Shown here piece by piece: positions 1 to 64,000 of a DNA stretch of 64,000 nucleotides. How positions within the stretch are numbered: position 1 is the stretch's first letter; each line of letters opens with the position of its first letter. The stretch is from Desulfobotulus pelophilus. GTDB taxonomy: Bacteria; Desulfobacterota; Desulfobacteria; Desulfobacterales; ASO4-4. The notes under the pieces were generated by a model. That model did no database searches, had not been told where the DNA came from, and saw only the letters and a list, made by a program, of their open reading frames with translations. The position numbers and the translations under genes are program-made. The stretch is taken from NCBI RefSeq assembly GCF_026155325.1, contig NZ_JAPFPW010000011.1:62001-126000 (forward strand). Direction: 5' to 3'.

Positions 1-373
1 ATGTCAATGGTGATTCCATCACGCAGTATGTGTTGTTTTTCTTATTCTGTTTGTGGTCTTTGTGTAATGGCCTAATTTAAAAGTATAAAATTTTAAAATT
101 TTAGGTTTTTTATATGGAAACGGCCCTTGGTTTAGCGTGTGGGATGATTGTATAAGTATTTAAATCCACTAAAAAATAGTTTTTTTGATTGCGGCACCTA
201 AGACCCCAAATTAATACAATAATGATTTGGATTGTGTGGTATGAAAAACAAGATTGCTAACTTTAGTTCACAGGAGTTTTTTTCATAAAAATGAGGCATC
301 CCAGTATTCGAAATTATTAGGACTTTTTTTCTTGTCATTTACTCAAAAAAATATTTCAGAAGAGGTCTAAGTG
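1..373. other. AT-rich stretch with no recognisable gene
   Basis: This stretch is clearly richer in A and T than the rest of the window and contains long T runs. One frame stays open from the left edge to a stop near position 78 on the plus strand, so it could be the last 25 codons of a gene that begins outside the window, but I recognise no protein in it. No RNA gene, operator or repeat is evident. Confidence 0.5.
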
Positions 374-546
374 GTTGTCACAGAGAAAGGCCCTGCGGAC
401 ACAGCGGCAGGCACAGTGACCATGGGGTGCTTTCAACGTTGCTGAGGGCAGAACGGGGGGGCATGGTGCCCATCTTGTGGGAATAGGATCTTGTTTTTAA
501 ATGGAAAGATAGGGGGGGGAGCAAGGATGCCTTGGGTGTCCTGTGG
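374..546 (-). pseudogene. 5' remnant of a second RAYT transposase with its leader
   Basis: The stretch closely matches 1503-1690, which is the 5' coding end plus upstream leader of the intact RAYT gene. On the minus strand it reads MPPRSALSNVESTPW, close to MTYPRSTLISLESTPW of the intact protein. It then loses the frame and ends after about 30 codons. The leader motif (T-rich run, a purine stretch with GGGGG, then GGGTGTCCTGTGG at 534-546) is also shared. It looks like the stump of a tandem copy left by deletion or recombination. It cannot encode a working enzyme. Confidence 0.7.
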
Positions 547-567
547 TGGGCATCCTGCGGTGGGCAA

Positions 568-1599
568 TCAGGCCGCATCACAAAACACTTCAGACCCGGC
601 ACCCCGCATACAGCGCAGACCTCTGAGTTTGCAGTGCATTCTTAAAACTTCCGGATCTCCCACGGCGGTGCCGAACTGCTCTAAAAGGGTATCCATGGAA
701 GATACAAAAACGGTAGCATCCAGCCCTAAGCGTTTGAGAAGGGGAGGGGCCTTCCGGTAGATATTTCCCCGTTTTTTGCGCGTAAGCTGTCTTCCTGTCC
801 AGTCCACAAGCTCTGCATATTCATGGAATCCGAAGGGAATGGCAAAGGCCATATCCGTCAGATCATCAAAGGGGGCAAGGGAAGCCCTCGGTTTTTCCTG
901 CTGAGTATTCGGGGATGCATCCCGTGGTGTGACGGAACAGGCATCCGCATCCTTTGCCTTAAGGGCATCCAGCCTTTCCTTAATGGACGTAAAATCTGAA
1001 GTTTCAGGGGTTTCGGCCATACCCGCACGGACAGGGTTGAGATCCACATAGGCCATGGCTGCCAGAATGGCCTTTTCATCGAGAAGGGCCTGACTTTTGA
1101 AACGTCCCTCCCAGAACCTGCCGGAAATGCCTTCCTCCTGATTGGCTTTTCTTGCGATGGATTCATTGAGCATCCGCATGAACCACGAAACATCATACAG
1201 GCGGCTTCGGTAGAGGCCTGCCAGCTCATCAAGCCTGAGCTGATCCGATGCGCTCAGGTCTTCGGTTTCTGAAAGGTAACGTCTCACCACATCCGGTCCC
1301 TTGAAAAGCCGTTTCCAGCGGGTGAAGACTTCACGATCCGATAAGGCAAGGGCACGATCCTCATCCACACGCAGCACGATGTGGTAATGGTTGCTCATGA
1401 CCGCATAGGCCGCCACATCAATGGAAAAGATGGCCGAAAGCTCCATGATGCGCTCCGCTATCCAGCCCCGGCGGTGGTCAAAGTCCATGCCGGACTGTTT
1501 GTCCTTGCCACAGAGAAAAGCCCTGCGGACACAGCGGCAGACGCAGTGATACCATGGGGTGCTTTCAAGACTGATGAGGGTGGATCGGGGGTAGGTCAT
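568..1599 (-). CDS. REP-associated tyrosine transposase (RAYT, Y1_Tnp/IS200-like family)
   Basis: This 343-residue protein has the hallmarks of the RAYT branch of HUH single-strand transposases. The N-terminal pattern around residues 13-31 (STPWYHCVCRCVRRAFLCG) is typical. The HUH-type metal motif is read as SNHYHIVLRV near residues 68-77. The central segment DLNPVRAGMAE near residues 185-195 is also typical, although the single catalytic tyrosine was not pinned down. Such proteins are thought to mobilise short palindromic REP sequences using single-stranded DNA. The start is the ATG at 1597-1599. The gene has no IS200 left and right ends that I can see, but GGGTGTCCTGTG motifs lie upstream at 1679 and again at 2495, plausible REP-like partners. 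A remnant of the same gene sits downstream at 374-546, so the gene is bracketed by direct repeats of its own 5' end. Confidence 0.85.
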   Translation of the reverse strand: MTYPRSTLISLESTPWYHCVCRCVRRAFLCGKDKQSGMDFDHRRGWIAERIMELSAIFSIDVAAYAVMSNHYHIVLRVDEDRALALSDREVFTRWKRLFKGPDVVRRYLSETEDLSASDQLRLDELAGLYRSRLYDVSWFMRMLNESIARKANQEEGISGRFWEGRFKSQALLDEKAILAAMAYVDLNPVRAGMAETPETSDFTSIKERLDALKAKDADACSVTPRDASPNTQQEKPRASLAPFDDLTDMAFAIPFGFHEYAELVDWTGRQLTRKKRGNIYRKAPPLLKRLGLDATVFVSSMDTLLEQFGTAVGDPEVLRMHCKLRGLRCMRGAGSEVFCDAA

Positions 1600-1668
1600 G
1601 GGGGCACTCCTGTAAAGATAGAATTTTGTTTTTAAAGGGAAAGATAGGGGGTTTTGGAATGGGGGTCA

Positions 1669-1690
1669 AGGACAAAGTGGGTGTCCTGTG
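1669..1690. repeat. REP-like hairpin upstream of the RAYT gene
   Basis: AGGACA and TGTCCT form a 6-bp stem around the 7-base loop AAGTGGG (1669-1687). The motif GGGTGTCCTGTG recurs at 534-546 and 2495-2507. RAYT genes usually have such short palindromes next to them, so this is a candidate substrate. The link to the enzyme is inference. Confidence 0.5.
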
Positions 1691-1743
1691 AGTTGCTGTT
1701 CTGTGTAATTGCTGTGTAGTTGGCCGCATAGGCAGCCACGTCG

Positions 1744-1962
1744 TTACCTTTCCCTTCCTTCACGAATAATATCAACGATTTCCTTCGTGGAAATTTTAGC
1801 TTTAATGGTTGGAATGTCCAAAGGGGAATCAGAAATATTTTCAGGAATTAAAGCAAATGTGCGACCATCTTTTCTCCGAATGAGGACTTTACCGGAAGTT
1901 TCAGCCTGATCGAGAACAATCGCAAGCTTTTGTCTTGCTTCTGAATATGTGTAAATTTGCAT
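1744..1962 (-). CDS. Phd/YefM-like antitoxin
   Basis: A 72-residue protein that starts MQIYTYSEARQKLAIVL and continues with a KVLIRRKDGRTFALIPE core. This is the usual N-terminal fold of Phd/YefM antitoxins, which bind the operator DNA and neutralise a partner toxin with their C-terminal tail. The ATG (1960-1962) has a GGAG ribosome-binding site 8 bases upstream, inside the last codons of the PIN gene. Only one base separates the upstream stop from this start, so the two are translated together. The polar C-terminal segment (residues 50-72) is the likely toxin-binding part. The toxin-first order is less common than antitoxin-first for PIN systems. The alternative is a fragmentary antitoxin, but the length is normal. 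Confidence 0.75.
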   Translation of the reverse strand: MQIYTYSEARQKLAIVLDQAETSGKVLIRRKDGRTFALIPENISDSPLDIPTIKAKISTKEIVDIIREGRER

Positions 1963-1963
1963 T

Positions 1964-2356
1964 TTATGCCTCCAGTGTTGAGATTTTTAGACTTTTGGCA
2001 ACGGCACACAACTTTGAGTCCAATGTCAGTAAGGGTGCTTTCTGTCTTAAGGCACAATCCAGAAAATAGGCATCATAGGCATAGATATTGGTTTTTTGAG
2101 ATATTGTTACGGCATTTGCAAAATCGGTTTCAATATACCGAATCGGAATTTTTTTAAAAATATCAAGCCCTTTTTCGGCCTCTGCAAGACTCACTCGCTT
2201 TTTTTTAAACATTGCCGAAAAGGCATTTCCAATTTCCCAAGGAATAGAACCTGGGCCAATGAGGGTATTTCCTCTTGTTAATTCAATAATTTTTTTTCGT
2301 TCAGGTTCATCTACTATGACTGCTATTATTGCTGAAGTATCGATTACGATCTCCAT
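1964..2356 (-). CDS. PIN-domain ribonuclease toxin (VapC-like)
   Basis: This is a 130-residue PIN domain beginning MEIVIDTSAIIAVIVDEPE. The metal-binding acidic residues are visible: Asp6 in the first strand, the Glu of IPWEIGNAF, the Asp of YAYDAYFLDCAL and the Asp of LLTLDSKL. VapC toxins cut tRNA or rRNA when freed from their antitoxin. An in-frame ATG 13 codons upstream would add a lysine- and tyrosine-rich stretch not typical of the family, so the start at 2354-2356 is preferred. The antitoxin follows after one base. The pair lies between the RAYT gene and the cassette array. Confidence 0.82.
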   Translation of the reverse strand: MEIVIDTSAIIAVIVDEPERKKIIELTRGNTLIGPGSIPWEIGNAFSAMFKKKRVSLAEAEKGLDIFKKIPIRYIETDFANAVTISQKTNIYAYDAYFLDCALRQKAPLLTLDSKLCAVAKSLKISTLEA

Positions 2357-2471
2357 TATCAGCTCCAAAATATAAGATTTTTGACAATTGTACAATTCTG
2401 ATATGAGTTGTCAAGTGCAGAAGTGGAAGGTTCAATGCATGGGATGACTTTTAAAGGTTAGGGTGGGAACA

Positions 2472-2507
2472 AAGACCAAGTGGGAAGACCAAGTGGGTGT
2501 CCTGTGG
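2472..2507. repeat. Tandem 13-mer ending in the REP-like motif
   Basis: AAGACCAAGTGGG occurs twice head to tail at 2472-2484 and 2485-2497 and runs into GGGTGTCCTGTGG (2495-2507), the motif also found at 534 and 1679. The repeat abuts the broken attC site of the neighbouring cassette, which suggests it was inserted there. Confidence 0.55.
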
Positions 2508-2532
2508 TTTGGTTGAGGCGCTTGTTATAGGC
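2508..2532 (-). other. Truncated attC site (R'' core and first arm only)
   Basis: Read on the minus strand this starts GCCTATAACAAGCGCCTCAA, which is the usual opening of an integron attC site (RYYYAAC core followed by AAGCGCCTCAA). The core is complementary to the start of its own cassette (GTTATAGGGC at 3006-2997), apart from one extra G, as expected for a cassette. After about 25 bases the sequence changes to the REP-like repeat and the other half of the site is missing. The stop codon of the adjacent gene lies inside the core. Confidence 0.6.
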
Positions 2533-2959
2533 TAAATAGCAAATCACCATAACCTGACAAAATAGATCCAATACCAACAAATAGGAATGTAAGCACTACA
2601 GATATATTCACTAAAACTTTAAATTTTCTTTGCATGTATATTTCACAAGTGAGCTGTGCTGGATGTATAACACTTGCAAGTTTATTTATTTTTACAATAA
2701 AAAGTGCCTCCCCAAGTACAGCTAGGAATGGAATAATGGATCCAACGCGTTGGATTAATTTTCCAATAGGCTCGTTAATAAAGTCAAACGCTATGAAAAA
2801 GCCGATAGTAATTGACGAAAACAATATAAAAAAACACCAGAACCTGAAATAAATCAACACTTTATCGGTATTTTCATCGACCCACTTTTGAGTATCATGA
2901 GGTAGCTCCTTATAAATCTCTGTTAGTGGACGTTTATAGTCATCTTCTATAGTCGCCAA
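2525..2959 (-). CDS. Small hypothetical membrane protein in an integron-type cassette
   Basis: A 144-residue protein that I do not recognise. The first 35 residues are polar. Residues of about 38-60 (IYFRFWCFFILFSSITIGFF), 72-90 and 118-142 are hydrophobic enough to be three membrane helices. A basic loop with HPAQLTCEIYMQRKFK lies between the second and third. The gene is flanked by an intact attC site on its 5' side and a broken one at its stop codon, so it is the second cassette of the array. Codon use is A/T-rich, unlike the genes to the right, which fits transfer. The ATG at 2957-2959 is the first available; the upstream AAGGAAATTTGTA gives a plausible ribosome-binding site. Confidence 0.65.
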   Translation of the reverse strand: MATIEDDYKRPLTEIYKELPHDTQKWVDENTDKVLIYFRFWCFFILFSSITIGFFIAFDFINEPIGKLIQRVGSIIPFLAVLGEALFIVKINKLASVIHPAQLTCEIYMQRKFKVLVNISVVLTFLFVGIGSILSGYGDLLFSL

Positions 2960-2997
2960 TTACAAATTTCCTTAATCGTAAATGAAACCCTGATTAG

Positions 2998-3120
2998 CCC
3001 TATAACGGGGCGGGGGTATACGCCGCCCCGATGGCGCGAAGCGTCCGCGCCATCGCCGCGCTCTGCGGCAAATTTGTAGCGCAGCGGAAAATTTGTCCGA
3101 CAGCAGCGCCTTGTTAGGGG
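2998..3120 (-). other. attC recombination site between two gene cassettes
   Basis: On the minus strand the site runs from CCCCTAACAAGGCGCTGCTG (R'' side) to GCCCCGTTATAGGG (R' side), about 123 bases. The inside is a nested set of inverted repeats: a CCGCTGCG arm pairing with CGCAGAGCGCGG, a perfect GATGGCGCG/CGCGCCATC stem at 3031-3055 and a GGGGCGG/CCGCCCC stem. This length and imperfect palindromic structure with RYYYAAC and GTTRRRY-like ends is what an integron integrase recognises as a folded single strand. The R'' core (TCCCCTAAC) complements the start of the Thoeris cassette (GTTAGGGGCC at 4567-4558). Confidence 0.8.
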
Positions 3121-3122
3121 AT

Positions 3123-3959
3123 CTAAACACCATTTCTTGCTGACTTAATATCAAGGAGATTAATTTTATCAATCTTGCTCTTATGAATTACAATTGTTAG
3201 CTTCGCCGGGTACTTGAACCGCATTTCACTAATGCGGAATGTCCACAACATTATTTTTAAAAGATCTTCATCGCTTATAGTTTTATGCCCTTGAATTCGA
3301 GTAATCCCAGAACCAAAAATCGGCGTGGCTACGCTCTGCTGACCATATACATTGTTGACCTTGTCCCAAAAATTAATTAGGAATTCAAGGTACTCAGGCA
3401 TAGTGAGCACCGCTTTATTGTTGTTATCGAACTTCGTAAAAGCAGCCAAAAGAAAATCTTTATATACGCAAATAGAGCCTATCTGATATCGCAACTTTTT
3501 ACCCACGACTCGCCCGGCGTTGCAATCGAGCTTTTCACTTTCATCGAAGGGATAGTTATCAATATGGCTATCAAGTTCTGAAACTTGATCTCCAAAATAT
3601 TTTTTTACAAAAATTCCGTTCAGCGAATTTTCAGAAATTATTTTGTTATCTACGATTGTGTCAAAGTACTCATTGAAAGAAATGGCCTTGAATCCGGATT
3701 CGGAAAAAATGTCGCCTACCTTTATCGTTACCTCGCTTCCTTCAATATTGATATCAATTTTATTGAGATTGTTAGACCAAATCCAAATTGCTAAATAAAT
3801 TAGAACCAACAGCCCGACAAATATCCACCCATAGGTACTTTTGCAATTTGTTGGAATATCGACAAACAATACAAATAAAGAAAGTGTTGCGCTTATGGCA
3901 GAGGTGATCTTGAGAAAATTCTCAATCACCCTCCTGTCAATAAAACTAACCTTTGTCAT
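3123..3959 (-). CDS. thsA: Type II Thoeris effector ThsA (membrane helices plus Macro-like domain)
   Basis: This 278-residue protein has two predicted membrane helices (about residues 14-35 and 43-62), a short hairpin between them, and a cytosolic domain from about residue 70. The domain carries VGKKLRYQIGSI, FLLAAFTKFD, LTMPEYLEFL and VATPIFGSGITRI. These are signature segments, as I recall them, of the Macro-type domain (DUF6430) of type II Thoeris ThsA. In that system the partner TIR enzyme makes an ADP-ribose derivative that binds the Macro domain; the effector then assembles in the membrane and kills or arrests the infected cell. The ATG overlaps the stop of the upstream TIR gene by ATGA, indicating coupled translation. 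The stop TAG lies next to the attC site. The family identity rests on motif memory, not on a search. Confidence 0.82.
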   Translation of the reverse strand: MTKVSFIDRRVIENFLKITSAISATLSLFVLFVDIPTNCKSTYGWIFVGLLVLIYLAIWIWSNNLNKIDINIEGSEVTIKVGDIFSESGFKAISFNEYFDTIVDNKIISENSLNGIFVKKYFGDQVSELDSHIDNYPFDESEKLDCNAGRVVGKKLRYQIGSICVYKDFLLAAFTKFDNNNKAVLTMPEYLEFLINFWDKVNNVYGQQSVATPIFGSGITRIQGHKTISDEDLLKIMLWTFRISEMRFKYPAKLTIVIHKSKIDKINLLDIKSARNGV

Positions 3960-4519
3960 ACTTCGTACCAGTAGTAATCTGGACTCGTTTTGGTGGCAAC
4001 CATAAAATCGCTATTATTCAGTGCAGCCTCAATGATGTCCTTCTTGTTGGGTATGTGAAGTGTCGGAACCTTACTCATTGAATCTCTAAAAATAGGCAAG
4101 TTACCCCATAGACTTTTCACAGACTGTTTCAGTGAACCATTAAGCAACAGGCTTTCCTTAGAGTCATATTCTGGATATACAACAATAACAGGCAGCCCTT
4201 GATTATTTATTCCGTAGTTAATTTCTTCTCGTAGAGCTCTTGAGCTTACTGTGTTTGAGCTAAGAAAAAGTACAATATTTTTGGAGTTCCTAAGGCGCTC
4301 TTGAAGTCTTGGCTTTAGTGTTTTTTCCCAATCACTGCCGTCACGGACGTTGTACGTCTTATCATGTGAATCATTAAAAGGAAATGATGCTTCTTTTCCT
4401 TTCCATGCCCGTAACATGTTGTAATAGCAGAAATCTTTTGTTGCATGTGCGCCGAGAGCGCTTGCATTGAAAGGTTCTGCAACGTAAAAGGCAGCGTAAT
4501 TGCCGTTTCTATATGCCAT
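3956..4519 (-). CDS. thsB: Thoeris TIR-domain protein ThsB
   Basis: A 187-residue single-domain protein of the TIR-like ThsB family (DUF1863/MTH538-type). Recognisable parts are MAYRNGNYAAFYVAEPF at the N-terminus, FNDSHDKTYNVRDGSDWE near residues 45-65, SKNIVLFLSSNTVSSRALREE around 75-95 and LPVIVVYPEY near 105. The glutamate of REEINYGI is the probable catalytic residue. The protein is expected to sense phage infection and consume NAD to produce a nucleotide signal for ThsA. An upstream in-frame TTG exists, but GGAG lies 7 bases before the ATG at 4517-4519, so that start is chosen. It is the first gene of the cassette, 38 bases from the cassette boundary, and overlaps thsA by 4 bases. Confidence 0.83.
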   Translation of the reverse strand: MAYRNGNYAAFYVAEPFNASALGAHATKDFCYYNMLRAWKGKEASFPFNDSHDKTYNVRDGSDWEKTLKPRLQERLRNSKNIVLFLSSNTVSSRALREEINYGINNQGLPVIVVYPEYDSKESLLLNGSLKQSVKSLWGNLPIFRDSMSKVPTLHIPNKKDIIEAALNNSDFMVATKTSPDYYWYEV

Positions 4520-4557
4520 TTTTTTCTCCAAAAGTTATATTTCCGGTAGCGAGGCTT

Positions 4558-4567
4558 GGCCCCTAAC
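4558..4567 (-). other. Left boundary of the Thoeris cassette (G^TTAGGGGCC)
   Basis: Read on the minus strand, GTTAGGGGCC matches the complement of the R'' core at the far end of the same cassette (GATCCCCTAAC, 3122-3112). In a circularised cassette these two would form one attC site. The cassette would therefore run from about 4566 to 3006, roughly 1.56 kb. No second attC or recognisable attI follows on the 4568 side. Confidence 0.65.
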
Positions 4568-4837
4568 AGTGCAATAAGTGGAAATTTTCCATGTTATCCG
4601 TCCCTATATCCGGAAAGTTTTCCACTTATTCTGATATTAAAGGCTAAAACATGGAAATCCCTGCTTAGCCCTCGTCCGTTTATCAAAAAAAGCCTGATTT
4701 TCCATGTATCCTGCTATCAAACCCCAAAACATGGAAAAAAGGCTAAAATACCGTCCCCATCATCTTCAAACTGCAAGTTTCCACGGCCAGACTTTTTCTC
4801 CCCATCCCCACAGCCAAAACGATCTTTTCCCCATATC
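4568..4837. repeat. Spacer with four copies of ACATGGAAA in both orientations
   Basis: No gene is seen between the cassette boundary and the end of nifV. Copies of AAAACATGGAAA or its complement lie at about 4585-4595, 4646-4657, 4696-4707 and 4726-4737. The first is in a small palindrome (GGAAATTTTCC). An AGGCTAA/TTAGCC pair encloses one copy and AGGCTAAAA recurs after the last. The pattern could be protein-binding sites or the remains of an att region. On the nif side it may include the lost 3' end of nifV. Confidence 0.45.
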
Positions 4838-5881
4838 CTACCCCTCCACCCATGACAAGCTTTTATTTCTTATCCCCCCATCTTCTCCCATCAAAGACGC
4901 TCTCCCCCCATGCTTCCCCGTCATAAACCGCACTGGGGCCAGTCCGTGGATCTCCGGCTCCATGGGCTGAAAGCTCAAGGGATCGCGGAGCTGGCCGTGG
5001 CAGTGGATGCCGGATTCGTGGGTAAATACCCTATTACCCGTCACGGGCTTGTCCGGTGGGAGAGGGCAGCCCGTAAGCCCTGCCACATGGCGGGAGAGGG
5101 GCCGCAGAGCTTTCGTGTTCACGCCATGGGGGATTTTTTTGAGGGTCAGGGCCATGACCAGCTCCTCAAGCCTTGCATTTCCTGCCCGTTCGCCAAGGCC
5201 GTTCACCGTGAGAGACACGGCATTGGCTCCGCTTTCAAGGGCGGTGAGGGCATTGGCTGTGGCCATGCCCAGATCGTTGTGGCCGTGGAATTCCAGATCA
5301 AAGGGAGATTTTTTCTTTAAGCTTTCAACGAGCCGGGAAATTTCGAGGGGGCTTGCCACACCCACGGTGTCGGAAATGCGGATGCGGCGGATGGGAAAAC
5401 CTTTCAACATTTCAAGAAGATCCAGCATGTCTTCCACGGGGGTGCGGGTGGCATCCTGAAAGCCAAGGCTCACTCCCTCAAAGCGGCTGAGGGCAAGGGG
5501 CAGAAGGGTTTCAAGGCGGGTTTCAAGGATGGCCTTATCCCAGCCCAGCACCCGGAGCTGACGGGTGGAGACGGGAAAGGCCATGTGAATTCGTTTCATG
5601 CCGCAGGCTTCGGCGGCTTCCAGATCCTTTTCATGGAGTCGGCACCAGCCAAAGATGCGCTCCTTTGAAAGATGTTTTGCGATGTGGCGGAGATACCGGG
5701 CTTCTTCGCCTCCCATGACGGGAATGCCCGCCTCGATCTCATCCACCCCCGCATCCAGCAGCATGGATGCAAGGCGGATTTTTTCCGCCATGGAAAAGGC
5801 CAGCCCCGGTGTCTGCTCGCCGTCCCGTAAGGTGGTGTCGATGATGAGGGGCCGGAAAAGGGCAGGGCGGTCTTGTTCCAT
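4838..5881 (-). CDS. nifV: Homocitrate synthase NifV
   Basis: NifV condenses acetyl-CoA with 2-oxoglutarate to homocitrate, the organic ligand of the FeMo cofactor. The protein is a TIM-barrel of the isopropylmalate-synthase family: DTTLRDGEQTPG at residues 15-26, the substrate-site arginine in that motif, FHGHNDLGMATAN near 200 and NGLGERAGNA near 228. The C-terminal GKHGGRASL corresponds to the family GKHSG segment. At 347 residues it is some 20-30 residues shorter than usual, and the last 20 residues are unlike family members I know. The 3' end may have been altered when the neighbouring cassette DNA arrived. It is the last gene of the nif group, 57 bases after the GNAT gene. Confidence 0.88.
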   Translation of the reverse strand: MEQDRPALFRPLIIDTTLRDGEQTPGLAFSMAEKIRLASMLLDAGVDEIEAGIPVMGGEEARYLRHIAKHLSKERIFGWCRLHEKDLEAAEACGMKRIHMAFPVSTRQLRVLGWDKAILETRLETLLPLALSRFEGVSLGFQDATRTPVEDMLDLLEMLKGFPIRRIRISDTVGVASPLEISRLVESLKKKSPFDLEFHGHNDLGMATANALTALESGANAVSLTVNGLGERAGNARLEELVMALTLKKIPHGVNTKALRPLSRHVAGLTGCPLPPDKPVTGNRVFTHESGIHCHGQLRDPLSFQPMEPEIHGLAPVRFMTGKHGGRASLMGEDGGIRNKSLSWVEG

Positions 5882-5938
5882 GGGCTCATCCTTTCAAAAA
5901 GAACTCCCGTTTCAGGCCGTAAGGCAGTGCCTGTCGGG

Positions 5939-6415
5939 TCAGCTCTGCCTCATCGGAATGGGATGGCGCAGGGCCACAAGCTGGGTGGCCTGCCATCCCG
6001 TATGGTGATAAAAAACAAGGGCCTGGGTGTTGCTGCGATCGGCAAGGAGCTGGATGCGGGTCATGGCCTGATCCCGGCACCAGCGAACGGCCTCCTGAAT
6101 CAGCGCCGTGCCGATGCCCCGGCCCCGAAGCCCCTCCTTTACCACCAGATCCTCCAGAAGCCCCACCTCTCCGCCTTCTGCGGTGGAGATGAGGCCTTGC
6201 ACCGTCACCATGCCGATGACCCGGTTTTCCTGTCTGGCCGTGAGCACAAGGGCATTTTTTTCACGGATCAGGGTGGAAAGGCCTGCGGCCTGTTTGGCGG
6301 CATCGGGTGTAAAATCCGCTTCCAGGGTAAAGAGACCCGCCAGCAGCTCCACCATGGCGGGGATGTCCGCATCAAGGGCTTTTTCAATGCAGAAGGCGGG
6401 CCTTTTGGATGTCAT
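5939..6415 (-). CDS. GNAT-family N-acetyltransferase
   Basis: A 158-residue GNAT protein. The acetyl-CoA binding motif is LRGRGIGTALIQEA near residues 100-113, preceded by LLEDLVVKEGL, which is the usual beta4 strand. The C-terminal part (NTQALVFYHHTGWQ) is the usual closing segment. The start is the ATG at 6413-6415, which overlaps the stop of the ferredoxin gene (ATGA). Longer upstream readings overlap that gene and have no family features. The substrate is not apparent. Its place between a ferredoxin and nifV suggests a role tied to nitrogen fixation, but that is only context. Confidence 0.85.
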   Translation of the reverse strand: MTSKRPAFCIEKALDADIPAMVELLAGLFTLEADFTPDAAKQAAGLSTLIREKNALVLTARQENRVIGMVTVQGLISTAEGGEVGLLEDLVVKEGLRGRGIGTALIQEAVRWCRDQAMTRIQLLADRSNTQALVFYHHTGWQATQLVALRHPIPMRQS

Positions 6416-6726
6416 GGGGCCTGCCCCAGCGCAAGTTCCTGACAGATGGCCCCTTCCTCCATGGCATCGAGAATGGCATCCACCGAAGATTCCGACTCCA
6501 CGCCGCCGTACCAGATATTCTGTGGATAGACCACCAATACCGGACCTTTTTCGCATTGTTTGAGGCAGCCCGTGCTGACCACCTGGGCATCCAGCCCCCG
6601 GTCGAGGATTTCTTCTTCTATATAAGGTAAGAGGCTGGCAGCGCCTTTTTTGTGGCAGACCCCCTGGGGGTCGCCGGAAAAGCGGAAGCTGGCGCATACA
6701 AGGATGGTGTGCTGGGGAAGGGCCAT
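6412..6726 (-). CDS. Thioredoxin-like [2Fe-2S] ferredoxin
   Basis: A 104-residue protein with Cys11, Cys24, Cys54 and Cys58 in the C-X12-C ... C-X3-C order of thioredoxin-fold [2Fe-2S] ferredoxins. The segment PVLVVYPQNIWYGGV is also typical. Such ferredoxins occur in many nif clusters (for example the Azotobacter FeS protein II relatives and clostridial types) and may carry electrons or protect nitrogenase. AGGAG lies 7 bases upstream of the ATG at 6724-6726. It overlaps the GNAT gene by 4 bases and follows nifB after a 219-base gap that contains a repeat. Confidence 0.88.
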   Translation of the reverse strand: MALPQHTILVCASFRFSGDPQGVCHKKGAASLLPYIEEEILDRGLDAQVVSTGCLKQCEKGPVLVVYPQNIWYGGVESESSVDAILDAMEEGAICQELALGQAP

Positions 6727-6913
6727 GGGAGTTCTCCTTTGAAGTTTGTTTGAAAAAAGTGGATTTTTAGTAACTGTTACGCATGTTTGATTTCAAATCT
6801 TTATCGCGTAAATGCTTCTGCATTGAATCGTGGTCTGGGGTGATCCAGAGTCCTTTTGCCCTCAGCCCCTCGCTTCGAGAGCCTCAGCGACCGAGCAGAG
6901 AGAGGGGAGAAGA

Positions 6914-6938
6914 GCAGGCACAGGGGCCTGCCCCTACA
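6914..6938 (+). repeat. 25-bp GC-rich interspersed repeat, copy 1
   Basis: GCAGGCACAGGGGCCTGCCCCTACA. The exact complement is at 8370-8394, so nifB is flanked by inverted copies. A partial copy lies at 12020-12035. The sequence is itself partly palindromic. It resembles a repeat class found between genes in many anaerobes. Confidence 0.6.
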
Positions 6939-6945
6939 AGACCAT

Positions 6946-8247
6946 TCATGCCCCGCATCCCCCTGCGCCAGCGCCGGAACAGGCCTTGATGCTGCGGGTT
7001 TTGAGATGCATCAGAGATGCCCCGGAAAAGGCGGGGGTCAGGGCGGTCTCGATGAGTCCCTCCACTTCGGCCACATCCACGCCGGACTGGAGCAGCACGG
7101 TTTTTGGGCGCTCTCCAATGCCACTCACAAGGAGCATGCGGCAGTCGGACAGAAGGGCGGTCATCTCTTCCCACCGGGATTCGCCGCCGCCCTTGGGCGG
7201 TGTGACCCGGGTATCCACCAGTTCAAAGTCTCCGTCCTTTTCCCGGAAAATCAGAAGACTATCCGCCTCGCCGAGATGCTGATTCACGAGAATCCCTTCT
7301 CTGCTGGCCACGGCGATGAAGGGCCGTTTGGGGCTGAGGATGCGGCAGGAATCTTCATCTGCTGGAATGTGGCTGTCCGGCACTTTGGGCATGGCCTCGC
7401 AGGCTTTGAGTTTGGCCATGAGACTGGGACTTTCCTGTTCCCCAAGGCAGCCCACGGCATCGGCCCGGCAGCGGGTGCAGTGGGTCATCTGGGGCAGATG
7501 GATGGCCGATGCTGCCCGGACTCTTTGCACAAGATCCTTTCCCGGCTCTTCCATATGGCCAAAGGCCGAGCCGGGGTTGGGGTAGTAGGGAATGCAGTTG
7601 AAGATGTCTGCGCCAAGGGAAGCTGCGGTGCGGGCCACTTCAGGAATGTGGTCTTCGTTTATGCCGGGAATGAGGATGCTGTTTACCTTCACGCTTATGC
7701 CATGGGCTTTGAGTTGAATCAGGGCTTCGCTTTGTTTTTCAAGGAGAATCTCGGAGCCTTCCATGGCCTGACGCACCCGTTTACCATGGCGGACCCAGGC
7801 ATAGATGCGGCTTGCGATCTCAGGATCCACGGCGTTCATGGTCAGGGTCACATGGCTGACCTTAAGATCCGCCAGCTCTTCGATGTAAGGCCCGACGCCA
7901 AGGCCGTTGGTGGCAAGGCAGAGCAGAATGTCCGGATACTGCTGGCGCACAAGGCGCAGGGTTTCCATGGTTTCATCGGCATTGGCAAAGGGATCGCCGG
8001 GGCCTGCGATGCCCACCACGGAGATGTTCTTTTTTTCCGCAAACACATGGTCGAGATAGACCAGCGCCTGATAGGGCGAAAGGATACCGCTGGCCACTCC
8101 GGGGCGGCTTTCGTTGACGCAGTCGAATTTGCGGTCGCAGAAACGGCACTGGATGTTGCAGCGTGGAGCTACGGGCAGATGCACCCGTCCATGGGTTTTT
8201 CGTGCGGCCTTGTTGAAGCAGGGATGCTTATCAAAGATGGATGACAT
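6946..8247 (-). CDS. nifB: Nitrogenase cofactor biosynthesis protein NifB
   Basis: NifB is a radical SAM enzyme that fuses two 4Fe clusters and inserts a carbide to make NifB-co, the FeMo-cofactor precursor. The HPCF motif is at residues 8-11, and the SAM-cluster cysteines are Cys30, Cys34 and Cys37 (CNIQCRFC). GIAGPGDPFAN near residue 80 is a family signature. Cysteines of CTRCRADAVGCLGE near residue 265 are the usual cluster ligands. The C-terminal third (from about residue 305, FIAVASREGILVNQHLGEA) is the NifX-like domain, so this is the two-domain 433-residue form. The tail is rich in Gly, Ala and Cys (KACSGAGAGGCGA). GGAGG precedes the ATG. Inverted 25-bp repeats lie on both sides. Confidence 0.95.
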   Translation of the reverse strand: MSSIFDKHPCFNKAARKTHGRVHLPVAPRCNIQCRFCDRKFDCVNESRPGVASGILSPYQALVYLDHVFAEKKNISVVGIAGPGDPFANADETMETLRLVRQQYPDILLCLATNGLGVGPYIEELADLKVSHVTLTMNAVDPEIASRIYAWVRHGKRVRQAMEGSEILLEKQSEALIQLKAHGISVKVNSILIPGINEDHIPEVARTAASLGADIFNCIPYYPNPGSAFGHMEEPGKDLVQRVRAASAIHLPQMTHCTRCRADAVGCLGEQESPSLMAKLKACEAMPKVPDSHIPADEDSCRILSPKRPFIAVASREGILVNQHLGEADSLLIFREKDGDFELVDTRVTPPKGGGESRWEEMTALLSDCRMLLVSGIGERPKTVLLQSGVDVAEVEGLIETALTPAFSGASLMHLKTRSIKACSGAGAGGCGA

Positions 8248-8369
8248 GGGAGCCTCCTTGGTTTTTTAGATGATCTGCCTAGATGCCCGTTTTCTGTATC
8301 CGGGGCAGACCCTGTTTTGATCTTTTTGAGGGAGAGCAATTATTCAGCAAATTTCCCATCTCCCTCTGG

Positions 8370-8394
8370 TGTAGGGGCAGGCCCCTGTGCCTGC
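8370..8394 (-). repeat. 25-bp GC-rich interspersed repeat, copy 2
   Basis: TGTAGGGGCAGGCCCCTGTGCCTGC, the exact complement of the copy at 6914-6938. It lies in the 214-base gap between nifN and nifB. No sigma-54 promoter was found in this gap. Confidence 0.6.
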
Positions 8395-8461
8395 CCTGGT
8401 TTTGGGCAACCACGGGGGGGTGCCCCTGCATGAAAACCCATGGTTAATTCAGGTTTTGTCT

Positions 8462-9838
8462 TCATAGATAGGAAAACCCCACCCCCGTTGCCTCCTGTCG
8501 CACTTCGAGAATGCCGTTGCAGATGCGCTCAAAAAGCTCCCGTGCGCCGCCATAGCCCAGTATGCGGATGGAGGGGCCGCCCACCCGGTCGTGGACGGGA
8601 AAACCCACACGGATAAGGGGCGTTCTGGTTTTTCTCGCCATGGCGTAGCCCTTGCTGGAACCCATGAAAAAGTCCGGCGGATTTTCTTCGGCAAGCTTTT
8701 CCAGGGTGGCGTAATCGGCACCTTCCACCACCTTCATTCCCGTCTGTTCATCTTCAGAAAGAAGACTTTCCAGGGATTTTTTCAATTGACCGGAGCGGCT
8801 TCCCGATGCAGCCACAAGGGTTTTTACGCCGATTTCCGCAAGAAAGGGTACAAGGCCTGCCACCAGATCCTCATCCCCGAAGACCATGGCCTTGAGACCG
8901 GATACTATTTTGTGACTGTCCACATAGGCGTCTATGAGCCGGGAGCGTTCTTCCAGCAGCATTTTGGGAATGGCCTGTCCGCTGAGATCCTGAAGAAGGG
9001 CAAGGAAGCGGTCCGTGGCCCGGATGCCCACGGGAAGCCCCTGAAAATGCGGCGCAAGACCGGATTTTCTGCCAAGGATTGTTAAGGGCGAGATCTCCCG
9101 CAAGGCGGATGCGGCCCCCAGATGCAGGCCCGCTTTCGCCTCGATCATGTTCTGCAAACTCTCTAGCGATACACCGCCACGGGGCAGGGTCTCGTATTCC
9201 TCCCATTTGCCGCCATCGAGGGTCTCTGAACTGTCCGGTACAAGACAGGGGAAAAGGCCCATGAGACCCACAAGATCCTTGAGATGGCGCTGATCCGCAG
9301 GGGAGAGTGCGGCGGTAAAAAGGGGCAGAAGCTCTTCCCGCTTTCCGGCCATGTTCGAAGGGCCTTCCGGAAGAAGCTGATCCACGAGGGCGGAAAGGCT
9401 TTTCCAGTAGCCTTCCTCATGGCTGCCGCTGTAACTGGGGGTAGAGGCAAAGATGAGGGGCGGATAGTCCGGGTTGGCTTTCCGGATTTCCTTCAGCATC
9501 ATGGGCACATCGTCACCAATGGTTTCTGAAAGGCAGGTGGAGGCAATGCCAATGATTTTAGGTCTGTACTGGCGCAGGATGTTGTTGATGGCCATGCGCA
9601 GGTTGGCCCCGCCGCCGAAGATGGCCGTGTCTTCATGAAAATTGGAGGAGGCGATGTCCACGGGTTCTTTGAAATGGCTGATCATGTAGCGCCGGATGTA
9701 GGTGGCGCAGCCCTGGGAACCGTGGAGCAGGGGAACGCAGCCTTCCACACCCTTGAAGGCCAGGGCCGCCCCAAGGGGGGCGCAGAGGCTGCATGCGTTT
9801 TCCGTGACGGGTTTCATGATTTCTTCGGAATGGAACAT
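8462..9838 (-). CDS. nifN: FeMo-cofactor scaffold subunit NifN
   Basis: NifN forms with NifE the scaffold on which NifB-co matures into the FeMo cofactor. The 458-residue protein is of the NifK/NifN type. It shows ENACSLCAPLGAALAFKG near residues 13-30, HGSQGCATYIRRY near 39-51, TCLSETIGDD near 100-109 and STPSYSGSHEEGY near 130-142. The cluster-binding cysteines Cys16 and Cys44 are kept. The C-terminal GFPVHDRVGGPSIRILGY is also family-like. The ATG at 9836-9838 has AGGAGG upstream. It does not directly follow nifE, because a plus-strand gene lies between them. Confidence 0.93.
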   Translation of the reverse strand: MFHSEEIMKPVTENACSLCAPLGAALAFKGVEGCVPLLHGSQGCATYIRRYMISHFKEPVDIASSNFHEDTAIFGGGANLRMAINNILRQYRPKIIGIASTCLSETIGDDVPMMLKEIRKANPDYPPLIFASTPSYSGSHEEGYWKSLSALVDQLLPEGPSNMAGKREELLPLFTAALSPADQRHLKDLVGLMGLFPCLVPDSSETLDGGKWEEYETLPRGGVSLESLQNMIEAKAGLHLGAASALREISPLTILGRKSGLAPHFQGLPVGIRATDRFLALLQDLSGQAIPKMLLEERSRLIDAYVDSHKIVSGLKAMVFGDEDLVAGLVPFLAEIGVKTLVAASGSRSGQLKKSLESLLSEDEQTGMKVVEGADYATLEKLAEENPPDFFMGSSKGYAMARKTRTPLIRVGFPVHDRVGGPSIRILGYGGARELFERICNGILEVRQEATGVGFSYL

Positions 9839-9939
9839 GGTGCCTCCTTAAAATCCCTTTGTGTACCTGTGATATTTTTTGCTGTATCTTTCCTTTGTGC
9901 CTAAGGCGACAATGACTGCTTTGTAAGGAGAGTACAGAA

Positions 9940-10131
9940 ATGAATTTCCGGTTTTTTTCTAAGCCCGCGTTTGGTGATGAAGATCTGGTTTGCCACTGTT
10001 TTGCCTATACCCGAAGACATATTGAAGAGGAGTATGCCCTCCATGGACGATCCCTCATTTACGAAAAAATTCTCCGGGAAAAACAATCCGGCGGGTGCGA
10101 CTGCGCCAGTAAAAATCCCTTAGGCCGGTGA
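9940..10131 (+). CDS. Small BFD-like [2Fe-2S]-binding protein
   Basis: A 63-residue protein with the BFD-type pattern VCHCFAYTRRHIEEE near residues 17-31 and GGCDCASKNPLGR at the end. This gives the four cysteines (CHC and CDC) of a small [2Fe-2S] helix-turn-helix cluster domain, as in the N-terminus of CopZ-like proteins and bacterioferritin-associated ferredoxin. AAGGAG lies 8 bases upstream of the ATG. It is the only plus-strand gene in the nif cluster: divergent from nifN (101-base gap) and convergent with nifE (67-base gap). A role in iron or cluster supply for nitrogenase is inference from position. Confidence 0.8.
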   Translation: MNFRFFSKPAFGDEDLVCHCFAYTRRHIEEEYALHGRSLIYEKILREKQSGGCDCASKNPLGR

Positions 10132-10198
10132 TGCCTGCCGGACATCCGCCAGGTGGTGGAGAATTTTTCAGAAAAAAAGAAATCCTGATGCCCCTTTG

Positions 10199-11542
10199 TC
10201 AGCGGTCAAAAAACCGGAACACGGGGCTGGTCACGGTGGCGTGTACCTCCCGTGCGAAGTTGACCATGCCCTCAAAGCCCGCCAGCGGGATTTTCCGTTC
10301 GTGGTTGTGGTCGCAGAAGCCAAGACCAAGCTTGAAGGCAATGGGTCTTTCCTTCACACCACCGATGAAAAGATCCGCTCCCTTTTCCATGACGCAGGCG
10401 GAAAGCTCCAGAGGATTGGCATCATCTACAATGAGGGTGCCGGGCTTGCAGATCCGGGCAAGTTCCTCGTATTCGTCCCCGGCCCCCGTCTGGGTGCCTG
10501 CCATGACCACCTCCATGCCCAAAGCATCCAGCGCCCGGATCAGGGAAAAGGCCTTAAAGGCCCCGCCCACATAGAGGGCAGCCTTTTTGCCCTGAAGATC
10601 CGTTTTATAGCGCTGAATCTCCGGCAGGATGGCCCGGATTTCCTCCCGCACCAGATCCTTGGTACGCTCCATGAGATCCCTGTCCTCAAAAAAGGAAGCC
10701 ACATCGTAAAGGGCTTTGGCCACATCCTCGATGCCGAAATAGGATACCCGGATGAAGGGGATGCCAAAGGCCTTTTCCATGTCTTTGGCAAGGCCGGTCA
10801 TGGAGCCGGAGCACTGCACCACATTGAGCTTTGCCTCCGGTGCCTTCATGATTTCCTCCACCCGGCTGTCTCCGGTCATGACGGAAACCACATCTATGCC
10901 CATGCGGCGGTAATATTCCTTGATGATCCAGGCTTCGCCGCCAATGTTGAATTCCCCCAGAATATTGATGGAAAGGGGGCGGGATGCGGGCAGAGCCTTT
11001 TGATCGAAGAGGGAGAAGAGGGCGGTGCAGGCGGCCTTGTACCCGTCCTTTTTGGTGCCCTTGAAACCTTCGGAATGCACGGGCCGCACGGGAATCCCCT
11101 TTTTTGCCTCCACCTTCCGGCAGACGGCCTCCACGTCGTCGCCAATGATGCCGATGATGCAGGTGCTGTACACAAAGGCGGCCTTGGGTGCGTATTTTTC
11201 AATGAGATGGAGGAGGGCGGCCTCCAGCTTTTTTTCGCCTCCGAAGATCACGTCCTTTTCCTTAAGGTCGGTGGAAAAGCTTAAGCGGTGCAGCTCAGGC
11301 CCGGAAGAGAGGGCACCCCGGATGTCCCAGGTGTAGGCGGCACAACCGATGGGGCCGTGGACAATATGCAGGGCATCGGCAATGGGGTAGAGCACCACCC
11401 TGGAGCCGCAGAAGACGCAGGCCCGCTGGCTGACGGAACCTGCAAGGCTTTTGGTGTCGCAGCTCATGGTGCAGGGAGCCTCACCCGTTTTATGGATGGC
11501 GTTTTTTCTCTGTTCCAGTATGGAAAAACCTTGGTTCGGCAT
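10199..11542 (-). CDS. nifE: FeMo-cofactor scaffold subunit NifE
   Basis: NifE pairs with NifN as the maturation scaffold for FeMo cofactor. This 447-residue protein shows QRACVFCGSRVVLYPIADA near residues 39-57, VHGPIGCAAYTWD near 60-72, STCIIGIIGDD near 125-135 and SEGFKGTKKDGYKAAC near 157-172. The NifD-like cofactor region CSGSMTGLAKDMEKAFGIPF is present near residue 245. A GGGGGA sequence precedes the ATG. Upstream is a 667-base gap to nifK, so it may have its own promoter, although I found no clear sigma-54 site. Confidence 0.93.
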   Translation of the reverse strand: MPNQGFSILEQRKNAIHKTGEAPCTMSCDTKSLAGSVSQRACVFCGSRVVLYPIADALHIVHGPIGCAAYTWDIRGALSSGPELHRLSFSTDLKEKDVIFGGEKKLEAALLHLIEKYAPKAAFVYSTCIIGIIGDDVEAVCRKVEAKKGIPVRPVHSEGFKGTKKDGYKAACTALFSLFDQKALPASRPLSINILGEFNIGGEAWIIKEYYRRMGIDVVSVMTGDSRVEEIMKAPEAKLNVVQCSGSMTGLAKDMEKAFGIPFIRVSYFGIEDVAKALYDVASFFEDRDLMERTKDLVREEIRAILPEIQRYKTDLQGKKAALYVGGAFKAFSLIRALDALGMEVVMAGTQTGAGDEYEELARICKPGTLIVDDANPLELSACVMEKGADLFIGGVKERPIAFKLGLGFCDHNHERKIPLAGFEGMVNFAREVHATVTSPVFRFFDR

Positions 11543-11888
11543 AAGTCCCCCTTTGCTGTAAAGCCCTTTAATATGGGCTGCGGATGTTCAGTTTATGGCA
11601 CACAGGCCATTTTATCGGCCCGGTTCCTGAATAAGACAGCCGGGCTGTTTGTGAGTGATGTATTTCGAAAGGGTTTCAGCGGCCCTTTTGCCCTCACCCC
11701 GGCACTCAGACTAACAAGCTTCAGCAAATGGAACAGATCCGGTTTGTAGCCTGTGTGCCGGGCAAGGCCCCGGCCCTTCTCCCAGTGGGCTGGGCTTTAC
11801 CCACAATTTTTATCAAGCCTGTTGAGTTGCAAAAATGTAGTTTTGAGGGTGTCTAAATGCTCTTTTTCCCTCTCTTTCCTTCATGACC

Positions 11889-11923
11889 TTAAAGTCCTTA
11901 AGGTCATTAAGGTCCTTAACGAC
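11889..11923. repeat. Four-unit 9-bp tandem repeat TTAARGTCM
   Basis: Units are TTAAAGTCC, TTAAGGTCA, TTAAGGTCC and TTAACGAC. Each pair of neighbouring units makes a short CTTAAG-type palindrome. It lies in the nifK-nifE gap. Whether it binds a protein or is a mobile repeat cannot be told. Confidence 0.6.
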
Positions 11924-12019
11924 AATACTAACGACCGGCCTCAAGGCCATAAAGGAGCAGGTGGGGCAGACACAATCTGCACCTGTGAATGAATTGCGCA
12001 GCCCCTGTTTTGTAAAGAA

Positions 12020-12035
12020 AGGCCCCTGTGCCTGC
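12020..12035 (-). repeat. Partial copy of the GC-rich interspersed repeat
   Basis: AGGCCCCTGTGCCTGC, 16 bases shared with the copies flanking nifB (6914 and 8370). Confidence 0.5.
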
Positions 12036-12210
12036 TCCTTGGGTGAGAGTTCCATAAAGAATATTCTCACCCAAGGGGGGGAAACAGGCCTGCTGCCCAC
12101 CATTTTCTCTGTGTTAGTACCCCTGATTTCATAATTCCGGACTTATGGGTAAAGATAAGCCCAGTGGGAGAGGGGAGAAATAGAGACTGTGCGCCTTTCA
12201 GACCACCCGC

Positions 12211-13587
12211 TCAGATCACCAGCTCAAAGGATTCTTCCGGGCTGTCCCGATCCTTGCGATCCAGAAGGGCATCCAGAATCTTTTCCATGAGCCGGATGCC
12301 GCCCATGTAGCCCACCGTTGGAAAATAGCTGTGGCCTACCCGGTCAAAGATGGGAAAGCCGAAGCGCACAAAGGGCAGATCCTCATCCCTTGCCATGTAT
12401 TTGCCGTAGGTGTTGCCCATGAGCAGATCCACGGGCTCCTTCTTGATCCATTGGTGGAGAAGGAAGAGATCACCATGGGCCTTGACGTTTACGGGCACGG
12501 GAAGATGGGCGGTCAGATCCCGGATTTTTTGCTCAAAGGCCTTGCCCGGCGTACCCGTCACCACATGGACGGGGTGCATGTCCAAGGCCACCAGAAACTC
12601 CACCAGAGAGACAAGGGAGTCCGGATCGCCGAAAAGGGCCACCCGTTTCTGGTAGAACCAGGCCTGCATGTCCGTCATCACATCAAGGAGTTTTCCCCTT
12701 TCCACGGCAATGCTTTCCGGAACACTGACACCGCCCACTTTCCTCAGGGTGTCCACAAAGCGGTCCGTGGCCTGAAGACCGATGGGCAGCTCAAGGGTAT
12801 GACAGGGCACCTTGCACTGGGCATCCAGCTTGCGGGCCGCCAGATCCGAGGCCAGAGGTCCGAGGGCGATGGTGGCCTTGCTGTCTCCCGTGGCCTTCAT
12901 TTCCGCAATCGTCACGCCTCCTTTGGGATACATGCGGAATTTTCCCGTCTGGGGTGCATTCAGCACATTGGAGGTGTCGGGGAAGACAATGGTTTTCAGG
13001 CCCATGAGACCTGCCATGCGCTTGACTTCTTCCATGTCCGAAGGTTCCACGTATCCGGGAATGATATTGAGGGTTTCATTTTTTTTGCCCGTGGATTCGG
13101 AAAAGGCCTTTACCATGCCCTGCACCATGTTGGCAAAACCCGTGACATGGGAACCCACATAGCTGGGGGTGGAGGCATGGATCACGTATTTGCCCTCAGG
13201 GATTTTGCCTTCGTCTCTGGCCTTGATGGCGATCTGATTGAGGTCATCGCCAATGGTCTCTGAAAGGCAGGTGGTGTGTACGGCAATGATATCTGGCTCA
13301 TAGACCGTGAAGATGTTGTCGATGGCCTGGAGCAGGTTGGCCTGTCCGCCGAAGACGGAAGCGCCTTCGGTGAAGGAACTGGTGGCCGCCATCACGGGCT
13401 CTCTGTAGTGGCGGGTGAGGGCGGAGCGGTGATAGGCGCAGCAGCCCTGGGAACCGTGGCTGTGGGGCAGGCAGCCGTGGAGGCCCAGTGCCGCATACAT
13501 GGCCCCGATGGGCTGACAGGTCTTGGCCGGGTTGATCATGAGTCCCGTGCGTTCCACGGGTTCTGCGGATGTATGACGGAGGAGCAT
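12211..13587 (-). CDS. nifK: Nitrogenase MoFe protein beta chain NifK
   Basis: This is the beta subunit of the MoFe protein and contributes half of the P-cluster ligands. In the 458-residue form chosen, these are Cys24 (AKTCQPIGAM), Cys49 (HGSQGCCAYHRS) and Cys107 (HTTCLSETIGDD). STPSYVGSHVTG and the C-terminal RFGFPIFDRVGHSYFPT are also typical. The frame stays open 58 codons upstream into nifD, but AAAGGA before the ATG at 13585-13587 and the family N-terminus MLLRHTSAEPVERTGLMINP support the shorter reading. The short N-terminus is that of anaerobe-type NifK. It follows nifD after 166 bases. Confidence 0.96.
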   Translation of the reverse strand: MLLRHTSAEPVERTGLMINPAKTCQPIGAMYAALGLHGCLPHSHGSQGCCAYHRSALTRHYREPVMAATSSFTEGASVFGGQANLLQAIDNIFTVYEPDIIAVHTTCLSETIGDDLNQIAIKARDEGKIPEGKYVIHASTPSYVGSHVTGFANMVQGMVKAFSESTGKKNETLNIIPGYVEPSDMEEVKRMAGLMGLKTIVFPDTSNVLNAPQTGKFRMYPKGGVTIAEMKATGDSKATIALGPLASDLAARKLDAQCKVPCHTLELPIGLQATDRFVDTLRKVGGVSVPESIAVERGKLLDVMTDMQAWFYQKRVALFGDPDSLVSLVEFLVALDMHPVHVVTGTPGKAFEQKIRDLTAHLPVPVNVKAHGDLFLLHQWIKKEPVDLLMGNTYGKYMARDEDLPFVRFGFPIFDRVGHSYFPTVGYMGGIRLMEKILDALLDRKDRDSPEESFELVI

Positions 13588-13753
13588 GGGGATGTCCTTT
13601 CCTTGAATGTTGGATGCTGAGCAAGGCTCACAAATGGCCCTTTGTGCCTCTCTGTTTTTCATGGAGCAAATGAAAGAGCGATTGATGACCGTTAAAAATT
13701 GAACCCCCGCAGGAGCGGGGAGGTTTCCGACTCCCACAGGGGCCACGGGCCTC

Positions 13754-15391
13754 TCAGGCAACCCAGGCGTAGTTGGCGGAGAGTTCAGGTTCAGCAGCCC
13801 ATGGAGGCGTGATAAAGGACCAGACCTTGGCGTTCACCATGCGCTCGATTTCCCCATAGAAATTGATGGCTCCCTTAAAGCCCGCATAGGGCCCGCCGGA
13901 GTCGTAGGAATGGAGCTGTTTCATGGGAATGCCGCTCTTCTGGATGGCGTACTTTTCCTTGATGCCCGCACAGAAGATGTCCGGCTTGAAAATTTCGATG
14001 AGCTTTTCCGTCTCAAACTGGCTGATGTCATCAATGACCAGGGTGTTTTCCTTCATGTCCGGCATGAGCCCTTCGTATTCACGGAAGGCAAGCCCCTCGC
14101 TTTCCAGCTTTTTGAGACTTTCCTCATCCTTTCGGGGGGCGTAGCGCTTTGCATCCGGCGTGATGTGCAGCTCTTCAATATTACGGGAATCTGCATCGAT
14201 TTTGATGCTGGGCAGAACCTTGCGGCCTTCGTAGTCGTCCCTGTGGCCGAACTCATAGCCCGCTGCAAGGGTTTCCATGCCCAGCTCACCGAAAAGATCC
14301 TGATAATGATGGGCACGGGAACCGCCCACAAAGAGCATGGCCCGCTTGCCCTCACACCGGGGCTTTGCTTTTTCTAAAGAGGCCATCACCGCTGGCATTT
14401 CCGCAGCAATTACCTCTTCCACCTTTGCCTTCAGCTCCTCATCCTCAAAATACTGGGCGATTTTGCGCAAAGACTTGGCCGTGGATTCCGCACCGATGAA
14501 ATTCACCTTGATCCAGGGAATCCCGAACTTGGTTTCCATCATCTCCGCCATGTAGTTGATGGAGCGGTGGCACATGATGGCATTGAGGTCCGCCGTATGG
14601 GAGTTGGCGAAGTGATCAATGGACGAGTTCCCCGAATAGGTGGAGACAAGGCTGATGCCACAGGCATCGAGAATCCGTTCGATCTCAAAGGAGTCGCCGC
14701 CGATGTTGTATTCCCCCAGAAGGTTTATGCGGAACTTTCCTTTGCCTATGGTGTCGTTCAGCCCCACCACATGGGTGAAAATGCCGTTGTTGGCGATATG
14801 ATGCCCTGCGGACTGGCTGACGCCCTTGTAACCCTCGCAGCTGAAGGCAAAGACATTGATGCCGAGCTTTTCTTTCATTTCACGGGCCACGGCGTGAACA
14901 TCGTCGCCGATGAGACCCACGGGACAGGTGGAAAAAACGGAGATGGCTTTTGGATGAAAGAGATCAAAGGCCTCCTGAATGGCCTGTTTCAGCTTTTTTT
15001 CTCCCCCGAAAACAATGTGTTCATCCTGCATGTCCGTGGTGAAGCAATAATTCATGAAGTTTTCATCGGTATCGGATTCGGGTCGGGTCTGGTTGCGGCG
15101 GGTGAGCCAGGAATAGTAGGCGCAGCCCACAGGCCCATGGGTGATGTTCACGATGTCCCGTGTGGGCCCCAGCACAACGCCCTTGCATCCGGCGTAGGAG
15201 CAGCCCCTCTGGGTGATGATGCCCGGAACGGTGCGCACATTGGCGCCCACTTCCGGCATTTTGCCGTTTGTGTCACGGCGGTTCACCAGAATCTGTTTTG
15301 CCCGTTTCCGGGCCACCTTGGTGGGATACTTGGCGAGAATCTCGCCCTTTATTTTTTCCAGCTTGGCAGCCGTATTTTTTTCGTCGCTCAT
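13754..15391 (-). CDS. nifD: Nitrogenase MoFe protein alpha chain NifD
   Basis: This is the alpha subunit carrying the FeMo cofactor. P-cluster cysteines are Cys64, Cys90 and Cys156. The cofactor is held by Cys274 (AIMCHRSINY) and His494 (KQLHSYDSGGPY). Gln193 and the following HH of GVSQSAGHHIAN, and Arg359 of GGSRAHH, match residues important for catalysis. The protein has 545 residues and includes the extra insert around 385-440 (HRDDYEGRKVLPSIKIDADS...) found in NifD of anaerobes. The start is the ATG at 15389-15391, with AAGGA 8 bases upstream. A longer open frame enters a repeat-rich spacer and has no homology to the family. Confidence 0.97.
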   Translation of the reverse strand: MSDEKNTAAKLEKIKGEILAKYPTKVARKRAKQILVNRRDTNGKMPEVGANVRTVPGIITQRGCSYAGCKGVVLGPTRDIVNITHGPVGCAYYSWLTRRNQTRPESDTDENFMNYCFTTDMQDEHIVFGGEKKLKQAIQEAFDLFHPKAISVFSTCPVGLIGDDVHAVAREMKEKLGINVFAFSCEGYKGVSQSAGHHIANNGIFTHVVGLNDTIGKGKFRINLLGEYNIGGDSFEIERILDACGISLVSTYSGNSSIDHFANSHTADLNAIMCHRSINYMAEMMETKFGIPWIKVNFIGAESTAKSLRKIAQYFEDEELKAKVEEVIAAEMPAVMASLEKAKPRCEGKRAMLFVGGSRAHHYQDLFGELGMETLAAGYEFGHRDDYEGRKVLPSIKIDADSRNIEELHITPDAKRYAPRKDEESLKKLESEGLAFREYEGLMPDMKENTLVIDDISQFETEKLIEIFKPDIFCAGIKEKYAIQKSGIPMKQLHSYDSGGPYAGFKGAINFYGEIERMVNAKVWSFITPPWAAEPELSANYAWVA

Positions 15392-15436
15392 GGTCGTTTC
15401 CTTCATCATGGTCGTTTGGGTACCCTGAAATTGATT

Positions 15437-15550
15437 CCTCACCCCGGCCCTGGCTTCGAGAGCCTCCGCCACCGGTTTTGAGAGTCTCAGCCTCCGTTAC
15501 CAGCTTTGAGGCCTTAGCCATCGGCTTGAAAAGCTTCAGCCGAGTGGGCT
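15437..15550. repeat. Degenerate ~26-bp repeats in the nifI2-nifD spacer
   Basis: Four units share the form GGCTTYGAGAGCCTC(A/C)GCC-N-ACC: GGCTTCGAGAGCCTCCGCC, GGTTTTGAGAGTCTCAGCC, AGCTTTGAGGCCTTAGCC and GGCTTGAAAAGCTTCAGCC. Each has a small dyad (GGCTT/GAGCC or AAGCTT). A related GCTTCGAGAGCCTCAGCGACC is found at about 6870-6890. Several units could fold in the mRNA between nifI2 and nifD. Confidence 0.6.
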
Positions 15551-15577
15551 ACAATCTTCCTGTTTCAGGAAATAACC

Positions 15578-15958
15578 TTACACCTCATCCAGTACGGCTT
15601 CTCCCCGTTCTCCGGTGCGGATACGAATGGAGTCTCGGGTCGGAAGCACAAAAATTTTGCCGTCTCCGGATTTTCCCGTACGGTTGACGCCCATCAGGGT
15701 GGAGACCACCTTTTCCACAAGGCCGTCCGGCACCACGATGGAGATCATGCGTTTGGGGATGAGGCGGCTGGAGTCTCCCAGCTGGGTGATGGCTTCCTCG
15801 TAACCCTTTTCTGCTCCTTTGAGCAGGGAGAAGTCCACAATCCCTTTGCCCCGGCCCAGCACCTCTTTAGCCGTCATGGAGGTGATGCCCGCCTCCACCA
15901 GGGCTTTTTTGGTCTGGTTCATGCGGTTCATCCGCACAATAGCAATGATTTCCTTCAT
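15578..15958 (-). CDS. nifI2: PII-like nitrogenase regulator NifI2
   Basis: NifI1 and NifI2 are PII-family proteins encoded between nifH and nifD in anaerobes and methanogens. They form a hetero-oligomer that binds the MoFe protein and blocks nitrogenase when 2-oxoglutarate is low (ammonium switch-off). This 126-residue protein has the PII start MKEIIAIVRMNRMNQTK, a T-loop region with LGRGKGIVDFSLLKGAEKGYEE, and the C-terminal TGKSGDGKIFVLP. The ATG overlaps the stop of nifI1 by 4 bases. The next gene, nifD, follows after a 186-base spacer with repeats. Confidence 0.95.
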   Translation of the reverse strand: MKEIIAIVRMNRMNQTKKALVEAGITSMTAKEVLGRGKGIVDFSLLKGAEKGYEEAITQLGDSSRLIPKRMISIVVPDGLVEKVVSTLMGVNRTGKSGDGKIFVLPTRDSIRIRTGERGEAVLDEV

Positions 15959-16311
15959 ACCTGCACCTCCTCCAGACCGCCGTCCGGGCTTTCCTTGATG
16001 CCGGAGCTGATGGTGTAGGCTTCGTCAACGGGGGTGACAAAGATCTTGCCGTCTCCAAAGGCCCCTTTATCGCCGCTACGGGCCGCCTTCATGATGGTGC
16101 GGATCACGTATTCACAGTCCGCATCCTTCACCACCGTAAAGAGCAGGTCTTTTTGAAGTTCATCGTAGGTGATGTCTCCGATCTTGATGCCCCGCTGCTT
16201 GCCGCGTCCCACCACGGAAAATTTGGTCACTGCGGGAAAGCCCGCTTCCATGAGGTCGGAGAGGATACGGTCGCTGCGTTCAGGCCGGACAATGGCTTTA
16301 ATGAGGTGCAT
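15955..16311 (-). CDS. nifI1: PII-like nitrogenase regulator NifI1
   Basis: A 118-residue PII-family protein, partner of NifI2. It starts MHLIKAIVRPERSDRILSDL and has FSVVGRGKQRGIKIGDITYDEL at the T-loop. The segment GDKGAFGDGKIFVTPVDEAY carries the nucleotide-binding GDGKIF motif. Its place directly after nifH and the 4-base overlap with nifI2 are the usual arrangement. It begins 162 bases after the nifH stop. That gap contains a small GGCC-N5-GGCC hairpin but no obvious promoter. Confidence 0.95.
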   Translation of the reverse strand: MHLIKAIVRPERSDRILSDLMEAGFPAVTKFSVVGRGKQRGIKIGDITYDELQKDLLFTVVKDADCEYVIRTIMKAARSGDKGAFGDGKIFVTPVDEAYTISSGIKESPDGGLEEVQV

Positions 16312-16473
16312 AGGAAGACTCCTTTTTTTAGGTCTCGCATATGGAGATTACTTTTTTGTAATATACCGAACCTGTCAGGGGCCGGATTTCTGCGCGAAAA
16401 CATAAAGAAACATACGGGTGCATGGACTGACATTTTTTTGTATAAGTATCTGCTGCGGGCCTTTCAGGCCTTT

Positions 16474-18803
<2,330 letters not shown>

Positions 18804-18873
18804 GATGCTTTCCTCCTGGGATTTGGGGTTTGGGAAAAGTGCCTTGCTTTTCCCGTTAGTGCGAAGGTTTTAT

Positions 18874-18890
18874 TGCATGAGGCGTGCCAA
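18874..18890 (-). promoter_or_regulatory. Sigma-54 promoter upstream of amtB
   Basis: On the minus strand the sequence is TTGGCACGCCTCATGCA. The TGGCACG -24 element and TGC -12 element have the correct spacing for RpoN (GG-N10-GC). The start site would be near 18863, leaving a leader of about 60 bases before amtB. It is the only good sigma-54 site I found in the nif region and may drive amtB and, by read-through, nifH and the genes after it. Confidence 0.8.
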
Positions 18891-19322
18891 GGTTTTGTCT
18901 GGGTATTGTATGATATTTATGGTATTGATTTTATAGTATTTTTTTTAAAGGGTCTTGTGATTGAATATGAATTCTTTGTTTAAAATAAAACATAAATGTA
19001 GTGTGCATAGGTATTTATAACATTTATGTATGCCTGCTGGGGTGGCGTGCTGCGGAGTTGTTTCGTTTTTTCAGGCTGGAGGGATTTTGGGTGGATTATT
19101 TTATTAACGAGAAGAAGCGAAAAGAATCAAGGCAGGAGTTTAAAAACTTTTTGTTGTTGATTTAAGAAGAATTATTAACTTGAATTATAGATTTTAGGGC
19201 GGTATGTTGTGACTGCGTAACGGGGATGCCTTTTAAAAGACCATCGGGGGGTTTTTAAAGGCTTTTGCGATCCGGCCGAAACGCATGCGTTCCAGAAAAA
19301 AGCAAGCTCCTTGATTGATCCC
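18891..19322. other. AT-rich spacer upstream of amtB
   Basis: About 430 bases with no gene. The half nearest amtB is rich in A/T (about 18900-19010). It is a candidate place for upstream activator binding, but I could not recognise a TGT-N10-ACA NifA site in it with confidence. Confidence 0.5.
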
Positions 19323-19362
19323 AACAGGAAAGGCCGGACATAATTGTCCGGCCTTTCCTGTT
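19323..19362. terminator. Long hairpin after the flotillin gene
   Basis: AACAGGAAAGGCCGGACA and TGTCCGGCCTTTCCTGTT form a perfect 18-bp stem with the loop TAAT, 46 bases beyond the flotillin stop. No strong T tract follows. It is likely to end or protect the pspA-flotillin transcript. Confidence 0.75.
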
Positions 19363-19408
19363 GCGCTACAGCATGACGGCCGGGTTTCCGGCTCCTTGCC
19401 TTTCTATC

Positions 19409-21148
19409 TTACTGCGGGGATGGGGAAGACTTGTGTACAGCCTCCGTAAGCCCGTTGATATCGCCTGCCTTTAGGCCGATTTCCGATAGCAGGGAGTCCA
19501 GAATAGGTGCCTGAGCACGGTAACGGAGGGCGCTGTTGACAACCTGATCGGCCAGGGAGCCAGTGCTGTTTTCCCCCCCGGCATCTCCTTCGCTGCCACT
19601 TCCACCGCCAAGGCCGTTGACATGCAGGATGCGGATATCGCTGATCTGTTCCATGGGCTTGACGCTTTCACGGATAATTTCAGGAAGACTGTGGATGAGA
19701 GCCAGACGAACTTCCATGGCAATCTGCTCAGGTGAGAGAAGGTTGGCTGCATTGTTGAGAGCCTTTTTACCTTCCGCCTCCACAACATATTTGCGTTCCG
19801 CAGCATCGGCCAGCATCATTTCCGCATCGGCTTTGCCTTTGGCCTCCAGTCGTTCTTTATCGGCATGGCCCTGAGCGACAAGACGGAGGGCTTCGGCCTG
19901 ATCAATGGCGGCTTTCTTTTCGGCTTCTGCTGCAACGGTGAGCTGAATGGCGTCTTTCTCCGCTTTCTGGCGGGCAAGGACCAGTTCCACCTGCTTTTCC
20001 CTTTCCGCCCGCTCTGTTTCACGGACGGTGATAACACTTTCTTCTTCCTTGACAGCCTTGGCCTTGGCCCTGTCCGCTTCTGCCTTGGCCTCTGACTCTT
20101 CTCTGGATTTTTCTGCTATGGCAATGGCTTTACCCTGTTCCGCAAGCTCAATGGCTTTTCGTCTTTCAATTTCAGCCTGTTCGAGAGTACGCGATTTGGC
20201 AATTTCCATCTCTTTGATGGATCGCTCTTTCTGGATTCGCTCGTTTTCTACGTCTCTTTCGGAAAGGATCTGCTTCAGGTCGATTTCCCTTTGGGACGCA
20301 ATGCGTGCTTCCTGAGCCTCCCGTTGTTTTTCTGCTTCTTCCCGTGCAATCTCAGCGGATTGAGAAGCTCGCCTTATGGATACTTCCCGCTCCTGTTCCA
20401 GTCGTGCATACTCTTCATCCCGGGAAATTTCAAATCTGGCCCTTTCCGCCTCAAGGTTTTTATGACGGATGGCCAGGTCGGTTTCCTGCTCAATGTCGTT
20501 TCGTTTTTTGCGTCGTGACTCAATGGCTTCCGTAAGTTTTGTGAGACCTTCCGCATCAAAGGCGTTTTGGGCATTGAAGTGTTCAAAGGCCGTCTGGTCC
20601 AGTCCCGTAAGGGAGACGGATTCCAGTTCAAGACCGTTTTTCAGGAGATCTTCGGATACCACCTGCTGGACTTTCTGAACAAAGTCAACCCTTTTTTCGT
20701 GAAGTTCCTCCATGGCCATTTCGGCGGCAACGGCACGCAGAGCATCCACGAATTTACCTTCCACAAGCTCTTTCAGTTCAGAAGGGTTCATGGTTTTCTG
20801 GCCAAGGGTCTGGGCGGCGTTGGCAATGGATTCGCTTAAGGGCTTAACCCGGACATAAAACTCCGCTGCCACATCCACGCGCATTCTGTCTCTTGTGATC
20901 AGGGCCTGTTCTCCGGTGCGACGGACTTCCAGCCGGAGAGTATTCATATTGACGGGAATGATCTCATGGAGAACGGGAAGCACCATGGCCCCGCCATCCA
21001 TGATGACTTTTTCACCGCCAAAGCCCGTACGCACAAAGGAGACTTCTTTGGTGGCACGTTTATAAAGGCGGGCAAGAATAATACCAATTACCAGAAGGGT
21101 GGTGACAAAGACACCGGCAATCACAATGATTTCTGTCAGACCTGCCAT
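19409..21148 (-). CDS. Flotillin-like protein (YqiK/FloT family)
   Basis: This 579-residue protein has one N-terminal membrane segment (about residues 5-27), then an SPFH domain (about 30-190: FVRTGFGGEKVIMDGGAMVLPVLHEI). A long alanine- and glutamate-rich coiled coil (about 200-450) and a C-terminal multimerisation segment follow. Flotillins form large assemblies in ordered membrane zones and help organise membrane proteins. It is the last gene of a three-gene operon, 12 bases after the YqiJ-like gene, an arrangement like E. coli yqiJ-yqiK with a PspA protein added. A strong hairpin follows. Confidence 0.9.
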   Translation of the reverse strand: MAGLTEIIVIAGVFVTTLLVIGIILARLYKRATKEVSFVRTGFGGEKVIMDGGAMVLPVLHEIIPVNMNTLRLEVRRTGEQALITRDRMRVDVAAEFYVRVKPLSESIANAAQTLGQKTMNPSELKELVEGKFVDALRAVAAEMAMEELHEKRVDFVQKVQQVVSEDLLKNGLELESVSLTGLDQTAFEHFNAQNAFDAEGLTKLTEAIESRRKKRNDIEQETDLAIRHKNLEAERARFEISRDEEYARLEQEREVSIRRASQSAEIAREEAEKQREAQEARIASQREIDLKQILSERDVENERIQKERSIKEMEIAKSRTLEQAEIERRKAIELAEQGKAIAIAEKSREESEAKAEADRAKAKAVKEEESVITVRETERAEREKQVELVLARQKAEKDAIQLTVAAEAEKKAAIDQAEALRLVAQGHADKERLEAKGKADAEMMLADAAERKYVVEAEGKKALNNAANLLSPEQIAMEVRLALIHSLPEIIRESVKPMEQISDIRILHVNGLGGGSGSEGDAGGENSTGSLADQVVNSALRYRAQAPILDSLLSEIGLKAGDINGLTEAVHKSSPSPQ

Positions 21149-21160
21149 GGGTTCTCCTCA

Positions 21161-21817
21161 TTAATGGATAGAGTGGGAAAGGTGGGTGCTTGGGTTGGGG
21201 ATGGCCCGGTAAATGTGGTTGGTCAGGGAAACAATAAGAACTTCGTTCCCCGTGGAAAAGACATCCTCATCCCGGTCGGGTTCTACAAGGAAATAATGCA
21301 TGCGGCCGTAAATGTCCTTTGTTTTGGCCTCTGCAGGATTACCCCTGGAAGCTGTGCCAAGGGTGATGACTGCCACACGGCCGATGAGGCTTGCACGGGA
21401 CACGGCAAGTGTTTCGTCCTTTGGAATGATCCTGTGCAGCAGACCTCCCAGAAAACGTGTAAGAAAAAAACTGAGTACCAGAACGGGTATGGCTGCCAGC
21501 CATCCCGGCAGGAAGGATCCGAAAAGGGATGCCACGGCGGCCTGCAGCATAAGACCTGTGAGACCAAAACTGGTCAGAAAAAGAATCAGGATGACAAGAA
21601 CAGGAACCTGACCGATACGTAACCAGACAAGGAAGCGGCCCGTACTGCCACCGAAATCCGCAGTACCAGCATCCAGATCAGGTATCAGGCTGTCAAAGAA
21701 GGAAGAACTGCCTGCGCCTATGAGGCTGGCCGTTCCCTCGAGAATGCCAATGAGCAGCATGATGGCAAGGGCTGTTGAAAAGGCCATGTTTTCACTGGCA
21801 AGAAGGAGTTCCCACAT
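21161..21817 (-). CDS. YqiJ-like membrane protein with OB-fold (NfeD-related)
   Basis: A 218-residue protein with an N-terminal membrane helix (ALAIMLLIGILEGTASLIG), two or three central helices (about residues 70-130) and a soluble C-terminal part. ASLIGRVAVITLGTASRGNPAEAKTKD, near residues 145-170, fits the OB fold seen in YqiJ and NfeD relatives. Such proteins are usually encoded next to flotillin and work with it at the membrane. Its start overlaps the pspA stop (TAATG), so the two are coupled. The name is by position and pattern; the sequence itself is only moderately conserved. Confidence 0.75.
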   Translation of the reverse strand: MWELLLASENMAFSTALAIMLLIGILEGTASLIGAGSSSFFDSLIPDLDAGTADFGGSTGRFLVWLRIGQVPVLVILILFLTSFGLTGLMLQAAVASLFGSFLPGWLAAIPVLVLSFFLTRFLGGLLHRIIPKDETLAVSRASLIGRVAVITLGTASRGNPAEAKTKDIYGRMHYFLVEPDRDEDVFSTGNEVLIVSLTNHIYRAIPNPSTHLSHSIH

Positions 21818-22476
21818 TACTCTTTTCCTGTTTTGAGGGCTTTCAGCCTTTCGGTGATGGCATTTCTACGGGAGAGTTCTTCCAGCTCAGCCAGCTTGGC
21901 TGCCGATCCGGTGTTCAGTCCTCTGGCAGGTAGTCCGGAAGCATTTTCAAGGATACGGTCAAAGAGGGAGCCAGCTTTTTCTGCTTTGGTGTCCAGAGAG
22001 GCTCTGTCTTTGGCTTCCGGCAGCCTCTCCTTTGTCTGATTTTTACGGAAAACGGCCATTTCCGCACGCATTTCTCTTTTTTTGGACTGAAGGGCCTGAA
22101 TAAAGCCTTCCAATTCCTTTTCCTGTTCCATACAATCTTTGATGGAAGCAGAAAGCACCGGGATGATGGCTTCCACATCCATCTGTTCAGCTATGCCGAT
22201 TTCCGCCAGATCATCACGGTTCTGGGCAACGGCCACTTCGATCTGTCCGCCGAGGGCTTCATGGCGTTTTGTTTCTTCTCCCAGCCTTGTTTCTGCCAGA
22301 TGTTTCTGTGCCAGCTGCCTGCCCAGTTCCGAGCGAGCTTCCTCAATGACACCATCCATCTCCCGGATGGCTTCTTCCATGAGACTTTCAGGAGCTCTGC
22401 TCTCAAAAGAGGCTACAAGGCTGTGCATGCTGGCACTGAGCAGGCGGGTCACTCTTCTTCCGAGTTTTTCACGCAT
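21817..22476 (-). CDS. pspA: PspA/IM30 family membrane-stress protein
   Basis: This 219-residue protein is nearly all alpha-helical coiled coil, as in PspA/IM30 (ESCRT-III-like) proteins that coat and repair the inner membrane. The N-terminal amphipathic start and SLMEEAIREMDGVIEEAR near residue 35 correspond to the family pattern. The second half (QALQSKKREMRAEMAVFRKNQ) continues the long hairpin. It is the first gene of the operon with a YqiJ-like protein and flotillin. No sigma-54 site was found upstream, so the usual PspF-type control is not indicated. The ATG has GGAG-like sequence upstream. Confidence 0.8.
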   Translation of the reverse strand: MREKLGRRVTRLLSASMHSLVASFESRAPESLMEEAIREMDGVIEEARSELGRQLAQKHLAETRLGEETKRHEALGGQIEVAVAQNRDDLAEIGIAEQMDVEAIIPVLSASIKDCMEQEKELEGFIQALQSKKREMRAEMAVFRKNQTKERLPEAKDRASLDTKAEKAGSLFDRILENASGLPARGLNTGSAAKLAELEELSRRNAITERLKALKTGKE

Positions 22477-22623
22477 TCTTTTCCTCCGGTTTGATGGACA
22501 ATGGAATAAAATAAATTCTTGAATCCTTTAAATGAAGACAGCTTGTTGGGAGGGGAAGGGGAACGGTGCTGGCATGGAGCCGTCTGAACAGGCACGATTT
22601 TTTTCCAGAGATCCGATGCCTGT

Positions 22624-23040
22624 TCACATACCTTTGGTCTGGGTGTGGCTGCGGTGAAAGGAGCCGAGTTTGGAATCTTCGTCCCGGATATGGACGAGCA
22701 CCCATTGTGTCATGAGAACATTCAGTTCTCCTTTCAGGCGATGCAGGTCGTATACTCCTTCTACCAGGGAGTTCATATCTCTGCGAATCAGTTCGTGGAG
22801 GTTCCGGTGGTAGTCAATGTCTGGGTAGCCCCATTCTCTCATCAGCTCTTCTTCTGCATCAAAATGGACATGCATATACTCAAAGAGGGACTGAAGGGTG
22901 GCTTTCAGTTCCTTAAAATCCTGTCTGGGGTCCATTATCCTGAAAATACGATTGGCCAGGTCGAACAGCATGCGGTGCTGGGCATCGATTTCGGGATTAC
23001 CGATGGCATATTCCGGCAGCCAGTGAAATTGAGGGGACAC
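22624..23040 (-). CDS. Bacteriohemerythrin
   Basis: A 138-residue four-helix di-iron protein that binds oxygen, useful for an anaerobe as sensor or scavenger. The ligand pattern is seen as IDAQHRMLFDLAN, HVHFDAEEELM, DYHRNLHELIRRD and LVHIRDED. The GTG at 23038-23040 is chosen because AGGAGG lies 6 bases before it. An upstream ATG would place that ribosome-binding site inside the coding region. The protein starts near SPQFHWLPEYAIGNPEID. It is a stand-alone gene, divergent from the DUF4911-miaB group. Confidence 0.88.
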   Translation of the reverse strand: MSPQFHWLPEYAIGNPEIDAQHRMLFDLANRIFRIMDPRQDFKELKATLQSLFEYMHVHFDAEEELMREWGYPDIDYHRNLHELIRRDMNSLVEGVYDLHRLKGELNVLMTQWVLVHIRDEDSKLGSFHRSHTQTKGM

Positions 23041-23418
23041 GGAAAACCTCCTTGGAAGAGATATATACAAAAAAATATATATCAGATGAAAGGGCCGCTA
23101 GGCAATCTGCAAGAGAAAAGAAAGTGGATTTTTATGGCAATCTTTTGTCGAGAGAGGGTGACAATGCGTGAAAAACGGTCTTTCTTTGTCCGGAATTCAT
23201 GTAAATACAAGAAATTGGGTGCTTTGGCACGAGGGTTGGCAAACCCATTATGGAAAGCATCGCCATATTTTTTATCTCCGGGTAAGGAAAAATATTGCAA
23301 GGGTTTTTCAGGCGGTTATGATAGCGATCCTGCGGGAGACGCAGGGTATGGTGAGCGCTGTTACGTTTGTAGGAAATGGGCATCCGAAAGGGTACGATTC
23401 GGGTAAGGGGAAAAACTA
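23041..23418. other. Divergent spacer, no gene seen
   Basis: This 378-base region separates the hemerythrin and DUF4911 genes. Short open frames in it have no family features. AT runs near 23070 (TATATATAT) could hold a promoter for hemerythrin. Confidence 0.5.
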
Positions 23419-23679
23419 TTGGAAACAGAAGCCTTATTTTACTGGATGGACCGCAGGGAAATTGGTTTTTTCCGGTTTCTGCTGGAAGCCTATGAGGGTA
23501 TAGGTGCCCTGACAACCCTGGACAGGGAACAGGGGCTTGTTATGGTCCGGGTGGCTCCGGGATGTTGTCTGCTTGTGGAGGAAATCGTTTCATCCATAGG
23601 TTCCGGCACACCTCCGGTATCCCTTTCCCGGGAAGAAGTGGAGGGCATGGGGTTTTCCACAGATCTTTGTTCTGCCTGA
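23419..23679 (+). CDS. DUF4911 domain protein
   Basis: An 86-residue protein that starts with TTG (23419) preceded by AAGGGG. It reads LETEALFYWMDRREIGFFRF and contains APGCCLLVEEIV, the pattern of the small DUF4911 family. Members lie directly upstream of miaB or in related tRNA/RNA gene blocks in Desulfobacterota, as here (48 bases to miaB). The function is unknown. Confidence 0.7.
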   Translation: METEALFYWMDRREIGFFRFLLEAYEGIGALTTLDREQGLVMVRVAPGCCLLVEEIVSSIGSGTPPVSLSREEVEGMGFSTDLCSA

Positions 23680-23726
23680 TACAGATATCGAAAGCTGGTT
23701 CGTACCGGATATGGGAGCAGTAGACA

Positions 23727-25082
23727 ATGAAGTTTATGTACGTGTTTACCATTGGTTGTCAGATGAATATTTCGGATGCGGATTTATTTTACCGCCTGCT
23801 GGCACCTCTGGGATATATGCCGGGAGACAGCCCGGAAGCGTCCGATCTTGTGATTGTCAATACCTGTGCCATCAGGGCTAAGGCTGAGGATAAGGCCTTC
23901 AGCTTCATTGGACGCCTGCAGGCGATCAAGGCCCGGAAACCGGGTTTCCGGGTGGGAGTTGCGGGCTGTGTGGCACAGCAGGAGGGGGCAAAGATACTGA
24001 CCCGTGCACCGTATGTGGATTTTATCTTTGGAACCCATGCCATCTGGCGCTTGCCGGAGATTGTCACCCTCGTGGTCCAGGAGGGGCGTCGGATTGTGGA
24101 TGTGGACATGGCGAATGAGTTGCCGGAAAGGGATGGCTCATCGGATGGCTTCACAGGGGCGGTGTCGGATTTTGTTACCATTATGAGAGGTTGTGATAAT
24201 TTCTGCACCTACTGTGTGGTTCCCTATGTTCGCGGGCGGGAAATGAGCCGTGCACCCGAGGCCATTGTGGAAGAGGTCAGCCGCAAGGTCCGGGCCGGTG
24301 CAAGGGAAATTACCCTTCTGGGGCAGAATGTGAACAGCTATGGGAAAAAAGAGGGATTGCCGGATTTTTCTGAACTGCTGCGGCGGGTGGCGGATGTGGA
24401 AGGCCTGCACAGGCTTCGTTTTGCCACTTCCCACCCCAAAGACCTTTCCGATGATCTGATTCATGCTTTTGCAACAATACCCAAGCTCTGTTCCCATCTC
24501 CATCTGCCTGTGCAGTCCGGATCCAGTGCCGTACTTTCCCGGATGAACAGAAAGTACAGCCGGGAGCACTACCTGGAGCGTATCGACCGCTTGCGGGATG
24601 TCTGCCCGGAGATGGCACTGGGCACGGATATCATTGTGGGCTTTCCGGGAGAAAGCCCTGAAGATTTTATGAATACCCTTTCGCTTGTGGAAAAGGTGCG
24701 GTACGATAGTCTGTTTGCCTTTGCCTATTCTGACCGGCCCAATGCCAGAGCAGCCGGTTTTACGGACAAGGTTCCGGAAAAGATAAAAAAGGAGCGCCTG
24801 AAGATCCTTCTCGACCTGCAGGACGGTATTACACGGGAGAAAAATGAGGCCTGTGTGGGCAGAGTGGAGGAAATTCTGGTTGAAGGAAAGAATATTCGTA
24901 CGCTGGCCCCCGGTGCCATTCATGACCCTGTGGCTGGGGAAAGGGTAACGGGACGTACGGAGGGTAATCGCCTGGTACATGCTGATCCTGGTGAAAACAG
25001 CAGCGATATGGTGGGTCAGTGTATCCGGGTGTGCATTGACCGGGCGCTGGGACACTCCCTGTGGGGAACACGGGTAGCATAA
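23727..25082 (+). CDS. miaB: tRNA-2-methylthio-N6-dimethylallyladenosine synthase MiaB
   Basis: MiaB is a radical SAM enzyme that adds a methylthio group to the i6A37 base next to the anticodon. The N-terminal UPF0004 domain holds cysteines of GCQMNISDAD, NTCAIR and GCVAQQEG (three cluster ligands). The radical SAM motif is CDNFCTYCVVPYVRG near residues 154-168. The SAM pocket LLGQNVNSYG and a C-terminal TRAM region (from about residue 378, EILVEG) follow. At 451 residues it has the normal length. It lies in the block DUF4911-miaB-BFN. Confidence 0.95.
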   Translation: MKFMYVFTIGCQMNISDADLFYRLLAPLGYMPGDSPEASDLVIVNTCAIRAKAEDKAFSFIGRLQAIKARKPGFRVGVAGCVAQQEGAKILTRAPYVDFIFGTHAIWRLPEIVTLVVQEGRRIVDVDMANELPERDGSSDGFTGAVSDFVTIMRGCDNFCTYCVVPYVRGREMSRAPEAIVEEVSRKVRAGAREITLLGQNVNSYGKKEGLPDFSELLRRVADVEGLHRLRFATSHPKDLSDDLIHAFATIPKLCSHLHLPVQSGSSAVLSRMNRKYSREHYLERIDRLRDVCPEMALGTDIIVGFPGESPEDFMNTLSLVEKVRYDSLFAFAYSDRPNARAAGFTDKVPEKIKKERLKILLDLQDGITREKNEACVGRVEEILVEGKNIRTLAPGAIHDPVAGERVTGRTEGNRLVHADPGENSSDMVGQCIRVCIDRALGHSLWGTRVA

Positions 25083-25119
25083 AAATTGCAGGCGCAGACT
25101 GCTGCGCAAGGAGGATAGG

Positions 25120-25617
25120 GTGTTTCGAGTGGAAGTTGCCAGCCTGAGCCTGGACCCTGGAAGTCGTGAACCTGTTCTGATTCTGAAAAAAGCCGATGGT
25201 GATGAGGCCATACCCATGGTGATCGGTCATCTCGAAGCGGCGGGTATAGCCGCATCCCTCAGGGAGAATAAGGGCAAAAGACCTCTGACCCATGATCTTT
25301 TTGCAAACTTTATCCGTGAAGCCGGATATCGTCTGATCCGTTCTGAAGTACTGGATCTGGAAGATGGCATTTTTTATGCCAGAATTTTTCTGGGCTCCGA
25401 TGAGGAAGATGCCTTTTTTATGGATGCCCGGCCCAGTGATGCGGTGGCACTGGCTCTGCGTTTTGATGCTCCGATTTTCATGGAATCACAGGTGTTTGAA
25501 AAATGGCATGACATGGATAAGGAGTCAGCGATGGAGCCATTTGATACCAGTGATGAAGGAAAGAAGTGGACGGATCTTCTGGAAAAAATGGAAACGGAAC
25601 GTTTCGGGCATGCCTGA
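25120..25617 (+). CDS. Bifunctional nuclease family protein (BFN, DUF151)
   Basis: A 165-residue protein starting at a GTG (25120) with AAGGAGG upstream. It contains the DUF151 core: ILKKADGDEAIPMVIGHLEA near residues 26-45, TLRN-like region KRPLTHDLFANFI near 55-67, and DARPSDAVALALRFDAPIF near 106-124. Relatives are called bifunctional nucleases because they cut DNA and RNA. The C-terminal 30 residues are acidic. It follows miaB after 37 bases and is probably co-transcribed. Confidence 0.85.
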   Translation: MFRVEVASLSLDPGSREPVLILKKADGDEAIPMVIGHLEAAGIAASLRENKGKRPLTHDLFANFIREAGYRLIRSEVLDLEDGIFYARIFLGSDEEDAFFMDARPSDAVALALRFDAPIFMESQVFEKWHDMDKESAMEPFDTSDEGKKWTDLLEKMETERFGHA

Positions 25618-25792
25618 AGGATCATAAGCAAGGGTTCCTGTCACCCTTTCCCTTCTGTTACGGAACAAGGGACAGGGCCAGCAGCCGGAGGCCGGATGGC
25701 TCTTTTCGATTCTCACGGCAAAAATGGGGACGGTGTGGAAGCATCATCCCCAGGTTTCTGGTTGTTTTTTGATACGGAAAGCAGCCTGCTTT

Positions 25793-27739
25793 TCAGCGGG
25801 CTCTGTGAGCTTCCAGCAGAGACTGGGGCACTTCCTTCCATTTCAACGAATAGATGGACAAAAAACCACTTTTGCCCTTCAGAGGCCTTGGTGGCAGAGC
25901 CGTGCATGGCAGACGGTGCCTGACGGCCTGATATGTGGATTCGCCCAGAAGAATATCCGCATAATCCACCGGCACATCCTTTCCTTCCTTTTTGTCTGCC
26001 TGCAACTCCAGATTGACTTCCTTAGTGGCACTTTCCAGCCTGGCTGCCACATTCACCGCATCACCGATGGCTGTATAGCTGAAACGAAACGATGATCCGA
26101 GGTTGCCCACTACGGCAGGTCCCGTATTGACACCGATTCCCATACGTAACGGATCGGTATCGGGATGGTCTGCGTTGAAGGTTTCCAGGGCCTTCAGCAT
26201 GGCAATAGCCGTGAGACAGGCATGGAATGGATGGTCCGCATCATCAAGGGGAGCGTTGTAAATGGCCATGATGGCATCTCCGATGTACTTATCCAGCGTT
26301 CCCTTGTAGGTGAATACGGCACGGGTCATGGGTTCGAAATAGGCGTTGAGAAGCTGTACCATGGATTCCGCATTCATGGTTTCGGATCGGGCCGTAAATC
26401 CCCTGAGATCCGTGAAAAGAAGGCTCAGTTCTCTGGCTTCCCCACCCAGACGAAGGCTTTCGGGGTGTTGAATGAGCTTTTCCACCACCTCCGGGGCCAG
26501 ATAGCTGGAGAAGGCGGAACGCAGTGCTTCGCTACCCGCGCGGCTCTCCATGAAAAGATGAATTTCACCCCCGAATATGGCCAGAGTCAGCCATAAGCCC
26601 GGATAAAAGATTTCGATCCATAGGCCTCCGTATAGGTACCCTCCGAGGCCAGCTCCGAAGATAGCGGTGAAAATGGCAAGGTAAACAGGAATACGCTGCC
26701 ATGGATTCTGGATACGAAGACAGGGCAGCCACAGGAGGCACAGGAAAAGAAGGATGGCGGCCATTTTCCAGCCTCCGATTTCTTCCGGTATGGAACCATC
26801 CAGCAGATTGGCCACAAAGGTGAGATGCATGAGAGGACCCGGAAACTGGCCGAGGGGAGTGGCTCTGAGGTCGCTTACGCCCGCTTCACTGACACCAATG
26901 ATGACTATTTTGTCCTGCATTTCAGACGGATTGAAATCATCTGCCATAAGCCGGGTGAAACTGATGGAAGGGTAGGATGATTCCCTGTAAAAATTCAGAC
27001 GGATGGCACCCTCCCCATCGGCGGGTATTCTCTGATCCCCTAAAAAAATGCCCCTTTCCGTAAATATAAGATCTTCATGGCGGGCAAGGCGGGCCATTTG
27101 TACGCCAAGGTTGGGAATGGCCAGATCTCCCACCCAGAAAGCCAGTGGATAATGACGAAAACGGTGATCCGCATCGGGCAGGGTATTGAGGGCGGCAAGG
27201 AAGGGAATGGATTCGCGGATGGGGGATACGGGAGCTTCCAGCCGGTCACTTTCCACAAGCCTTGCCGTTCCGGCCTGCATGAGGGAAGAGTCGAGCAGAT
27301 GGTCATAGACATCTGCTCCAAGGCTTGACAGTCTGGGGCCATTGAGAAAAATACCTCCGATTACGGGAAGCCCCAGCAGGGAATCCGCCAGTGCCTCATC
27401 CTTTGCCTGATCTGTAGGTTCCGCAAAAATAATATCCAGTCCTATGACACGGGCTTCCGACAGTTTTTCAAAACCCTTGCCCAGAATATCTCTGGGCCAT
27501 GGCCACCGGCCGTAGGTCTTGACGCTCTCATGGTCGATATCCACAAACAGAAGGGATGAATCCGGTTCATTGGGATTGAAGGCATAATAAGTGTCGCTCA
27601 TTGCCGATGCCATGGCTGCAATGAGCACGGGAGGCCGCAGGGAAAGACCCCATATAACAAAGGCCAGAATCAGCATGGGAATGACAGGCCGCAGGAAAGT
27701 ATGCTGTTTCCAAAGGGTTTGTATGGCATGTTTTTTCAT
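25793..27739 (-). CDS. CHASE2-domain adenylate/guanylate cyclase
   Basis: This 648-residue membrane protein has an N-terminal helix (about residues 18-38), a periplasmic CHASE2 sensor (about 45-335: DIDHESVKTYGRWPWPRD, GLDIIFAEP), three helices (about 345-430) and a class III cyclase domain (about 455-630). The catalytic part shows LLFTDLRGFTARSE, with metal-binding Asp, and KYIGDAIMAIYNAP with the second Asp. VNTGPAVVGNLGS follows. It makes a cyclic nucleotide, probably cAMP, in response to an external signal. It faces the BFN gene across 175 bases. Confidence 0.88.
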   Translation of the reverse strand: MKKHAIQTLWKQHTFLRPVIPMLILAFVIWGLSLRPPVLIAAMASAMSDTYYAFNPNEPDSSLLFVDIDHESVKTYGRWPWPRDILGKGFEKLSEARVIGLDIIFAEPTDQAKDEALADSLLGLPVIGGIFLNGPRLSSLGADVYDHLLDSSLMQAGTARLVESDRLEAPVSPIRESIPFLAALNTLPDADHRFRHYPLAFWVGDLAIPNLGVQMARLARHEDLIFTERGIFLGDQRIPADGEGAIRLNFYRESSYPSISFTRLMADDFNPSEMQDKIVIIGVSEAGVSDLRATPLGQFPGPLMHLTFVANLLDGSIPEEIGGWKMAAILLFLCLLWLPCLRIQNPWQRIPVYLAIFTAIFGAGLGGYLYGGLWIEIFYPGLWLTLAIFGGEIHLFMESRAGSEALRSAFSSYLAPEVVEKLIQHPESLRLGGEARELSLLFTDLRGFTARSETMNAESMVQLLNAYFEPMTRAVFTYKGTLDKYIGDAIMAIYNAPLDDADHPFHACLTAIAMLKALETFNADHPDTDPLRMGIGVNTGPAVVGNLGSSFRFSYTAIGDAVNVAARLESATKEVNLELQADKKEGKDVPVDYADILLGESTYQAVRHRLPCTALPPRPLKGKSGFLSIYSLKWKEVPQSLLEAHRAR

Positions 27740-27936
27740 GGAAAAAGGTTCCTTATCGGCTGGCCCTGCCGGTTAACGGGCTGTCCGGCTGAATATGGGA
27801 TGCAAGGAGTTCACGGAGACATGCCGTTGCCAGTTTGAGGTGCTTGTCTGCCAGTATGCTTCCCGTAACATGAAAATACCTTACTTTTCCGATTAAAATG
27901 GAAAGGATGCGTTGAAAATGTATAGCATGGGATACT

Positions 27937-29343
27937 TTATTTACAAGTGCGTACTTGCGGGTTGTCACGCAGTTTTCGATTCAGGGTCTGCCGTGAGATA
28001 CCGAGCAGTTTGGCCGCCCGTGTCTGGTTGCCCTTTTCCTGATGCAGAGCCAGGCAGATCAGGTTGTTTTCTGCCATGGCCAGGGTGGGAAAGGGTACCA
28101 TGGGCAGTGGATGGGGTGAGGGGTTGCCTTCTGCTGGCTCGATGGGTGGTTTCCCTTTCAGTACGGAAAAACAGGAAGGGGCAAGAAGATCATCATCGCA
28201 TCGGCTGACCGCGTCATGCAGCAAACCCTGCAGCTCGCGAATATTGCCCGGGAAAGAATAGGACTGAAAGGCTGTGACAAGGCTTTCAGAAATCTCTGGA
28301 ATCTTCCGCTGCAGGAGCTTGGCGGCCTGTTTTACGAAAAGATCCATCAGAAGCGGAATGTCGCATTTTCTTTCCCGCAGGGGGGGCAGATGGATGGCGT
28401 GGGGAGCAATGCGGAAAAAAAGATCTTTACGGAAATGCTTGCCTTCCTTCATTTCCTCCGGATTGCGGTTGGTGGCCGTAAGAATACGGGCAGTGGAACG
28501 TCTGGGCCTGTCCGCTCCCAGAGGCAGATAGTCGCCTTCCTGAAGAAAGCGCAGGAGTTTGATCTGGGTCTGAAGGGGCATTTCTCCGATTTCGTCCAGA
28601 AAAAGAGTGCCCTCGGCCGCCTGGGCTACCATACCGTCACGCTGCAGGGCCGCATGGGTGAAGGCCCCTTTTTGGTGTCCGAAAAGGGAGTCTGAGATGA
28701 GGGTTTCGTCCAGACCCGCAATGTTCAGAGCCACAAACTGCCCCTTGCGCCCGGAGAGTCTGTGGAGGGTGCGGGCGATGAGTTCCTTTCCGGATCCTGT
28801 TTCGCCAGTGATCAGTACGGGGAGAGAAGAGGGGGCCACTGCCTCCATATAGTGGAAAATGCTGAACATGGCAGGGCTTGCCGTATGGATGGGAGCAAAG
28901 GCTTCCGGTTGTTTCAGCTGTTTGCCCAGACCGCTGTGAATGCGGCGGGTGGTTTCCGCAAGATCCCGGACTTCAAGGGCTTTCCGGATGCCCACAAGGA
29001 GACGCTCTTTTTCTACGGGTTTGGTGATAAAGTCAAAGGCTCCCTGTTTCATGCATCGTACGGCGGTTTCCACAAAACTGGCTCCCGTAAGAATCACCAC
29101 GGGGATGTGGGGGTAATTGGCAAGGATCTGGGGTAAGAGGGTTTCGCCGCTTTCCCCCGGAAGGTTGAGATCAAGAAGAATGCAGGCCACCTGCCGGGTT
29201 TCAAGAAAGGGAAGGACCTCTTCTCCATTATCCAGAAGATGGATGGGATCAAAACCCGCCTGCCGGAGGATAATCCGGTAGGCGTTTCGGCTGTGGGGCT
29301 CATCTTCGACAATGAGAATTCCGGGAGAATCCCTGTGCATCAT
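27937..29343 (-). CDS. NtrC-family response regulator with GAFTHA variant
   Basis: A 468-residue regulator with a receiver domain (residues 8-120, phosphorylation Asp in LLDLNLPG), a sigma-54 AAA+ domain (about 155-380) and a Fis-type helix-turn-helix (about 425-462: GNQTRAAKLLGISRQTLNRKLRD). Walker A is GETGSGKE and Walker B GTLFLDEIGEMP. The sigma-54 contact loop reads KGAFTHA instead of the almost fixed GAFTGA, so activation of RpoN may be altered. The start overlaps the stop of the hybrid kinase (ATGA). Confidence 0.85.
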   Translation of the reverse strand: MMHRDSPGILIVEDEPHSRNAYRIILRQAGFDPIHLLDNGEEVLPFLETRQVACILLDLNLPGESGETLLPQILANYPHIPVVILTGASFVETAVRCMKQGAFDFITKPVEKERLLVGIRKALEVRDLAETTRRIHSGLGKQLKQPEAFAPIHTASPAMFSIFHYMEAVAPSSLPVLITGETGSGKELIARTLHRLSGRKGQFVALNIAGLDETLISDSLFGHQKGAFTHAALQRDGMVAQAAEGTLFLDEIGEMPLQTQIKLLRFLQEGDYLPLGADRPRRSTARILTATNRNPEEMKEGKHFRKDLFFRIAPHAIHLPPLRERKCDIPLLMDLFVKQAAKLLQRKIPEISESLVTAFQSYSFPGNIRELQGLLHDAVSRCDDDLLAPSCFSVLKGKPPIEPAEGNPSPHPLPMVPFPTLAMAENNLICLALHQEKGNQTRAAKLLGISRQTLNRKLRDNPQVRTCK

Positions 29344-31001
29344 ATGTCTCCTTCACTCAGCCTGAGAAGCCTCAGGGCCGTCTGTTCCAGTTTCTGCATA
29401 CGGATGGGTTTTCCAAAAATATCGGGAACTCCGAGCTGGCGCAGGCGTTCCAGGGCTGCGCTGGATTCATAGCCCGTAACAATAATGATGGAGAGATCCC
29501 GAAGATCCGGTTCGGTGCGGACCCATTCGCAGACCTCAATGCCGTTCATGTCCGGCATATGAAGATCCAGTACCAGAAGATCCGGTTTCAGTGAGCCCAG
29601 TTTCAGGCAGGCAGCCATACCTGAGTCTGCCTCATGAACATCAAAATGGGGATTGTTTCTCAGCATGTCGCAGAGCAGGGCGCGGATTCCCTTTTCATCA
29701 TCCACCACAAGAATTTTTTTGCGCAGAGAAGGGGGCCTCAGGGGGAGGTGAATGGTAAAAACAGAACCCTTGCCTTCTACGCTCTGAATGTCCATGCGGC
29801 CTCCATGCTCCCGGATGATGGTATCGGAAATGGAAAGCCCAAGGCCCGTTCCTCCCTGATCTCTCCGGGTAGTGTAAAAGGGATCATGAACATGGGGCAG
29901 TACATGGGTGGGAATGCCTCTTCCTTCATCCCATATTTCTATGCAGACTTCCCTTGCGGCCCTGTCATGGAATGTGCTGACACGGATGGCCTGATCCCGG
30001 TCCGTGAGTGCCTGGCAGGCATTCTGGATAAGATTGATGACGACCTGTTCCAGTTTCTGAGTGTTGCCGCGAATGGCGGGAAGGTTTTCCGCATAGCGAA
30101 CCCGAAAACGGGGAGCCTGTTTACGGATGAGGTTTCCCAGAAGGCTGATGCCACTGCGCACTACCTCATTGATCTCCACTCTGGCGGAAAGGTCCGGATC
30201 ATCCTGGCGGGCAAAGTTTTTCAGATCTTCCACAATGTTGCGTATACGGCGGCCTCCGTCACGGATGCCTGCAAAAAGTTCCGGAAGGTAGGTTTTCATT
30301 TCTGAATAGGGAAGGCCGCCGAAATCAAAGTCTCCGTGGGTCTCAAAATGTCTGTGCAGAATGGGAATGACCGCGTTCCAGGAATCTTCGATCAGGGGCA
30401 GGTTGAGCATGATGAAGTTGGTAGGGTTATTGATTTCATGGGCCACACCGGAAACCAGGGTACCGAGAGCCACCATTTTGGCGGCCTGTATGAGTTGTTC
30501 CTGCTGATGTCTGGCCTTGGCTTCCGCTTCTTTCTGTTCGCTGATATCCCTGCCCAGAATAAAAAGCGCTGTCATTTTTTTACTGGAGTTGAATACCGGC
30601 CATATGGAAAAAGCCATGTAGCATTCATCGTTGTGATCTTCATAGTGCAGGGGCTGGCCCGTTGCGACCACAGCAGCTACCCTTTTTTTCCTGTGAAGAA
30701 CTTTGTCAGGGGGAATCAGCTCCCAGAGCATGCTGTTTTCTACATGGCTGGACGGAGGAATCTGAAACCACCGGCACATCACCTGATTGATACGGAGGAT
30801 GCGGCCATCGGGCGCTATGAGCAGCAGGGCATCGCTGATGGCGTCAAGCAGGGCATAGCTTACCCGGTTGCTGAAACGCTGATCTGCTTCAAGGTTTTTT
30901 CGTAGCCTGCGTTCCATATGAAGCTCTTGTTCCGCTTCATGAAGCCGCTGCCTGAGGGAGTGGAGGGAGTCTTCCTGCGGGGGATCCTGTGCCTGTTTCA
31001 T
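29340..31001 (-). CDS. PAS-containing hybrid sensor histidine kinase
   Basis: A 553-residue kinase without clear membrane segments. It has a coiled N-terminus, a PAS domain (about residues 55-165), HisKA (GVAHEINNPTNF, phospho-His near 192), HATPase (DEGRGIPTHVLPHVHDPF, GGTGLGLSIS) and a C-terminal receiver (about 430-545; LVLDLHMPDMNG). The start MKQAQDPPQ (31001) has AAGGA upstream and avoids overlap with cheR. The stop overlaps the start of the NtrC-type regulator, so they form a pair. It lies after cheB-cheR and may receive signals linked to that system. Confidence 0.86.
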   Translation of the reverse strand: MKQAQDPPQEDSLHSLRQRLHEAEQELHMERRLRKNLEADQRFSNRVSYALLDAISDALLLIAPDGRILRINQVMCRWFQIPPSSHVENSMLWELIPPDKVLHRKKRVAAVVATGQPLHYEDHNDECYMAFSIWPVFNSSKKMTALFILGRDISEQKEAEAKARHQQEQLIQAAKMVALGTLVSGVAHEINNPTNFIMLNLPLIEDSWNAVIPILHRHFETHGDFDFGGLPYSEMKTYLPELFAGIRDGGRRIRNIVEDLKNFARQDDPDLSARVEINEVVRSGISLLGNLIRKQAPRFRVRYAENLPAIRGNTQKLEQVVINLIQNACQALTDRDQAIRVSTFHDRAAREVCIEIWDEGRGIPTHVLPHVHDPFYTTRRDQGGTGLGLSISDTIIREHGGRMDIQSVEGKGSVFTIHLPLRPPSLRKKILVVDDEKGIRALLCDMLRNNPHFDVHEADSGMAACLKLGSLKPDLLVLDLHMPDMNGIEVCEWVRTEPDLRDLSIIIVTGYESSAALERLRQLGVPDIFGKPIRMQKLEQTALRLLRLSEGDI

Positions 31002-31083
31002 AAAGCCATCCTTGCACCCTGTTCCTGAACCAATGCTTTTCTGACACCGGTCAGCCTGGCCGCAGAGACGGGGTGCTTTCAGG

Positions 31084-31983
31084 TCAGGGGACAAAGACAG
31101 CTGGGCGCATTTCCTGAACAGGATTATTTTTTTCATAAATAAGAGTCATGCCTTCCTTTTTACTCCGGAAAGCCGTGCTTATCCCATAGATGTTTTCGCT
31201 GCCCCCAAGAAGGAGATAGCCGTCGGGCTCGAGGACGGCTTCAAAGCGTTCAAAAATTTGCCGCTTCGTAGATTCATCAAAATAGATCAGTACATTACGG
31301 CATAAAATGAGGTCAAAAAAACCAAGGCTGGGAAAGGATTGAATAAAATTAAGATCCTGAAAACGAACGGATTTTCGAATGGTTTCCAGGAGCAGCCACT
31401 GATTTTCTCCTGTTTTGGTAAAGTAGCGGTCCCGGCGCTGTGGAGAAAGTCCCCTGCTGATTTCCAGATCGGAATAAACAGCTTTTTGGGCTTTCATCAG
31501 GGCTGGTCCTGAAATATCCGTTCCCAGAATTTCGAAATTCAAGGGTGAAATATCATGGTTACCGCTTATGCTGCAATATTCATGGATGAGCATGGAAAGG
31601 CTGTAGGCTTCCTGACCGGTGGAAGCTCCCGCACTCCATATCCGGATGACAGGGCGGGGGTGCAGTGCTTTTTTCCTTCTGATTTTGAGCGCCATTCTGG
31701 GCAGAATGTGGTTCATGAAGGTATCAAAGGGGTGCTGGTCCCGAAAAAAATAGGTCTCATTGGTGGTGATGGCCGCTATGACCCTGCTTTTCAGCGCTTC
31801 ATCCCGGCTATGCCTCAGTTTTTGAAAAAAAGCGTTGAAATCACGGCAGCCTTCACTGATAACGAGGCTTCCCAAGCGTTGCTGGACAAGATACTCTTTA
31901 CCTGTCTGAAGGTAAATGCCGCAGGCTTCATGGATCCAGCCGCGCAGTTGTTCAAATGCATTCTGGGAGAGTTCCATGGTCAT
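31084..31983 (-). CDS. cheR: Chemotaxis protein methyltransferase CheR
   Basis: CheR transfers methyl groups from S-adenosylmethionine to glutamates of chemoreceptors. The 299-residue protein has the N-terminal helical domain (FEQLRGWIHEACGI), TNETYFFRDQHPFD near residue 75, the SAM motif IRIWSAGASTGQEAYS near 112-127, EILGTDISGPAL and ILCRNVLIYFD near 215-226. The start overlaps the cheB stop by one base (TGATG). It is the last chemotaxis gene of the operon that begins at 41278. Confidence 0.93.
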   Translation of the reverse strand: MTMELSQNAFEQLRGWIHEACGIYLQTGKEYLVQQRLGSLVISEGCRDFNAFFQKLRHSRDEALKSRVIAAITTNETYFFRDQHPFDTFMNHILPRMALKIRRKKALHPRPVIRIWSAGASTGQEAYSLSMLIHEYCSISGNHDISPLNFEILGTDISGPALMKAQKAVYSDLEISRGLSPQRRDRYFTKTGENQWLLLETIRKSVRFQDLNFIQSFPSLGFFDLILCRNVLIYFDESTKRQIFERFEAVLEPDGYLLLGGSENIYGISTAFRSKKEGMTLIYEKNNPVQEMRPAVFVP

Positions 31984-33053
31984 CAGGCTCCGGAGCAGGA
32001 TGTGAGATACTGGTGAACGGCATCTGCCATGGTGTCCAGGGGAAAAATGGCGTCAGACAGACCCGCCGACACAATGCTTCCGGGCATGCCCCACACCACA
32101 CTGCTGGATTCGTCCTGAGCAAAAATTGTAGCCCCGGAGCGTTTCAGGCTGGCAGCACCCTGAGTGCCGTCCTGTCCCATGCCCGTCAGAACAAGGGCCA
32201 GAATTCTGTCCTGCCACACAGGGGCGGCTGAGCGGAAAAGAATATTGGCAGAAGGTTTACAGCCTTTTTCCGGAGGGCCATCATTGAGGACGATGCGGAT
32301 ACGGGTTCCTGATTTCCGGACCAGCATGTGACGGCCTCCCGGTGCAATATAAACGGTACGGGGAAGCACATCCATATCGTCGGTGGCTTCCATCACCTGA
32401 TGGCTGCACTGAAGGGCAAGGCTTTCCGCAAGGGACAGGGTGAAATCCGGTGGCATGTGCTGTACCACAAGAACAGGGAGATTGCAGGCCCGGCAGAGAC
32501 GGGGAAGGAGAAAATGGAGGGCTTTGGGTCCTCCTGTGGAAACGGCTATGAGAATGACTTCTGTCAGACCGGCCCGGGGCCCGCATGGTGGCGGACAGGG
32601 TTGGGTTGCAGGCGGTAAGGGTCTGGGCCTTCCCTGTTTCATATAAGAGCGGATTCTTGGGGCCACGGCGTTGCGAAGACGATCCAGTGGCAGTTCACCT
32701 GTAGCCGCAACAGGTTTGGGGATATAGGCAAAGGCCCCGTAGGCAAGACTTTCCCGTCTCAGATCTTCCGCACTGCCCGCATGACCGCTGATGACCAGCA
32801 CACCCATGGATGGATTTTTTCCGCCGCCCGATTCCTGGATGGCTTTCAGGGTGGCAATGCCGTCCATGTCCGGCATGTCCAGATCGAGGGTGATGATATC
32901 AACCTTTTCTTTTTCCAGAAATTCAAGGGCTTTTTTGCCGTTTCGTACGGATCCGACAACCTGGATGTCTTTTTCCTGTGCAAGGCTCAGGGCCAGTGCA
33001 TTCCGGAAAATTCTGGAATCATCCACAATGAGCACGGTGATGGGGGAAACCAT
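31983..33053 (-). CDS. cheB: Chemoreceptor methylesterase CheB
   Basis: A 356-residue CheB that removes methyl groups from chemoreceptors. It has a receiver domain (ITLDLDMPDMDG, phospho-Asp near 57) and a linker of about 40 residues. The methylesterase catalytic triad is in AVSTGGPKA (Ser), VVQHMPPDF (His) and GMGQDGTQG (Asp). The translation stop overlaps cheR. A stretch of 271 bases with a hairpin lies between it and the MCP gene upstream. Confidence 0.94.
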   Translation of the reverse strand: MVSPITVLIVDDSRIFRNALALSLAQEKDIQVVGSVRNGKKALEFLEKEKVDIITLDLDMPDMDGIATLKAIQESGGGKNPSMGVLVISGHAGSAEDLRRESLAYGAFAYIPKPVAATGELPLDRLRNAVAPRIRSYMKQGRPRPLPPATQPCPPPCGPRAGLTEVILIAVSTGGPKALHFLLPRLCRACNLPVLVVQHMPPDFTLSLAESLALQCSHQVMEATDDMDVLPRTVYIAPGGRHMLVRKSGTRIRIVLNDGPPEKGCKPSANILFRSAAPVWQDRILALVLTGMGQDGTQGAASLKRSGATIFAQDESSSVVWGMPGSIVSAGLSDAIFPLDTMADAVHQYLTSCSGA

Positions 33054-33289
33054 GGAAGCACTCCAAATGATCAGGCAGGAAAAACGGAATGGCCTGAACC
33101 ATGCAGCCGGACCGGGACCGGCCGCATTTTGCCCTGATCCTCGGGGTCAGAGAGGAAAGGGATGGGATGTTTAGGAAAAAAGCCATGGAGCAGCGGTTGT
33201 CAATCCAAAGGGATCAACCGTAAATATGACGTCTTTTGCAACTGGATGCAAGGAGTAATCCATATCCCATGGGAGCATTTGCTGTTATG

Positions 33290-33319
33290 ATCCCTCCCGG
33301 CGTAATATCCGGGAGGGAT
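33290..33319. terminator. Hairpin after the MCP gene
   Basis: ATCCCTCCCGG and CCGGGAGGGAT form an 11-bp stem with an 8-base loop, five bases after the MCP stop. No long T tract follows on the minus strand. It may stop part of the transcripts before cheB-cheR. Confidence 0.7.
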
Positions 33320-33324
33320 TGTCA

Positions 33325-35793
33325 TCAGGATTCGGTTTTGAAGGCAGCCATATGGTGGCGGAGATCTCCGGCCAGACGGCTCAGATCAACGGCAGAACTG
33401 TTTACCTGACTGGCCGCCGCGCTGGACTGCTGGGCCGCCGCACTGACGCCCTGAATGTTGGCGGCTATGTCTCTGGCAGCCTGGGCCGCTTCTCCGGCAT
33501 TGCGGCTCATGTCATTGGCTCCCTGGGCAACTTCGGCTATGCCCGTTGCAATGTGCTGGATACCGGACGTGGCTTCGGCTATGTTGCTGGATATGGTTTC
33601 CGCAATGCGTGTCTGGGCCTTGACGGCTTCCGTGGTTTCATTGGTCCGGTTGGATATGTCCGTGATGATGCCGGAAACATCGGCAATGCCTTTGACCGCT
33701 TCTCCTGTTGTTTCCTGAACACCCCGGATTTTAGCGGCAATGTTTTCGGCGGCGTGGGCACTCTGGCTGGCAAGGGCTTTGATTTCACTGGCAACAACGG
33801 CAAATCCTCGTCCTGCTTCACCGGCACTGGCAGCCTCAATGGTGGCATTGAGGGCCAAAAGGTTGGTCTGCTCGGCAATACGTTTGATTACTTCCGTGAC
33901 ATCTCCAATTTCCTTGGCCGCATTGCCCAGCAGGTTCATGGTTGCCGTAGCCGAACCCGCAAGACGGATGGCTTTTGTGGCAATGGCTGTGTTGGTATCC
34001 GCATTCTCTGCAATTCTGCGGATACCTTCACTGGATTCATCCATGGAAAGTGTGACGGCTTTCATGTTGGTGCTCATCTGTTCCGCCGTGCTGGAAATGC
34101 CCTGTATATTCACGCTCATTTCTTCCGTAGCGGAGGCCATAGTACTGATATTGGTGCTCATCTGTTCCGTAGCACTGGCAACATTACTGGCCTGGGCCGT
34201 TACTTCCTCCGATCCGGATGCCAGCTGACGGGAAACGGTGGAAAGTTCTTCGGAAGCACCGGCAAGGGTATCGGCGCCGCCTTTGACCTGACGGATAACA
34301 CCGGAAAGCTGATCCATGGACCGGTCAATGGCCTTGGCAAGTTTGCCGATTTCATCCTTCTGGTCCAACCGGCTTCTGCCCGTCATATCACCCGTGGCAA
34401 GGCCCTCGGCCGTTGCAACCAGAGTCTGTATGGGCCTGCTGATTCCCCTTGCAATACTGTAGCCGGAGGCAAGGGCAAAGCCAAGGCCCAGAAGGGAAAT
34501 GAGGGAAATACCCCATAAAGCCCGCCTGACAATGCGCTTGGTATTCTCTGCCGCCACATAAAACTGCTGCCAGGCACTGTCAGAAGCCTGGCTGGCAAGC
34601 TGCAGAAGAAGGGCTCCGCGGTTTTCCAGCTCTGGGAGGGTTTCGTTTTCAAGAATGAGGCGGTTATTGACCCATGCCGTTGCATGCTGGCGGTATTGCT
34701 GCAGATGTCGGCTTACTTCCGTTAAAAGGTCAAGGTTCCGGGATGCCGTTGTCTGATGGCGGGATGTTTCCAGGTTCTGGCTGAGTGTTGCGTAATATGC
34801 CAGCCACTGGTTACGGTTTTCTTCGTTGCGGTCCAGAATATAGGTTTTTTCAAGAACCCGCATCTGTGCCATATCCTGCGTCAGCGTACTAACGAAACGG
34901 CTTTCCTGAAAAATTCTGGTAACATCCCGGTTTTTCGCTTCAAGAAAAGCTTCCACGAGGGCCGTAATGACGTTGCCCTGTTCCTGAAGTTCACGGGCAA
35001 GGCGGCCACGGCGGGCTTCTGCCGGATTGCTGCGAAAGGCAGCCAGCCAGGCATCTCCCGTTTCCCGGTAGCGAACCAGCACCTGAATCATTTCGTCCAG
35101 CTTTCTGATCAGTTCAGAGTTTGCCTCCTTTTCTTTCAGGCCCTTGGCAAGGGTTTGCATGAGGGCATGTTCCCTTTCCATGGACCGGAAACTGTCTTCG
35201 CTGTCAAAAAGGGCAGAGGCCGTAAGGTGAAGACGCATCATCCCCATCCGGTGTTTCAGTTCATTGGCCATTTCCAGAGCGGCCTGGGCTTCTTCCTGAA
35301 GTGTTTCATAATGGGCGGTCAGTGCATGAAAGGCATTCGTAACTTCCTGGCCTGATACATCAAAGCGAGTCTGGTTCCGGATGTTTTCGTGTATCTGTCT
35401 TTCGCTCAAGTCCATGCTGCGTGAGAAAAGATCGATAACTTCCCTTCCTTTTTGATTGGCATCACTGTTACTGCCAGCATATTCCCGGTGCAGGGAGGTA
35501 AGAGAATCCAGATGTTCCAGAGCCAGAGCCAGCTGGCGGCGGCCTTCGGCAAGGTCGTTATCCTGCCCGTTCATGATAAAATTCTGCATGGCCATGATGG
35601 CTGACTGCGATGCATGTTCCAGATCTGCAACCCGGTTGGTCACGGGAAGGGTATACTCCGTGGTATGGACCATGTCATTGCCAATGGTATTCATGCCTCG
35701 CATGCTGGCTCCACCCAGCAGGAGAAGTATCAGGCAGACAAGGCCAAAGCCAAAGCCAAGTTTTTTTGCAATTCCAAAATCCTTGAATTTCAC
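33325..35793 (-). CDS. Methyl-accepting chemotaxis protein
   Basis: An 822-residue chemoreceptor with a membrane helix at about residues 10-33, a very large outer region (about 34-425), a second helix (about 428-450: [20 protein letters not shown]), HAMP (about 450-505) and the signalling domain. The hairpin tip is [20 protein letters not shown] near residue 655. No C-terminal CheR-binding pentapeptide is visible (ends FKTES). The GTG at 35793 is chosen because AAGGAG lies 7 bases before it; an upstream ATG in frame lacks such a site. The big helical outer domain resembles a four-helix-bundle-type sensor; ligand unknown. Confidence 0.9.
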
Positions 35794-35832
35794 GCTGCAC
35801 ACTCCTTCGTATTTTGATACTTTCAAACAGTT

Positions 35833-36333
35833 TCAGAAAGATGCCTGTTTCATTTCGGTAAGAACTGGAGCAGAGAGGTCACCAGCCTGCTTCAGTATGG
35901 TCGATGCGGAAAGCAGGGTGACAAGTCCATTCTCCTTTTTCAGAATTCCTCTGGCCAGCTGCCTGAGAATGCCATTACCGTTTTCTTTTCTGCGGTCATC
36001 CATGGGGGCTATCATGTTTTCCGGCGCAGGGAACACATCACCGATGCGATCTACAAGAACGCCAAAGGATTCCCCTGCATGGGGCTTGAAGAGCAGAATC
36101 CGGGTATGCTCTCTGGCAGGAGCAGGCGGATGGCCCAAAAGAACTCTAAGATCTATGATCAGATGAATCTGTCCCCGTATGTTTACGTAGCCACGTACGG
36201 ATGGAGGGGCATGATGAACCGGTGTAAAGTGGTTTCGCGTGTGCACTTCCTTGATATCGAATATATCGAAACCGTAGGTTTCCTCTCCAATGAAAAAGGT
36301 ACAGATCTGGCGGTTATGGCTGGTGATCATCAT
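35833..36333 (-). CDS. cheW: Chemotaxis coupling protein CheW
   Basis: A 166-residue CheW that links the chemoreceptor to CheA. It shows GEETYGFDIFDIKEVHTR near residues 15-32 and VRGYVNIRGQIHLIIDLRVLLG near 46-68, the usual SH3-like folds, followed by GVLVDRIGDV. The ATG overlaps the cheA stop (ATGA). It is followed by the MCP gene after 39 bases. Confidence 0.92.
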   Translation of the reverse strand: MMITSHNRQICTFFIGEETYGFDIFDIKEVHTRNHFTPVHHAPPSVRGYVNIRGQIHLIIDLRVLLGHPPAPAREHTRILLFKPHAGESFGVLVDRIGDVFPAPENMIAPMDDRRKENGNGILRQLARGILKKENGLVTLLSASTILKQAGDLSAPVLTEMKQASF

Positions 36334-39299
36334 GCGCTTTTCCTTTGCGGATTTTTGTTCCCATGCAGCAGGATACGGATGCTGTTCCGCAGGTTTTCCC
36401 TGTCTATTTTCACCTCAAAGGCATCAAAGCCCGCTGCAAGAGTACGGTTCCGGTCCGTTTCCGTGGCCAGTGCCGTGAGCGCGATGGCTTTTATATGGCG
36501 GCATGAAGGGTCCTTACGGACTTCCCGTATCAGCTGCCATCCATCCATTTCAGGCATTTCAAGGTCGCTTACCAGAAGGTCAAAGGATTGTTCGCGGAGC
36601 AGTTGCCATGCCTCTCTGCCATTGGATGCCGTTGTCACCCTGCATCCATCTGACTCAAGGTAATTCCGCACAAGCTGGGTGAAAAAAACCGTATCTTCGG
36701 CAAGAAGGATATGACTTTGTTTTGGCTGTTCTGTTTTTTCGCCAAACCAGCCCGGCTCCGCACTTTCAATAATCTGAAAGGGGTCCAGAAAAAGGGAGAG
36801 TTTTTCCTGAACCACAGCAGCACCGAGAATGCCTTTTCCGGGGATACTTTTGGTTGCAAGATCCAGTGGTATATCAACAATATCTCGTATTTCGGAAAAG
36901 AGAATCCCATAGGGCTTTTCGGAAAATTTAGGAAGAAGCAGATGGAAGGTTTCGCTCTCTGGACAGGGGGATACGGGCAGAATGTGTTCCAGCCTGACAA
37001 TGCGGGTGGGAACATTGTCAAGGGTGATAAATTCTTTGTCTCCAATCCGCTCAATATGATGGATGGATATTTTTTCAACCCGTCTTACCAGCTGAAGGGC
37101 CATGGCGAACTGCTCGTGGGGACCGGCTGCGGTGAGAAGAACGGGTTGAGTTGTTGTGGTGGCGTGGGTGTTTTCTGCGCGGGCGGCAAGGGGTACACCC
37201 GTATGTCTGGCAATGCCTTCTATATCCAGTATGAGAGCCACCTGCCCGTCACCCATGATGGTGGCCCCGGAATAGATGGCAATGGTTTTCAGGGCCGGAT
37301 GCATGGGTTTGACCACAATTTCTTCGGTTCCGATCACTTCATCGACCTCAAGACCGAAACGATGATTGCCCACTTTGACAACGGCAAAGGTGAGATTCTT
37401 GCTCTCGCCGTTTCTCGGAGTACGGGCGATGGCAGTCTGTATGGTTTCCGTAAAGGGAACCGGACGTTTCAGCACCTCTTTCAGGCGAACCATGGGCAGA
37501 AGGGTTTCCCTGAGTCGACAGACCTCGTGGGTTCCCACGCAGGAAATCCGCTCGCTTATTTCACGGTCATAGAGGCAGACCAGTTCTTCGAGGTTCACCT
37601 GAGGAATGGCAAAACGATCTTTCCCTGCACGAACCGTAAGGCAGGGAATAATGGCAAGGGTCAGGGGCAGGGATATGTGGAAGCGACTCCCCTGACCCCG
37701 GATGGAAGAAAGCTGGAGAGAGCCGCCCAACGTTTCGATGGATGTTTTGACCACATCCATGCCGACCCCTCTGCCGGAGACCTCTGAGACCTGATCTGCC
37801 GTGGAAAAACCGGAAAGAAGAGTGAGCTGGCAGATATCTTGTTCCGACATACGGGAAAGTTCGGATTCTTTTTTCAGTCCGGATTCCAGAGCTTTTTTAC
37901 GGATTTTGTTCGTATCCATGCCCTGCCCGTCATCACTGAGGACAAGGGCGATCTGGCCTGCTTCATGTCTGGCTGCAACGTGGATATGGCCGGTTTCCGG
38001 TTTGCCTGCGATCACGCGCTGCTGCGGTGATTCGATGCCATGATCACAGGCATTGCGGATAAGATGGGTCAGGGGATCGGCCAGGGCTTCCAGTATGCTT
38101 TTGTCCAGTTCCACATCCTGACCTTCCATCTCCAGCACAATGTCTTTTCCCAGTTTATGAGAAAGGTCCCTCACCATACGGGGCAGCTTGGCAAAAATAT
38201 TGCCAATGGGCTGCATACGGGTACGCATGATGGTCTGCTGCAGTTCCGTAGTTACACCATCCAGACGCTGGGCGAGGTTGTGCGAGCCGGAAGCATGCTC
38301 TGATTCCAGAAGATGCTGGTTACGGACAAGAACCAGCTCTCCTGCAAGGGTCATCAGCTGATCCAGAATGTCCAGACGGATCCGGATGCTGCCGGTTTTA
38401 TCCGCAGTCTGTTCTTTTGTGCTGCCGGTTTTTTCTTCCTGTGGCGGTGGGGCTGGTATGGTTTGGTCTGGAGCAGAAGAGGAGCTTGAAACCACGGAAT
38501 GAGAAGGCATTTCAGCCGTGATGACGGCAGAGTCCATACAGACACCTTCACGGGATACGGGAAGGATATGCTCTGCACCCAGCCCGCTTACGGAAGGGAT
38601 CAGGTCCATTTCCAGAATGGTGGCATACAGTACCTGATAGGTAAGGGGGCCGGTGGGCAATCCCTGACGGATATCAAAGGAACCGAAGGAGAGCTCGGCC
38701 TCCACAATTTCACCGGCGGACAAGAGGTCTGCGATGATTGCCATGGGGCGTTTGCCGGCTTGTTCCATTACCGCAAGATCATAGTGCAAGAGGTAAAGCT
38801 CTCTGGCCTTGTCGATGCGATGAAGGGTGTAGGCAGAAACGGTAAAGGGCAGCGGATTGTTGCAGGCACACAGTTGGGCCGGAGTTTGGCGGTCTTTACG
38901 GGCTTTGTCGGGCAGGCGTTCTTCAAGGAGGGCATCCAGGCGATGCTGCATGCTGCTGATATCCATATCATTACTGTTTTCAACATCATCCAGCAAGGTC
39001 TGGACATAGTCGGTTCCGGACAGAAGACCGTCAATAAGGGGACTATCCGCATTCATTTCTCCGGAACGGACCATGGAAAGCAGGGCTTCCATGGCGTGGG
39101 TGAGGGATCCTATGGAGGTGAGCCCAAGGAAGCCAGCACTCCCCTTGATGGAATGAACAGCCCTGAAAAGACCGTCCACAATGGTTCGGGATGCTTCCGT
39201 ATCGGCGCCTTCCAGCCCGAGTATGTCTTTTTCGGCCCTGGTCAGGTGCTCCCGGGCCTCATTGACAAACTCATCCAGAATTGCCTTGTCATTGAGCAT
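36330..39299 (-). CDS. cheA: Hybrid CheA histidine kinase with two CheW domains and a receiver
   Basis: The 989-residue kinase begins with an Hpt domain (FRAVHSIKGSAGFLG, phospho-His near residue 50). A spacer, the dimerisation domain (about 300-365), the HATPase (NACDHGIESP, DDGQGMD, GRGVGMD; about 365-545) and a CheW domain (about 550-680) follow. A second CheW-like domain (about 715-845) and a C-terminal receiver (about 865-980; LVSDLEMPEMDGW) complete it. Two CheW domains in one CheA are unusual. The start overlaps the gene of the RsbW-STAS fusion by 11 bases. The receiver might take phosphate from the same protein or act as a sink. Confidence 0.93.
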   Translation of the reverse strand: MLNDKAILDEFVNEAREHLTRAEKDILGLEGADTEASRTIVDGLFRAVHSIKGSAGFLGLTSIGSLTHAMEALLSMVRSGEMNADSPLIDGLLSGTDYVQTLLDDVENSNDMDISSMQHRLDALLEERLPDKARKDRQTPAQLCACNNPLPFTVSAYTLHRIDKARELYLLHYDLAVMEQAGKRPMAIIADLLSAGEIVEAELSFGSFDIRQGLPTGPLTYQVLYATILEMDLIPSVSGLGAEHILPVSREGVCMDSAVITAEMPSHSVVSSSSSAPDQTIPAPPPQEEKTGSTKEQTADKTGSIRIRLDILDQLMTLAGELVLVRNQHLLESEHASGSHNLAQRLDGVTTELQQTIMRTRMQPIGNIFAKLPRMVRDLSHKLGKDIVLEMEGQDVELDKSILEALADPLTHLIRNACDHGIESPQQRVIAGKPETGHIHVAARHEAGQIALVLSDDGQGMDTNKIRKKALESGLKKESELSRMSEQDICQLTLLSGFSTADQVSEVSGRGVGMDVVKTSIETLGGSLQLSSIRGQGSRFHISLPLTLAIIPCLTVRAGKDRFAIPQVNLEELVCLYDREISERISCVGTHEVCRLRETLLPMVRLKEVLKRPVPFTETIQTAIARTPRNGESKNLTFAVVKVGNHRFGLEVDEVIGTEEIVVKPMHPALKTIAIYSGATIMGDGQVALILDIEGIARHTGVPLAARAENTHATTTTQPVLLTAAGPHEQFAMALQLVRRVEKISIHHIERIGDKEFITLDNVPTRIVRLEHILPVSPCPESETFHLLLPKFSEKPYGILFSEIRDIVDIPLDLATKSIPGKGILGAAVVQEKLSLFLDPFQIIESAEPGWFGEKTEQPKQSHILLAEDTVFFTQLVRNYLESDGCRVTTASNGREAWQLLREQSFDLLVSDLEMPEMDGWQLIREVRKDPSCRHIKAIALTALATETDRNRTLAAGFDAFEVKIDRENLRNSIRILLHGNKNPQRKSA

Positions 39300-40053
39300 G
39301 GGTGTCTTCCTCGGATTCAGGATTTCGGATAATGGTGTACATGCGATCCAGTCTTGTCATGCGGAAAAGGGTGACAAGACTTTCGCTGGCACGGGTGATG
39401 ACCAGTTCACCATGACGCTTGTTCTCGCCCAGAATCCGGGCAAATCCTACCAGGAGGCTGAGCCCTATGGAGTCTATGTCGGAAGTCTGGGAAAGATTCA
39501 GCCGGAAGGAAGAGATGCCCTGATCGAGGATGGTAAGCATGAGACGTCTGAGACCATCTGCGGTAGCCGCGGTGATATCTCCACCGGGATGGATTTCTGC
39601 CCACTGACCATCCATGTGCCAGGAGCAGTCTTCCTTTCGGGGTACGGAAACCCAGGCCGTAACGGATCCGGGCAGGCGTGTGAAACGGATTTCGTCGGAA
39701 AAGGCATGAATCAGGGCAAAGCCCCGGCTGCGGTCCTGGGAAGGGTCTTCGGGCATGGTAAAGGAGAGAGCTTGTGGATCCACACCGGGGCCCTCATCTT
39801 CTATACGGATACAGAACCTGTCTTTGCCCAGTGCTTCAATAGAGCCTTTCACCAGAAGAGCCCTGTCTCCTGCATTGCCATGTTCAACCGCATTGATCAG
39901 AAGTTCTCTGAGGACAATGATGATTTCCGAGAACCGAGTGGTTCCAAGACGGCCCATAAATTCCTTGGCAAGGCCCACAAGGCGATCCACAAGCCCCATA
40001 TCCGAGCCCATGGAAAAATGCAGAACCCCGTCTTTTTCCTGGATGGCAAACAT
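39289..40053 (-). CDS. Fusion of an RsbW-type anti-sigma kinase and a STAS domain
   Basis: A 254-residue protein with an HATPase_c_2 domain of the RsbW type (about residues 15-145: LRELLINAVEHGNAG, IRIEDEGPGVDP, SRGFALIHAFSDE). A STAS anti-sigma-factor antagonist domain follows (about 155-245: LNLSQTSDIDSIGLSLLVGFAR, with the switch Ser). In partner switching, the kinase phosphorylates the antagonist and a PP2C phosphatase removes it. Here both parts are fused and the phosphatase is encoded just upstream (28 bases). The start at 40051-40053 has AAAGGG upstream. No sigma factor is found in the neighbourhood. Confidence 0.85.
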   Translation of the reverse strand: MFAIQEKDGVLHFSMGSDMGLVDRLVGLAKEFMGRLGTTRFSEIIIVLRELLINAVEHGNAGDRALLVKGSIEALGKDRFCIRIEDEGPGVDPQALSFTMPEDPSQDRSRGFALIHAFSDEIRFTRLPGSVTAWVSVPRKEDCSWHMDGQWAEIHPGGDITAATADGLRRLMLTILDQGISSFRLNLSQTSDIDSIGLSLLVGFARILGENKRHGELVITRASESLVTLFRMTRLDRMYTIIRNPESEEDTHAQ

Positions 40054-40081
40054 AATGCACCCTTTCTGAATGGTTTTTATG

Positions 40082-41278
40082 CTACGTACTTCTGGAGCTG
40101 CCCGGAATGTCCACCACGGCCAGCAGCATGTCATCTGCTGGTTTATTGCGGCAGAAAGCCATGATGTCTTTCCAGAGGGCTGAAAGAAAGTCGTCCAGGG
40201 TTTTGTCCCTGTGTTTTTCAGCCAGAAAAAGGATGCCTTGTTCGCCAAGATTCTCCTTTTTCCCCGTGGGACCATCCACCCGTTTTGCCTGTATAATACC
40301 GTCCGTAAACAGAAGAATGCGGTCCCCGGGAGCCACGGGATAATTTTTTGGATGAAACACGGCATCCGGCCATAGGCCGATGCTGTCTCCTGCTGCCCTC
40401 AGGGGTAAAATTCTTCCTGTTTTTCCTTCCATGAGGATGGGGGATGGATGGGCGGCATTGCAGACTTCAAGGCGCATGGCCGGGAGGCTCATACGAAGAA
40501 ACAGCCCTGTGATCATGCGATCGTTACCGGAAGAGGTAAGGTGGGTATTCAGGGCATGAAAAAAGGTAGTTCCGTTTCGTTCAGGGTGCTCATCAAAAAA
40601 GGCCTTGAGCAGAATGGTATGGTAAGAAGCGCCCATATCATGACCCGCCACATCGGCTATCAGCACATCCCATCCTTCCGTATCCTCGCGGAAACTCAGG
40701 AAGTCTCCTCCTGCTTCCGCATAGGCATGCTGCATATGGCGAAGGATGAGTGCGGTACAGCATGTGGGTTGCCGGGTCAGGGATGCATGGGCTTTCCGGG
40801 CGTCCTCTATCTGTTTGCGGCGGGAAGCAAGGTCCATCCGTAACCTGTCCATATCCCGTTCCCGCAGTCCGTCGGATAAGCGGGTTGCCCGGTCTGATCT
40901 GTGGCGCTCAAGGATGGAGGCGATACAGGTCTGCACCTCATCGGGAGTGAATGGTTTATCAAGGTAATCCCGACATCCCCTGCGCATGAGGCTGACTACC
41001 ATATCTTTGTCTCCGTATCCGGTAATGGCCACAACCGGAATGAAGATATCCTCCCTTTTCATGGCTTCCAGCAGTTCAAGTCCCGTAAGTCCCGGCATCT
41101 GCACATCCGTCAGGAAAAGATCAATGTCCATTTCTCCACGGCGGGTTTTTCGGAGAATGGCCAGGGCTGCAAGGCCGTCTTCGGCAAGGGAAACTTTGTA
41201 GCCTGCCTTGCGGAGGATGAGAGAAAGTCCCAGCCTTGTATGATTTTCATCTTCAGCGATCAGAATATGGGCTCCCAT
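40082..41278 (-). CDS. Receiver-SpoIIE/PP2C phosphatase
   Basis: A 398-residue RsbU/SpoIIE-like protein: a receiver domain (residues 1-125; LFLTDVQMPGLTG) followed by a coiled linker (about 130-165) and a PP2C-type phosphatase domain (about 190-385). The metal-binding segments are DVLIADVAGHDMGASY and LLFTDGIIQAKR. It should dephosphorylate the STAS partner when its receiver is activated. The start MGAHILIAEDE has AAAGGAG upstream (41278). It leads the chemosensory operon and lies directly behind a sigma-54 promoter. Confidence 0.88.
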   Translation of the reverse strand: MGAHILIAEDENHTRLGLSLILRKAGYKVSLAEDGLAALAILRKTRRGEMDIDLFLTDVQMPGLTGLELLEAMKREDIFIPVVAITGYGDKDMVVSLMRRGCRDYLDKPFTPDEVQTCIASILERHRSDRATRLSDGLRERDMDRLRMDLASRRKQIEDARKAHASLTRQPTCCTALILRHMQHAYAEAGGDFLSFREDTEGWDVLIADVAGHDMGASYHTILLKAFFDEHPERNGTTFFHALNTHLTSSGNDRMITGLFLRMSLPAMRLEVCNAAHPSPILMEGKTGRILPLRAAGDSIGLWPDAVFHPKNYPVAPGDRILLFTDGIIQAKRVDGPTGKKENLGEQGILFLAEKHRDKTLDDFLSALWKDIMAFCRNKPADDMLLAVVDIPGSSRST

Positions 41279-41303
41279 GATCGGTCTCCTTTGCGGATAC
41301 CTG

Positions 41304-41320
41304 TAGCAAGTTGTGTGCCT
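41304..41320 (-). promoter_or_regulatory. Sigma-54 promoter of the chemosensory operon
   Basis: On the minus strand: AGGCACACAACTTGCTA. GGCAC and TTGCT have the GG-N10-GC spacing of RpoN promoters. The start site would lie about 12 bases downstream of the -12 element, close to the phosphatase ribosome-binding site. Three 17-bp repeats lie 50-120 bases upstream, as expected for an NtrC-type activator. Confidence 0.75.
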
Positions 41321-41352
41321 CATAGAGTGGCCCCATACTGCGGAGGGCCGTT

Positions 41353-41438
41353 TGTAACAGATGCATGGGTGTCGCAGATTGCAACGATTTCACAATGCCG
41401 GACTGTAGCAATCTGTTACAGTGTCGCAAAAGATTACA
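41353..41438. promoter_or_regulatory. Upstream activator-type sites for the chemosensory operon
   Basis: Three related 17-mers: TGTCGCAGATTGCAACG (41370-41386), TGTAGCAATCTGTTACA (41404-41420) and TGTCGCAAAAGATTACA (41422-41438). The last two have TGT-N11-ACA dyad ends, and the middle one is nearly palindromic. TGTAACAGAT at 41353-41362 is the exact complement of the end of the middle site. Spacing of 18 and 34 bases fits co-operative binding by a sigma-54 activator. Confidence 0.6.
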
Positions 41439-41617
41439 AAGAGGGTGGGTTTATGGGATCAGCGCCGGGGTTGGCAGGAGATGGGGGTTCTGGTCAGACC
41501 GGAAAAGCACCGGATGTGGAGACGGAGGACTCCATTCCGGTTGACGGTCTCCGTGCATCAGGCCGGTCTGTCCGAAGGAAGAAGGGTTCCGCGGAACTGG
41601 GCCATGGCAGGGTGAAC

Positions 41618-41658
41618 AAAAAAATACCTGCACCCATGCAGCAGAATGGGGCAGGTAT
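41618..41658 (-). terminator. Rho-independent terminator after ftsY
   Basis: On the minus strand ATACCTGCCCCAT and ATGGGTGCAGGTAT pair around an 8-base loop with one mismatch. The stem is followed by seven T, and it begins 25 bases after the ftsY stop. Confidence 0.85.
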
Positions 41659-41683
41659 GAAAGAATGGACGGGAACAGGAACG

Positions 41684-42787
41684 TTACACCATGGCCTGTA
41701 CAAAGGTCTGCATATCAAAGGGCTGCAGGTCTTCAACCCCTTCCCCCACACCCACATAGCGGACCGGGAGTCCGAGGTGTTTCTGGATGGCAATGACAAT
41801 TCCGCCTCTGGCCGTACCGTCCAGCTTGGTCAGCACAAGACCGGTCAGCCCGATGGCCTCATGGAACAGCTCCGCTTGCCGCAGGGCATTCTGCCCGGTG
41901 GTTGCATCCAGAACCAGAAGGGTTTCGTGGGGAGCACCCGGCATGCGTTTATCGAGGGTCCGGTGGATTTTTTTCAGCTCCTCCATGAGATTCACTTTAT
42001 TGTGAAGACGGCCTGCCGTATCCACAATGAGCACATCGGCGTTACGGGCTATGGAGGCATCCAGAGCATCATAGGCCACAGCGGCAGGATCGGATCTGTC
42101 TTTATGGCGGATGAGCGTGGCACCACTGCGTCTGGCCCAGAGCTCCAGCTGCTCACTGGCGGCTGCTCTGAATGTATCACCGGCGGCCAGAACAACCTTT
42201 TTCCCTTCCTGCCCATAACGTGCGGCCAGCTTGCCGATGGTTGTGGTTTTGCCTGCACCGTTGACTCCGACAACAAGGATAACCCGTGGGGTGATTTCCG
42301 AAAGGATGTATGGTTGCTCTTCCGCAGGGCCCGTCGGAACTTCTTTGAGAATTTCTTCCCGGATGCGGGCTTTCAGGTCTTCACTGGAATGGATCCGGCC
42401 GCGAATAACACGGATACGTTCTACGATGTCCATGGCCGTTGTGACGCCGATATCGGCTGTGATCAGTTTTTCTTCCAGATCTTCCAGCAGGTTTTCATCG
42501 AGTTTGCGGCCAAGCAGCAGATCATCCACATCCGTTGTCAGAAATTCCCGGGTTTTGGAGAGGCCCTGTTTGAGTTTTTTGAAAAGACCTCCGGTGGCTT
42601 CCGGTTGCAGATTTTCCTGCTCTTGTGATGGACTTTTTCCGACTGCAGAGTCCGGGGAGACGGGGAGGGAAGGGTCCCTATCATGGGCCGGTGGCTCATG
42701 TTTCTTTAGGGTACTGCTTTTCGGACCATTTTCATGGTTTACCGTATTTTTTTTGGAAGATTTTTTACCAAATAATGAAAAACTCAT
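41684..42787 (-). CDS. ftsY: Signal recognition particle receptor FtsY
   Basis: FtsY is the SRP receptor GTPase that docks ribosomes at the membrane. The protein has an acidic and lysine-rich N-terminal region (about residues 1-75), the NG domain N part (about 80-155: LDENLLEDLEEKLITADIG) and the G domain. The latter has GVNGAGKTTTIGKLA, GDTFRAAASEQL, DTAGRLHNK and TKLDGTARGG. Two nearby ATG codons are possible (42802 and 42787). The second has GAGGA upstream and gives MSFSLFGKK, which I prefer weakly. Confidence 0.95.
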   Translation of the reverse strand: MSFSLFGKKSSKKNTVNHENGPKSSTLKKHEPPAHDRDPSLPVSPDSAVGKSPSQEQENLQPEATGGLFKKLKQGLSKTREFLTTDVDDLLLGRKLDENLLEDLEEKLITADIGVTTAMDIVERIRVIRGRIHSSEDLKARIREEILKEVPTGPAEEQPYILSEITPRVILVVGVNGAGKTTTIGKLAARYGQEGKKVVLAAGDTFRAAASEQLELWARRSGATLIRHKDRSDPAAVAYDALDASIARNADVLIVDTAGRLHNKVNLMEELKKIHRTLDKRMPGAPHETLLVLDATTGQNALRQAELFHEAIGLTGLVLTKLDGTARGGIVIAIQKHLGLPVRYVGVGEGVEDLQPFDMQTFVQAMV

Positions 42788-42886
42788 CCGGTTGTTCCTC
42801 ATCCTGCTCCGCAGCCTGTACAGCCTCTGCAGTGGTCATGTGTAACGGAGGTGAAGGGTAGTCTCTGGTTATCAGGAAGTTACGGC

Positions 42887-43618
42887 TTAGAGAATCTGGC
42901 TGAGAAAAAGCCTTGCTCTTTCATTCCGGGTGTTTTTAAAGAAGTGCTCCGGGGTTCCCACTTCAAGAATTTCTCCATGATCCATAAAGATAACCCGGTC
43001 TGCCACTTCTCTGGCAAAGCCCATTTCATGGGTGACCACCACCATGGTCATTCCTTCTCTGGCAAGGGTTTTCATTACGTCCAGAACTTCGCCTACCATT
43101 TCCGGATCCAGTGCGGAGGTGGGCTCGTCAAAGAGCATGACCTTCGGGTCCATGGCAAGGGCTCTGGCAATGGCCACGCGCTGCTGCTGCCCCCCGGACA
43201 GCTGCTCCGGGTGCACATTGGCTTTGTCCCGGATCCCCACCTTGTCGAGAAGTGTATAGGTTTTTTCTGTGGATTCCTCGGCAGGGCGTCGACGGACAAC
43301 TTCCTGAGCAAGCCGGATGTTCTGCATGACCGTTTTGTGGGGAAAGAGGTTGAAGCTCTGGAATACCATGCCCACCTCTTCACGGACTTTATTAATATTG
43401 GTTGAAGGATCAAGGATGTCAATGCCATCGATCATGATATGACCGCTGTCGGCTTTTTCCAGTTGATTCAGGCAGCGGAGAAAGGTACTTTTCCCGCTGC
43501 CCGAAGGTCCTATCACCACAACCACTTCGCCAGCGGCAATTTCGCAGGAGACATCCTTCAGTGCGTAAACCTTGTGGGGGACATGGAATGTTTTATAAAT
43601 ATTTTTAACGGAAATCAT
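42887..43618 (-). CDS. Polar amino-acid ABC transporter ATPase (GlnQ type)
   Basis: A 243-residue ATPase of the glutamine/arginine type. Walker A is GPSGSGKST, the Q-loop [12 protein letters not shown], the signature [15 protein letters not shown] and Walker [29 protein letters not shown] and FMDHGEILE are characteristic of the polar amino-acid family. Permease and binding-protein genes are not adjacent; a single solute-binding gene lies 14 kb away next to a kinase. It is about 100 bases upstream of ftsY on the same strand. Confidence 0.9.
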
Positions 43619-43874
43619 GGTTGCCTATGCTTTTTATCGGTATCGGTTGAAGGCTGTGGCTGTTTTTCGGCCCGCCGCATGGAGCTCTTCTCAAACTGTG
43701 TCAAGGTAGCAGATAAGAGGCTGGAGGAGAAGAGAACTTTTTATCCTGTACCGCATCCTGTTTGCATCCTGTTTTTCATGGTAATTTTTCTTCAGCTGGG
43801 ATAATAAATATGAATTGTAAACGTATATTATCCCAGTTTTTTTCATGCACCCATGGAATGCAGAAGAAGAATCT

Positions 43875-45464
43875 ATGGAAAATCAAGAATATAATGCCTT
43901 TCTGGGATTGATTTCAAAGGCCTGTATTGCCGCACTCCGGGAAATGGCGGAAAAAAAGATATCCCTTAGCTCCGAAGGACTGCAAGACACACTGAAGGCG
44001 CAGAAGGTGCTGAGTGAAGAGGCCCTGGCCTCCCTCTCTCCTTCCGATGAAGAAAGCCTGAAGGATCTGCAGAAACGATTTGACCGTTTGCGTCAGCAGA
44101 AGGATCTGCTTCTGAAGGAATACGGAATTCTGGAAGAAAGAAAGCAGGAATCGGATCGTTTTTACCGCAGAACCCTTCTTCTGTTTGCTGAAATGCAGAA
44201 GAATGCCTGTTCACCGGAACTGGACACGGCCAGTGACCGTTTCCGCAAGCTTGTCCGTGAAAACGCCGGGATTCCAGTGCTGGGTAAGGCCTTTGGTGAG
44301 CTGAAGGATGCGGCTTTCCGGACGGCTGCAACCTGTGAGGAAGATAAGGGAGTTAAAAAGGGTATCCTCCGCCGTTTTTTTCGGGACAGTCGGCCGGATA
44401 CGGTGTTTCTTTTTGAAACCCTCCGGGAGTCGTTTCAGGAAATAACGGATAATCTGCGTTTGAATCTGGACCCTGGATCGGCGGAACGTATCCGCAAGGT
44501 CAATGAAGCCCTGAGGGAGGCCGGGAGTCTGGATGATTTTCTCCTGATCCGCAGGGATATCATTGATCTTGTAGCCGACTATGTCACGGTCATGCAGAAT
44601 GAAAGGGAAACGGCCGCAGCGGTGATCCGTGAAATTGCCGGCCGTCTCGAGCAGATGGAAAAACTGGTTCTTTCCGCATTCATGGAACAGATTACAGCCG
44701 ATGTGGAGTCCAACCGTGTTTTTTCCGCATCCATTGCGGGGCAGCTTGAAGATCTGGATCAGAAGGCAGGTTTTTCGAAAACCCTGGCGGAGCTGAAGGA
44801 AGCGGTGGTGACACGCCTGAATGTGATTCAGCAGCTGCTCACCCGGAAGCAGTCCGAAGATGAAAAAAGGAAGGAAGAGGCGGACAGCCGCTATAAGCTG
44901 ATGCAGAAAGGCCTTTTCCGGATGCGGGATGAGATGATCCGGATTAACGAAAAATCCCGTGTTTTAGAAGAAGAACTCTTGAAAGATCCTCTTACGGGTT
45001 CCTATAACCGAAGGGCCTATGACCGTCATGCCGCGGAAGAAATGAACCGTTTCAATCGCTATAACAGTTTGTTTTCTCTTCTTGTTTTTGACGTTGATCG
45101 CTTTAAGCTGGTGAATGATCGCTATGGGCATGCCATTGGTGACAAATGTCTGAAAACAATTATAGATAAGGTGCAGCCTCTTTTGAGGGGCAGTGACTTC
45201 CTTGCACGTTTCGGTGGTGAAGAGTTTGTGGTGCTGCTGCCGGAAACGGGGCCTGACGGCGCAAGGGAGGCAGCAGAAAAAATCCGTTCTGCTGTGGAGA
45301 GCATTGCCTTTTACCACAAAGAAGAGAAGGTTCCGATCACCATCAGTGTGGGCGGGAGTACCGTGCGGGAAGAGGATAAAGATTATACAAGCCTTTTTGC
45401 CCGGGTGGACAAGGCCCTTTATGAGGCAAAAAACACAGGACGGAACCGGGTCGTGATGAGCTGA
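43875..45464 (+). CDS. Diguanylate cyclase (GGDEF domain)
   Basis: A 529-residue cytosolic protein with a long helical, coiled-coil N-terminal region (about residues 1-345) and a C-terminal GGDEF domain that makes cyclic di-GMP. The catalytic motif is FGGEEFVVLLPE near residue 450. DPLTGSYNRRAYDRH at the domain start and VDRFKLVNDRYGHAIGDK support function. No RxxD inhibition site is certain (LLRGSDFLA may be one). An upstream ATG (43845) is possible, but 43875 (MENQEYNAF) has a purine-rich region upstream; the choice is uncertain. Confidence 0.88.
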   Translation: MENQEYNAFLGLISKACIAALREMAEKKISLSSEGLQDTLKAQKVLSEEALASLSPSDEESLKDLQKRFDRLRQQKDLLLKEYGILEERKQESDRFYRRTLLLFAEMQKNACSPELDTASDRFRKLVRENAGIPVLGKAFGELKDAAFRTAATCEEDKGVKKGILRRFFRDSRPDTVFLFETLRESFQEITDNLRLNLDPGSAERIRKVNEALREAGSLDDFLLIRRDIIDLVADYVTVMQNERETAAAVIREIAGRLEQMEKLVLSAFMEQITADVESNRVFSASIAGQLEDLDQKAGFSKTLAELKEAVVTRLNVIQQLLTRKQSEDEKRKEEADSRYKLMQKGLFRMRDEMIRINEKSRVLEEELLKDPLTGSYNRRAYDRHAAEEMNRFNRYNSLFSLLVFDVDRFKLVNDRYGHAIGDKCLKTIIDKVQPLLRGSDFLARFGGEEFVVLLPETGPDGAREAAEKIRSAVESIAFYHKEEKVPITISVGGSTVREEDKDYTSLFARVDKALYEAKNTGRNRVVMS

Positions 45465-45589
45465 CCTTGTTGAAGGCTTTTTTACATGTGAGAAACGGCC
45501 CTTTGTTTGTCCCTCGGGGCAAAAGAAAGGGCTTTTTATGGTACGGAATCCTGACCCTGGTCAGGAAGGATGGAGAAAGGAAGATGTCT

Positions 45590-47701
45590 ATGGTGTCTGA
45601 GGAAAACCAGGAGTATTGGTATCAGCCGGAGATACAGTCTCTTATCAATGGAAAAAGCCGTGAGCACAAGGCTCGTCTTGCCCATACCCCGCCGGTTTGC
45701 CTTAGTCTGAAAAGCGCCCTTACCCGCCTTGAACCAGCCGATGAATTTACCTTTCATCTGCATCAGGAGGCCCTTGCCCAGCTCCCGGGGATTGCCTGTA
45801 ATCCCGTTCAGCGGGTGGTAGAGGATGACGGCGCCCAAGCTTCGGAACAGTGCGGCAGAAAACGGCGGATTGCCATTGTCTTTTCCGGAGGTCCGGCTCC
45901 TGGCGGGCATAATGTGATAGCCGGTCTTTTTGATGCCGCCATGCAAAGGAACCCGGATAATGAAGTACTGGGTTTTCTCATGGGACCGGAAGGCATTGTA
46001 GAAGGGCTGTATCAGCCCCTTACCCGGGAAATGGTGGATCAGCACCGCAATATGGGTGGTTTTTCCATGATCCGCACGGGCAGGACCAAAGTGGATACCA
46101 GAGAAAAAATGCGTCTTTCCCGTAGCACCTGTAAAACTCTGGGCATTGATGCACTGGTGATTGTCGGGGGAGATGATTCCAATACCAATGCAGCCTTTCT
46201 TGCGGAAAATCTTCGGGAAGAGGGCATACAGGTAATCGGAGTACCCAAAACCATAGACGGAGACATTCTGGTTCAGGATGCTTCCGGGAACAGTCTCTGC
46301 GCCGTCAGTTTCGGTTTTCACACGGCAGCCCTTGCCTTTTCCAGAAACATTGCCAGTCTCTGTACCGATGCAGCCAGTGATGTGAAATACTGGCATATTT
46401 GCAAGGTGATGGGCAGAGTGGCAAGCCATCTTGCCCTGGAGGTGGCCCTGCAGACCCATCCTACCCTTACACTTATTGGTGAGGAGCTGGCCGATTATGT
46501 GGATGATGACCGTCTGAAGGCTGCCCGGGAAAGGGGCGAACAAGACTATACGGCGTATGGCATGACGCTGCGGCACCTTTCCCGCCTGATTTGTAATGCC
46601 ATTGTTCAGCGGGCGGCGGCGGGCAAAAATTATGGTGTGCTGGTCATTCCCGAAGGTCTGCTGGAATTCATCAATGAAATTCAGGTGCTGATTATCAAAT
46701 TATCCACCCTGATTGCCGACTATAACCGGACCCATGATGCGGGGTTCCATGAGGTTTTTTCCGATCTGGATGCTCAGACGGACTATTTGCGGCGTATGGC
46801 AAGGGAGTCCCAGGAAAGGGATCAGATTTTTGTCTGGAATCAGAGGGACCATGATTTTTTTGATGATATACCGGATTTTTTCAAGGAAGGACTTCTGACT
46901 GAACGGGACAGTCATGGTAACTTTCAGTTTTCTCAGGTAGAAACGGATAAAATACTCATGGGGCTGGTCAAAGATTACCTGAGTATTCTAAAGGAAAAAG
47001 GTCTTTATAAGGTGGGGATTGACCCTCAGTGGTATGCGGGCGTTCTGGAGAGAGAAGGACTGGATCCGGATGGTTTTGCGTCTGTTCTTTTCCGGAATGC
47101 GGACAGAAAGGGAGAACCTCTTCTGTTTAAAGAGTCTATTATCTCAGTCAAAACCCTGAATCATGCCCTTGTTAAAGAAGGGTTGCTGTCCGATGGGGCA
47201 GCCATACCGCCGGCAATCCTGAAGGTATATCGGAAATCGGAACCCGATTTCCGCATGCAACCCCATTTTTATGGTTACGATGGCAGGGGCAGTGATCCCA
47301 CCCCCTTTGACTGCAATTATACCTATAATCTGGGTAGAACCGTGTTTGCCCTCATTGCCGGTGGAGCCACGGGACAGATGGCTGTGATCCGTAATCTGGA
47401 AAAGGATGTATCGGAATGGGAACCCATGGGCGTACCCCTTGCCGCACTGATGCATCTTGAGGAACGGAAGGGAAAAATGGCCCTTGTTATGGAAAAAAAG
47501 CTTGTGGATGTTCAGTCTCCGGCTTTTCAGGTTCTTAAGGCTATGGGAGCAGAGTGGCTGGCTGCCCGTGCGGGAGAAGATCCCTGTCGCAGGCCGGATT
47601 CTGTGTGGATGACAGGTGCCGAGGATAAACCCTTGACCCTTCTGCTGAATGCCATGAATACTGGCTCCAGCAGAAGCCCTGCATCGGAAAACCTTTTATG
47701 A
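45590..47701 (+). CDS. Pyrophosphate-dependent 6-phosphofructokinase (long type)
   Basis: This enzyme phosphorylates fructose 6-phosphate with pyrophosphate instead of ATP, reversibly, in glycolysis. The 703-residue length is that of the long PPi-PFK. Key parts are VFSGGPAPGGHNVIAG near residues 90-105, VGGDDSNTNAAFLAE (the GGDD Asp that blocks ATP use) near 175-189 and PKTIDGDI near 201-208. MGRVASHLALEVALQTHPTL is typical too. The second ATG (45590) sits 8 bases after AAAGGA and is preferred over the first one (45584), where the spacing would be 2 bases. A longer frame upstream has no family match. Confidence 0.9.
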   Translation: MVSEENQEYWYQPEIQSLINGKSREHKARLAHTPPVCLSLKSALTRLEPADEFTFHLHQEALAQLPGIACNPVQRVVEDDGAQASEQCGRKRRIAIVFSGGPAPGGHNVIAGLFDAAMQRNPDNEVLGFLMGPEGIVEGLYQPLTREMVDQHRNMGGFSMIRTGRTKVDTREKMRLSRSTCKTLGIDALVIVGGDDSNTNAAFLAENLREEGIQVIGVPKTIDGDILVQDASGNSLCAVSFGFHTAALAFSRNIASLCTDAASDVKYWHICKVMGRVASHLALEVALQTHPTLTLIGEELADYVDDDRLKAARERGEQDYTAYGMTLRHLSRLICNAIVQRAAAGKNYGVLVIPEGLLEFINEIQVLIIKLSTLIADYNRTHDAGFHEVFSDLDAQTDYLRRMARESQERDQIFVWNQRDHDFFDDIPDFFKEGLLTERDSHGNFQFSQVETDKILMGLVKDYLSILKEKGLYKVGIDPQWYAGVLEREGLDPDGFASVLFRNADRKGEPLLFKESIISVKTLNHALVKEGLLSDGAAIPPAILKVYRKSEPDFRMQPHFYGYDGRGSDPTPFDCNYTYNLGRTVFALIAGGATGQMAVIRNLEKDVSEWEPMGVPLAALMHLEERKGKMALVMEKKLVDVQSPAFQVLKAMGAEWLAARAGEDPCRRPDSVWMTGAEDKPLTLLLNAMNTGSSRSPASENLL

Positions 47702-47768
47702 TGTTTCGGGAAATGGCCGCATCCACGGACACGGATCCTCCTGCTATGACAGGGTACAGGCAAGGGAG

Positions 47769-49175
47769 TTATTCCCTACCCCGGTAATGGGTGGCGTCCA
47801 TTTGATAGCGGCGTATAATTTTCTGGAGAGACTGGCGTTGTATGCCGGACAGTCTTGCGGCATGGGATATGTTACCGGAAGTCTCCTTCAGAAGATGGTC
47901 CAGATATTGGCGGGTAAAACGGGCCAGTACCTTTTCCTTTAATTGCTGATAGGGAAGGTTACGGTGGGGCAGGGGAGAGTCCGTGAAGAAATCCAGATCC
48001 GGGATCCTGTCCCTCTTCAAAGCATTTTGGGGAGGGATTTCCTTTTCCTGTGTCATGACACAAAGTCCCTGCAGAGTGTTTTCCAGTTCTCTGATGTTGC
48101 CCGGCCAGGGGGCCTGCATGAGTTCTTCCAGCAGCAGGGATGAAACCCGTTTTTTTTCCATACGGAGCTGACAGGCTGTTTTGTCCAGAAAATGTTCCAC
48201 CAGCAGAGGAATATCCTCCCGTATTTCCCGTAAGGGGGGCATGGTGAGGCTGGCCACATTCAACCTGTAGTAGAGATCTGCCCGGAAGGTGTTGTCTTCC
48301 ACCTTCTTTTCGAGGTTCTGATGGGTAGCTGCCAGTATACGGACGTCTACTTTGCGGCTCAGATCACTGCCCAGAGGGTTGATTTCCTTTTCCTGAAGAA
48401 CCCTGAGCAGTTTGGACTGCAGGGGCAGGGGAAGGTCTCCGATTTCATCGAGAAAAATTGTGCCACCTTCAGCAGCGGCAAAATATCCCTGCCTGTCTTT
48501 GACCGCTCCGGTAAAGGCACCTTTAGCATAGCCGAAGAGTTCACTTTCCAGCATGGATTCAGGTATGGCAGGGCAGTTAACGGTAATCATGGGGCCGCCA
48601 CGTCGCGGACTTGATTCGTGGAGTGCCCGGGCCGTAAGCTCTTTACCCGTACCGGTTTCTCCGCAGATAAGAACCGTTACATCGGTTCTGGCAAGCATGC
48701 GGATTTTTTCATAGATGGCCCGCATGGGGCCAGACTGGCCCACGAGACCGGGGGTGGAGGCACAGAGAATCCGTGAAAGTCTGAGATTTTCCCGTACAAG
48801 GCGGTTGTGTTCCAGTCCCTTGCGGAGGGTGTGAATCAGGCTGTCGTTTTTAAAGGGTTTGGATATAAAGTCATAGGCTCCTTCCCGTATGGCTGTGACA
48901 GCGGTTTCTATGGTGCCATATCCTGTCATCAGTATCACGGACAGATGGGGGTCTTTTTTATGAATTTTTTTCAGCAGAGACAGGCCGTCCATTCCGGACA
49001 TGCGGATATCTGTGAGGACAAGATCTACGGGATGGGCAGCCAGAAGGGCAAGGGCATCTTCCGCACTGGTGGCTGTAAGAATTTCACAGGGCATTTCTGC
49101 CTGTATGGTGCGGCTCAGGCCCTGAACCAGATCGGTCTCATCATCCACAAGCAGAAGGGTATCTTTGGTTTCCAT
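47769..49175 (-). CDS. NtrC-family sigma-54-dependent response regulator
   Basis: A 468-residue activator with a receiver domain (residues 7-120, Asp in LVLTDIRMSGMDG), an AAA+ domain (about 145-370) and a Fis-type DNA-binding end (about 425-460: NISHAARLSGIQRQSLQKIIRR). It has Walker A GETGTGKE, an intact GAFTGA loop and Walker B GTIFLDEIGDLP. It overlaps the stop of the DUF3365 kinase gene (TAATG). It is a complete activator in the window and a candidate for the sigma-54 promoters at 18874 or 41304, but no link is shown. Confidence 0.92.
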   Translation of the reverse strand: METKDTLLLVDDETDLVQGLSRTIQAEMPCEILTATSAEDALALLAAHPVDLVLTDIRMSGMDGLSLLKKIHKKDPHLSVILMTGYGTIETAVTAIREGAYDFISKPFKNDSLIHTLRKGLEHNRLVRENLRLSRILCASTPGLVGQSGPMRAIYEKIRMLARTDVTVLICGETGTGKELTARALHESSPRRGGPMITVNCPAIPESMLESELFGYAKGAFTGAVKDRQGYFAAAEGGTIFLDEIGDLPLPLQSKLLRVLQEKEINPLGSDLSRKVDVRILAATHQNLEKKVEDNTFRADLYYRLNVASLTMPPLREIREDIPLLVEHFLDKTACQLRMEKKRVSSLLLEELMQAPWPGNIRELENTLQGLCVMTQEKEIPPQNALKRDRIPDLDFFTDSPLPHRNLPYQQLKEKVLARFTRQYLDHLLKETSGNISHAARLSGIQRQSLQKIIRRYQMDATHYRGRE

Positions 49176-51115
49176 TAGTCTTTCTCCAGAGGCAGGCAGA
49201 TGGTGAAGGTGCAGCCCTGCCCCGGACTGCTGTCCACAAAAATATCGCCACCATGTCGGGAAATGATTCCGTAGACAACGGCAAGGCCAAGCCCGGTGCC
49301 TTTTTTTTCTGCCCGGGTTGTGAAAAAAGGTTCAAAAATACGGTTCAGATTTCTTCTGGAAATTCCGTGGCCTGTGTCTGTAATGGTAAAAACGGCCTGA
49401 TCCCCCATCCTGTCCAGCCGGGATGAAATTTCTATGCGGCCTCCGGGCTCCGTTGCCTGCATGGCATTGAGAATAAGGTTCATCCAAACCTGTTTCATTT
49501 GCTGGGCATCGGCGATGATGGGAGGGAGGGAGGTATCGGGGCTGAAGGAGAGAGTCAGTCCATGGTTCTGAATTTCTCTGGAAAGCACGCCCAGGATTTC
49601 AGCTATCATGTCATGCATATCTAAAGGGTTGTACATGGTTGGCATTGCCCGTGAAAAATCCAGAAGAGCTTCCACTACATGTTTGCAGATATGGGTATGT
49701 TTGAGAATGATGCCGATGTCATGACGGATCTGGCTGTCATCTGCTGCCGCCTTTTCAATGAGTCCGGCATAAAGCTGAATAACTCCCAGGGGGTTATTGA
49801 TTTCATGGGCAACACCAGCGGCCAGCTCACCGACGGAGGTGAGTCTGTCGGTTTGGGCCAGATAGGCATCCATACGTTTTTTGTCAGTAATGTCCCTCAT
49901 GGACGCTTCAAAGTCTGGAATTTCCATGCATATTCCAGGCCTTGCGATGCAGGAAAAAAGAACATCCCTTCTTTCTCCCCTACGGTTGACAATGCGGATT
50001 TCCATATCCCGGATATGACAGTCTTTTCGCAGAATATCCCATAGTCGCCTTGTTTGCTGCCCGTCCCAGAAAAGCTGGTATACGGATTCAATTTCAAGGG
50101 CTTCCCGGATATCCGTAAAACCAAAGAGCAGGAGACCTGCGGCATTGATGTCCGTAAGTACTCCGCCCCTGCTTACAAGAATGGCCTCGGGAGCGGTTTC
50201 AAAGAGATTTCTGTATTTGGCTTCGCTCTGAAGGAGGTCATGATGTACCTCCTTCAGCTTGTCTGCCAGAATGGACAGGCTGGTCTGGAGCTGTTCGGCC
50301 TCATCCTGGCCGGGTTCGGTGCTCGGAAGGGTGGGGACAGAAGAGAAGTCATCATTGATGTTTTTAAAGTTGTATAAAATTTCCCTGAGATTGAGGATGA
50401 CTGTCCGGTGAAACAGGAGGTAAAACAGGACGAGGAGGGAAGCCAGTGAAAGGGCGGTGATAAAAAAAATTACCCAGGCTTTTTCCATGATGCGGGTAAG
50501 CGTCGGGTCAATGGGAAGGTAGATGGTTTCCGCAGCCACCACGTCACCGGCATTGTAGTAAAAACTTGCCTGATCACCGTAAATTCTCAGGATATCTTCC
50601 GGAGCTGTATCCGGAGAACCGTGGCACACGAGGCAGCTTTCCTCCACGCGTACGGCGGTCATATGGACAAAGTAGGAGTGCTTATCCCTTTTGAGCCTGC
50701 CGCTCCACTCAGACTGCCCCTGATTTTCATTGAACCACTCTATCCGTTCGCTTTCAAAGCTGTCGGCAAGATTGATGGGGTTTCGTGGATTTGTGGCGGC
50801 CCTTTTGTAGTTGAACTCCGGGAATTCATCATGCAGACGTTTCATGACCTCCCTTGAGACAAATGAGGTGCTCATGGCCTCCAGAATAAAGGTGTCGTCG
50901 TTGAAATGATCCTGCATACGCGGGCGGAGAACTTCCCGCACATAGTCCCGGCTGGATTCAGCCATGGCCATGAAAATGGTAGTTTTCTGGTACAGCATAC
51001 CAAAGTACTCATGGCGAAGGTAATGGTACTCCATAAGAGCGGCGGCCAGGCAGAACACCAGTACAATGAGTGCTGCACCCAGGCGAAATCTTTTTTTTAT
51101 GCTGTGTTTGGGCAT
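49175..51115 (-). CDS. DUF3365 (haem-type) sensor histidine kinase
   Basis: A 646-residue membrane kinase. After the N-terminal helix (about residues 13-35) comes an outer DUF3365/Tll0287-like domain (about 40-205) with ESCLVCHGSPDTAPED, a c-type haem motif CxxCH. A second helix (about 213-237) and a HAMP-like linker follow, then PAS (about 305-420). HisKA has GVAHEINNPLG, and the HATPase has TDTGHGISRRNL, EKKGTGLGLAV. It probably senses redox or a gas in the periplasm. The start at 51115 (MPKHSIKKRF) is chosen by family style; upstream readings are possible. Confidence 0.88.
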   Translation of the reverse strand: MPKHSIKKRFRLGAALIVLVFCLAAALMEYHYLRHEYFGMLYQKTTIFMAMAESSRDYVREVLRPRMQDHFNDDTFILEAMSTSFVSREVMKRLHDEFPEFNYKRAATNPRNPINLADSFESERIEWFNENQGQSEWSGRLKRDKHSYFVHMTAVRVEESCLVCHGSPDTAPEDILRIYGDQASFYYNAGDVVAAETIYLPIDPTLTRIMEKAWVIFFITALSLASLLVLFYLLFHRTVILNLREILYNFKNINDDFSSVPTLPSTEPGQDEAEQLQTSLSILADKLKEVHHDLLQSEAKYRNLFETAPEAILVSRGGVLTDINAAGLLLFGFTDIREALEIESVYQLFWDGQQTRRLWDILRKDCHIRDMEIRIVNRRGERRDVLFSCIARPGICMEIPDFEASMRDITDKKRMDAYLAQTDRLTSVGELAAGVAHEINNPLGVIQLYAGLIEKAAADDSQIRHDIGIILKHTHICKHVVEALLDFSRAMPTMYNPLDMHDMIAEILGVLSREIQNHGLTLSFSPDTSLPPIIADAQQMKQVWMNLILNAMQATEPGGRIEISSRLDRMGDQAVFTITDTGHGISRRNLNRIFEPFFTTRAEKKGTGLGLAVVYGIISRHGGDIFVDSSPGQGCTFTICLPLEKD

Positions 51116-51192
51116 GATAAGGATAGAAAAACCTCTACGCTTTGTATGGAGTACGGACAACCGCCCCCGAGGTGACCGGGAGCGGGTATTTA

Positions 51193-52020
51193 TCATCCGC
51201 CAAGAACATCAATCATGGAGAAAACCCGCCCCCTGCAGGTTTCATTCATTCTGCGCTTGAGAAAACGTACGGCATCAAGCGTTCCTTTGGCATAGATGTC
51301 TCTTCCATTGATATTATGGGTAAAACGGAAGCAGACGCTGTCATCGGGGGAAGACAGGGTGTAGGTATGCCAGGCATGCCCCTGAATATGTTCAGCCGGA
51401 ATGCGCCAGGTCTTTTTCTGTTCTTCAGGATCTCTTTCCATTTCAATGCCATCTACCGTAAACGGGATACCCAGCGCATTGAAATGGCTGACCATGGCTT
51501 TAGCCGTCCCTGAAGTATCCGCTTTGCCGGCCTGATGACTTTCCTGAATACGGAGGCTGTATCCTTCGAACAGACCTGGAAAATTACTTGCGGCATAGGC
51601 CATCATGGCCTGAAATCCCACAATCTGTTTTGCCATGTTAGGGGCAATAACGGCACAGATAGCAGAGTCCGAAACGGTTTTGAGAAGGGCATCCCTGTCA
51701 CCTCCTGTGGTGCCCATGACAAAGGGAATGCCTTGGGCTGCGTAGAAAATGGCATTGGTATTGACGGCGCTGGGGTGGGTATAGTCGATGGCGATGAGGC
51801 CTTCATATTCGGAAAGGAGAGCTTTGATCCTGGAATCTCTTTCAGATGGCCTGATAAGATCAAAGGAAAAATGGTCGTTGTGAAAGGTTTTTATATGGGT
51901 TCCCGGGCCTGTGAGGGATGCCGGGACGAGAAAGAAGGTTTCATCAGCAAGAAGGTGAGGGATCAGGGTGGATGCCACGTTTCCTGGCAAGCCATTGATC
52001 ATAACAGGTATTCTGGGCAT
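51193..52020 (-). CDS. dapB: 4-hydroxy-tetrahydrodipicolinate reductase DapB-like
   Basis: DapB reduces dihydrodipicolinate in lysine and meso-diaminopimelate synthesis. The 275-residue protein shows a Rossmann start (MPRIPVMINGLPGNVASTL), DYTHPSAVNTNAIFYAAQG near residue 90, VMGTTGGDRD near 112 and a C-terminal part with HNINGRDIYAKGTLDAVRFL near residue 245. The reductase active-site region RIQESHQAGKADTSGTA is visible. The long, unusual form is like the plant/anaerobe type. AAGGAG precedes the ATG at 52018-52020. It is next to the DUF3365 kinase. Confidence 0.87.
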   Translation of the reverse strand: MPRIPVMINGLPGNVASTLIPHLLADETFFLVPASLTGPGTHIKTFHNDHFSFDLIRPSERDSRIKALLSEYEGLIAIDYTHPSAVNTNAIFYAAQGIPFVMGTTGGDRDALLKTVSDSAICAVIAPNMAKQIVGFQAMMAYAASNFPGLFEGYSLRIQESHQAGKADTSGTAKAMVSHFNALGIPFTVDGIEMERDPEEQKKTWRIPAEHIQGHAWHTYTLSSPDDSVCFRFTHNINGRDIYAKGTLDAVRFLKRRMNETCRGRVFSMIDVLGG

Positions 52021-52163
52021 GTTGACTCCTTGAGATTTGGCGGTCGCCGTAATCATTGAGCATATCAGAACGGCAGTTCTGAACGCAATGTACAGGGCTA
52101 CACAGATGAAAAATGGCTTTTTTTCAGGAACCGTAGAAGTCCATGGAATGAGCCAGCCCTCGC

Positions 52164-53837
52164 TTACCTTGGCACCACTTTTCTGTCCAGTGCTTTTTGG
52201 CCGGGTGCTTTTTCACTTTGTCGGAATGTGGCCTGTATCAGGCCCTGAGGATCCAGGATCAGCCCGACGGATCCGTCAGGCATGATGGCCGCACCGGCTA
52301 TTCCCTGTATTTTTTTGAAGCTTGCCCCCAGTGGCTTGACCACTATCTGCTGTTTACCGAGGATTTCATCCACAAGTATCCCGGCCTGGGCTCCTTCTGC
52401 TTCCACAACCATGACAATGGGGAAGGAAGTATCCGATCCGTTTTCTGTTATCTGCAGCAGTTTTTCCAGCGAGGAGGCGGGCAGAAGATGATCCTGAAAA
52501 TGAATCATGGACATACCCGTTGGCAGCCTTGCCAGGTCACCGGGCTTTACTTCTCTGCTGCCCAGCACACAGAGCGTGGGAATGACATAGCGCTGACGCC
52601 CGCACCGGCAGACTATGCCATCTATAATGGCTACGGTCATGGGTATGCGGAGATGAAAGCGGGTACCATGGTCCCGTTTGCTTTCCAGGTGAATATTCCC
52701 GGACAGGGAAGTGATCTGGTCGCGCACCACGTCCAGGCCAACCCCTCTGCCAGATATTTCCGTCAGGCTGGATGCTGTAGAAAAACCGGAGTGAAAAATG
52801 ATTTTTTCAAGATCCTGCGGCTGGAGTTCTTCCCTATGGGAGAGGAGTCCTTTTTCCCTTGCCTTCCGGCTGATACTTTCCAGATCCAGACCCTGACCAT
52901 CATCCTGAATAATGATATGAATGTCGCCGCCACTGTGGAAGGCTTCCATGGTGAGGCAGCCTTTTGCAGGTTTATTTTTTTTTATCCGTACGTCCGGAGA
53001 TTCAATGCCATGATCCAGGGCATTGCGTACCAGATGGAGGAGAGGGTCACGAAGATGTTCAACGAGAGACCGGTCCAGCTCTGTCTCTTCTCCATGGCGC
53101 TGGAAGGAGACTTCTTTGCCGAGATTTTTCCCAAGCTCCTGTATCATCCGTTCCATTTTCATGAAAAGCGGTCGGATGGGAACCATGCGCAGAGTCAGCC
53201 CAAGACTTTGCAGTTCTCTGGTAAGTTTTGTCAGCTGGGAAAGATGGGCGCTGAGAGCCCCTGTTCCGATGTGCTGAAGTTCGGGGCACTGGCGCACCAT
53301 GGTTTCCACAATCACCAGCTCTCCGATTGTGTCCATAAGGCGGTCAAGGCGCTCCGCTTCAACAAGAACGTTTTCCCGGACCTGACGGTTTCTGGTGCCG
53401 GAAGAGGTATTCCGCTGCATACCTTCAGGAGAGGTGGTCAGGTTACTTTCCCCGAGTTTTTTATGAAGTACGGAAGGATCTTCCGGAGGAGTGACATTTT
53501 TACCGGAATACCAGTCAAAGGCATGTTTCAGCCAGCTTTGGATATCCAGAAAATGTGAGGTCATATCCGAAGTAAAGAGGGCCGATTCCAGCGTACCCTC
53601 TGCTGCATGACAGAGGCTTTCAACGGTGTGAAGTCTGAAAAAGCCCGCTTCACCTTTCAGGGTATGGAAGGAGCGGCGCAGTTCTGTAAGGGCCTGTTCC
53701 TCTTGACCGGCCCGGAGGATCTGCTCTTCCATCGCAGCAAAGACAGGAGGCTGTACGGAAAGAAAATCAGCATACAGATCCATATCCAGATGCGATGGCA
53801 GGCGGTCCGGGTGCCGTGGCACACCATTTTGATTCAT
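52164..53837 (-). CDS. Second CheA-family histidine kinase
   Basis: A 557-residue CheA without a receiver. It has an Hpt domain (about residues 10-110; SFHTLKGEAGFF with phospho-His near 57) and a short linker. The dimer domain (about 155-225), HATPase (about 225-400; NALDHGIESP, QDDGQGLD, GRGVGLDV) and one CheW domain (about 405-540) follow. The start MNQNGVPRHPDR (53837) has GGAGAG upstream. No MCP, CheW or CheY gene is adjacent, so it may work with remote parts or a non-flagellar output. Confidence 0.88.
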   Translation of the reverse strand: MNQNGVPRHPDRLPSHLDMDLYADFLSVQPPVFAAMEEQILRAGQEEQALTELRRSFHTLKGEAGFFRLHTVESLCHAAEGTLESALFTSDMTSHFLDIQSWLKHAFDWYSGKNVTPPEDPSVLHKKLGESNLTTSPEGMQRNTSSGTRNRQVRENVLVEAERLDRLMDTIGELVIVETMVRQCPELQHIGTGALSAHLSQLTKLTRELQSLGLTLRMVPIRPLFMKMERMIQELGKNLGKEVSFQRHGEETELDRSLVEHLRDPLLHLVRNALDHGIESPDVRIKKNKPAKGCLTMEAFHSGGDIHIIIQDDGQGLDLESISRKAREKGLLSHREELQPQDLEKIIFHSGFSTASSLTEISGRGVGLDVVRDQITSLSGNIHLESKRDHGTRFHLRIPMTVAIIDGIVCRCGRQRYVIPTLCVLGSREVKPGDLARLPTGMSMIHFQDHLLPASSLEKLLQITENGSDTSFPIVMVVEAEGAQAGILVDEILGKQQIVVKPLGASFKKIQGIAGAAIMPDGSVGLILDPQGLIQATFRQSEKAPGQKALDRKVVPR

Positions 53838-54165
53838 GCTCTCTCCAGATACGTGGGAATAAGCCCTAGGCACAATGTCTGTGAAAAAAGTTGTTCTTCT
53901 TAGGGAGTTATGTGCCAGCGATGGCTGATCGTATCGGTATGGCACAAAGAAGCGGTCTGATTCTCATGGTTTATGGCTCAGACCGCTGTATCTGGAAATA
54001 TATATTGTTTTTGGTGACTTGTAAATATGGCAGGTGGGCTGGAAAGGGGACAGGAAAGAAGTGCCCGCATCATTATGATTCCACCTTTTCGAGAACGGGG
54101 GAGTCTACGGCAAGGAGGTAACGATGCGGGCCTGTTCTGGCACCATGAAGGGTGCGGCTGATCTG
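53838..54165. other. Spacer between cheA-like and phasin-like genes
   Basis: No gene is supported. Only short frames occur. I see no strong hairpin or convincing promoter here. A TGGCAC (54136) followed by TGC has the wrong spacing for sigma-54. Confidence 0.45.
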
Positions 54166-54417
54166 TCAGTCTGGGATTCTGGATCCGATTTTTTCGAGAA
54201 TAGTATTGGCGGTATCTCTGGCATCGTCTGTGGTTCGATTAAAAAGATCATGCCATCTTTGGAGGTGATAATCTGTTCTTTCTCCAAGGGGAATGCCGCT
54301 CAGTCCTATCCAGGTACGGAGTATGGTCTGGTTCTGTTGCTGCAGGGAGTCCATACAGTCAAAAAAAAATTCAAAACTCTGCCGGTGCATTGACAGTACC
54401 GTTATATGGTGATCCAT
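54166..54417 (-). CDS. Small phasin-like protein (downstream gene)
   Basis: An 83-residue helical protein, MDHHITVLSMHRQSFEFFFD..., with no family I can name. Its helical, glutamine-rich sequence and its place 16 bases after the other small helical gene and across from phaR suggest a granule-associated (phasin-like) protein. AAGGAGG lies 5 bases before the ATG. The function is inference from context. Confidence 0.6.
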   Translation of the reverse strand: MDHHITVLSMHRQSFEFFFDCMDSLQQQNQTILRTWIGLSGIPLGERTDYHLQRWHDLFNRTTDDARDTANTILEKIGSRIPD

Positions 54418-54433
54418 AGGCCCTCCTTACGGA

Positions 54434-54697
54434 TTAGGGAGTTTCTTCTATGTAGCGTTCCAGGCGTGCGAACCCTTCCTCGTTGAATTTTCTGACTTTT
54501 TCCTGTCCCTGACGAACGTTTGTGATCCATTCGGTAACCAGTGCTTTGTTCTGGTCGGGAACATGGGGGAGGGGCTCCAGCACGAGGCGAGTAATTTTTT
54601 CTCCATGGTCCTGTATAACGGCTGCTGTTGTGTAAAGGTTGTTCAGAAGAGCCTTCTGGAAGTCAAGGATTTGTTTTGCAATGATTTTTGGTTCCAT
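54434..54697 (-). CDS. Small phasin-like protein (upstream gene)
   Basis: An 87-residue, mainly helical protein with IIAKQILDFQKALLNNLYTTAAVIQ at the start and WITNVRQGQEKVRKFNEEGFARLERYIEE at the end. Short helical proteins of this type coat polyhydroxyalkanoate granules (phasins). It is divergent from phaR, and its promoter holds a PhaR-type operator, as in known phaP-phaR loci. AAGGAG lies before the ATG. Assignment is by context and pattern; the sequence is not an assured Phasin family match. Confidence 0.65.
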   Translation of the reverse strand: MEPKIIAKQILDFQKALLNNLYTTAAVIQDHGEKITRLVLEPLPHVPDQNKALVTEWITNVRQGQEKVRKFNEEGFARLERYIEETP

Positions 54698-54734
54698 GAT
54701 ATATGCTCCTTGCTGTATTTGGTCTGGGTGTTAT

Positions 54735-54747
54735 GCTGCACTGCAAC
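54735..54747. promoter_or_regulatory. PhaR-type operator near the phasin start site
   Basis: GCTGCACTGCAAC contains TGCACTGCA, an imperfect dyad. It sits just downstream of the -10 element of the phasin promoter, where a repressor would block transcription. Known PhaR sites are TGC/GCA dyads, so this is a candidate. Confidence 0.6.
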
Positions 54748-54758
54748 TTCATAACTGA

Positions 54759-54786
54759 AGTGTAAGTGTTTTGTGCGTTGTGTCAA
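54759..54786 (-). promoter_or_regulatory. Sigma-70 promoter for the phasin-like genes
   Basis: On the minus strand, TTGACA (54786-54781) and TACACT (54764-54759) are separated by 16 bases. The -35 is perfect and the -10 agrees at four of six bases. The candidate PhaR operator lies directly downstream. Confidence 0.7.
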
Positions 54787-54883
54787 GAAAAAAATATTCT
54801 GGTTTTTTATATTCTTTGGATGATCGTTGATTTTCTGGGTTTGCCGGTGTGTATTCGGCAGGAACTGTTGAGCTGCAGTCTTG

Positions 54884-54894
54884 TTGCAGTGCAA
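54884..54894. promoter_or_regulatory. Perfect PhaR-type palindrome before phaR
   Basis: TTGCAGTGCAA is a perfect 11-base dyad that ends 15 bases before the phaR start codon. It would allow autoregulation of phaR. The same core (TGCASTGCA) recurs at the phasin promoter. Confidence 0.65.
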
Positions 54895-54909
54895 TATGGA
54901 GAGGGGTTT

Positions 54910-55374
54910 ATGGGAGAGCGGGTTCTGATAAAAAAATACGCCAACCGGCGTTTGTATGACACGGAAAAAAGTAAGTACGTTACCCTTGCGGAAGTCCGGA
55001 ATCTGATTCGGGAAGGTCGCAGTATCCATGTGGTGGATGTGAACACGGAGGAGGATGTCACGGCTTTTATTCTGACGCAGATTGTGCTTGAGGAGGCCCG
55101 CCAGAAGAATGCCCTTCTGCCCGTACCTCTGCTGCATCTGATCATCCGCTATGGGGATAATGTTCTCAGTGAATTTTTTGAAAAGTATCTTCAGCAGATT
55201 CTTGGAAACTATCTGCACCAGAAATCAGCCTTTGATGAACAGTTCCGCCGGATGCTGGATCTGGGTATGGATATTTCTGGCATGGCACAGAAAACCATGA
55301 CCGGCATTTCACCTTTTAGACCGTTTATGGAATTTTTTACGCCAGAGAAAGAAGAAGATCCTCCCAAGAAATAG
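54910..55374 (+). CDS. phaR: Polyhydroxyalkanoate synthesis regulator PhaR
   Basis: A 154-residue protein whose N-terminal half is the PHB accumulation regulatory domain: VLIKKYANRRLYDTEKSKYVTLAEVRNLI near residues 5-33, VVDVNTEEDVTAFILTQIV near 40-60. Such repressors bind DNA and free polymer granules. When granules form they leave the DNA and phasin genes are switched on. The start at 54910 has GGAG upstream. It is divergent from two small phasin-like genes. No PHA synthase gene is in the window. Confidence 0.88.
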   Translation: MGERVLIKKYANRRLYDTEKSKYVTLAEVRNLIREGRSIHVVDVNTEEDVTAFILTQIVLEEARQKNALLPVPLLHLIIRYGDNVLSEFFEKYLQQILGNYLHQKSAFDEQFRRMLDLGMDISGMAQKTMTGISPFRPFMEFFTPEKEEDPPKK

Positions 55375-55735
55375 GTTTTCTGTTTTTTGCAGGTTTCTTT
55401 TTTTGAAGAAAATAGTTTCCGGCAAAATCATTTCATGGGGGCATTGCCGTTCTGAGGGTAATAAGGGTGCAGCCTGATCCGGGGCAAAATTTTTTCTGAC
55501 TAGCCGGGCTGCTGCGGGAATTATGTTTCCACATGCACCAGGTGATGACGGATGACAATCTGCTTCAGTGTTTAGACCTGTCAGGCGGTTCCGCAGCAAA
55601 TATTGCCCAAGGGCAGTTGTTCAATGAAAATAGTCCCTTCCTTCAGGCTGGGGCTATTTTCATTAGGATGACAGGTGCATGTTCCCAGCAAGGCCCATGG
55701 TCTGTACCTGTACAATAAAACAGAAAGATGAATGC
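55375..55735. other. Spacer after phaR containing a long hairpin
   Basis: No gene. It holds a large inverted repeat (55623-55664) and several G-rich and C-rich runs. The hairpin lies about 70 bases before the RluA gene. Confidence 0.6.
55623..55664. repeat. Long inverted repeat (15-bp arms)
   Basis: AATGAAAATAGTCCC and GGGGCTATTTTCATT match at 14 of 15 positions around a 12-base loop. It looks like an intrinsic terminator working on both strands, or a small mobile palindrome. Confidence 0.7.
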
Positions 55736-56404
55736 ATGATAGAGGCCATGTATGAAGAGGCTGGGGTGGTTGTTCTTTTTGAAAGTGAAGATCTGCTGAT
55801 CGTTGATAAGCCTGCAGGGGTTGCGGTGATACCTGAGCGGGATAAAACGGCTCCTTGTCTTTTACATAAAGTGGAGACGTGTTGCCGGAACCGGCTTTAT
55901 GTTGTTCACAGGCTGGACAAGGAAGTAAGTGGTGTGCTGGTTTTTGCCAAAAAGGCGGCCGCTCATCGCTTTCTGAGTATGGAGTTTGAGCATCGAAGGG
56001 TTCAAAAAAATTATCTTGCTCTGGTACATGGTTTGCCGGACAAAAAGACAGGTTCTCTCCGTGCACCTATCCGTGCCTTTGGGTCAGGGCGTATGGGAGT
56101 GGATGTCCTGAGGGGCAAGGAAAGCCTCACTCACTGGCATCAGATTGGTGAGTATGGTGACAAGGCTCTTCTGGATGTGTTTCCTGTAACAGGCAGGCGT
56201 CATCAGATCCGGGTTCACCTTTATCATATGGGGTATCCCATTGTGGGCGATCTCCGATATGGCGACAGGGGCCTTCAACAGGAATGGGAGCGCCTTATGC
56301 TGCATGCCCGCCACCTGACGCTGCCTCTTCCAGATGGCGGATCCGTCCATGTAAAATCACCTGTTCCAGAGGCTTTCAGTCGTCTTTGCAATGGCTATGA
56401 ATAA
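55736..56404 (+). CDS. RluA-family pseudouridine synthase
   Basis: A 222-residue enzyme that converts uridine to pseudouridine in ribosomal or transfer RNA. LLIVDKPAGVAVIPE near residues 20-34 and the catalytic motif VVHRLDKEVSGVLVFAK near 55-71 (catalytic Asp in HRLD) are diagnostic. The C-terminal VTGRRHQIRVHLYHMGYPIVGD is also typical. There is no S4 domain, as in RluA/RluC short forms. The start at 55736 (MIEAMYEEAG) is uncertain; a second ATG four codons on is possible. Confidence 0.9.
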   Translation: MIEAMYEEAGVVVLFESEDLLIVDKPAGVAVIPERDKTAPCLLHKVETCCRNRLYVVHRLDKEVSGVLVFAKKAAAHRFLSMEFEHRRVQKNYLALVHGLPDKKTGSLRAPIRAFGSGRMGVDVLRGKESLTHWHQIGEYGDKALLDVFPVTGRRHQIRVHLYHMGYPIVGDLRYGDRGLQQEWERLMLHARHLTLPLPDGGSVHVKSPVPEAFSRLCNGYE

Positions 56405-56411
56405 TGGTTTG

Positions 56412-56421
56412 TTGCATTGCA
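56412..56421. promoter_or_regulatory. Third TGCA-N-TGCA site
   Basis: TTGCATTGCA resembles the PhaR-type dyads at 54737 and 54884 and lies upstream of a possible -10 (TATGCT at 56442) of the FMN reductase gene. Chance occurrence is possible. Confidence 0.35.
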
Positions 56422-56640
56422 GGTATTCAATGAAATGAAATTATGCTAGCATGGTACACTTTCCAGGTTAATGGGCAGGCTTTTTCTCTGGCCAGCCTGT
56501 AACATCGCGCGCACCGGTTTGCTGGTAGATCTCCTGCTGGTTTGCATGGAGATGACAGTGCTACCAGAAAAAAGTTTCTCTCCCGCAGCCATTGGATGTC
56601 CGTCCGTATGTGGTTCCTTCATTCTTGAAAGGAGAAAGAA

Positions 56641-57186
56641 ATGGAAAAGATTCGTGTATTGGGTATCTGCGGCAGCCTCCGGCAACATTCCACCAACATG
56701 GGACTCCTGCGATACGCGCAGCAGGCGTCACCGGAAGGGCTTGCAATCAGTTTAGCGGATTTATCCCGGATACCATTTTATAACAGCGATATTTCAGAAA
56801 AGCCTGCGGCAGTTAACGATTTTTTCAAAGAGCTGGAGCAGGCAGATGCCCTGCTTTTTGCCTGCCCGGAGTATAATTATTCCATTGCCCCTGTTTTAAA
56901 GAATGCATTGGACTGGGCCTCCCGCGAACCTGAAAACCGTCTTCTGGCTGGAAAGGCAGCGGCCATGATGGGGGCGGGTGGAGGAATGGGAACGGCCAGG
57001 GCTCAGTATCATCTCCGTCAGGTCTGTGTATTTCTGAATCTTCATGTTCTGAACGCTCCGGAAATTTTTTGCAATGCTTTTGCCGGCGGTTTTGATGAGG
57101 AGGGTAACCTCATGGATGAAAAGATCCAGAAGCAGATAGGTAAGCTTATGACAGCCCTGAATGCGTGGACCCTGAAGCTGCGGTAA
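56641..57186 (+). CDS. NADPH-dependent FMN reductase
   Basis: A 181-residue flavodoxin-fold reductase. GICGSLRQHSTNMGLLRYA near residues 8-26 is the FMN phosphate-binding segment and CPEYNYSIAPVLKNALDW near 75-92 the flavin ring region. AAMMGAGGGMGTARAQYHLR near 107-126 closes the site. The family reduces quinones or flavins with NAD(P)H in the cytosol. GAAAGGAG lies 5 bases before the ATG. A dyad TCGGCCT/AGGCCGA (57294-57310) follows the gene. Confidence 0.9.
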   Translation: MEKIRVLGICGSLRQHSTNMGLLRYAQQASPEGLAISLADLSRIPFYNSDISEKPAAVNDFFKELEQADALLFACPEYNYSIAPVLKNALDWASREPENRLLAGKAAAMMGAGGGMGTARAQYHLRQVCVFLNLHVLNAPEIFCNAFAGGFDEEGNLMDEKIQKQIGKLMTALNAWTLKLR

Positions 57187-57635
57187 CACCAGAGCTCGGC
57201 CAGTATTTTCGTTGTATGAATCCCCCTGTGGAGTCCCTTCCCGGAAAAGCTGGAATTCAGTTCCAGAGAAGTGGGCAGGCAGAACGGCTTTTGTCGGCCT
57301 GACAGGCCGATTCGTTATGGCAAAAGTCTTTCAGACAAGCCTTTTGTCATTTTTTGCAATTGGACCATCAGTACGGTCTATCCCGTTCATACCTCTATAG
57401 CGTTATGTCAGAAGGCAGCGACTTTGCCTCTGCGGGCCCAGACTTTCATTGAAACGACTGCAAGGATTTCCGGCAGTTGCCTGCCTGTTTTCTTATCGTT
57501 TTTTTGACTGAGGCATATCATTATCCGGCATGACTTTGCTCGAAATCCTGTTGATTCCTTGCACCTCCCTCTCAGTTGATCCGGGGATGCCATGGTTTGT
57601 ATACCATGGTATTCCCCCGTACCGGTTGGAATATT
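57187..57635. other. Spacer with a short hairpin, no gene
   Basis: About 450 bases with no supported gene. It contains a TCGGCCT-GAC-AGGCCGA hairpin at 57294-57310, perhaps ending the FMN reductase transcript, and a T-rich stretch near 57490-57510. Confidence 0.5.
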
Positions 57636-58544
57636 ATGGATAACGATCAGCGGATACAGTATCGGCTTCTGCAGCCATTTGTCCGGATATTTTCCCGTAG
57701 GAATAGCATTCTTTGGATTTCTCTGTGCCTGATGTTCATGGCCGCCTTTCTGGGTATTTTGGCAAGCTCTTTGCCGGGAGAATCTGCCCTGGACCGTATA
57801 TCCAAAACCGGTGTGATACGGATCGGCTATGCTGGCGAAGCTCCTTTTGCATGGCGCAGTGAGTCATCTGTTGTTACAGGAGAGGCACCAGAGGTTGCCA
57901 GGGCTGTTTTGAAAAAAATGGGTATACGCACCATAGAATGGGTTGAGGTGGATTTTGCTTCCCTTATCCCCATGCTTCAGGCCGGGCGTTTTGATATGAT
58001 TGCAGCGGGCATGTTTATTTCTCCGGAGAGGGAAGGGCAAATTGCTTTCAGTTTGCCTACGGCCTGCATGGAATCCGCATTGCTGGTACAGAAGAACAAT
58101 CCGCTGGGACTCAGCAGTTACCGGGATATTGCGGGCAGGTCTGATGTTGTACTGGCGGTTCTGAAGGGTGCCGTGGAGATGGAGCAGGCCATCCATGCCG
58201 GGATTCCCCAGAACCGCATACTGGCTTTTCCCGATCCGGAACTGGCTGTTCGTGCCATGCGTCATGACATGGCCCATGCGTTTGCCCTTACAGGCCCGAG
58301 CGTCACTTTTCTTGCCGGTGTGCATGCTGATATGGAGAGGGCTCTTCCCTTTGATGGCGGAGGACGGGTGACGGGATGCAGTGCTTTTGGTTTTCGCATG
58401 GAAGAAAGAGATCTTTTGGCGCATTTTGACAGGATGCTGAAAACCTATGTGGGCAGTCAGGAGCACCGGAAGCTGGTTGCTTCCTTTGGATTTACAGAAG
58501 AGAATGTTGCTTTCGCAGTCAGGTTTGGGGCAGGGGAGGAATAA
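57636..58544 (+). CDS. Family 3 solute-binding protein with an N-terminal membrane helix
   Basis: A 302-residue periplasmic protein of the amino-acid/ectoine-binding type (SBP_bac_3). An N-terminal helix (about residues 25-45: LWISLCLMFMAAFLGIL) precedes the two lobes: TGVIRIGYAGEAPFAW near 58-73, LQAGRFDMIAAGMFISPER near 115-133 and GRSDVVLAVLKGAVEMEQA near 165-183. No permease is adjacent. It lies 2 bases before a hybrid histidine kinase gene, so it probably acts as the sensor part of that system. The ATG has GGAAT upstream. Confidence 0.85.
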   Translation: MDNDQRIQYRLLQPFVRIFSRRNSILWISLCLMFMAAFLGILASSLPGESALDRISKTGVIRIGYAGEAPFAWRSESSVVTGEAPEVARAVLKKMGIRTIEWVEVDFASLIPMLQAGRFDMIAAGMFISPEREGQIAFSLPTACMESALLVQKNNPLGLSSYRDIAGRSDVVLAVLKGAVEMEQAIHAGIPQNRILAFPDPELAVRAMRHDMAHAFALTGPSVTFLAGVHADMERALPFDGGGRVTGCSAFGFRMEERDLLAHFDRMLKTYVGSQEHRKLVASFGFTEENVAFAVRFGAGEE

Positions 58545-58546
58545 GG

Positions 58547-60730
58547 ATGCGGTCAGGTCAGACTTTTTTTTTCAAAAAAACTGAAAATAGCCGTTTTGCC
58601 ACCGGATATCAGCCTTTACTGGCGACAGGATTTATAGCATTTTTTTCCTGCCTCCTTCTGTATGGAAGTAATACTTTGTGGCAGAAATCCTATGCTATGT
58701 ATATTCCCATAAGTGATAATCTCTGCCAGTCACGTCATGCTGTATTTCAAGCCTTTCTTGCTGGATCGGAGAATGGGAACCATGCAGATTCATCTGACAG
58801 CGAGATTTTTTACTACCTGGATAAAGCAAAGCTTTCTGTTCGTGATGCCATGGAAGGACGCAGTACCTTACAGGGGATTCCTGCCGAAATACCGGAAGGA
58901 GAGTTGCTGAAACTGCTGGAACAGTACAGCGCATCACTGAATCGACTGGACAGGCTCATGCGGGAAGGGGAGGAGGTGGATCAGGATGGAAGCCAGCTTG
59001 CCATTTATCAGCAGAAAACCTTCCGTGAGCTGAGGCAGGCAGCCAGTACCATTGATACCTTTCTTGCCCTCCGTCTTGTGGAAGAAATGGCTGTTCGCCA
59101 GCAATGGCAGCGTGCAGGTGTACTGTTTTGGCTGGGGTTTCTCTCCCTGTCTCTTGTTTTTCTCTGGCGGGGAAGTCAGGCAGAAATTCGTCAGGGCCGA
59201 CAGGAGCAGTTGACGAGGGCGCTTCTTGCGAGTAGCCGTGATGCTGTTTTTGTAAAGGATCGTCAGGGAAAATACCTGCTTTGCAATAAAGCCATGGAAG
59301 TATTTACGGGTATGCCTGAGAAAGAGATTTTGGGAAATGATGACGAGGGTATTTTTTCTCCCCCAACAGCCGCCATGCTCAGGGCAGATGATCAGGCAAT
59401 CCTGAGTTCAGGCAGGGCAATCATGCAGGAGGAAATACTCACCTCAGGTAGTGGTACCCTGCGGATATTCTTTACATCCAAGGGTCCTCTTTTTGATCGC
59501 GAGGGTGAGATATTTGGTATGTATGGTATTGCCAGAGACATCACGGAATCTCGGCAGATGGAAGAAGAAAGAACGCTTTTGCAGCAGCAGCTCATACAGG
59601 CACAGAAAATGGAATCCGTTGGCAGATTAGCCGGTGGTATGGCCCATGATTTTAATAATATGCTGGGAATTATCCTTGGCCATCTTGAGTTCTGTGAAGA
59701 GGCCGTGGATAAAGATTCCACTATATATCAAGATCTGATGGAAATGAAAAAAGCAGTAAATCATTCTGTGTCTCTGACACGGCAGCTATTGGCATTTGCC
59801 AGGAAGCAGGAGATTTCTCCCGTTTTGATGGATGCGAATACTGGGGTTGAAAACACCCTGAAAATGCTGAAGCGACTGGTGGGAGAGAATATTCGGATTG
59901 ACTGGAAACCGGGGAAACAGCCGGTATGGATTCAGATGGATCCGGCCCAGCTCGATCAGGTACTGGTTAATCTCTGCATCAATGCCAGAGATGCCATGGG
60001 AGAACATGGAACTCTCCGGCTTGAGGTGGACACGGTGGTGCTGGATGCCGCTTATTGTGCCCTTCATCTGGGCAGTTTTCCGGGGGCCTATGCCCGGCTC
60101 ACGGTGGATGACAATGGGGCGGGTATCACAAGGGACGTACAGGATAAGATTTTTGATCCTTTTTTTACCACCAAAGAATCGGGTAAGGGCACAGGTCTCG
60201 GTCTTTCCATTGTATATGGTATTGTGAGACAGAACAGGGGATTTATTCAGGTTGTCAGTAAGGTGGGCAAGGGTACATCGTTTGCTGTACATCTGCCCCT
60301 TGAAGCAGAGAAGCCTGATTCAGAGGAAACCGCTGACCAGTCCTTTGCTTCGGGGAAAAACCGTGATGCAACCATTCTTTTTGTGGAGGATGATCCCGCT
60401 CTTCTGGACCTTGGAAAAATGCTGCTGGAAAGTTTGTCCTACCGCGTCGTGGCGGCCTCCAGCGCGGAAGAAGCTCTGCAAGGTATTCATGGTTTTTCCC
60501 CTGATCTTCTGATAAGCGATGTCGTGTTACCGGGAATGGACGGGAGGGAGCTTGCAGACCTGTTGAGCAGGCAGTATCCGGGTATGAAAAAACTGTTTAT
60601 GTCCGGATATGGTGCGGGTCACATCATGCATGGCAGAATTGCCTGTGGCAATAAGGAATTTTTTATCCAGAAGCCTTTTTCACGAAAAGAAATGGCTGCC
60701 AGAATTGAAGATATTCTGCTTCGGTCATGA
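58547..60730 (+). CDS. Membrane hybrid histidine kinase with PAS and receiver
   Basis: A 727-residue kinase. Two membrane helices (about residues 22-45 and 190-208) flank an outer helical region. A PAS domain (about 225-340), HisKA (GGMAHDFNNMLGIILGH, His near 365), HATPase (DDNGAGITRDVQDKIFDPFFTT; GKGTGLGLSI) and a C-terminal receiver (about 605-725; ISDVVLPGMDG) follow. The ATG is 2 bases after the solute-binding gene. A terminator follows. No regulator gene follows, so the target of the receiver is unknown. Confidence 0.9.
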   Translation: MRSGQTFFFKKTENSRFATGYQPLLATGFIAFFSCLLLYGSNTLWQKSYAMYIPISDNLCQSRHAVFQAFLAGSENGNHADSSDSEIFYYLDKAKLSVRDAMEGRSTLQGIPAEIPEGELLKLLEQYSASLNRLDRLMREGEEVDQDGSQLAIYQQKTFRELRQAASTIDTFLALRLVEEMAVRQQWQRAGVLFWLGFLSLSLVFLWRGSQAEIRQGRQEQLTRALLASSRDAVFVKDRQGKYLLCNKAMEVFTGMPEKEILGNDDEGIFSPPTAAMLRADDQAILSSGRAIMQEEILTSGSGTLRIFFTSKGPLFDREGEIFGMYGIARDITESRQMEEERTLLQQQLIQAQKMESVGRLAGGMAHDFNNMLGIILGHLEFCEEAVDKDSTIYQDLMEMKKAVNHSVSLTRQLLAFARKQEISPVLMDANTGVENTLKMLKRLVGENIRIDWKPGKQPVWIQMDPAQLDQVLVNLCINARDAMGEHGTLRLEVDTVVLDAAYCALHLGSFPGAYARLTVDDNGAGITRDVQDKIFDPFFTTKESGKGTGLGLSIVYGIVRQNRGFIQVVSKVGKGTSFAVHLPLEAEKPDSEETADQSFASGKNRDATILFVEDDPALLDLGKMLLESLSYRVVAASSAEEALQGIHGFSPDLLISDVVLPGMDGRELADLLSRQYPGMKKLFMSGYGAGHIMHGRIACGNKEFFIQKPFSRKEMAARIEDILLRS

Positions 60731-60766
60731 ATGCAGAGCTCTGTTTTTTGTAGGTGAACAAAAGGG

Positions 60767-60806
60767 GCCCATATGGCTGTACCCTGCGCTATCCATATGG
60801 GCTTTT
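60767..60806 (+). terminator. Rho-independent terminator after the hybrid kinase
   Basis: GCCCATATGG and CCATATGGGC pair perfectly around a 16-base loop and are followed by TTTT. It lies 36 bases after the stop codon. Confidence 0.8.
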
Positions 60807-61045
60807 GGTAGTATATTCAAGGTGGTTGTTATTCCGTCAACGTGCTCTCTTCCCCTTGAATGAGGGCAGAAAGCCCTAAAAGAGCATTTTCCCTGTTGAT
60901 GTATTTCTTAAGATTTTAGAGAGAGGGCAAGGTCTGGAGTGGCTTGCTGCATAGCATTGCATGGGGCGCAGCGTCGCCTTTTCCTAGAGTTACTCAGAGT
61001 TATCAGGAATTTTTTTGATTCCAACAACCGTTGTCAGGAGATGGG

Positions 61046-62032
61046 GTGAGGCTGAGAAAAAGTCTTCGGAATGCCATGCTGGTAATGCTGGTTTCCATTA
61101 CGGCCCTTGGTATTTCTTTTTTCTTGTATATAAGATGGTTTATGGAGGTACGGGCGGGTCTTCTGGAGCTGGCCAGAACCCTGAATCTGGATGGTGACAG
61201 AATTCTTGCTCCGGAAACTTTTAGCGTGGTGCTCACCCTTTCTGTGCTGGTGGGTCTGATTCTGGTGGGCCTCAGTGTCATTTATTTTTACTACCGCCGT
61301 GCCCTTTCCCTTTATCGGGTTCAGAGGCGGTTTTTCAGAAGTTTTACCCATGAACTCAAAACGCCTGTGGCTTCCATCCGACTGTATCTTGACACCTTTA
61401 TCCGGCATGAATTGCCACGGGAAGAAGCACTTCGTTATCTTGGCTATATGAAACAGAATGCGGAAAGACTTTCTGAGCAGATAGAAATGATACTGAATCT
61501 TGCCCGGATTGAGGGAGGCGTGACCCCTCTTGCACCGGAACCCGTGGATCTTGGCCGAAAAATTCAGGCCATTCATGCCTCGCAACCTCATCTTGCGGTT
61601 TTATCCCTCGTGGTGACAGGGGAGAAGGATCCATTGTTTTACCCCGTAGATCCTGTCTTATTCACCATGGTGGTGACCAACCTCATGGAAAATGCACTGC
61701 GCTACAATGACTCGGACAAACCCGCTATGTTGGTAAACCTTGATAAAAGAGAAAAAGACATTCTGCTTTCATTCAACGATAATGGGCTGGGGCTTCAGAA
61801 AAAGCATTTGAAGTCTGTTTTCAGGAGATTTTTCAGGGCCAACCCTATGGGGCCCACACCGGGCACCGGGCTTGGGCTGCACCTTGTCGGTCATCTGGTA
61901 CGCATGCATAAAGGACGCATATGGGCAGAGAGCGATGGCCCCGGCCGGGGCTCGACCTTTCTGATCAGCCTTCCCCTGAAAAAGAGGGACCTTGCCAAAA
62001 ATGAAAAAAAGAATTCTGATAATAGAAGATGA
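61046..62032 (+). CDS. Sensor histidine kinase (OmpR-type pair)
   Basis: A 328-residue kinase with helices at about residues 10-30 and 60-85, a short outer loop, and no HAMP that is clear. The HisKA domain shows FTHELKTPVASIRLYLDT with phospho-His near 110, and HATPase has NLMENALRYND, FNDNGLGLQKKH and GTGLGLHLVG. The GTG at 61046 has AGGAG 5 bases upstream. It overlaps the next gene by 32 bases, so kinase and regulator are coupled. The signal is unknown. Confidence 0.9.
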   Translation: MRLRKSLRNAMLVMLVSITALGISFFLYIRWFMEVRAGLLELARTLNLDGDRILAPETFSVVLTLSVLVGLILVGLSVIYFYYRRALSLYRVQRRFFRSFTHELKTPVASIRLYLDTFIRHELPREEALRYLGYMKQNAERLSEQIEMILNLARIEGGVTPLAPEPVDLGRKIQAIHASQPHLAVLSLVVTGEKDPLFYPVDPVLFTMVVTNLMENALRYNDSDKPAMLVNLDKREKDILLSFNDNGLGLQKKHLKSVFRRFFRANPMGPTPGTGLGLHLVGHLVRMHKGRIWAESDGPGRGSTFLISLPLKKRDLAKNEKKNSDNRR

Positions 62033-62720
62033 CCCCCATCTCAGGGAAGGGATCCGTTTGAACCTTCACCTTGGTGGATACGAGGTGCTTTGTGCGGCTT
62101 CCGGCCAGGAGGGTCTGTTTTTCTGGAAGTCGGAAAAAACAGACCTTGTTATTCTGGATCGCATGCTTCCGGACATGGATGGGCTTCGGGTGCTGGAAGA
62201 TATCCGAAAAATGGATAAGAATTTTCCCGTACTGATTCTCTCCGCAAAGGGAGAAACGGAAGACAGGAAAAACGGTCTACGCAAAGGATGTGATGATTAC
62301 ATGTCCAAGCCCTTTGACCTGCAGGAACTGGAACTGCGCATGGAAAGGCTGTTGTACAGGGTAAAGGAGGGCGGCAGAAGTTCGGAAGAAGATTATCTGT
62401 TTGGTGATAATCGCATAGACTGGGAGAGGCGTGTAGCCATAGCGGGTAAGGAGGAGGTGTCCCTTACGGATCAGGAGTTCCGTATTTTGAGGTATTTTGC
62501 GGAAAATCCAGGAAAGCCCGTGAGTCGAGAAGCCATCCTTACCCGTGCTCTGGGCTATGCCGCACCGATTGCAACCCGAACGGTAGATAATTTTCTTGTG
62601 CGGTTTCGGCGGTATTTTGAGAAAAACCCCCGGAAACCGGAGTTTTTTAAAAGCATCCGGTCCGTTGGCTATCTGTTTGATCCTTTTGGAGAAAAAAAGG
62701 GGAAAGAAGATAAGGACTGA
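62001..62720 (+). CDS. OmpR-family response regulator
   Basis: A 239-residue regulator. The receiver (residues 3-120: ILIIEDDPHLREG, phospho-Asp in LVILDRMLPDMDG, SKPFDL with its Lys) is followed by a winged-helix effector (about 130-230: SLTDQEFRILRYFAENPGKP, RTVDNFLVRFRRYFEKNP, KSIRSVGYLF). The ATG lies within the end of the kinase gene. A terminator follows 90 bases downstream. The target genes are not known. Confidence 0.94.
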   Translation: MKKRILIIEDDPHLREGIRLNLHLGGYEVLCAASGQEGLFFWKSEKTDLVILDRMLPDMDGLRVLEDIRKMDKNFPVLILSAKGETEDRKNGLRKGCDDYMSKPFDLQELELRMERLLYRVKEGGRSSEEDYLFGDNRIDWERRVAIAGKEEVSLTDQEFRILRYFAENPGKPVSREAILTRALGYAAPIATRTVDNFLVRFRRYFEKNPRKPEFFKSIRSVGYLFDPFGEKKGKEDKD

Positions 62721-62810
62721 ACCGGTGGAGAGCTGCCCGAAAGGTTCTTTCATCCGGCCGCACTCCGAAGGCTGGATGAGTGACCGGAATGAAACGGTAC
62801 CGGAGCAGGT

Positions 62811-62835
62811 AAAAAGGGCAGGAAGCCCTTTTTTT
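62811..62835. terminator. Terminator between the two-component operon and lpd
   Basis: AAAAAGGGC and GCCCTTTTTTT pair around a 5-base loop, with an A run on one side and a T run on the other. It can end the plus-strand regulator operon and the minus-strand lpd gene. Confidence 0.8.
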
Positions 62836-62874
62836 CTGCCCTTGGAATGCTGAAGGAGGTAAGAATGGCAGATA

Positions 62875-64000
62875 TTATCCGTGAACTGCCATGCCAAGCC
62901 CTTTCCGTGCGGCTTCTGAACAGATTTCGCTTAAGGTTGGATGGGCATGGATGGTCTCTGCCAGATCTTTTAGTGTCAGCCTTTTGTTTACGGCAAGGGT
63001 CATTTCCGCTATCAGTTCCGTTGTGTGGCATCCCACCATATGGCAACCGAGTATGCGGCCGGACGCAGCTTCACTGATGAGCACCGCTTCTCCGGCCAGA
63101 CTGTCTGCTGCATGGGCCTTCCCCAGGCTCCGGAAAAGTACGCCCGTTGTGTTGACGTTGTAACCGAGGGCTCTGGCTCTGTCGGCGGTCAGGCCCACAA
63201 AGGCCAGCTCGGGATCCGTAAAAACAGCCGAAGGAACGGCATCGTACCGCATGGTGCTTTTCATCCCCATGGCTCTTTCCGCAGCCACACGGCCTTCCAT
63301 GGAAGCAACATGGGCCAGCATGATTTTTTCCGGTCCTGTACAGTCACCAATGGCATAGACACCGTCTGCTTCTGTTTCCATGCCATCGTTTACGGGAAGA
63401 TAGCCTTCGGCATCTGTTTGTATTCCCAGTTTTTCCAGCCCAAGATTCTCTGTCTGTGGACTTCTGCCCACACAGACTATGAGGCAGGAAGCTTCCAGAA
63501 ACTCAGGCTCTGCCGGACTGTTGCGTACAGTTTCCAACTGTACCCGGATACCGGCATGGTTTTTTTCCATGGACACCACCCGTTTTCCCGTATGGATGAC
63601 TGTTTTGTTCTTTTTGAACTCCCGTGCGAGCAGCTTTGAGGCGGAAGCATCCAGTCCAGGGATCGGAAGGATGCGGTCTGCCATTTCCACCAGAGTTACC
63701 CGGCTTCCGAGACCGGAAAGGATGGAGGCGAACTCGCATCCCACAACACCTGCCCCGAGAATGATGGCTGATGATGGCAGAGTTTTCGTACGGAGAAAAT
63801 CGTTGGAAGAAAGGCAGTGCACCCCGTCAAAGGGCAGAAAGGGAAGCTCTGCAGGCCGGGTGCCGGGCGCAAGGATGAGTCTGTCCCATTCCACGTTCCG
63901 GTCTTCTCCCTCTTTGCTGGTAATGGTAAGTTGTCCCGGGCCTGTTATGCGGCCCAGTCCTTTACCATAATGGATTTTATGGTGGCGGATGAGGCTTTCA
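62875..64000 (-). CDS. Dihydrolipoyl dehydrogenase, partial (5' end outside the window)
   Basis: This is the C-terminal 374 residues or so of an FAD-dependent dihydrolipoyl dehydrogenase, the E3 component of 2-oxoacid dehydrogenase or glycine cleavage complexes. The NAD-binding motif GAGVVGCEFASILSGLGSRV and YAIGDCTGPEKIMLAHVAS are clear. The C-terminal catalytic pair is in HAHPTLSEI. The frame is open to the window edge (reading ESLIRHHKIHYGKG at the right). The FAD-binding N-terminus with the redox disulphide is not included. Mercuric or other reductases of the same fold are less likely because of the HPTLSE end. Confidence 0.85.
   Translation of the reverse strand, partial: ESLIRHHKIHYGKGLGRITGPGQLTITSKEGEDRNVEWDRLILAPGTRPAELPFLPFDGVHCLSSNDFLRTKTLPSSAIILGAGVVGCEFASILSGLGSRVTLVEMADRILPIPGLDASASKLLAREFKKNKTVIHTGKRVVSMEKNHAGIRVQLETVRNSPAEPEFLEASCLIVCVGRSPQTENLGLEKLGIQTDAEGYLPVNDGMETEADGVYAIGDCTGPEKIMLAHVASMEGRVAAERAMGMKSTMRYDAVPSAVFTDPELAFVGLTADRARALGYNVNTTGVLFRSLGKAHAADSLAGEAVLISEAASGRILGCHMVGCHTTELIAEMTLAVNKRLTLKDLAETIHAHPTLSEICSEAARKGLGMAVHG

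Follow-up and report, generated by a model that had tools for sequence, protein, structure and literature searches.

NtrC of Escherichia coli recognises 17-bp sites of the form TGCACC-N5-GGTGCA, and its recognition helix reads RNTLTRKL. In the window (the whole stretch of DNA analysed, 64 kb in length) we examined a locus of similar layout, in which 17-bp N5 dyads lie upstream of a sigma-54 promoter and the helix of the linked activator 27937, RQTLNRKL, resembles that of NtrC. It differs from the E. coli system in its half-site and in having what appears to be a single dedicated target in the window species.

In Desulfovibrio vulgaris Hildenborough, according to the part of the survey available to us, most regulons of enhancer-binding proteins comprise one to four operons, and three motif groups have TGT and ACA half-sites 9, 11 or 12 bp apart (PMC4641369). 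Our locus shares with that collection the TGT-N11-ACA sites, an activator loop reading GAFTHA and the small number of targets, whereas the targets there are others, with no such chemosensory operon among the table rows listed in the same source (PMC4641369). The closest system in gene content is Che3/CrdS/CrdA of Myxococcus xanthus, in which, as described in the portion of the report available, a chemosensory system works jointly with a histidine kinase and a sigma-54 activator of the NtrC type (PMC3510030). The same combination of chemosensory operon, kinase and activator is present in all three species compared here, that is the window species and two congeners. CrdA, as far as that portion of the report extends, controls developmental genes (PMC3510030), whereas the sites suggest that the target here is the chemosensory cluster itself. 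In the literature on chemosensory operons under a linked sigma-54 activator, on SpoIIE/STAS chemosensory systems and on Desulfobotulus, judged by titles and the beginnings of abstracts, the arrangement is not described. Each of its parts is of a known kind, and the series of helices and operators reported below is the most useful new element.

Organisation of the chemosensory cluster

The cluster consists of nine genes on the minus strand and ends with those for a histidine kinase and an NtrC-type activator of its own. It begins with a gene for a receiver and SpoIIE/PP2C phosphatase (40082..41278), followed by those for a protein with an anti-sigma type HATPase and a STAS domain (39289..40053), CheA with a C-terminal receiver (36330..39299), CheW (35833..36333), a methyl-accepting protein (MCP, 33325..35826), CheB (31983..33053) and CheR (31084..31983). 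The hybrid kinase 29340 (29340..31136) has the architecture PAS-HisKA-HATPase-REC, and its start is uncertain, the reading frame overlapping cheR. The final gene, 27937 (27937..29343), encodes a REC-AAA+-Fis HTH protein with the helix SRQTLNRKL, which we propose as the protein that binds the three sites described below. Relative to Che3, the SpoIIE phosphatase and the HATPase-STAS protein are reportedly extra components.

An intrinsic terminator consisting of a stem and T run follows ftsY on the minus strand (41618..41658; -20.2 kcal/mol, z -5.3) and separates that gene from the operon. Within the cluster, the 271-bp gap between the MCP and CheB genes contains a strong minus-strand hairpin lacking a T run (33287..33325; -24.7 kcal/mol, z -4.4), possibly a processing or stability element. 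Given this gap and hairpin, the kinase and activator may not share the transcript of the upstream genes. Promoter-like matches inside the cluster were at chance level (8 found, 8.5 expected).

Other features of the window were recorded along with the cluster. A second CheA is encoded at 52164-53945, a 744-aa protein with a phosphofructokinase domain at 45467-47701, and a CHASE2-adenylate cyclase at 25793-27739, downstream of activator 27937; in congener G002 the cyclase counterpart lies ~3.5 kb downstream of the activator. A dispersed repeat of ~53 bp (TGTGCATCTGNCTGACAGGTATGRTACTT..AAAATTGTGCTGAACAATTACA) was found at 10 places among the matches listed, 3 in congener G001 (L075, L080 and L082) and 7 in G002 (L079, L085 and five more); in L064 it lies at ~10632, with a partial copy near 1638. 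One copy sits between the MCP and CheB genes of a congener cluster. The same pattern search gave no match to this repeat in the window species' own genome.

A conserved sigma-54 promoter and three upstream sites

A sigma-54 promoter with correct RpoN spacing had been claimed from the sequence-only reading, and this claim held up. The sequence AGGCACACAACTTGCT (41305..41320, read on the minus strand from 41320 to 41305) has GG at -24 and GC at -12 in GG-N10-GC spacing with TGGCAC/TTGC context, and matches 10 of 12 consensus bases. Counting from these elements, the predicted start of transcription is at ~41294, 16 nt 5' of the ATG of the first gene at 41278; a GGAG lies between start and ATG. 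Scoring does not set the promoter apart, since 3 sequences in the 64 kb reach at least 10/12 where 5.55 are expected in Markov sequence, and 34 reach at least 9. Its support therefore comes from both congeners, which retain it at the corresponding position as TGGCACAYAAGTTGCT, again with a leader of 16 nt. All three species share the order ABC-ftsY-[sites-promoter]-cluster, kinase and activator included.

Three 17-bp candidate activator sites lie upstream of the promoter on the minus strand: site 1, TGTAATCTTTTGCGACA (41422..41438), site 2, TGTAACAGATTGCTACA (41404..41420), and the weaker site 3, CGTTGCAATCTGCGACA (41370..41386), with centres at -136, -118 and -84 from the predicted start. They had been described as TGTMGCA-N5-TTACA sites at 41370, 41404 and 41422. 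That description is sound for 41404 (TGTAGCAATCTGTTACA) and 41422 (TGTCGCAAAAGATTACA), while at 41370 (TGTCGCAGATTGCAACG) it fits the left half only; TGTAAC-N5-GNGACA on the minus strand is a better description. With respect to the TGT-N11-ACA operator group, the match is exact at 41404 and 41422, and one half deviates at 41370. A possible fourth site, or extra half-site, TGTTACA (TGTAACA), is found at 41353..41359 on the same strand.

We ranked all positions of the 64-kb window with a matrix built from the six congener sites only, which placed site 1 at rank 1, site 2 at rank 3 and site 3 at rank 64. In 60 simulated windows there was no pair within 60 bp matching the quality of the two strong sites, and there were 9 triples at the weak threshold. 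Because of its rank and these weak triples, site 3 was accepted on its conserved position and not on its score. The starting positions in the congeners are 1883, 1902 and 1935 for L063 and 1819, 1838 and 1871 for L064, which puts the centres at -138, -119 and -86 in either species. The distance between sites 1 and 3 is 52 bp in all three species, and the starts of the adjacent sites are 18 bp apart in the window and 19 bp apart in the congeners. Retention at the same promoter in both congeners indicates that the operator is real, as had been proposed in the prediction of a regulon with its own operator. The predicted positions likewise agree with the earlier placement of the sites in the zone of an NtrC-type activator, ahead of the chemosensory cluster.

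Assignment of the activator

The three domains of 27937, PF00072, PF00158 and PF02954 (REC, sigma-54 AAA+ and Fis-type HTH), all score above the Pfam cut-offs. Its loop reads GAFTHA instead of the canonical GAFTGA in all three species. This departure speaks against 27937 as the activator. The variant occurs elsewhere and, in the part of the Desulfovibrio survey available, is grouped with loops expected to remain functional (PMC4641369). The protein is not NtrC proper (NR-I), with a TIGR01818 score of 321.1 bits against an NCBIfam equivalog cut-off of 558.6, and a PDB search with it returned 1ntc only at an E value of 0.19. The window encodes two NtrC-type regulators, 27937 and 47769, as the sequence-only reading had stated, and the two can be separated by linkage: 27937 lies in the cluster in three of three species, and 47769 is linked to it in one of three. 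On this ground the likely activator of the three sites is 27937 rather than 47769.

That the sites instead belong to 47769, whose gene lies with that of its kinase 6 kb upstream, appears improbable to us. It is near the cluster, has a canonical GAFTGA loop and an HTH with QRQSLQKI, and has counterparts with 77% identity in both congeners; however, the G001 counterpart is on a different contig and the G002 counterpart ~102 kb away from the operon, though the operator is conserved there, and outside the genus 23 of 55 genomes have matches to 47769 at E ≤1e-120. Binding by some other activator-like AAA+ protein is unlikely, if somewhat easier to envisage given the 39 Sigma54_activat matches in the genome, some of them partial, that offer other candidates. 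Similar sites need not mean similar HTHs, and sites of the TGT-N11-ACA type recur from one activator to another in the portion of the Desulfovibrio survey available (PMC4641369). Against such a protein, the RQTL helix was found in none of the 29 other activator proteins read (the HTH of L013 lies outside its locus, and nine weaker matches were left out), and no other activator locus had a cluster of separate sites, save two weak overlapping matches in L022.

The 17-mers might also be operators of a repressor or sigma-70 activator, with the sigma-54 sequence being fortuitous. The score of the promoter, which by itself is not above chance, would allow this, but the distance of the promoter is unchanged across the three species, its separation from the sites (-84 to -138) is a usual one, and a scan of 41200-41750 for sigma-70-like sequences gave its sole match on the opposite strand, so that we consider a regulator of this kind very improbable. 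Chance resemblance can be given practically no weight. TGT and ACA triplets are common, and in the genome searches described below control counts equalled or exceeded total counts; yet the simulated windows held no pair as good by the independently derived matrix, and the conservation of position in three species refutes this explanation.

Search for a wider regulon

A regulon of several operons had been predicted from the sequence, together with a genome search for further 17-mers near sigma-54 promoters as a check. The search was run, and the prediction did not stand: the own genome contained no second cluster of sites, and none of its one-mismatch copies supported a regulon. Paired TGT-N11-ACA sites within 30 bp occurred at 2 places in the own genome, one of which was the cluster promoter, and the reversed control also gave 2; this pattern misses the congener operator, the congener sites deviating more. 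At no more than one mismatch to TGTAAYNNNTTGNGACA there were 5 matches in the own genome (2 at the cluster promoter; control 5), 2 in G001 (1 at the operon; control 3) and 4 in G002 (2 at the operon; control 9). The six matches located elsewhere (three in the own genome, one in G001 and two in G002) had no sigma-54-like score of at least 9 within 400 bp. Allowing two mismatches in the own genome yielded 82 matches against 96 in the reversed control, and the sole pair of different sites within 100 bp was that of the cluster promoter. The genome is a draft of 86 contigs and 97.66% completeness, and weaker targets would be missed by these searches.

The own genome contained just one other strict palindrome, present once, at C10:134681. 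Some 110 bp from it, at plausible spacing, the minus strand has one sigma-54-like sequence scoring 9, inside a reading frame that we take to be slyX-like from the look of its protein. Since scores of at least 9 are as frequent as counted above for the window, we rated this candidate second target as chance. Separately, the two overlapping weak TGT-N11-ACA-like dyads of L022 (2732-2758, G000:C17) lie near another activator gene and are possibly its own operator.

Recognition helices and operators among relatives of 27937

A search of the order gave many full-length relatives of 27937 at 40-50% identity among the matches listed (291 genomes), from which 27 loci outside the genus (45-49% identity) were fetched. 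In the 380 bp following the activator gene, at least two CAAC-N4-GTTG dyads with no more than one mismatch were present in 15 of the 27 loci (0.22 expected), and a sigma-54-like score of at least 10 in 19 of 27 (0.22 expected). The presence of dyads and promoters behind the relatives' genes suggests that the 27937 family regulates what it is linked to. By eye, the downstream gene in several of these loci, among the output listed, was transporter-like, ATPase-like or lipoprotein-like.

A search of the phylum (395 genomes, E ≤1e-118) added 29 further loci, for a total of 56. All 10 loci with a QQAL helix had ACAAC-N4-GTTGT. With an RQAL helix, GCAAC-N4-GTTGC was found in 6 of 31 loci and single TGT-N11-ACA sites in 2 of 31; with a QPAL helix, ATAAC-N4-GTTAT was found in 2 of 8 and ATAAC-N5-GTTAT in two more; and with an RQT helix, two TGT-N11-ACA sites were found in 1 of 4. 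Three of the 56 loci fell in no helix class. Each of the three N4 dyads was confined to one helix class, and neighbouring sites started 18 bp apart in 8 of the 10 QQAL operators, as in the window. Recognition helices thus appear to track operators among the relatives of 27937, which supports its choice as the activator, in counts that are not independent events, since one set of loci, related by descent, supplied both helix and operator. As counter-evidence, most RQAL and QPAL loci lacked any dyad sought, and 3 of the 4 RQT loci lacked TGT-N11-ACA sites. The spacer is N5 in the window sites as against N4 in most relatives with sites.

At least two TGT-N11-ACA sites were present in only 1 of the 56 relative loci. 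This locus belongs to G708, a genome of the same phylum outside the order, and the RQTL of 27937 recurs in the helix of its activator; kinase and activator are 41% and 45% identical to the window pair. Its order is histidine kinase-activator pair, sites TGTCGCAATCTGCAACA and TGTACAAAATCGCAACA, TGGCACATCCATTGCA, REC-kinase, MCP and CheW. Site 3 of the window, as given above for 41370, may be compared with these two sites.

A model of the locus

We consider it likely, with good though not complete confidence, that the stretch is the dedicated, self-activating sigma-54 switch of one chemosensory cluster, with activator 27937 acting on the three sites. Kinase 29340, possibly together with CheA, would phosphorylate 27937, which would bind the three TGTAAC-N5-GNGACA sites at -136, -118 and -84 and open sigma-54 RNA polymerase at ~41294. 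By analogy with Che3/CrdA, as far as the available portion of that report describes it, CheA may feed into 27937 (PMC3510030). We infer that a single transcript would carry the SpoIIE-type phosphatase, HATPase-STAS, CheA, CheW, MCP, CheB and CheR genes and then the kinase and activator. With these two at its end, the system would activate itself and thus probably amplify its own production. Such a feedback loop with the activator at the end of the cluster needs basal expression. If this model is true, a chemosensory system with no obvious role in swimming governs how abundant it is through positive feedback, and sequence alone would have sufficed to assign a regulator, its operator and their one target in a genome with 39 sigma-54 activator domain matches.

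A broader proposal, which we hold only tentatively and at slightly less than even chance, is that the histidine kinase-activator pairs are portable self-targeting modules in which the helix and the nearby operator change together (QQAL with ACAAC, RQAL with GCAAC, QPAL with ATAAC and RQTL with TGTnnC). In this genus a chemosensory cluster would have acquired one such module at its end and the operator at its head, giving a self-amplifying and possibly bistable array, and G708 would be an independent capture beside MCP and CheW. The correspondence of helix and operator would also predict the sites of other members of the 27937 family.

Chemosensory homologues outside the genus

The HATPase-STAS protein was matched at E ≤1e-20 in 19 of 389 genomes of the order, 16 of them outside the genus. 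From the 25 places outside the genus 20 were taken, leaving out G061:C183, G077:C53, G085:C413, G121:C14 and G148:C10. A tblastn search of the 22 loci with the activator AAA+ region (E ≤1e-5) matched the two congeners only and none of the 20 outside the genus. No sigma-54-like score of at least 9 was found within 60 bp of the first gene in the 17 outside-genus loci with readable upstream sequence; two of the 17 had a score-9 sequence ~370-435 bp upstream. Contig ends cut several of these loci short, and in one only ~150 bp upstream can be read. Footprinting at the first gene outside the genus revealed no shared operator. The absence of the activator and of a near promoter from these loci suggests that operator and activator were gained together. 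This co-gain is not perfectly clean, since upstream in L068 (G040), outside the genus, there are sites of the GTAAC/GCAAC type and an imperfect TGGCACAATTCTTCCT, with no activator within the stretch read.

Some genomes of the order have two or three HATPase-STAS copies, mostly beside RR-SpoIIE or CheA, at L160 and L168 (G117), L163 and L164 (G115), L161 and L170 (G075), and L159 and L171 (G077). In L167 (G085), directly before an RR-SpoIIE gene, a kinase at 150-929 is 47% identical over 260 residues to kinase 29340, hinting at an older tie between kinases of this type and the module.
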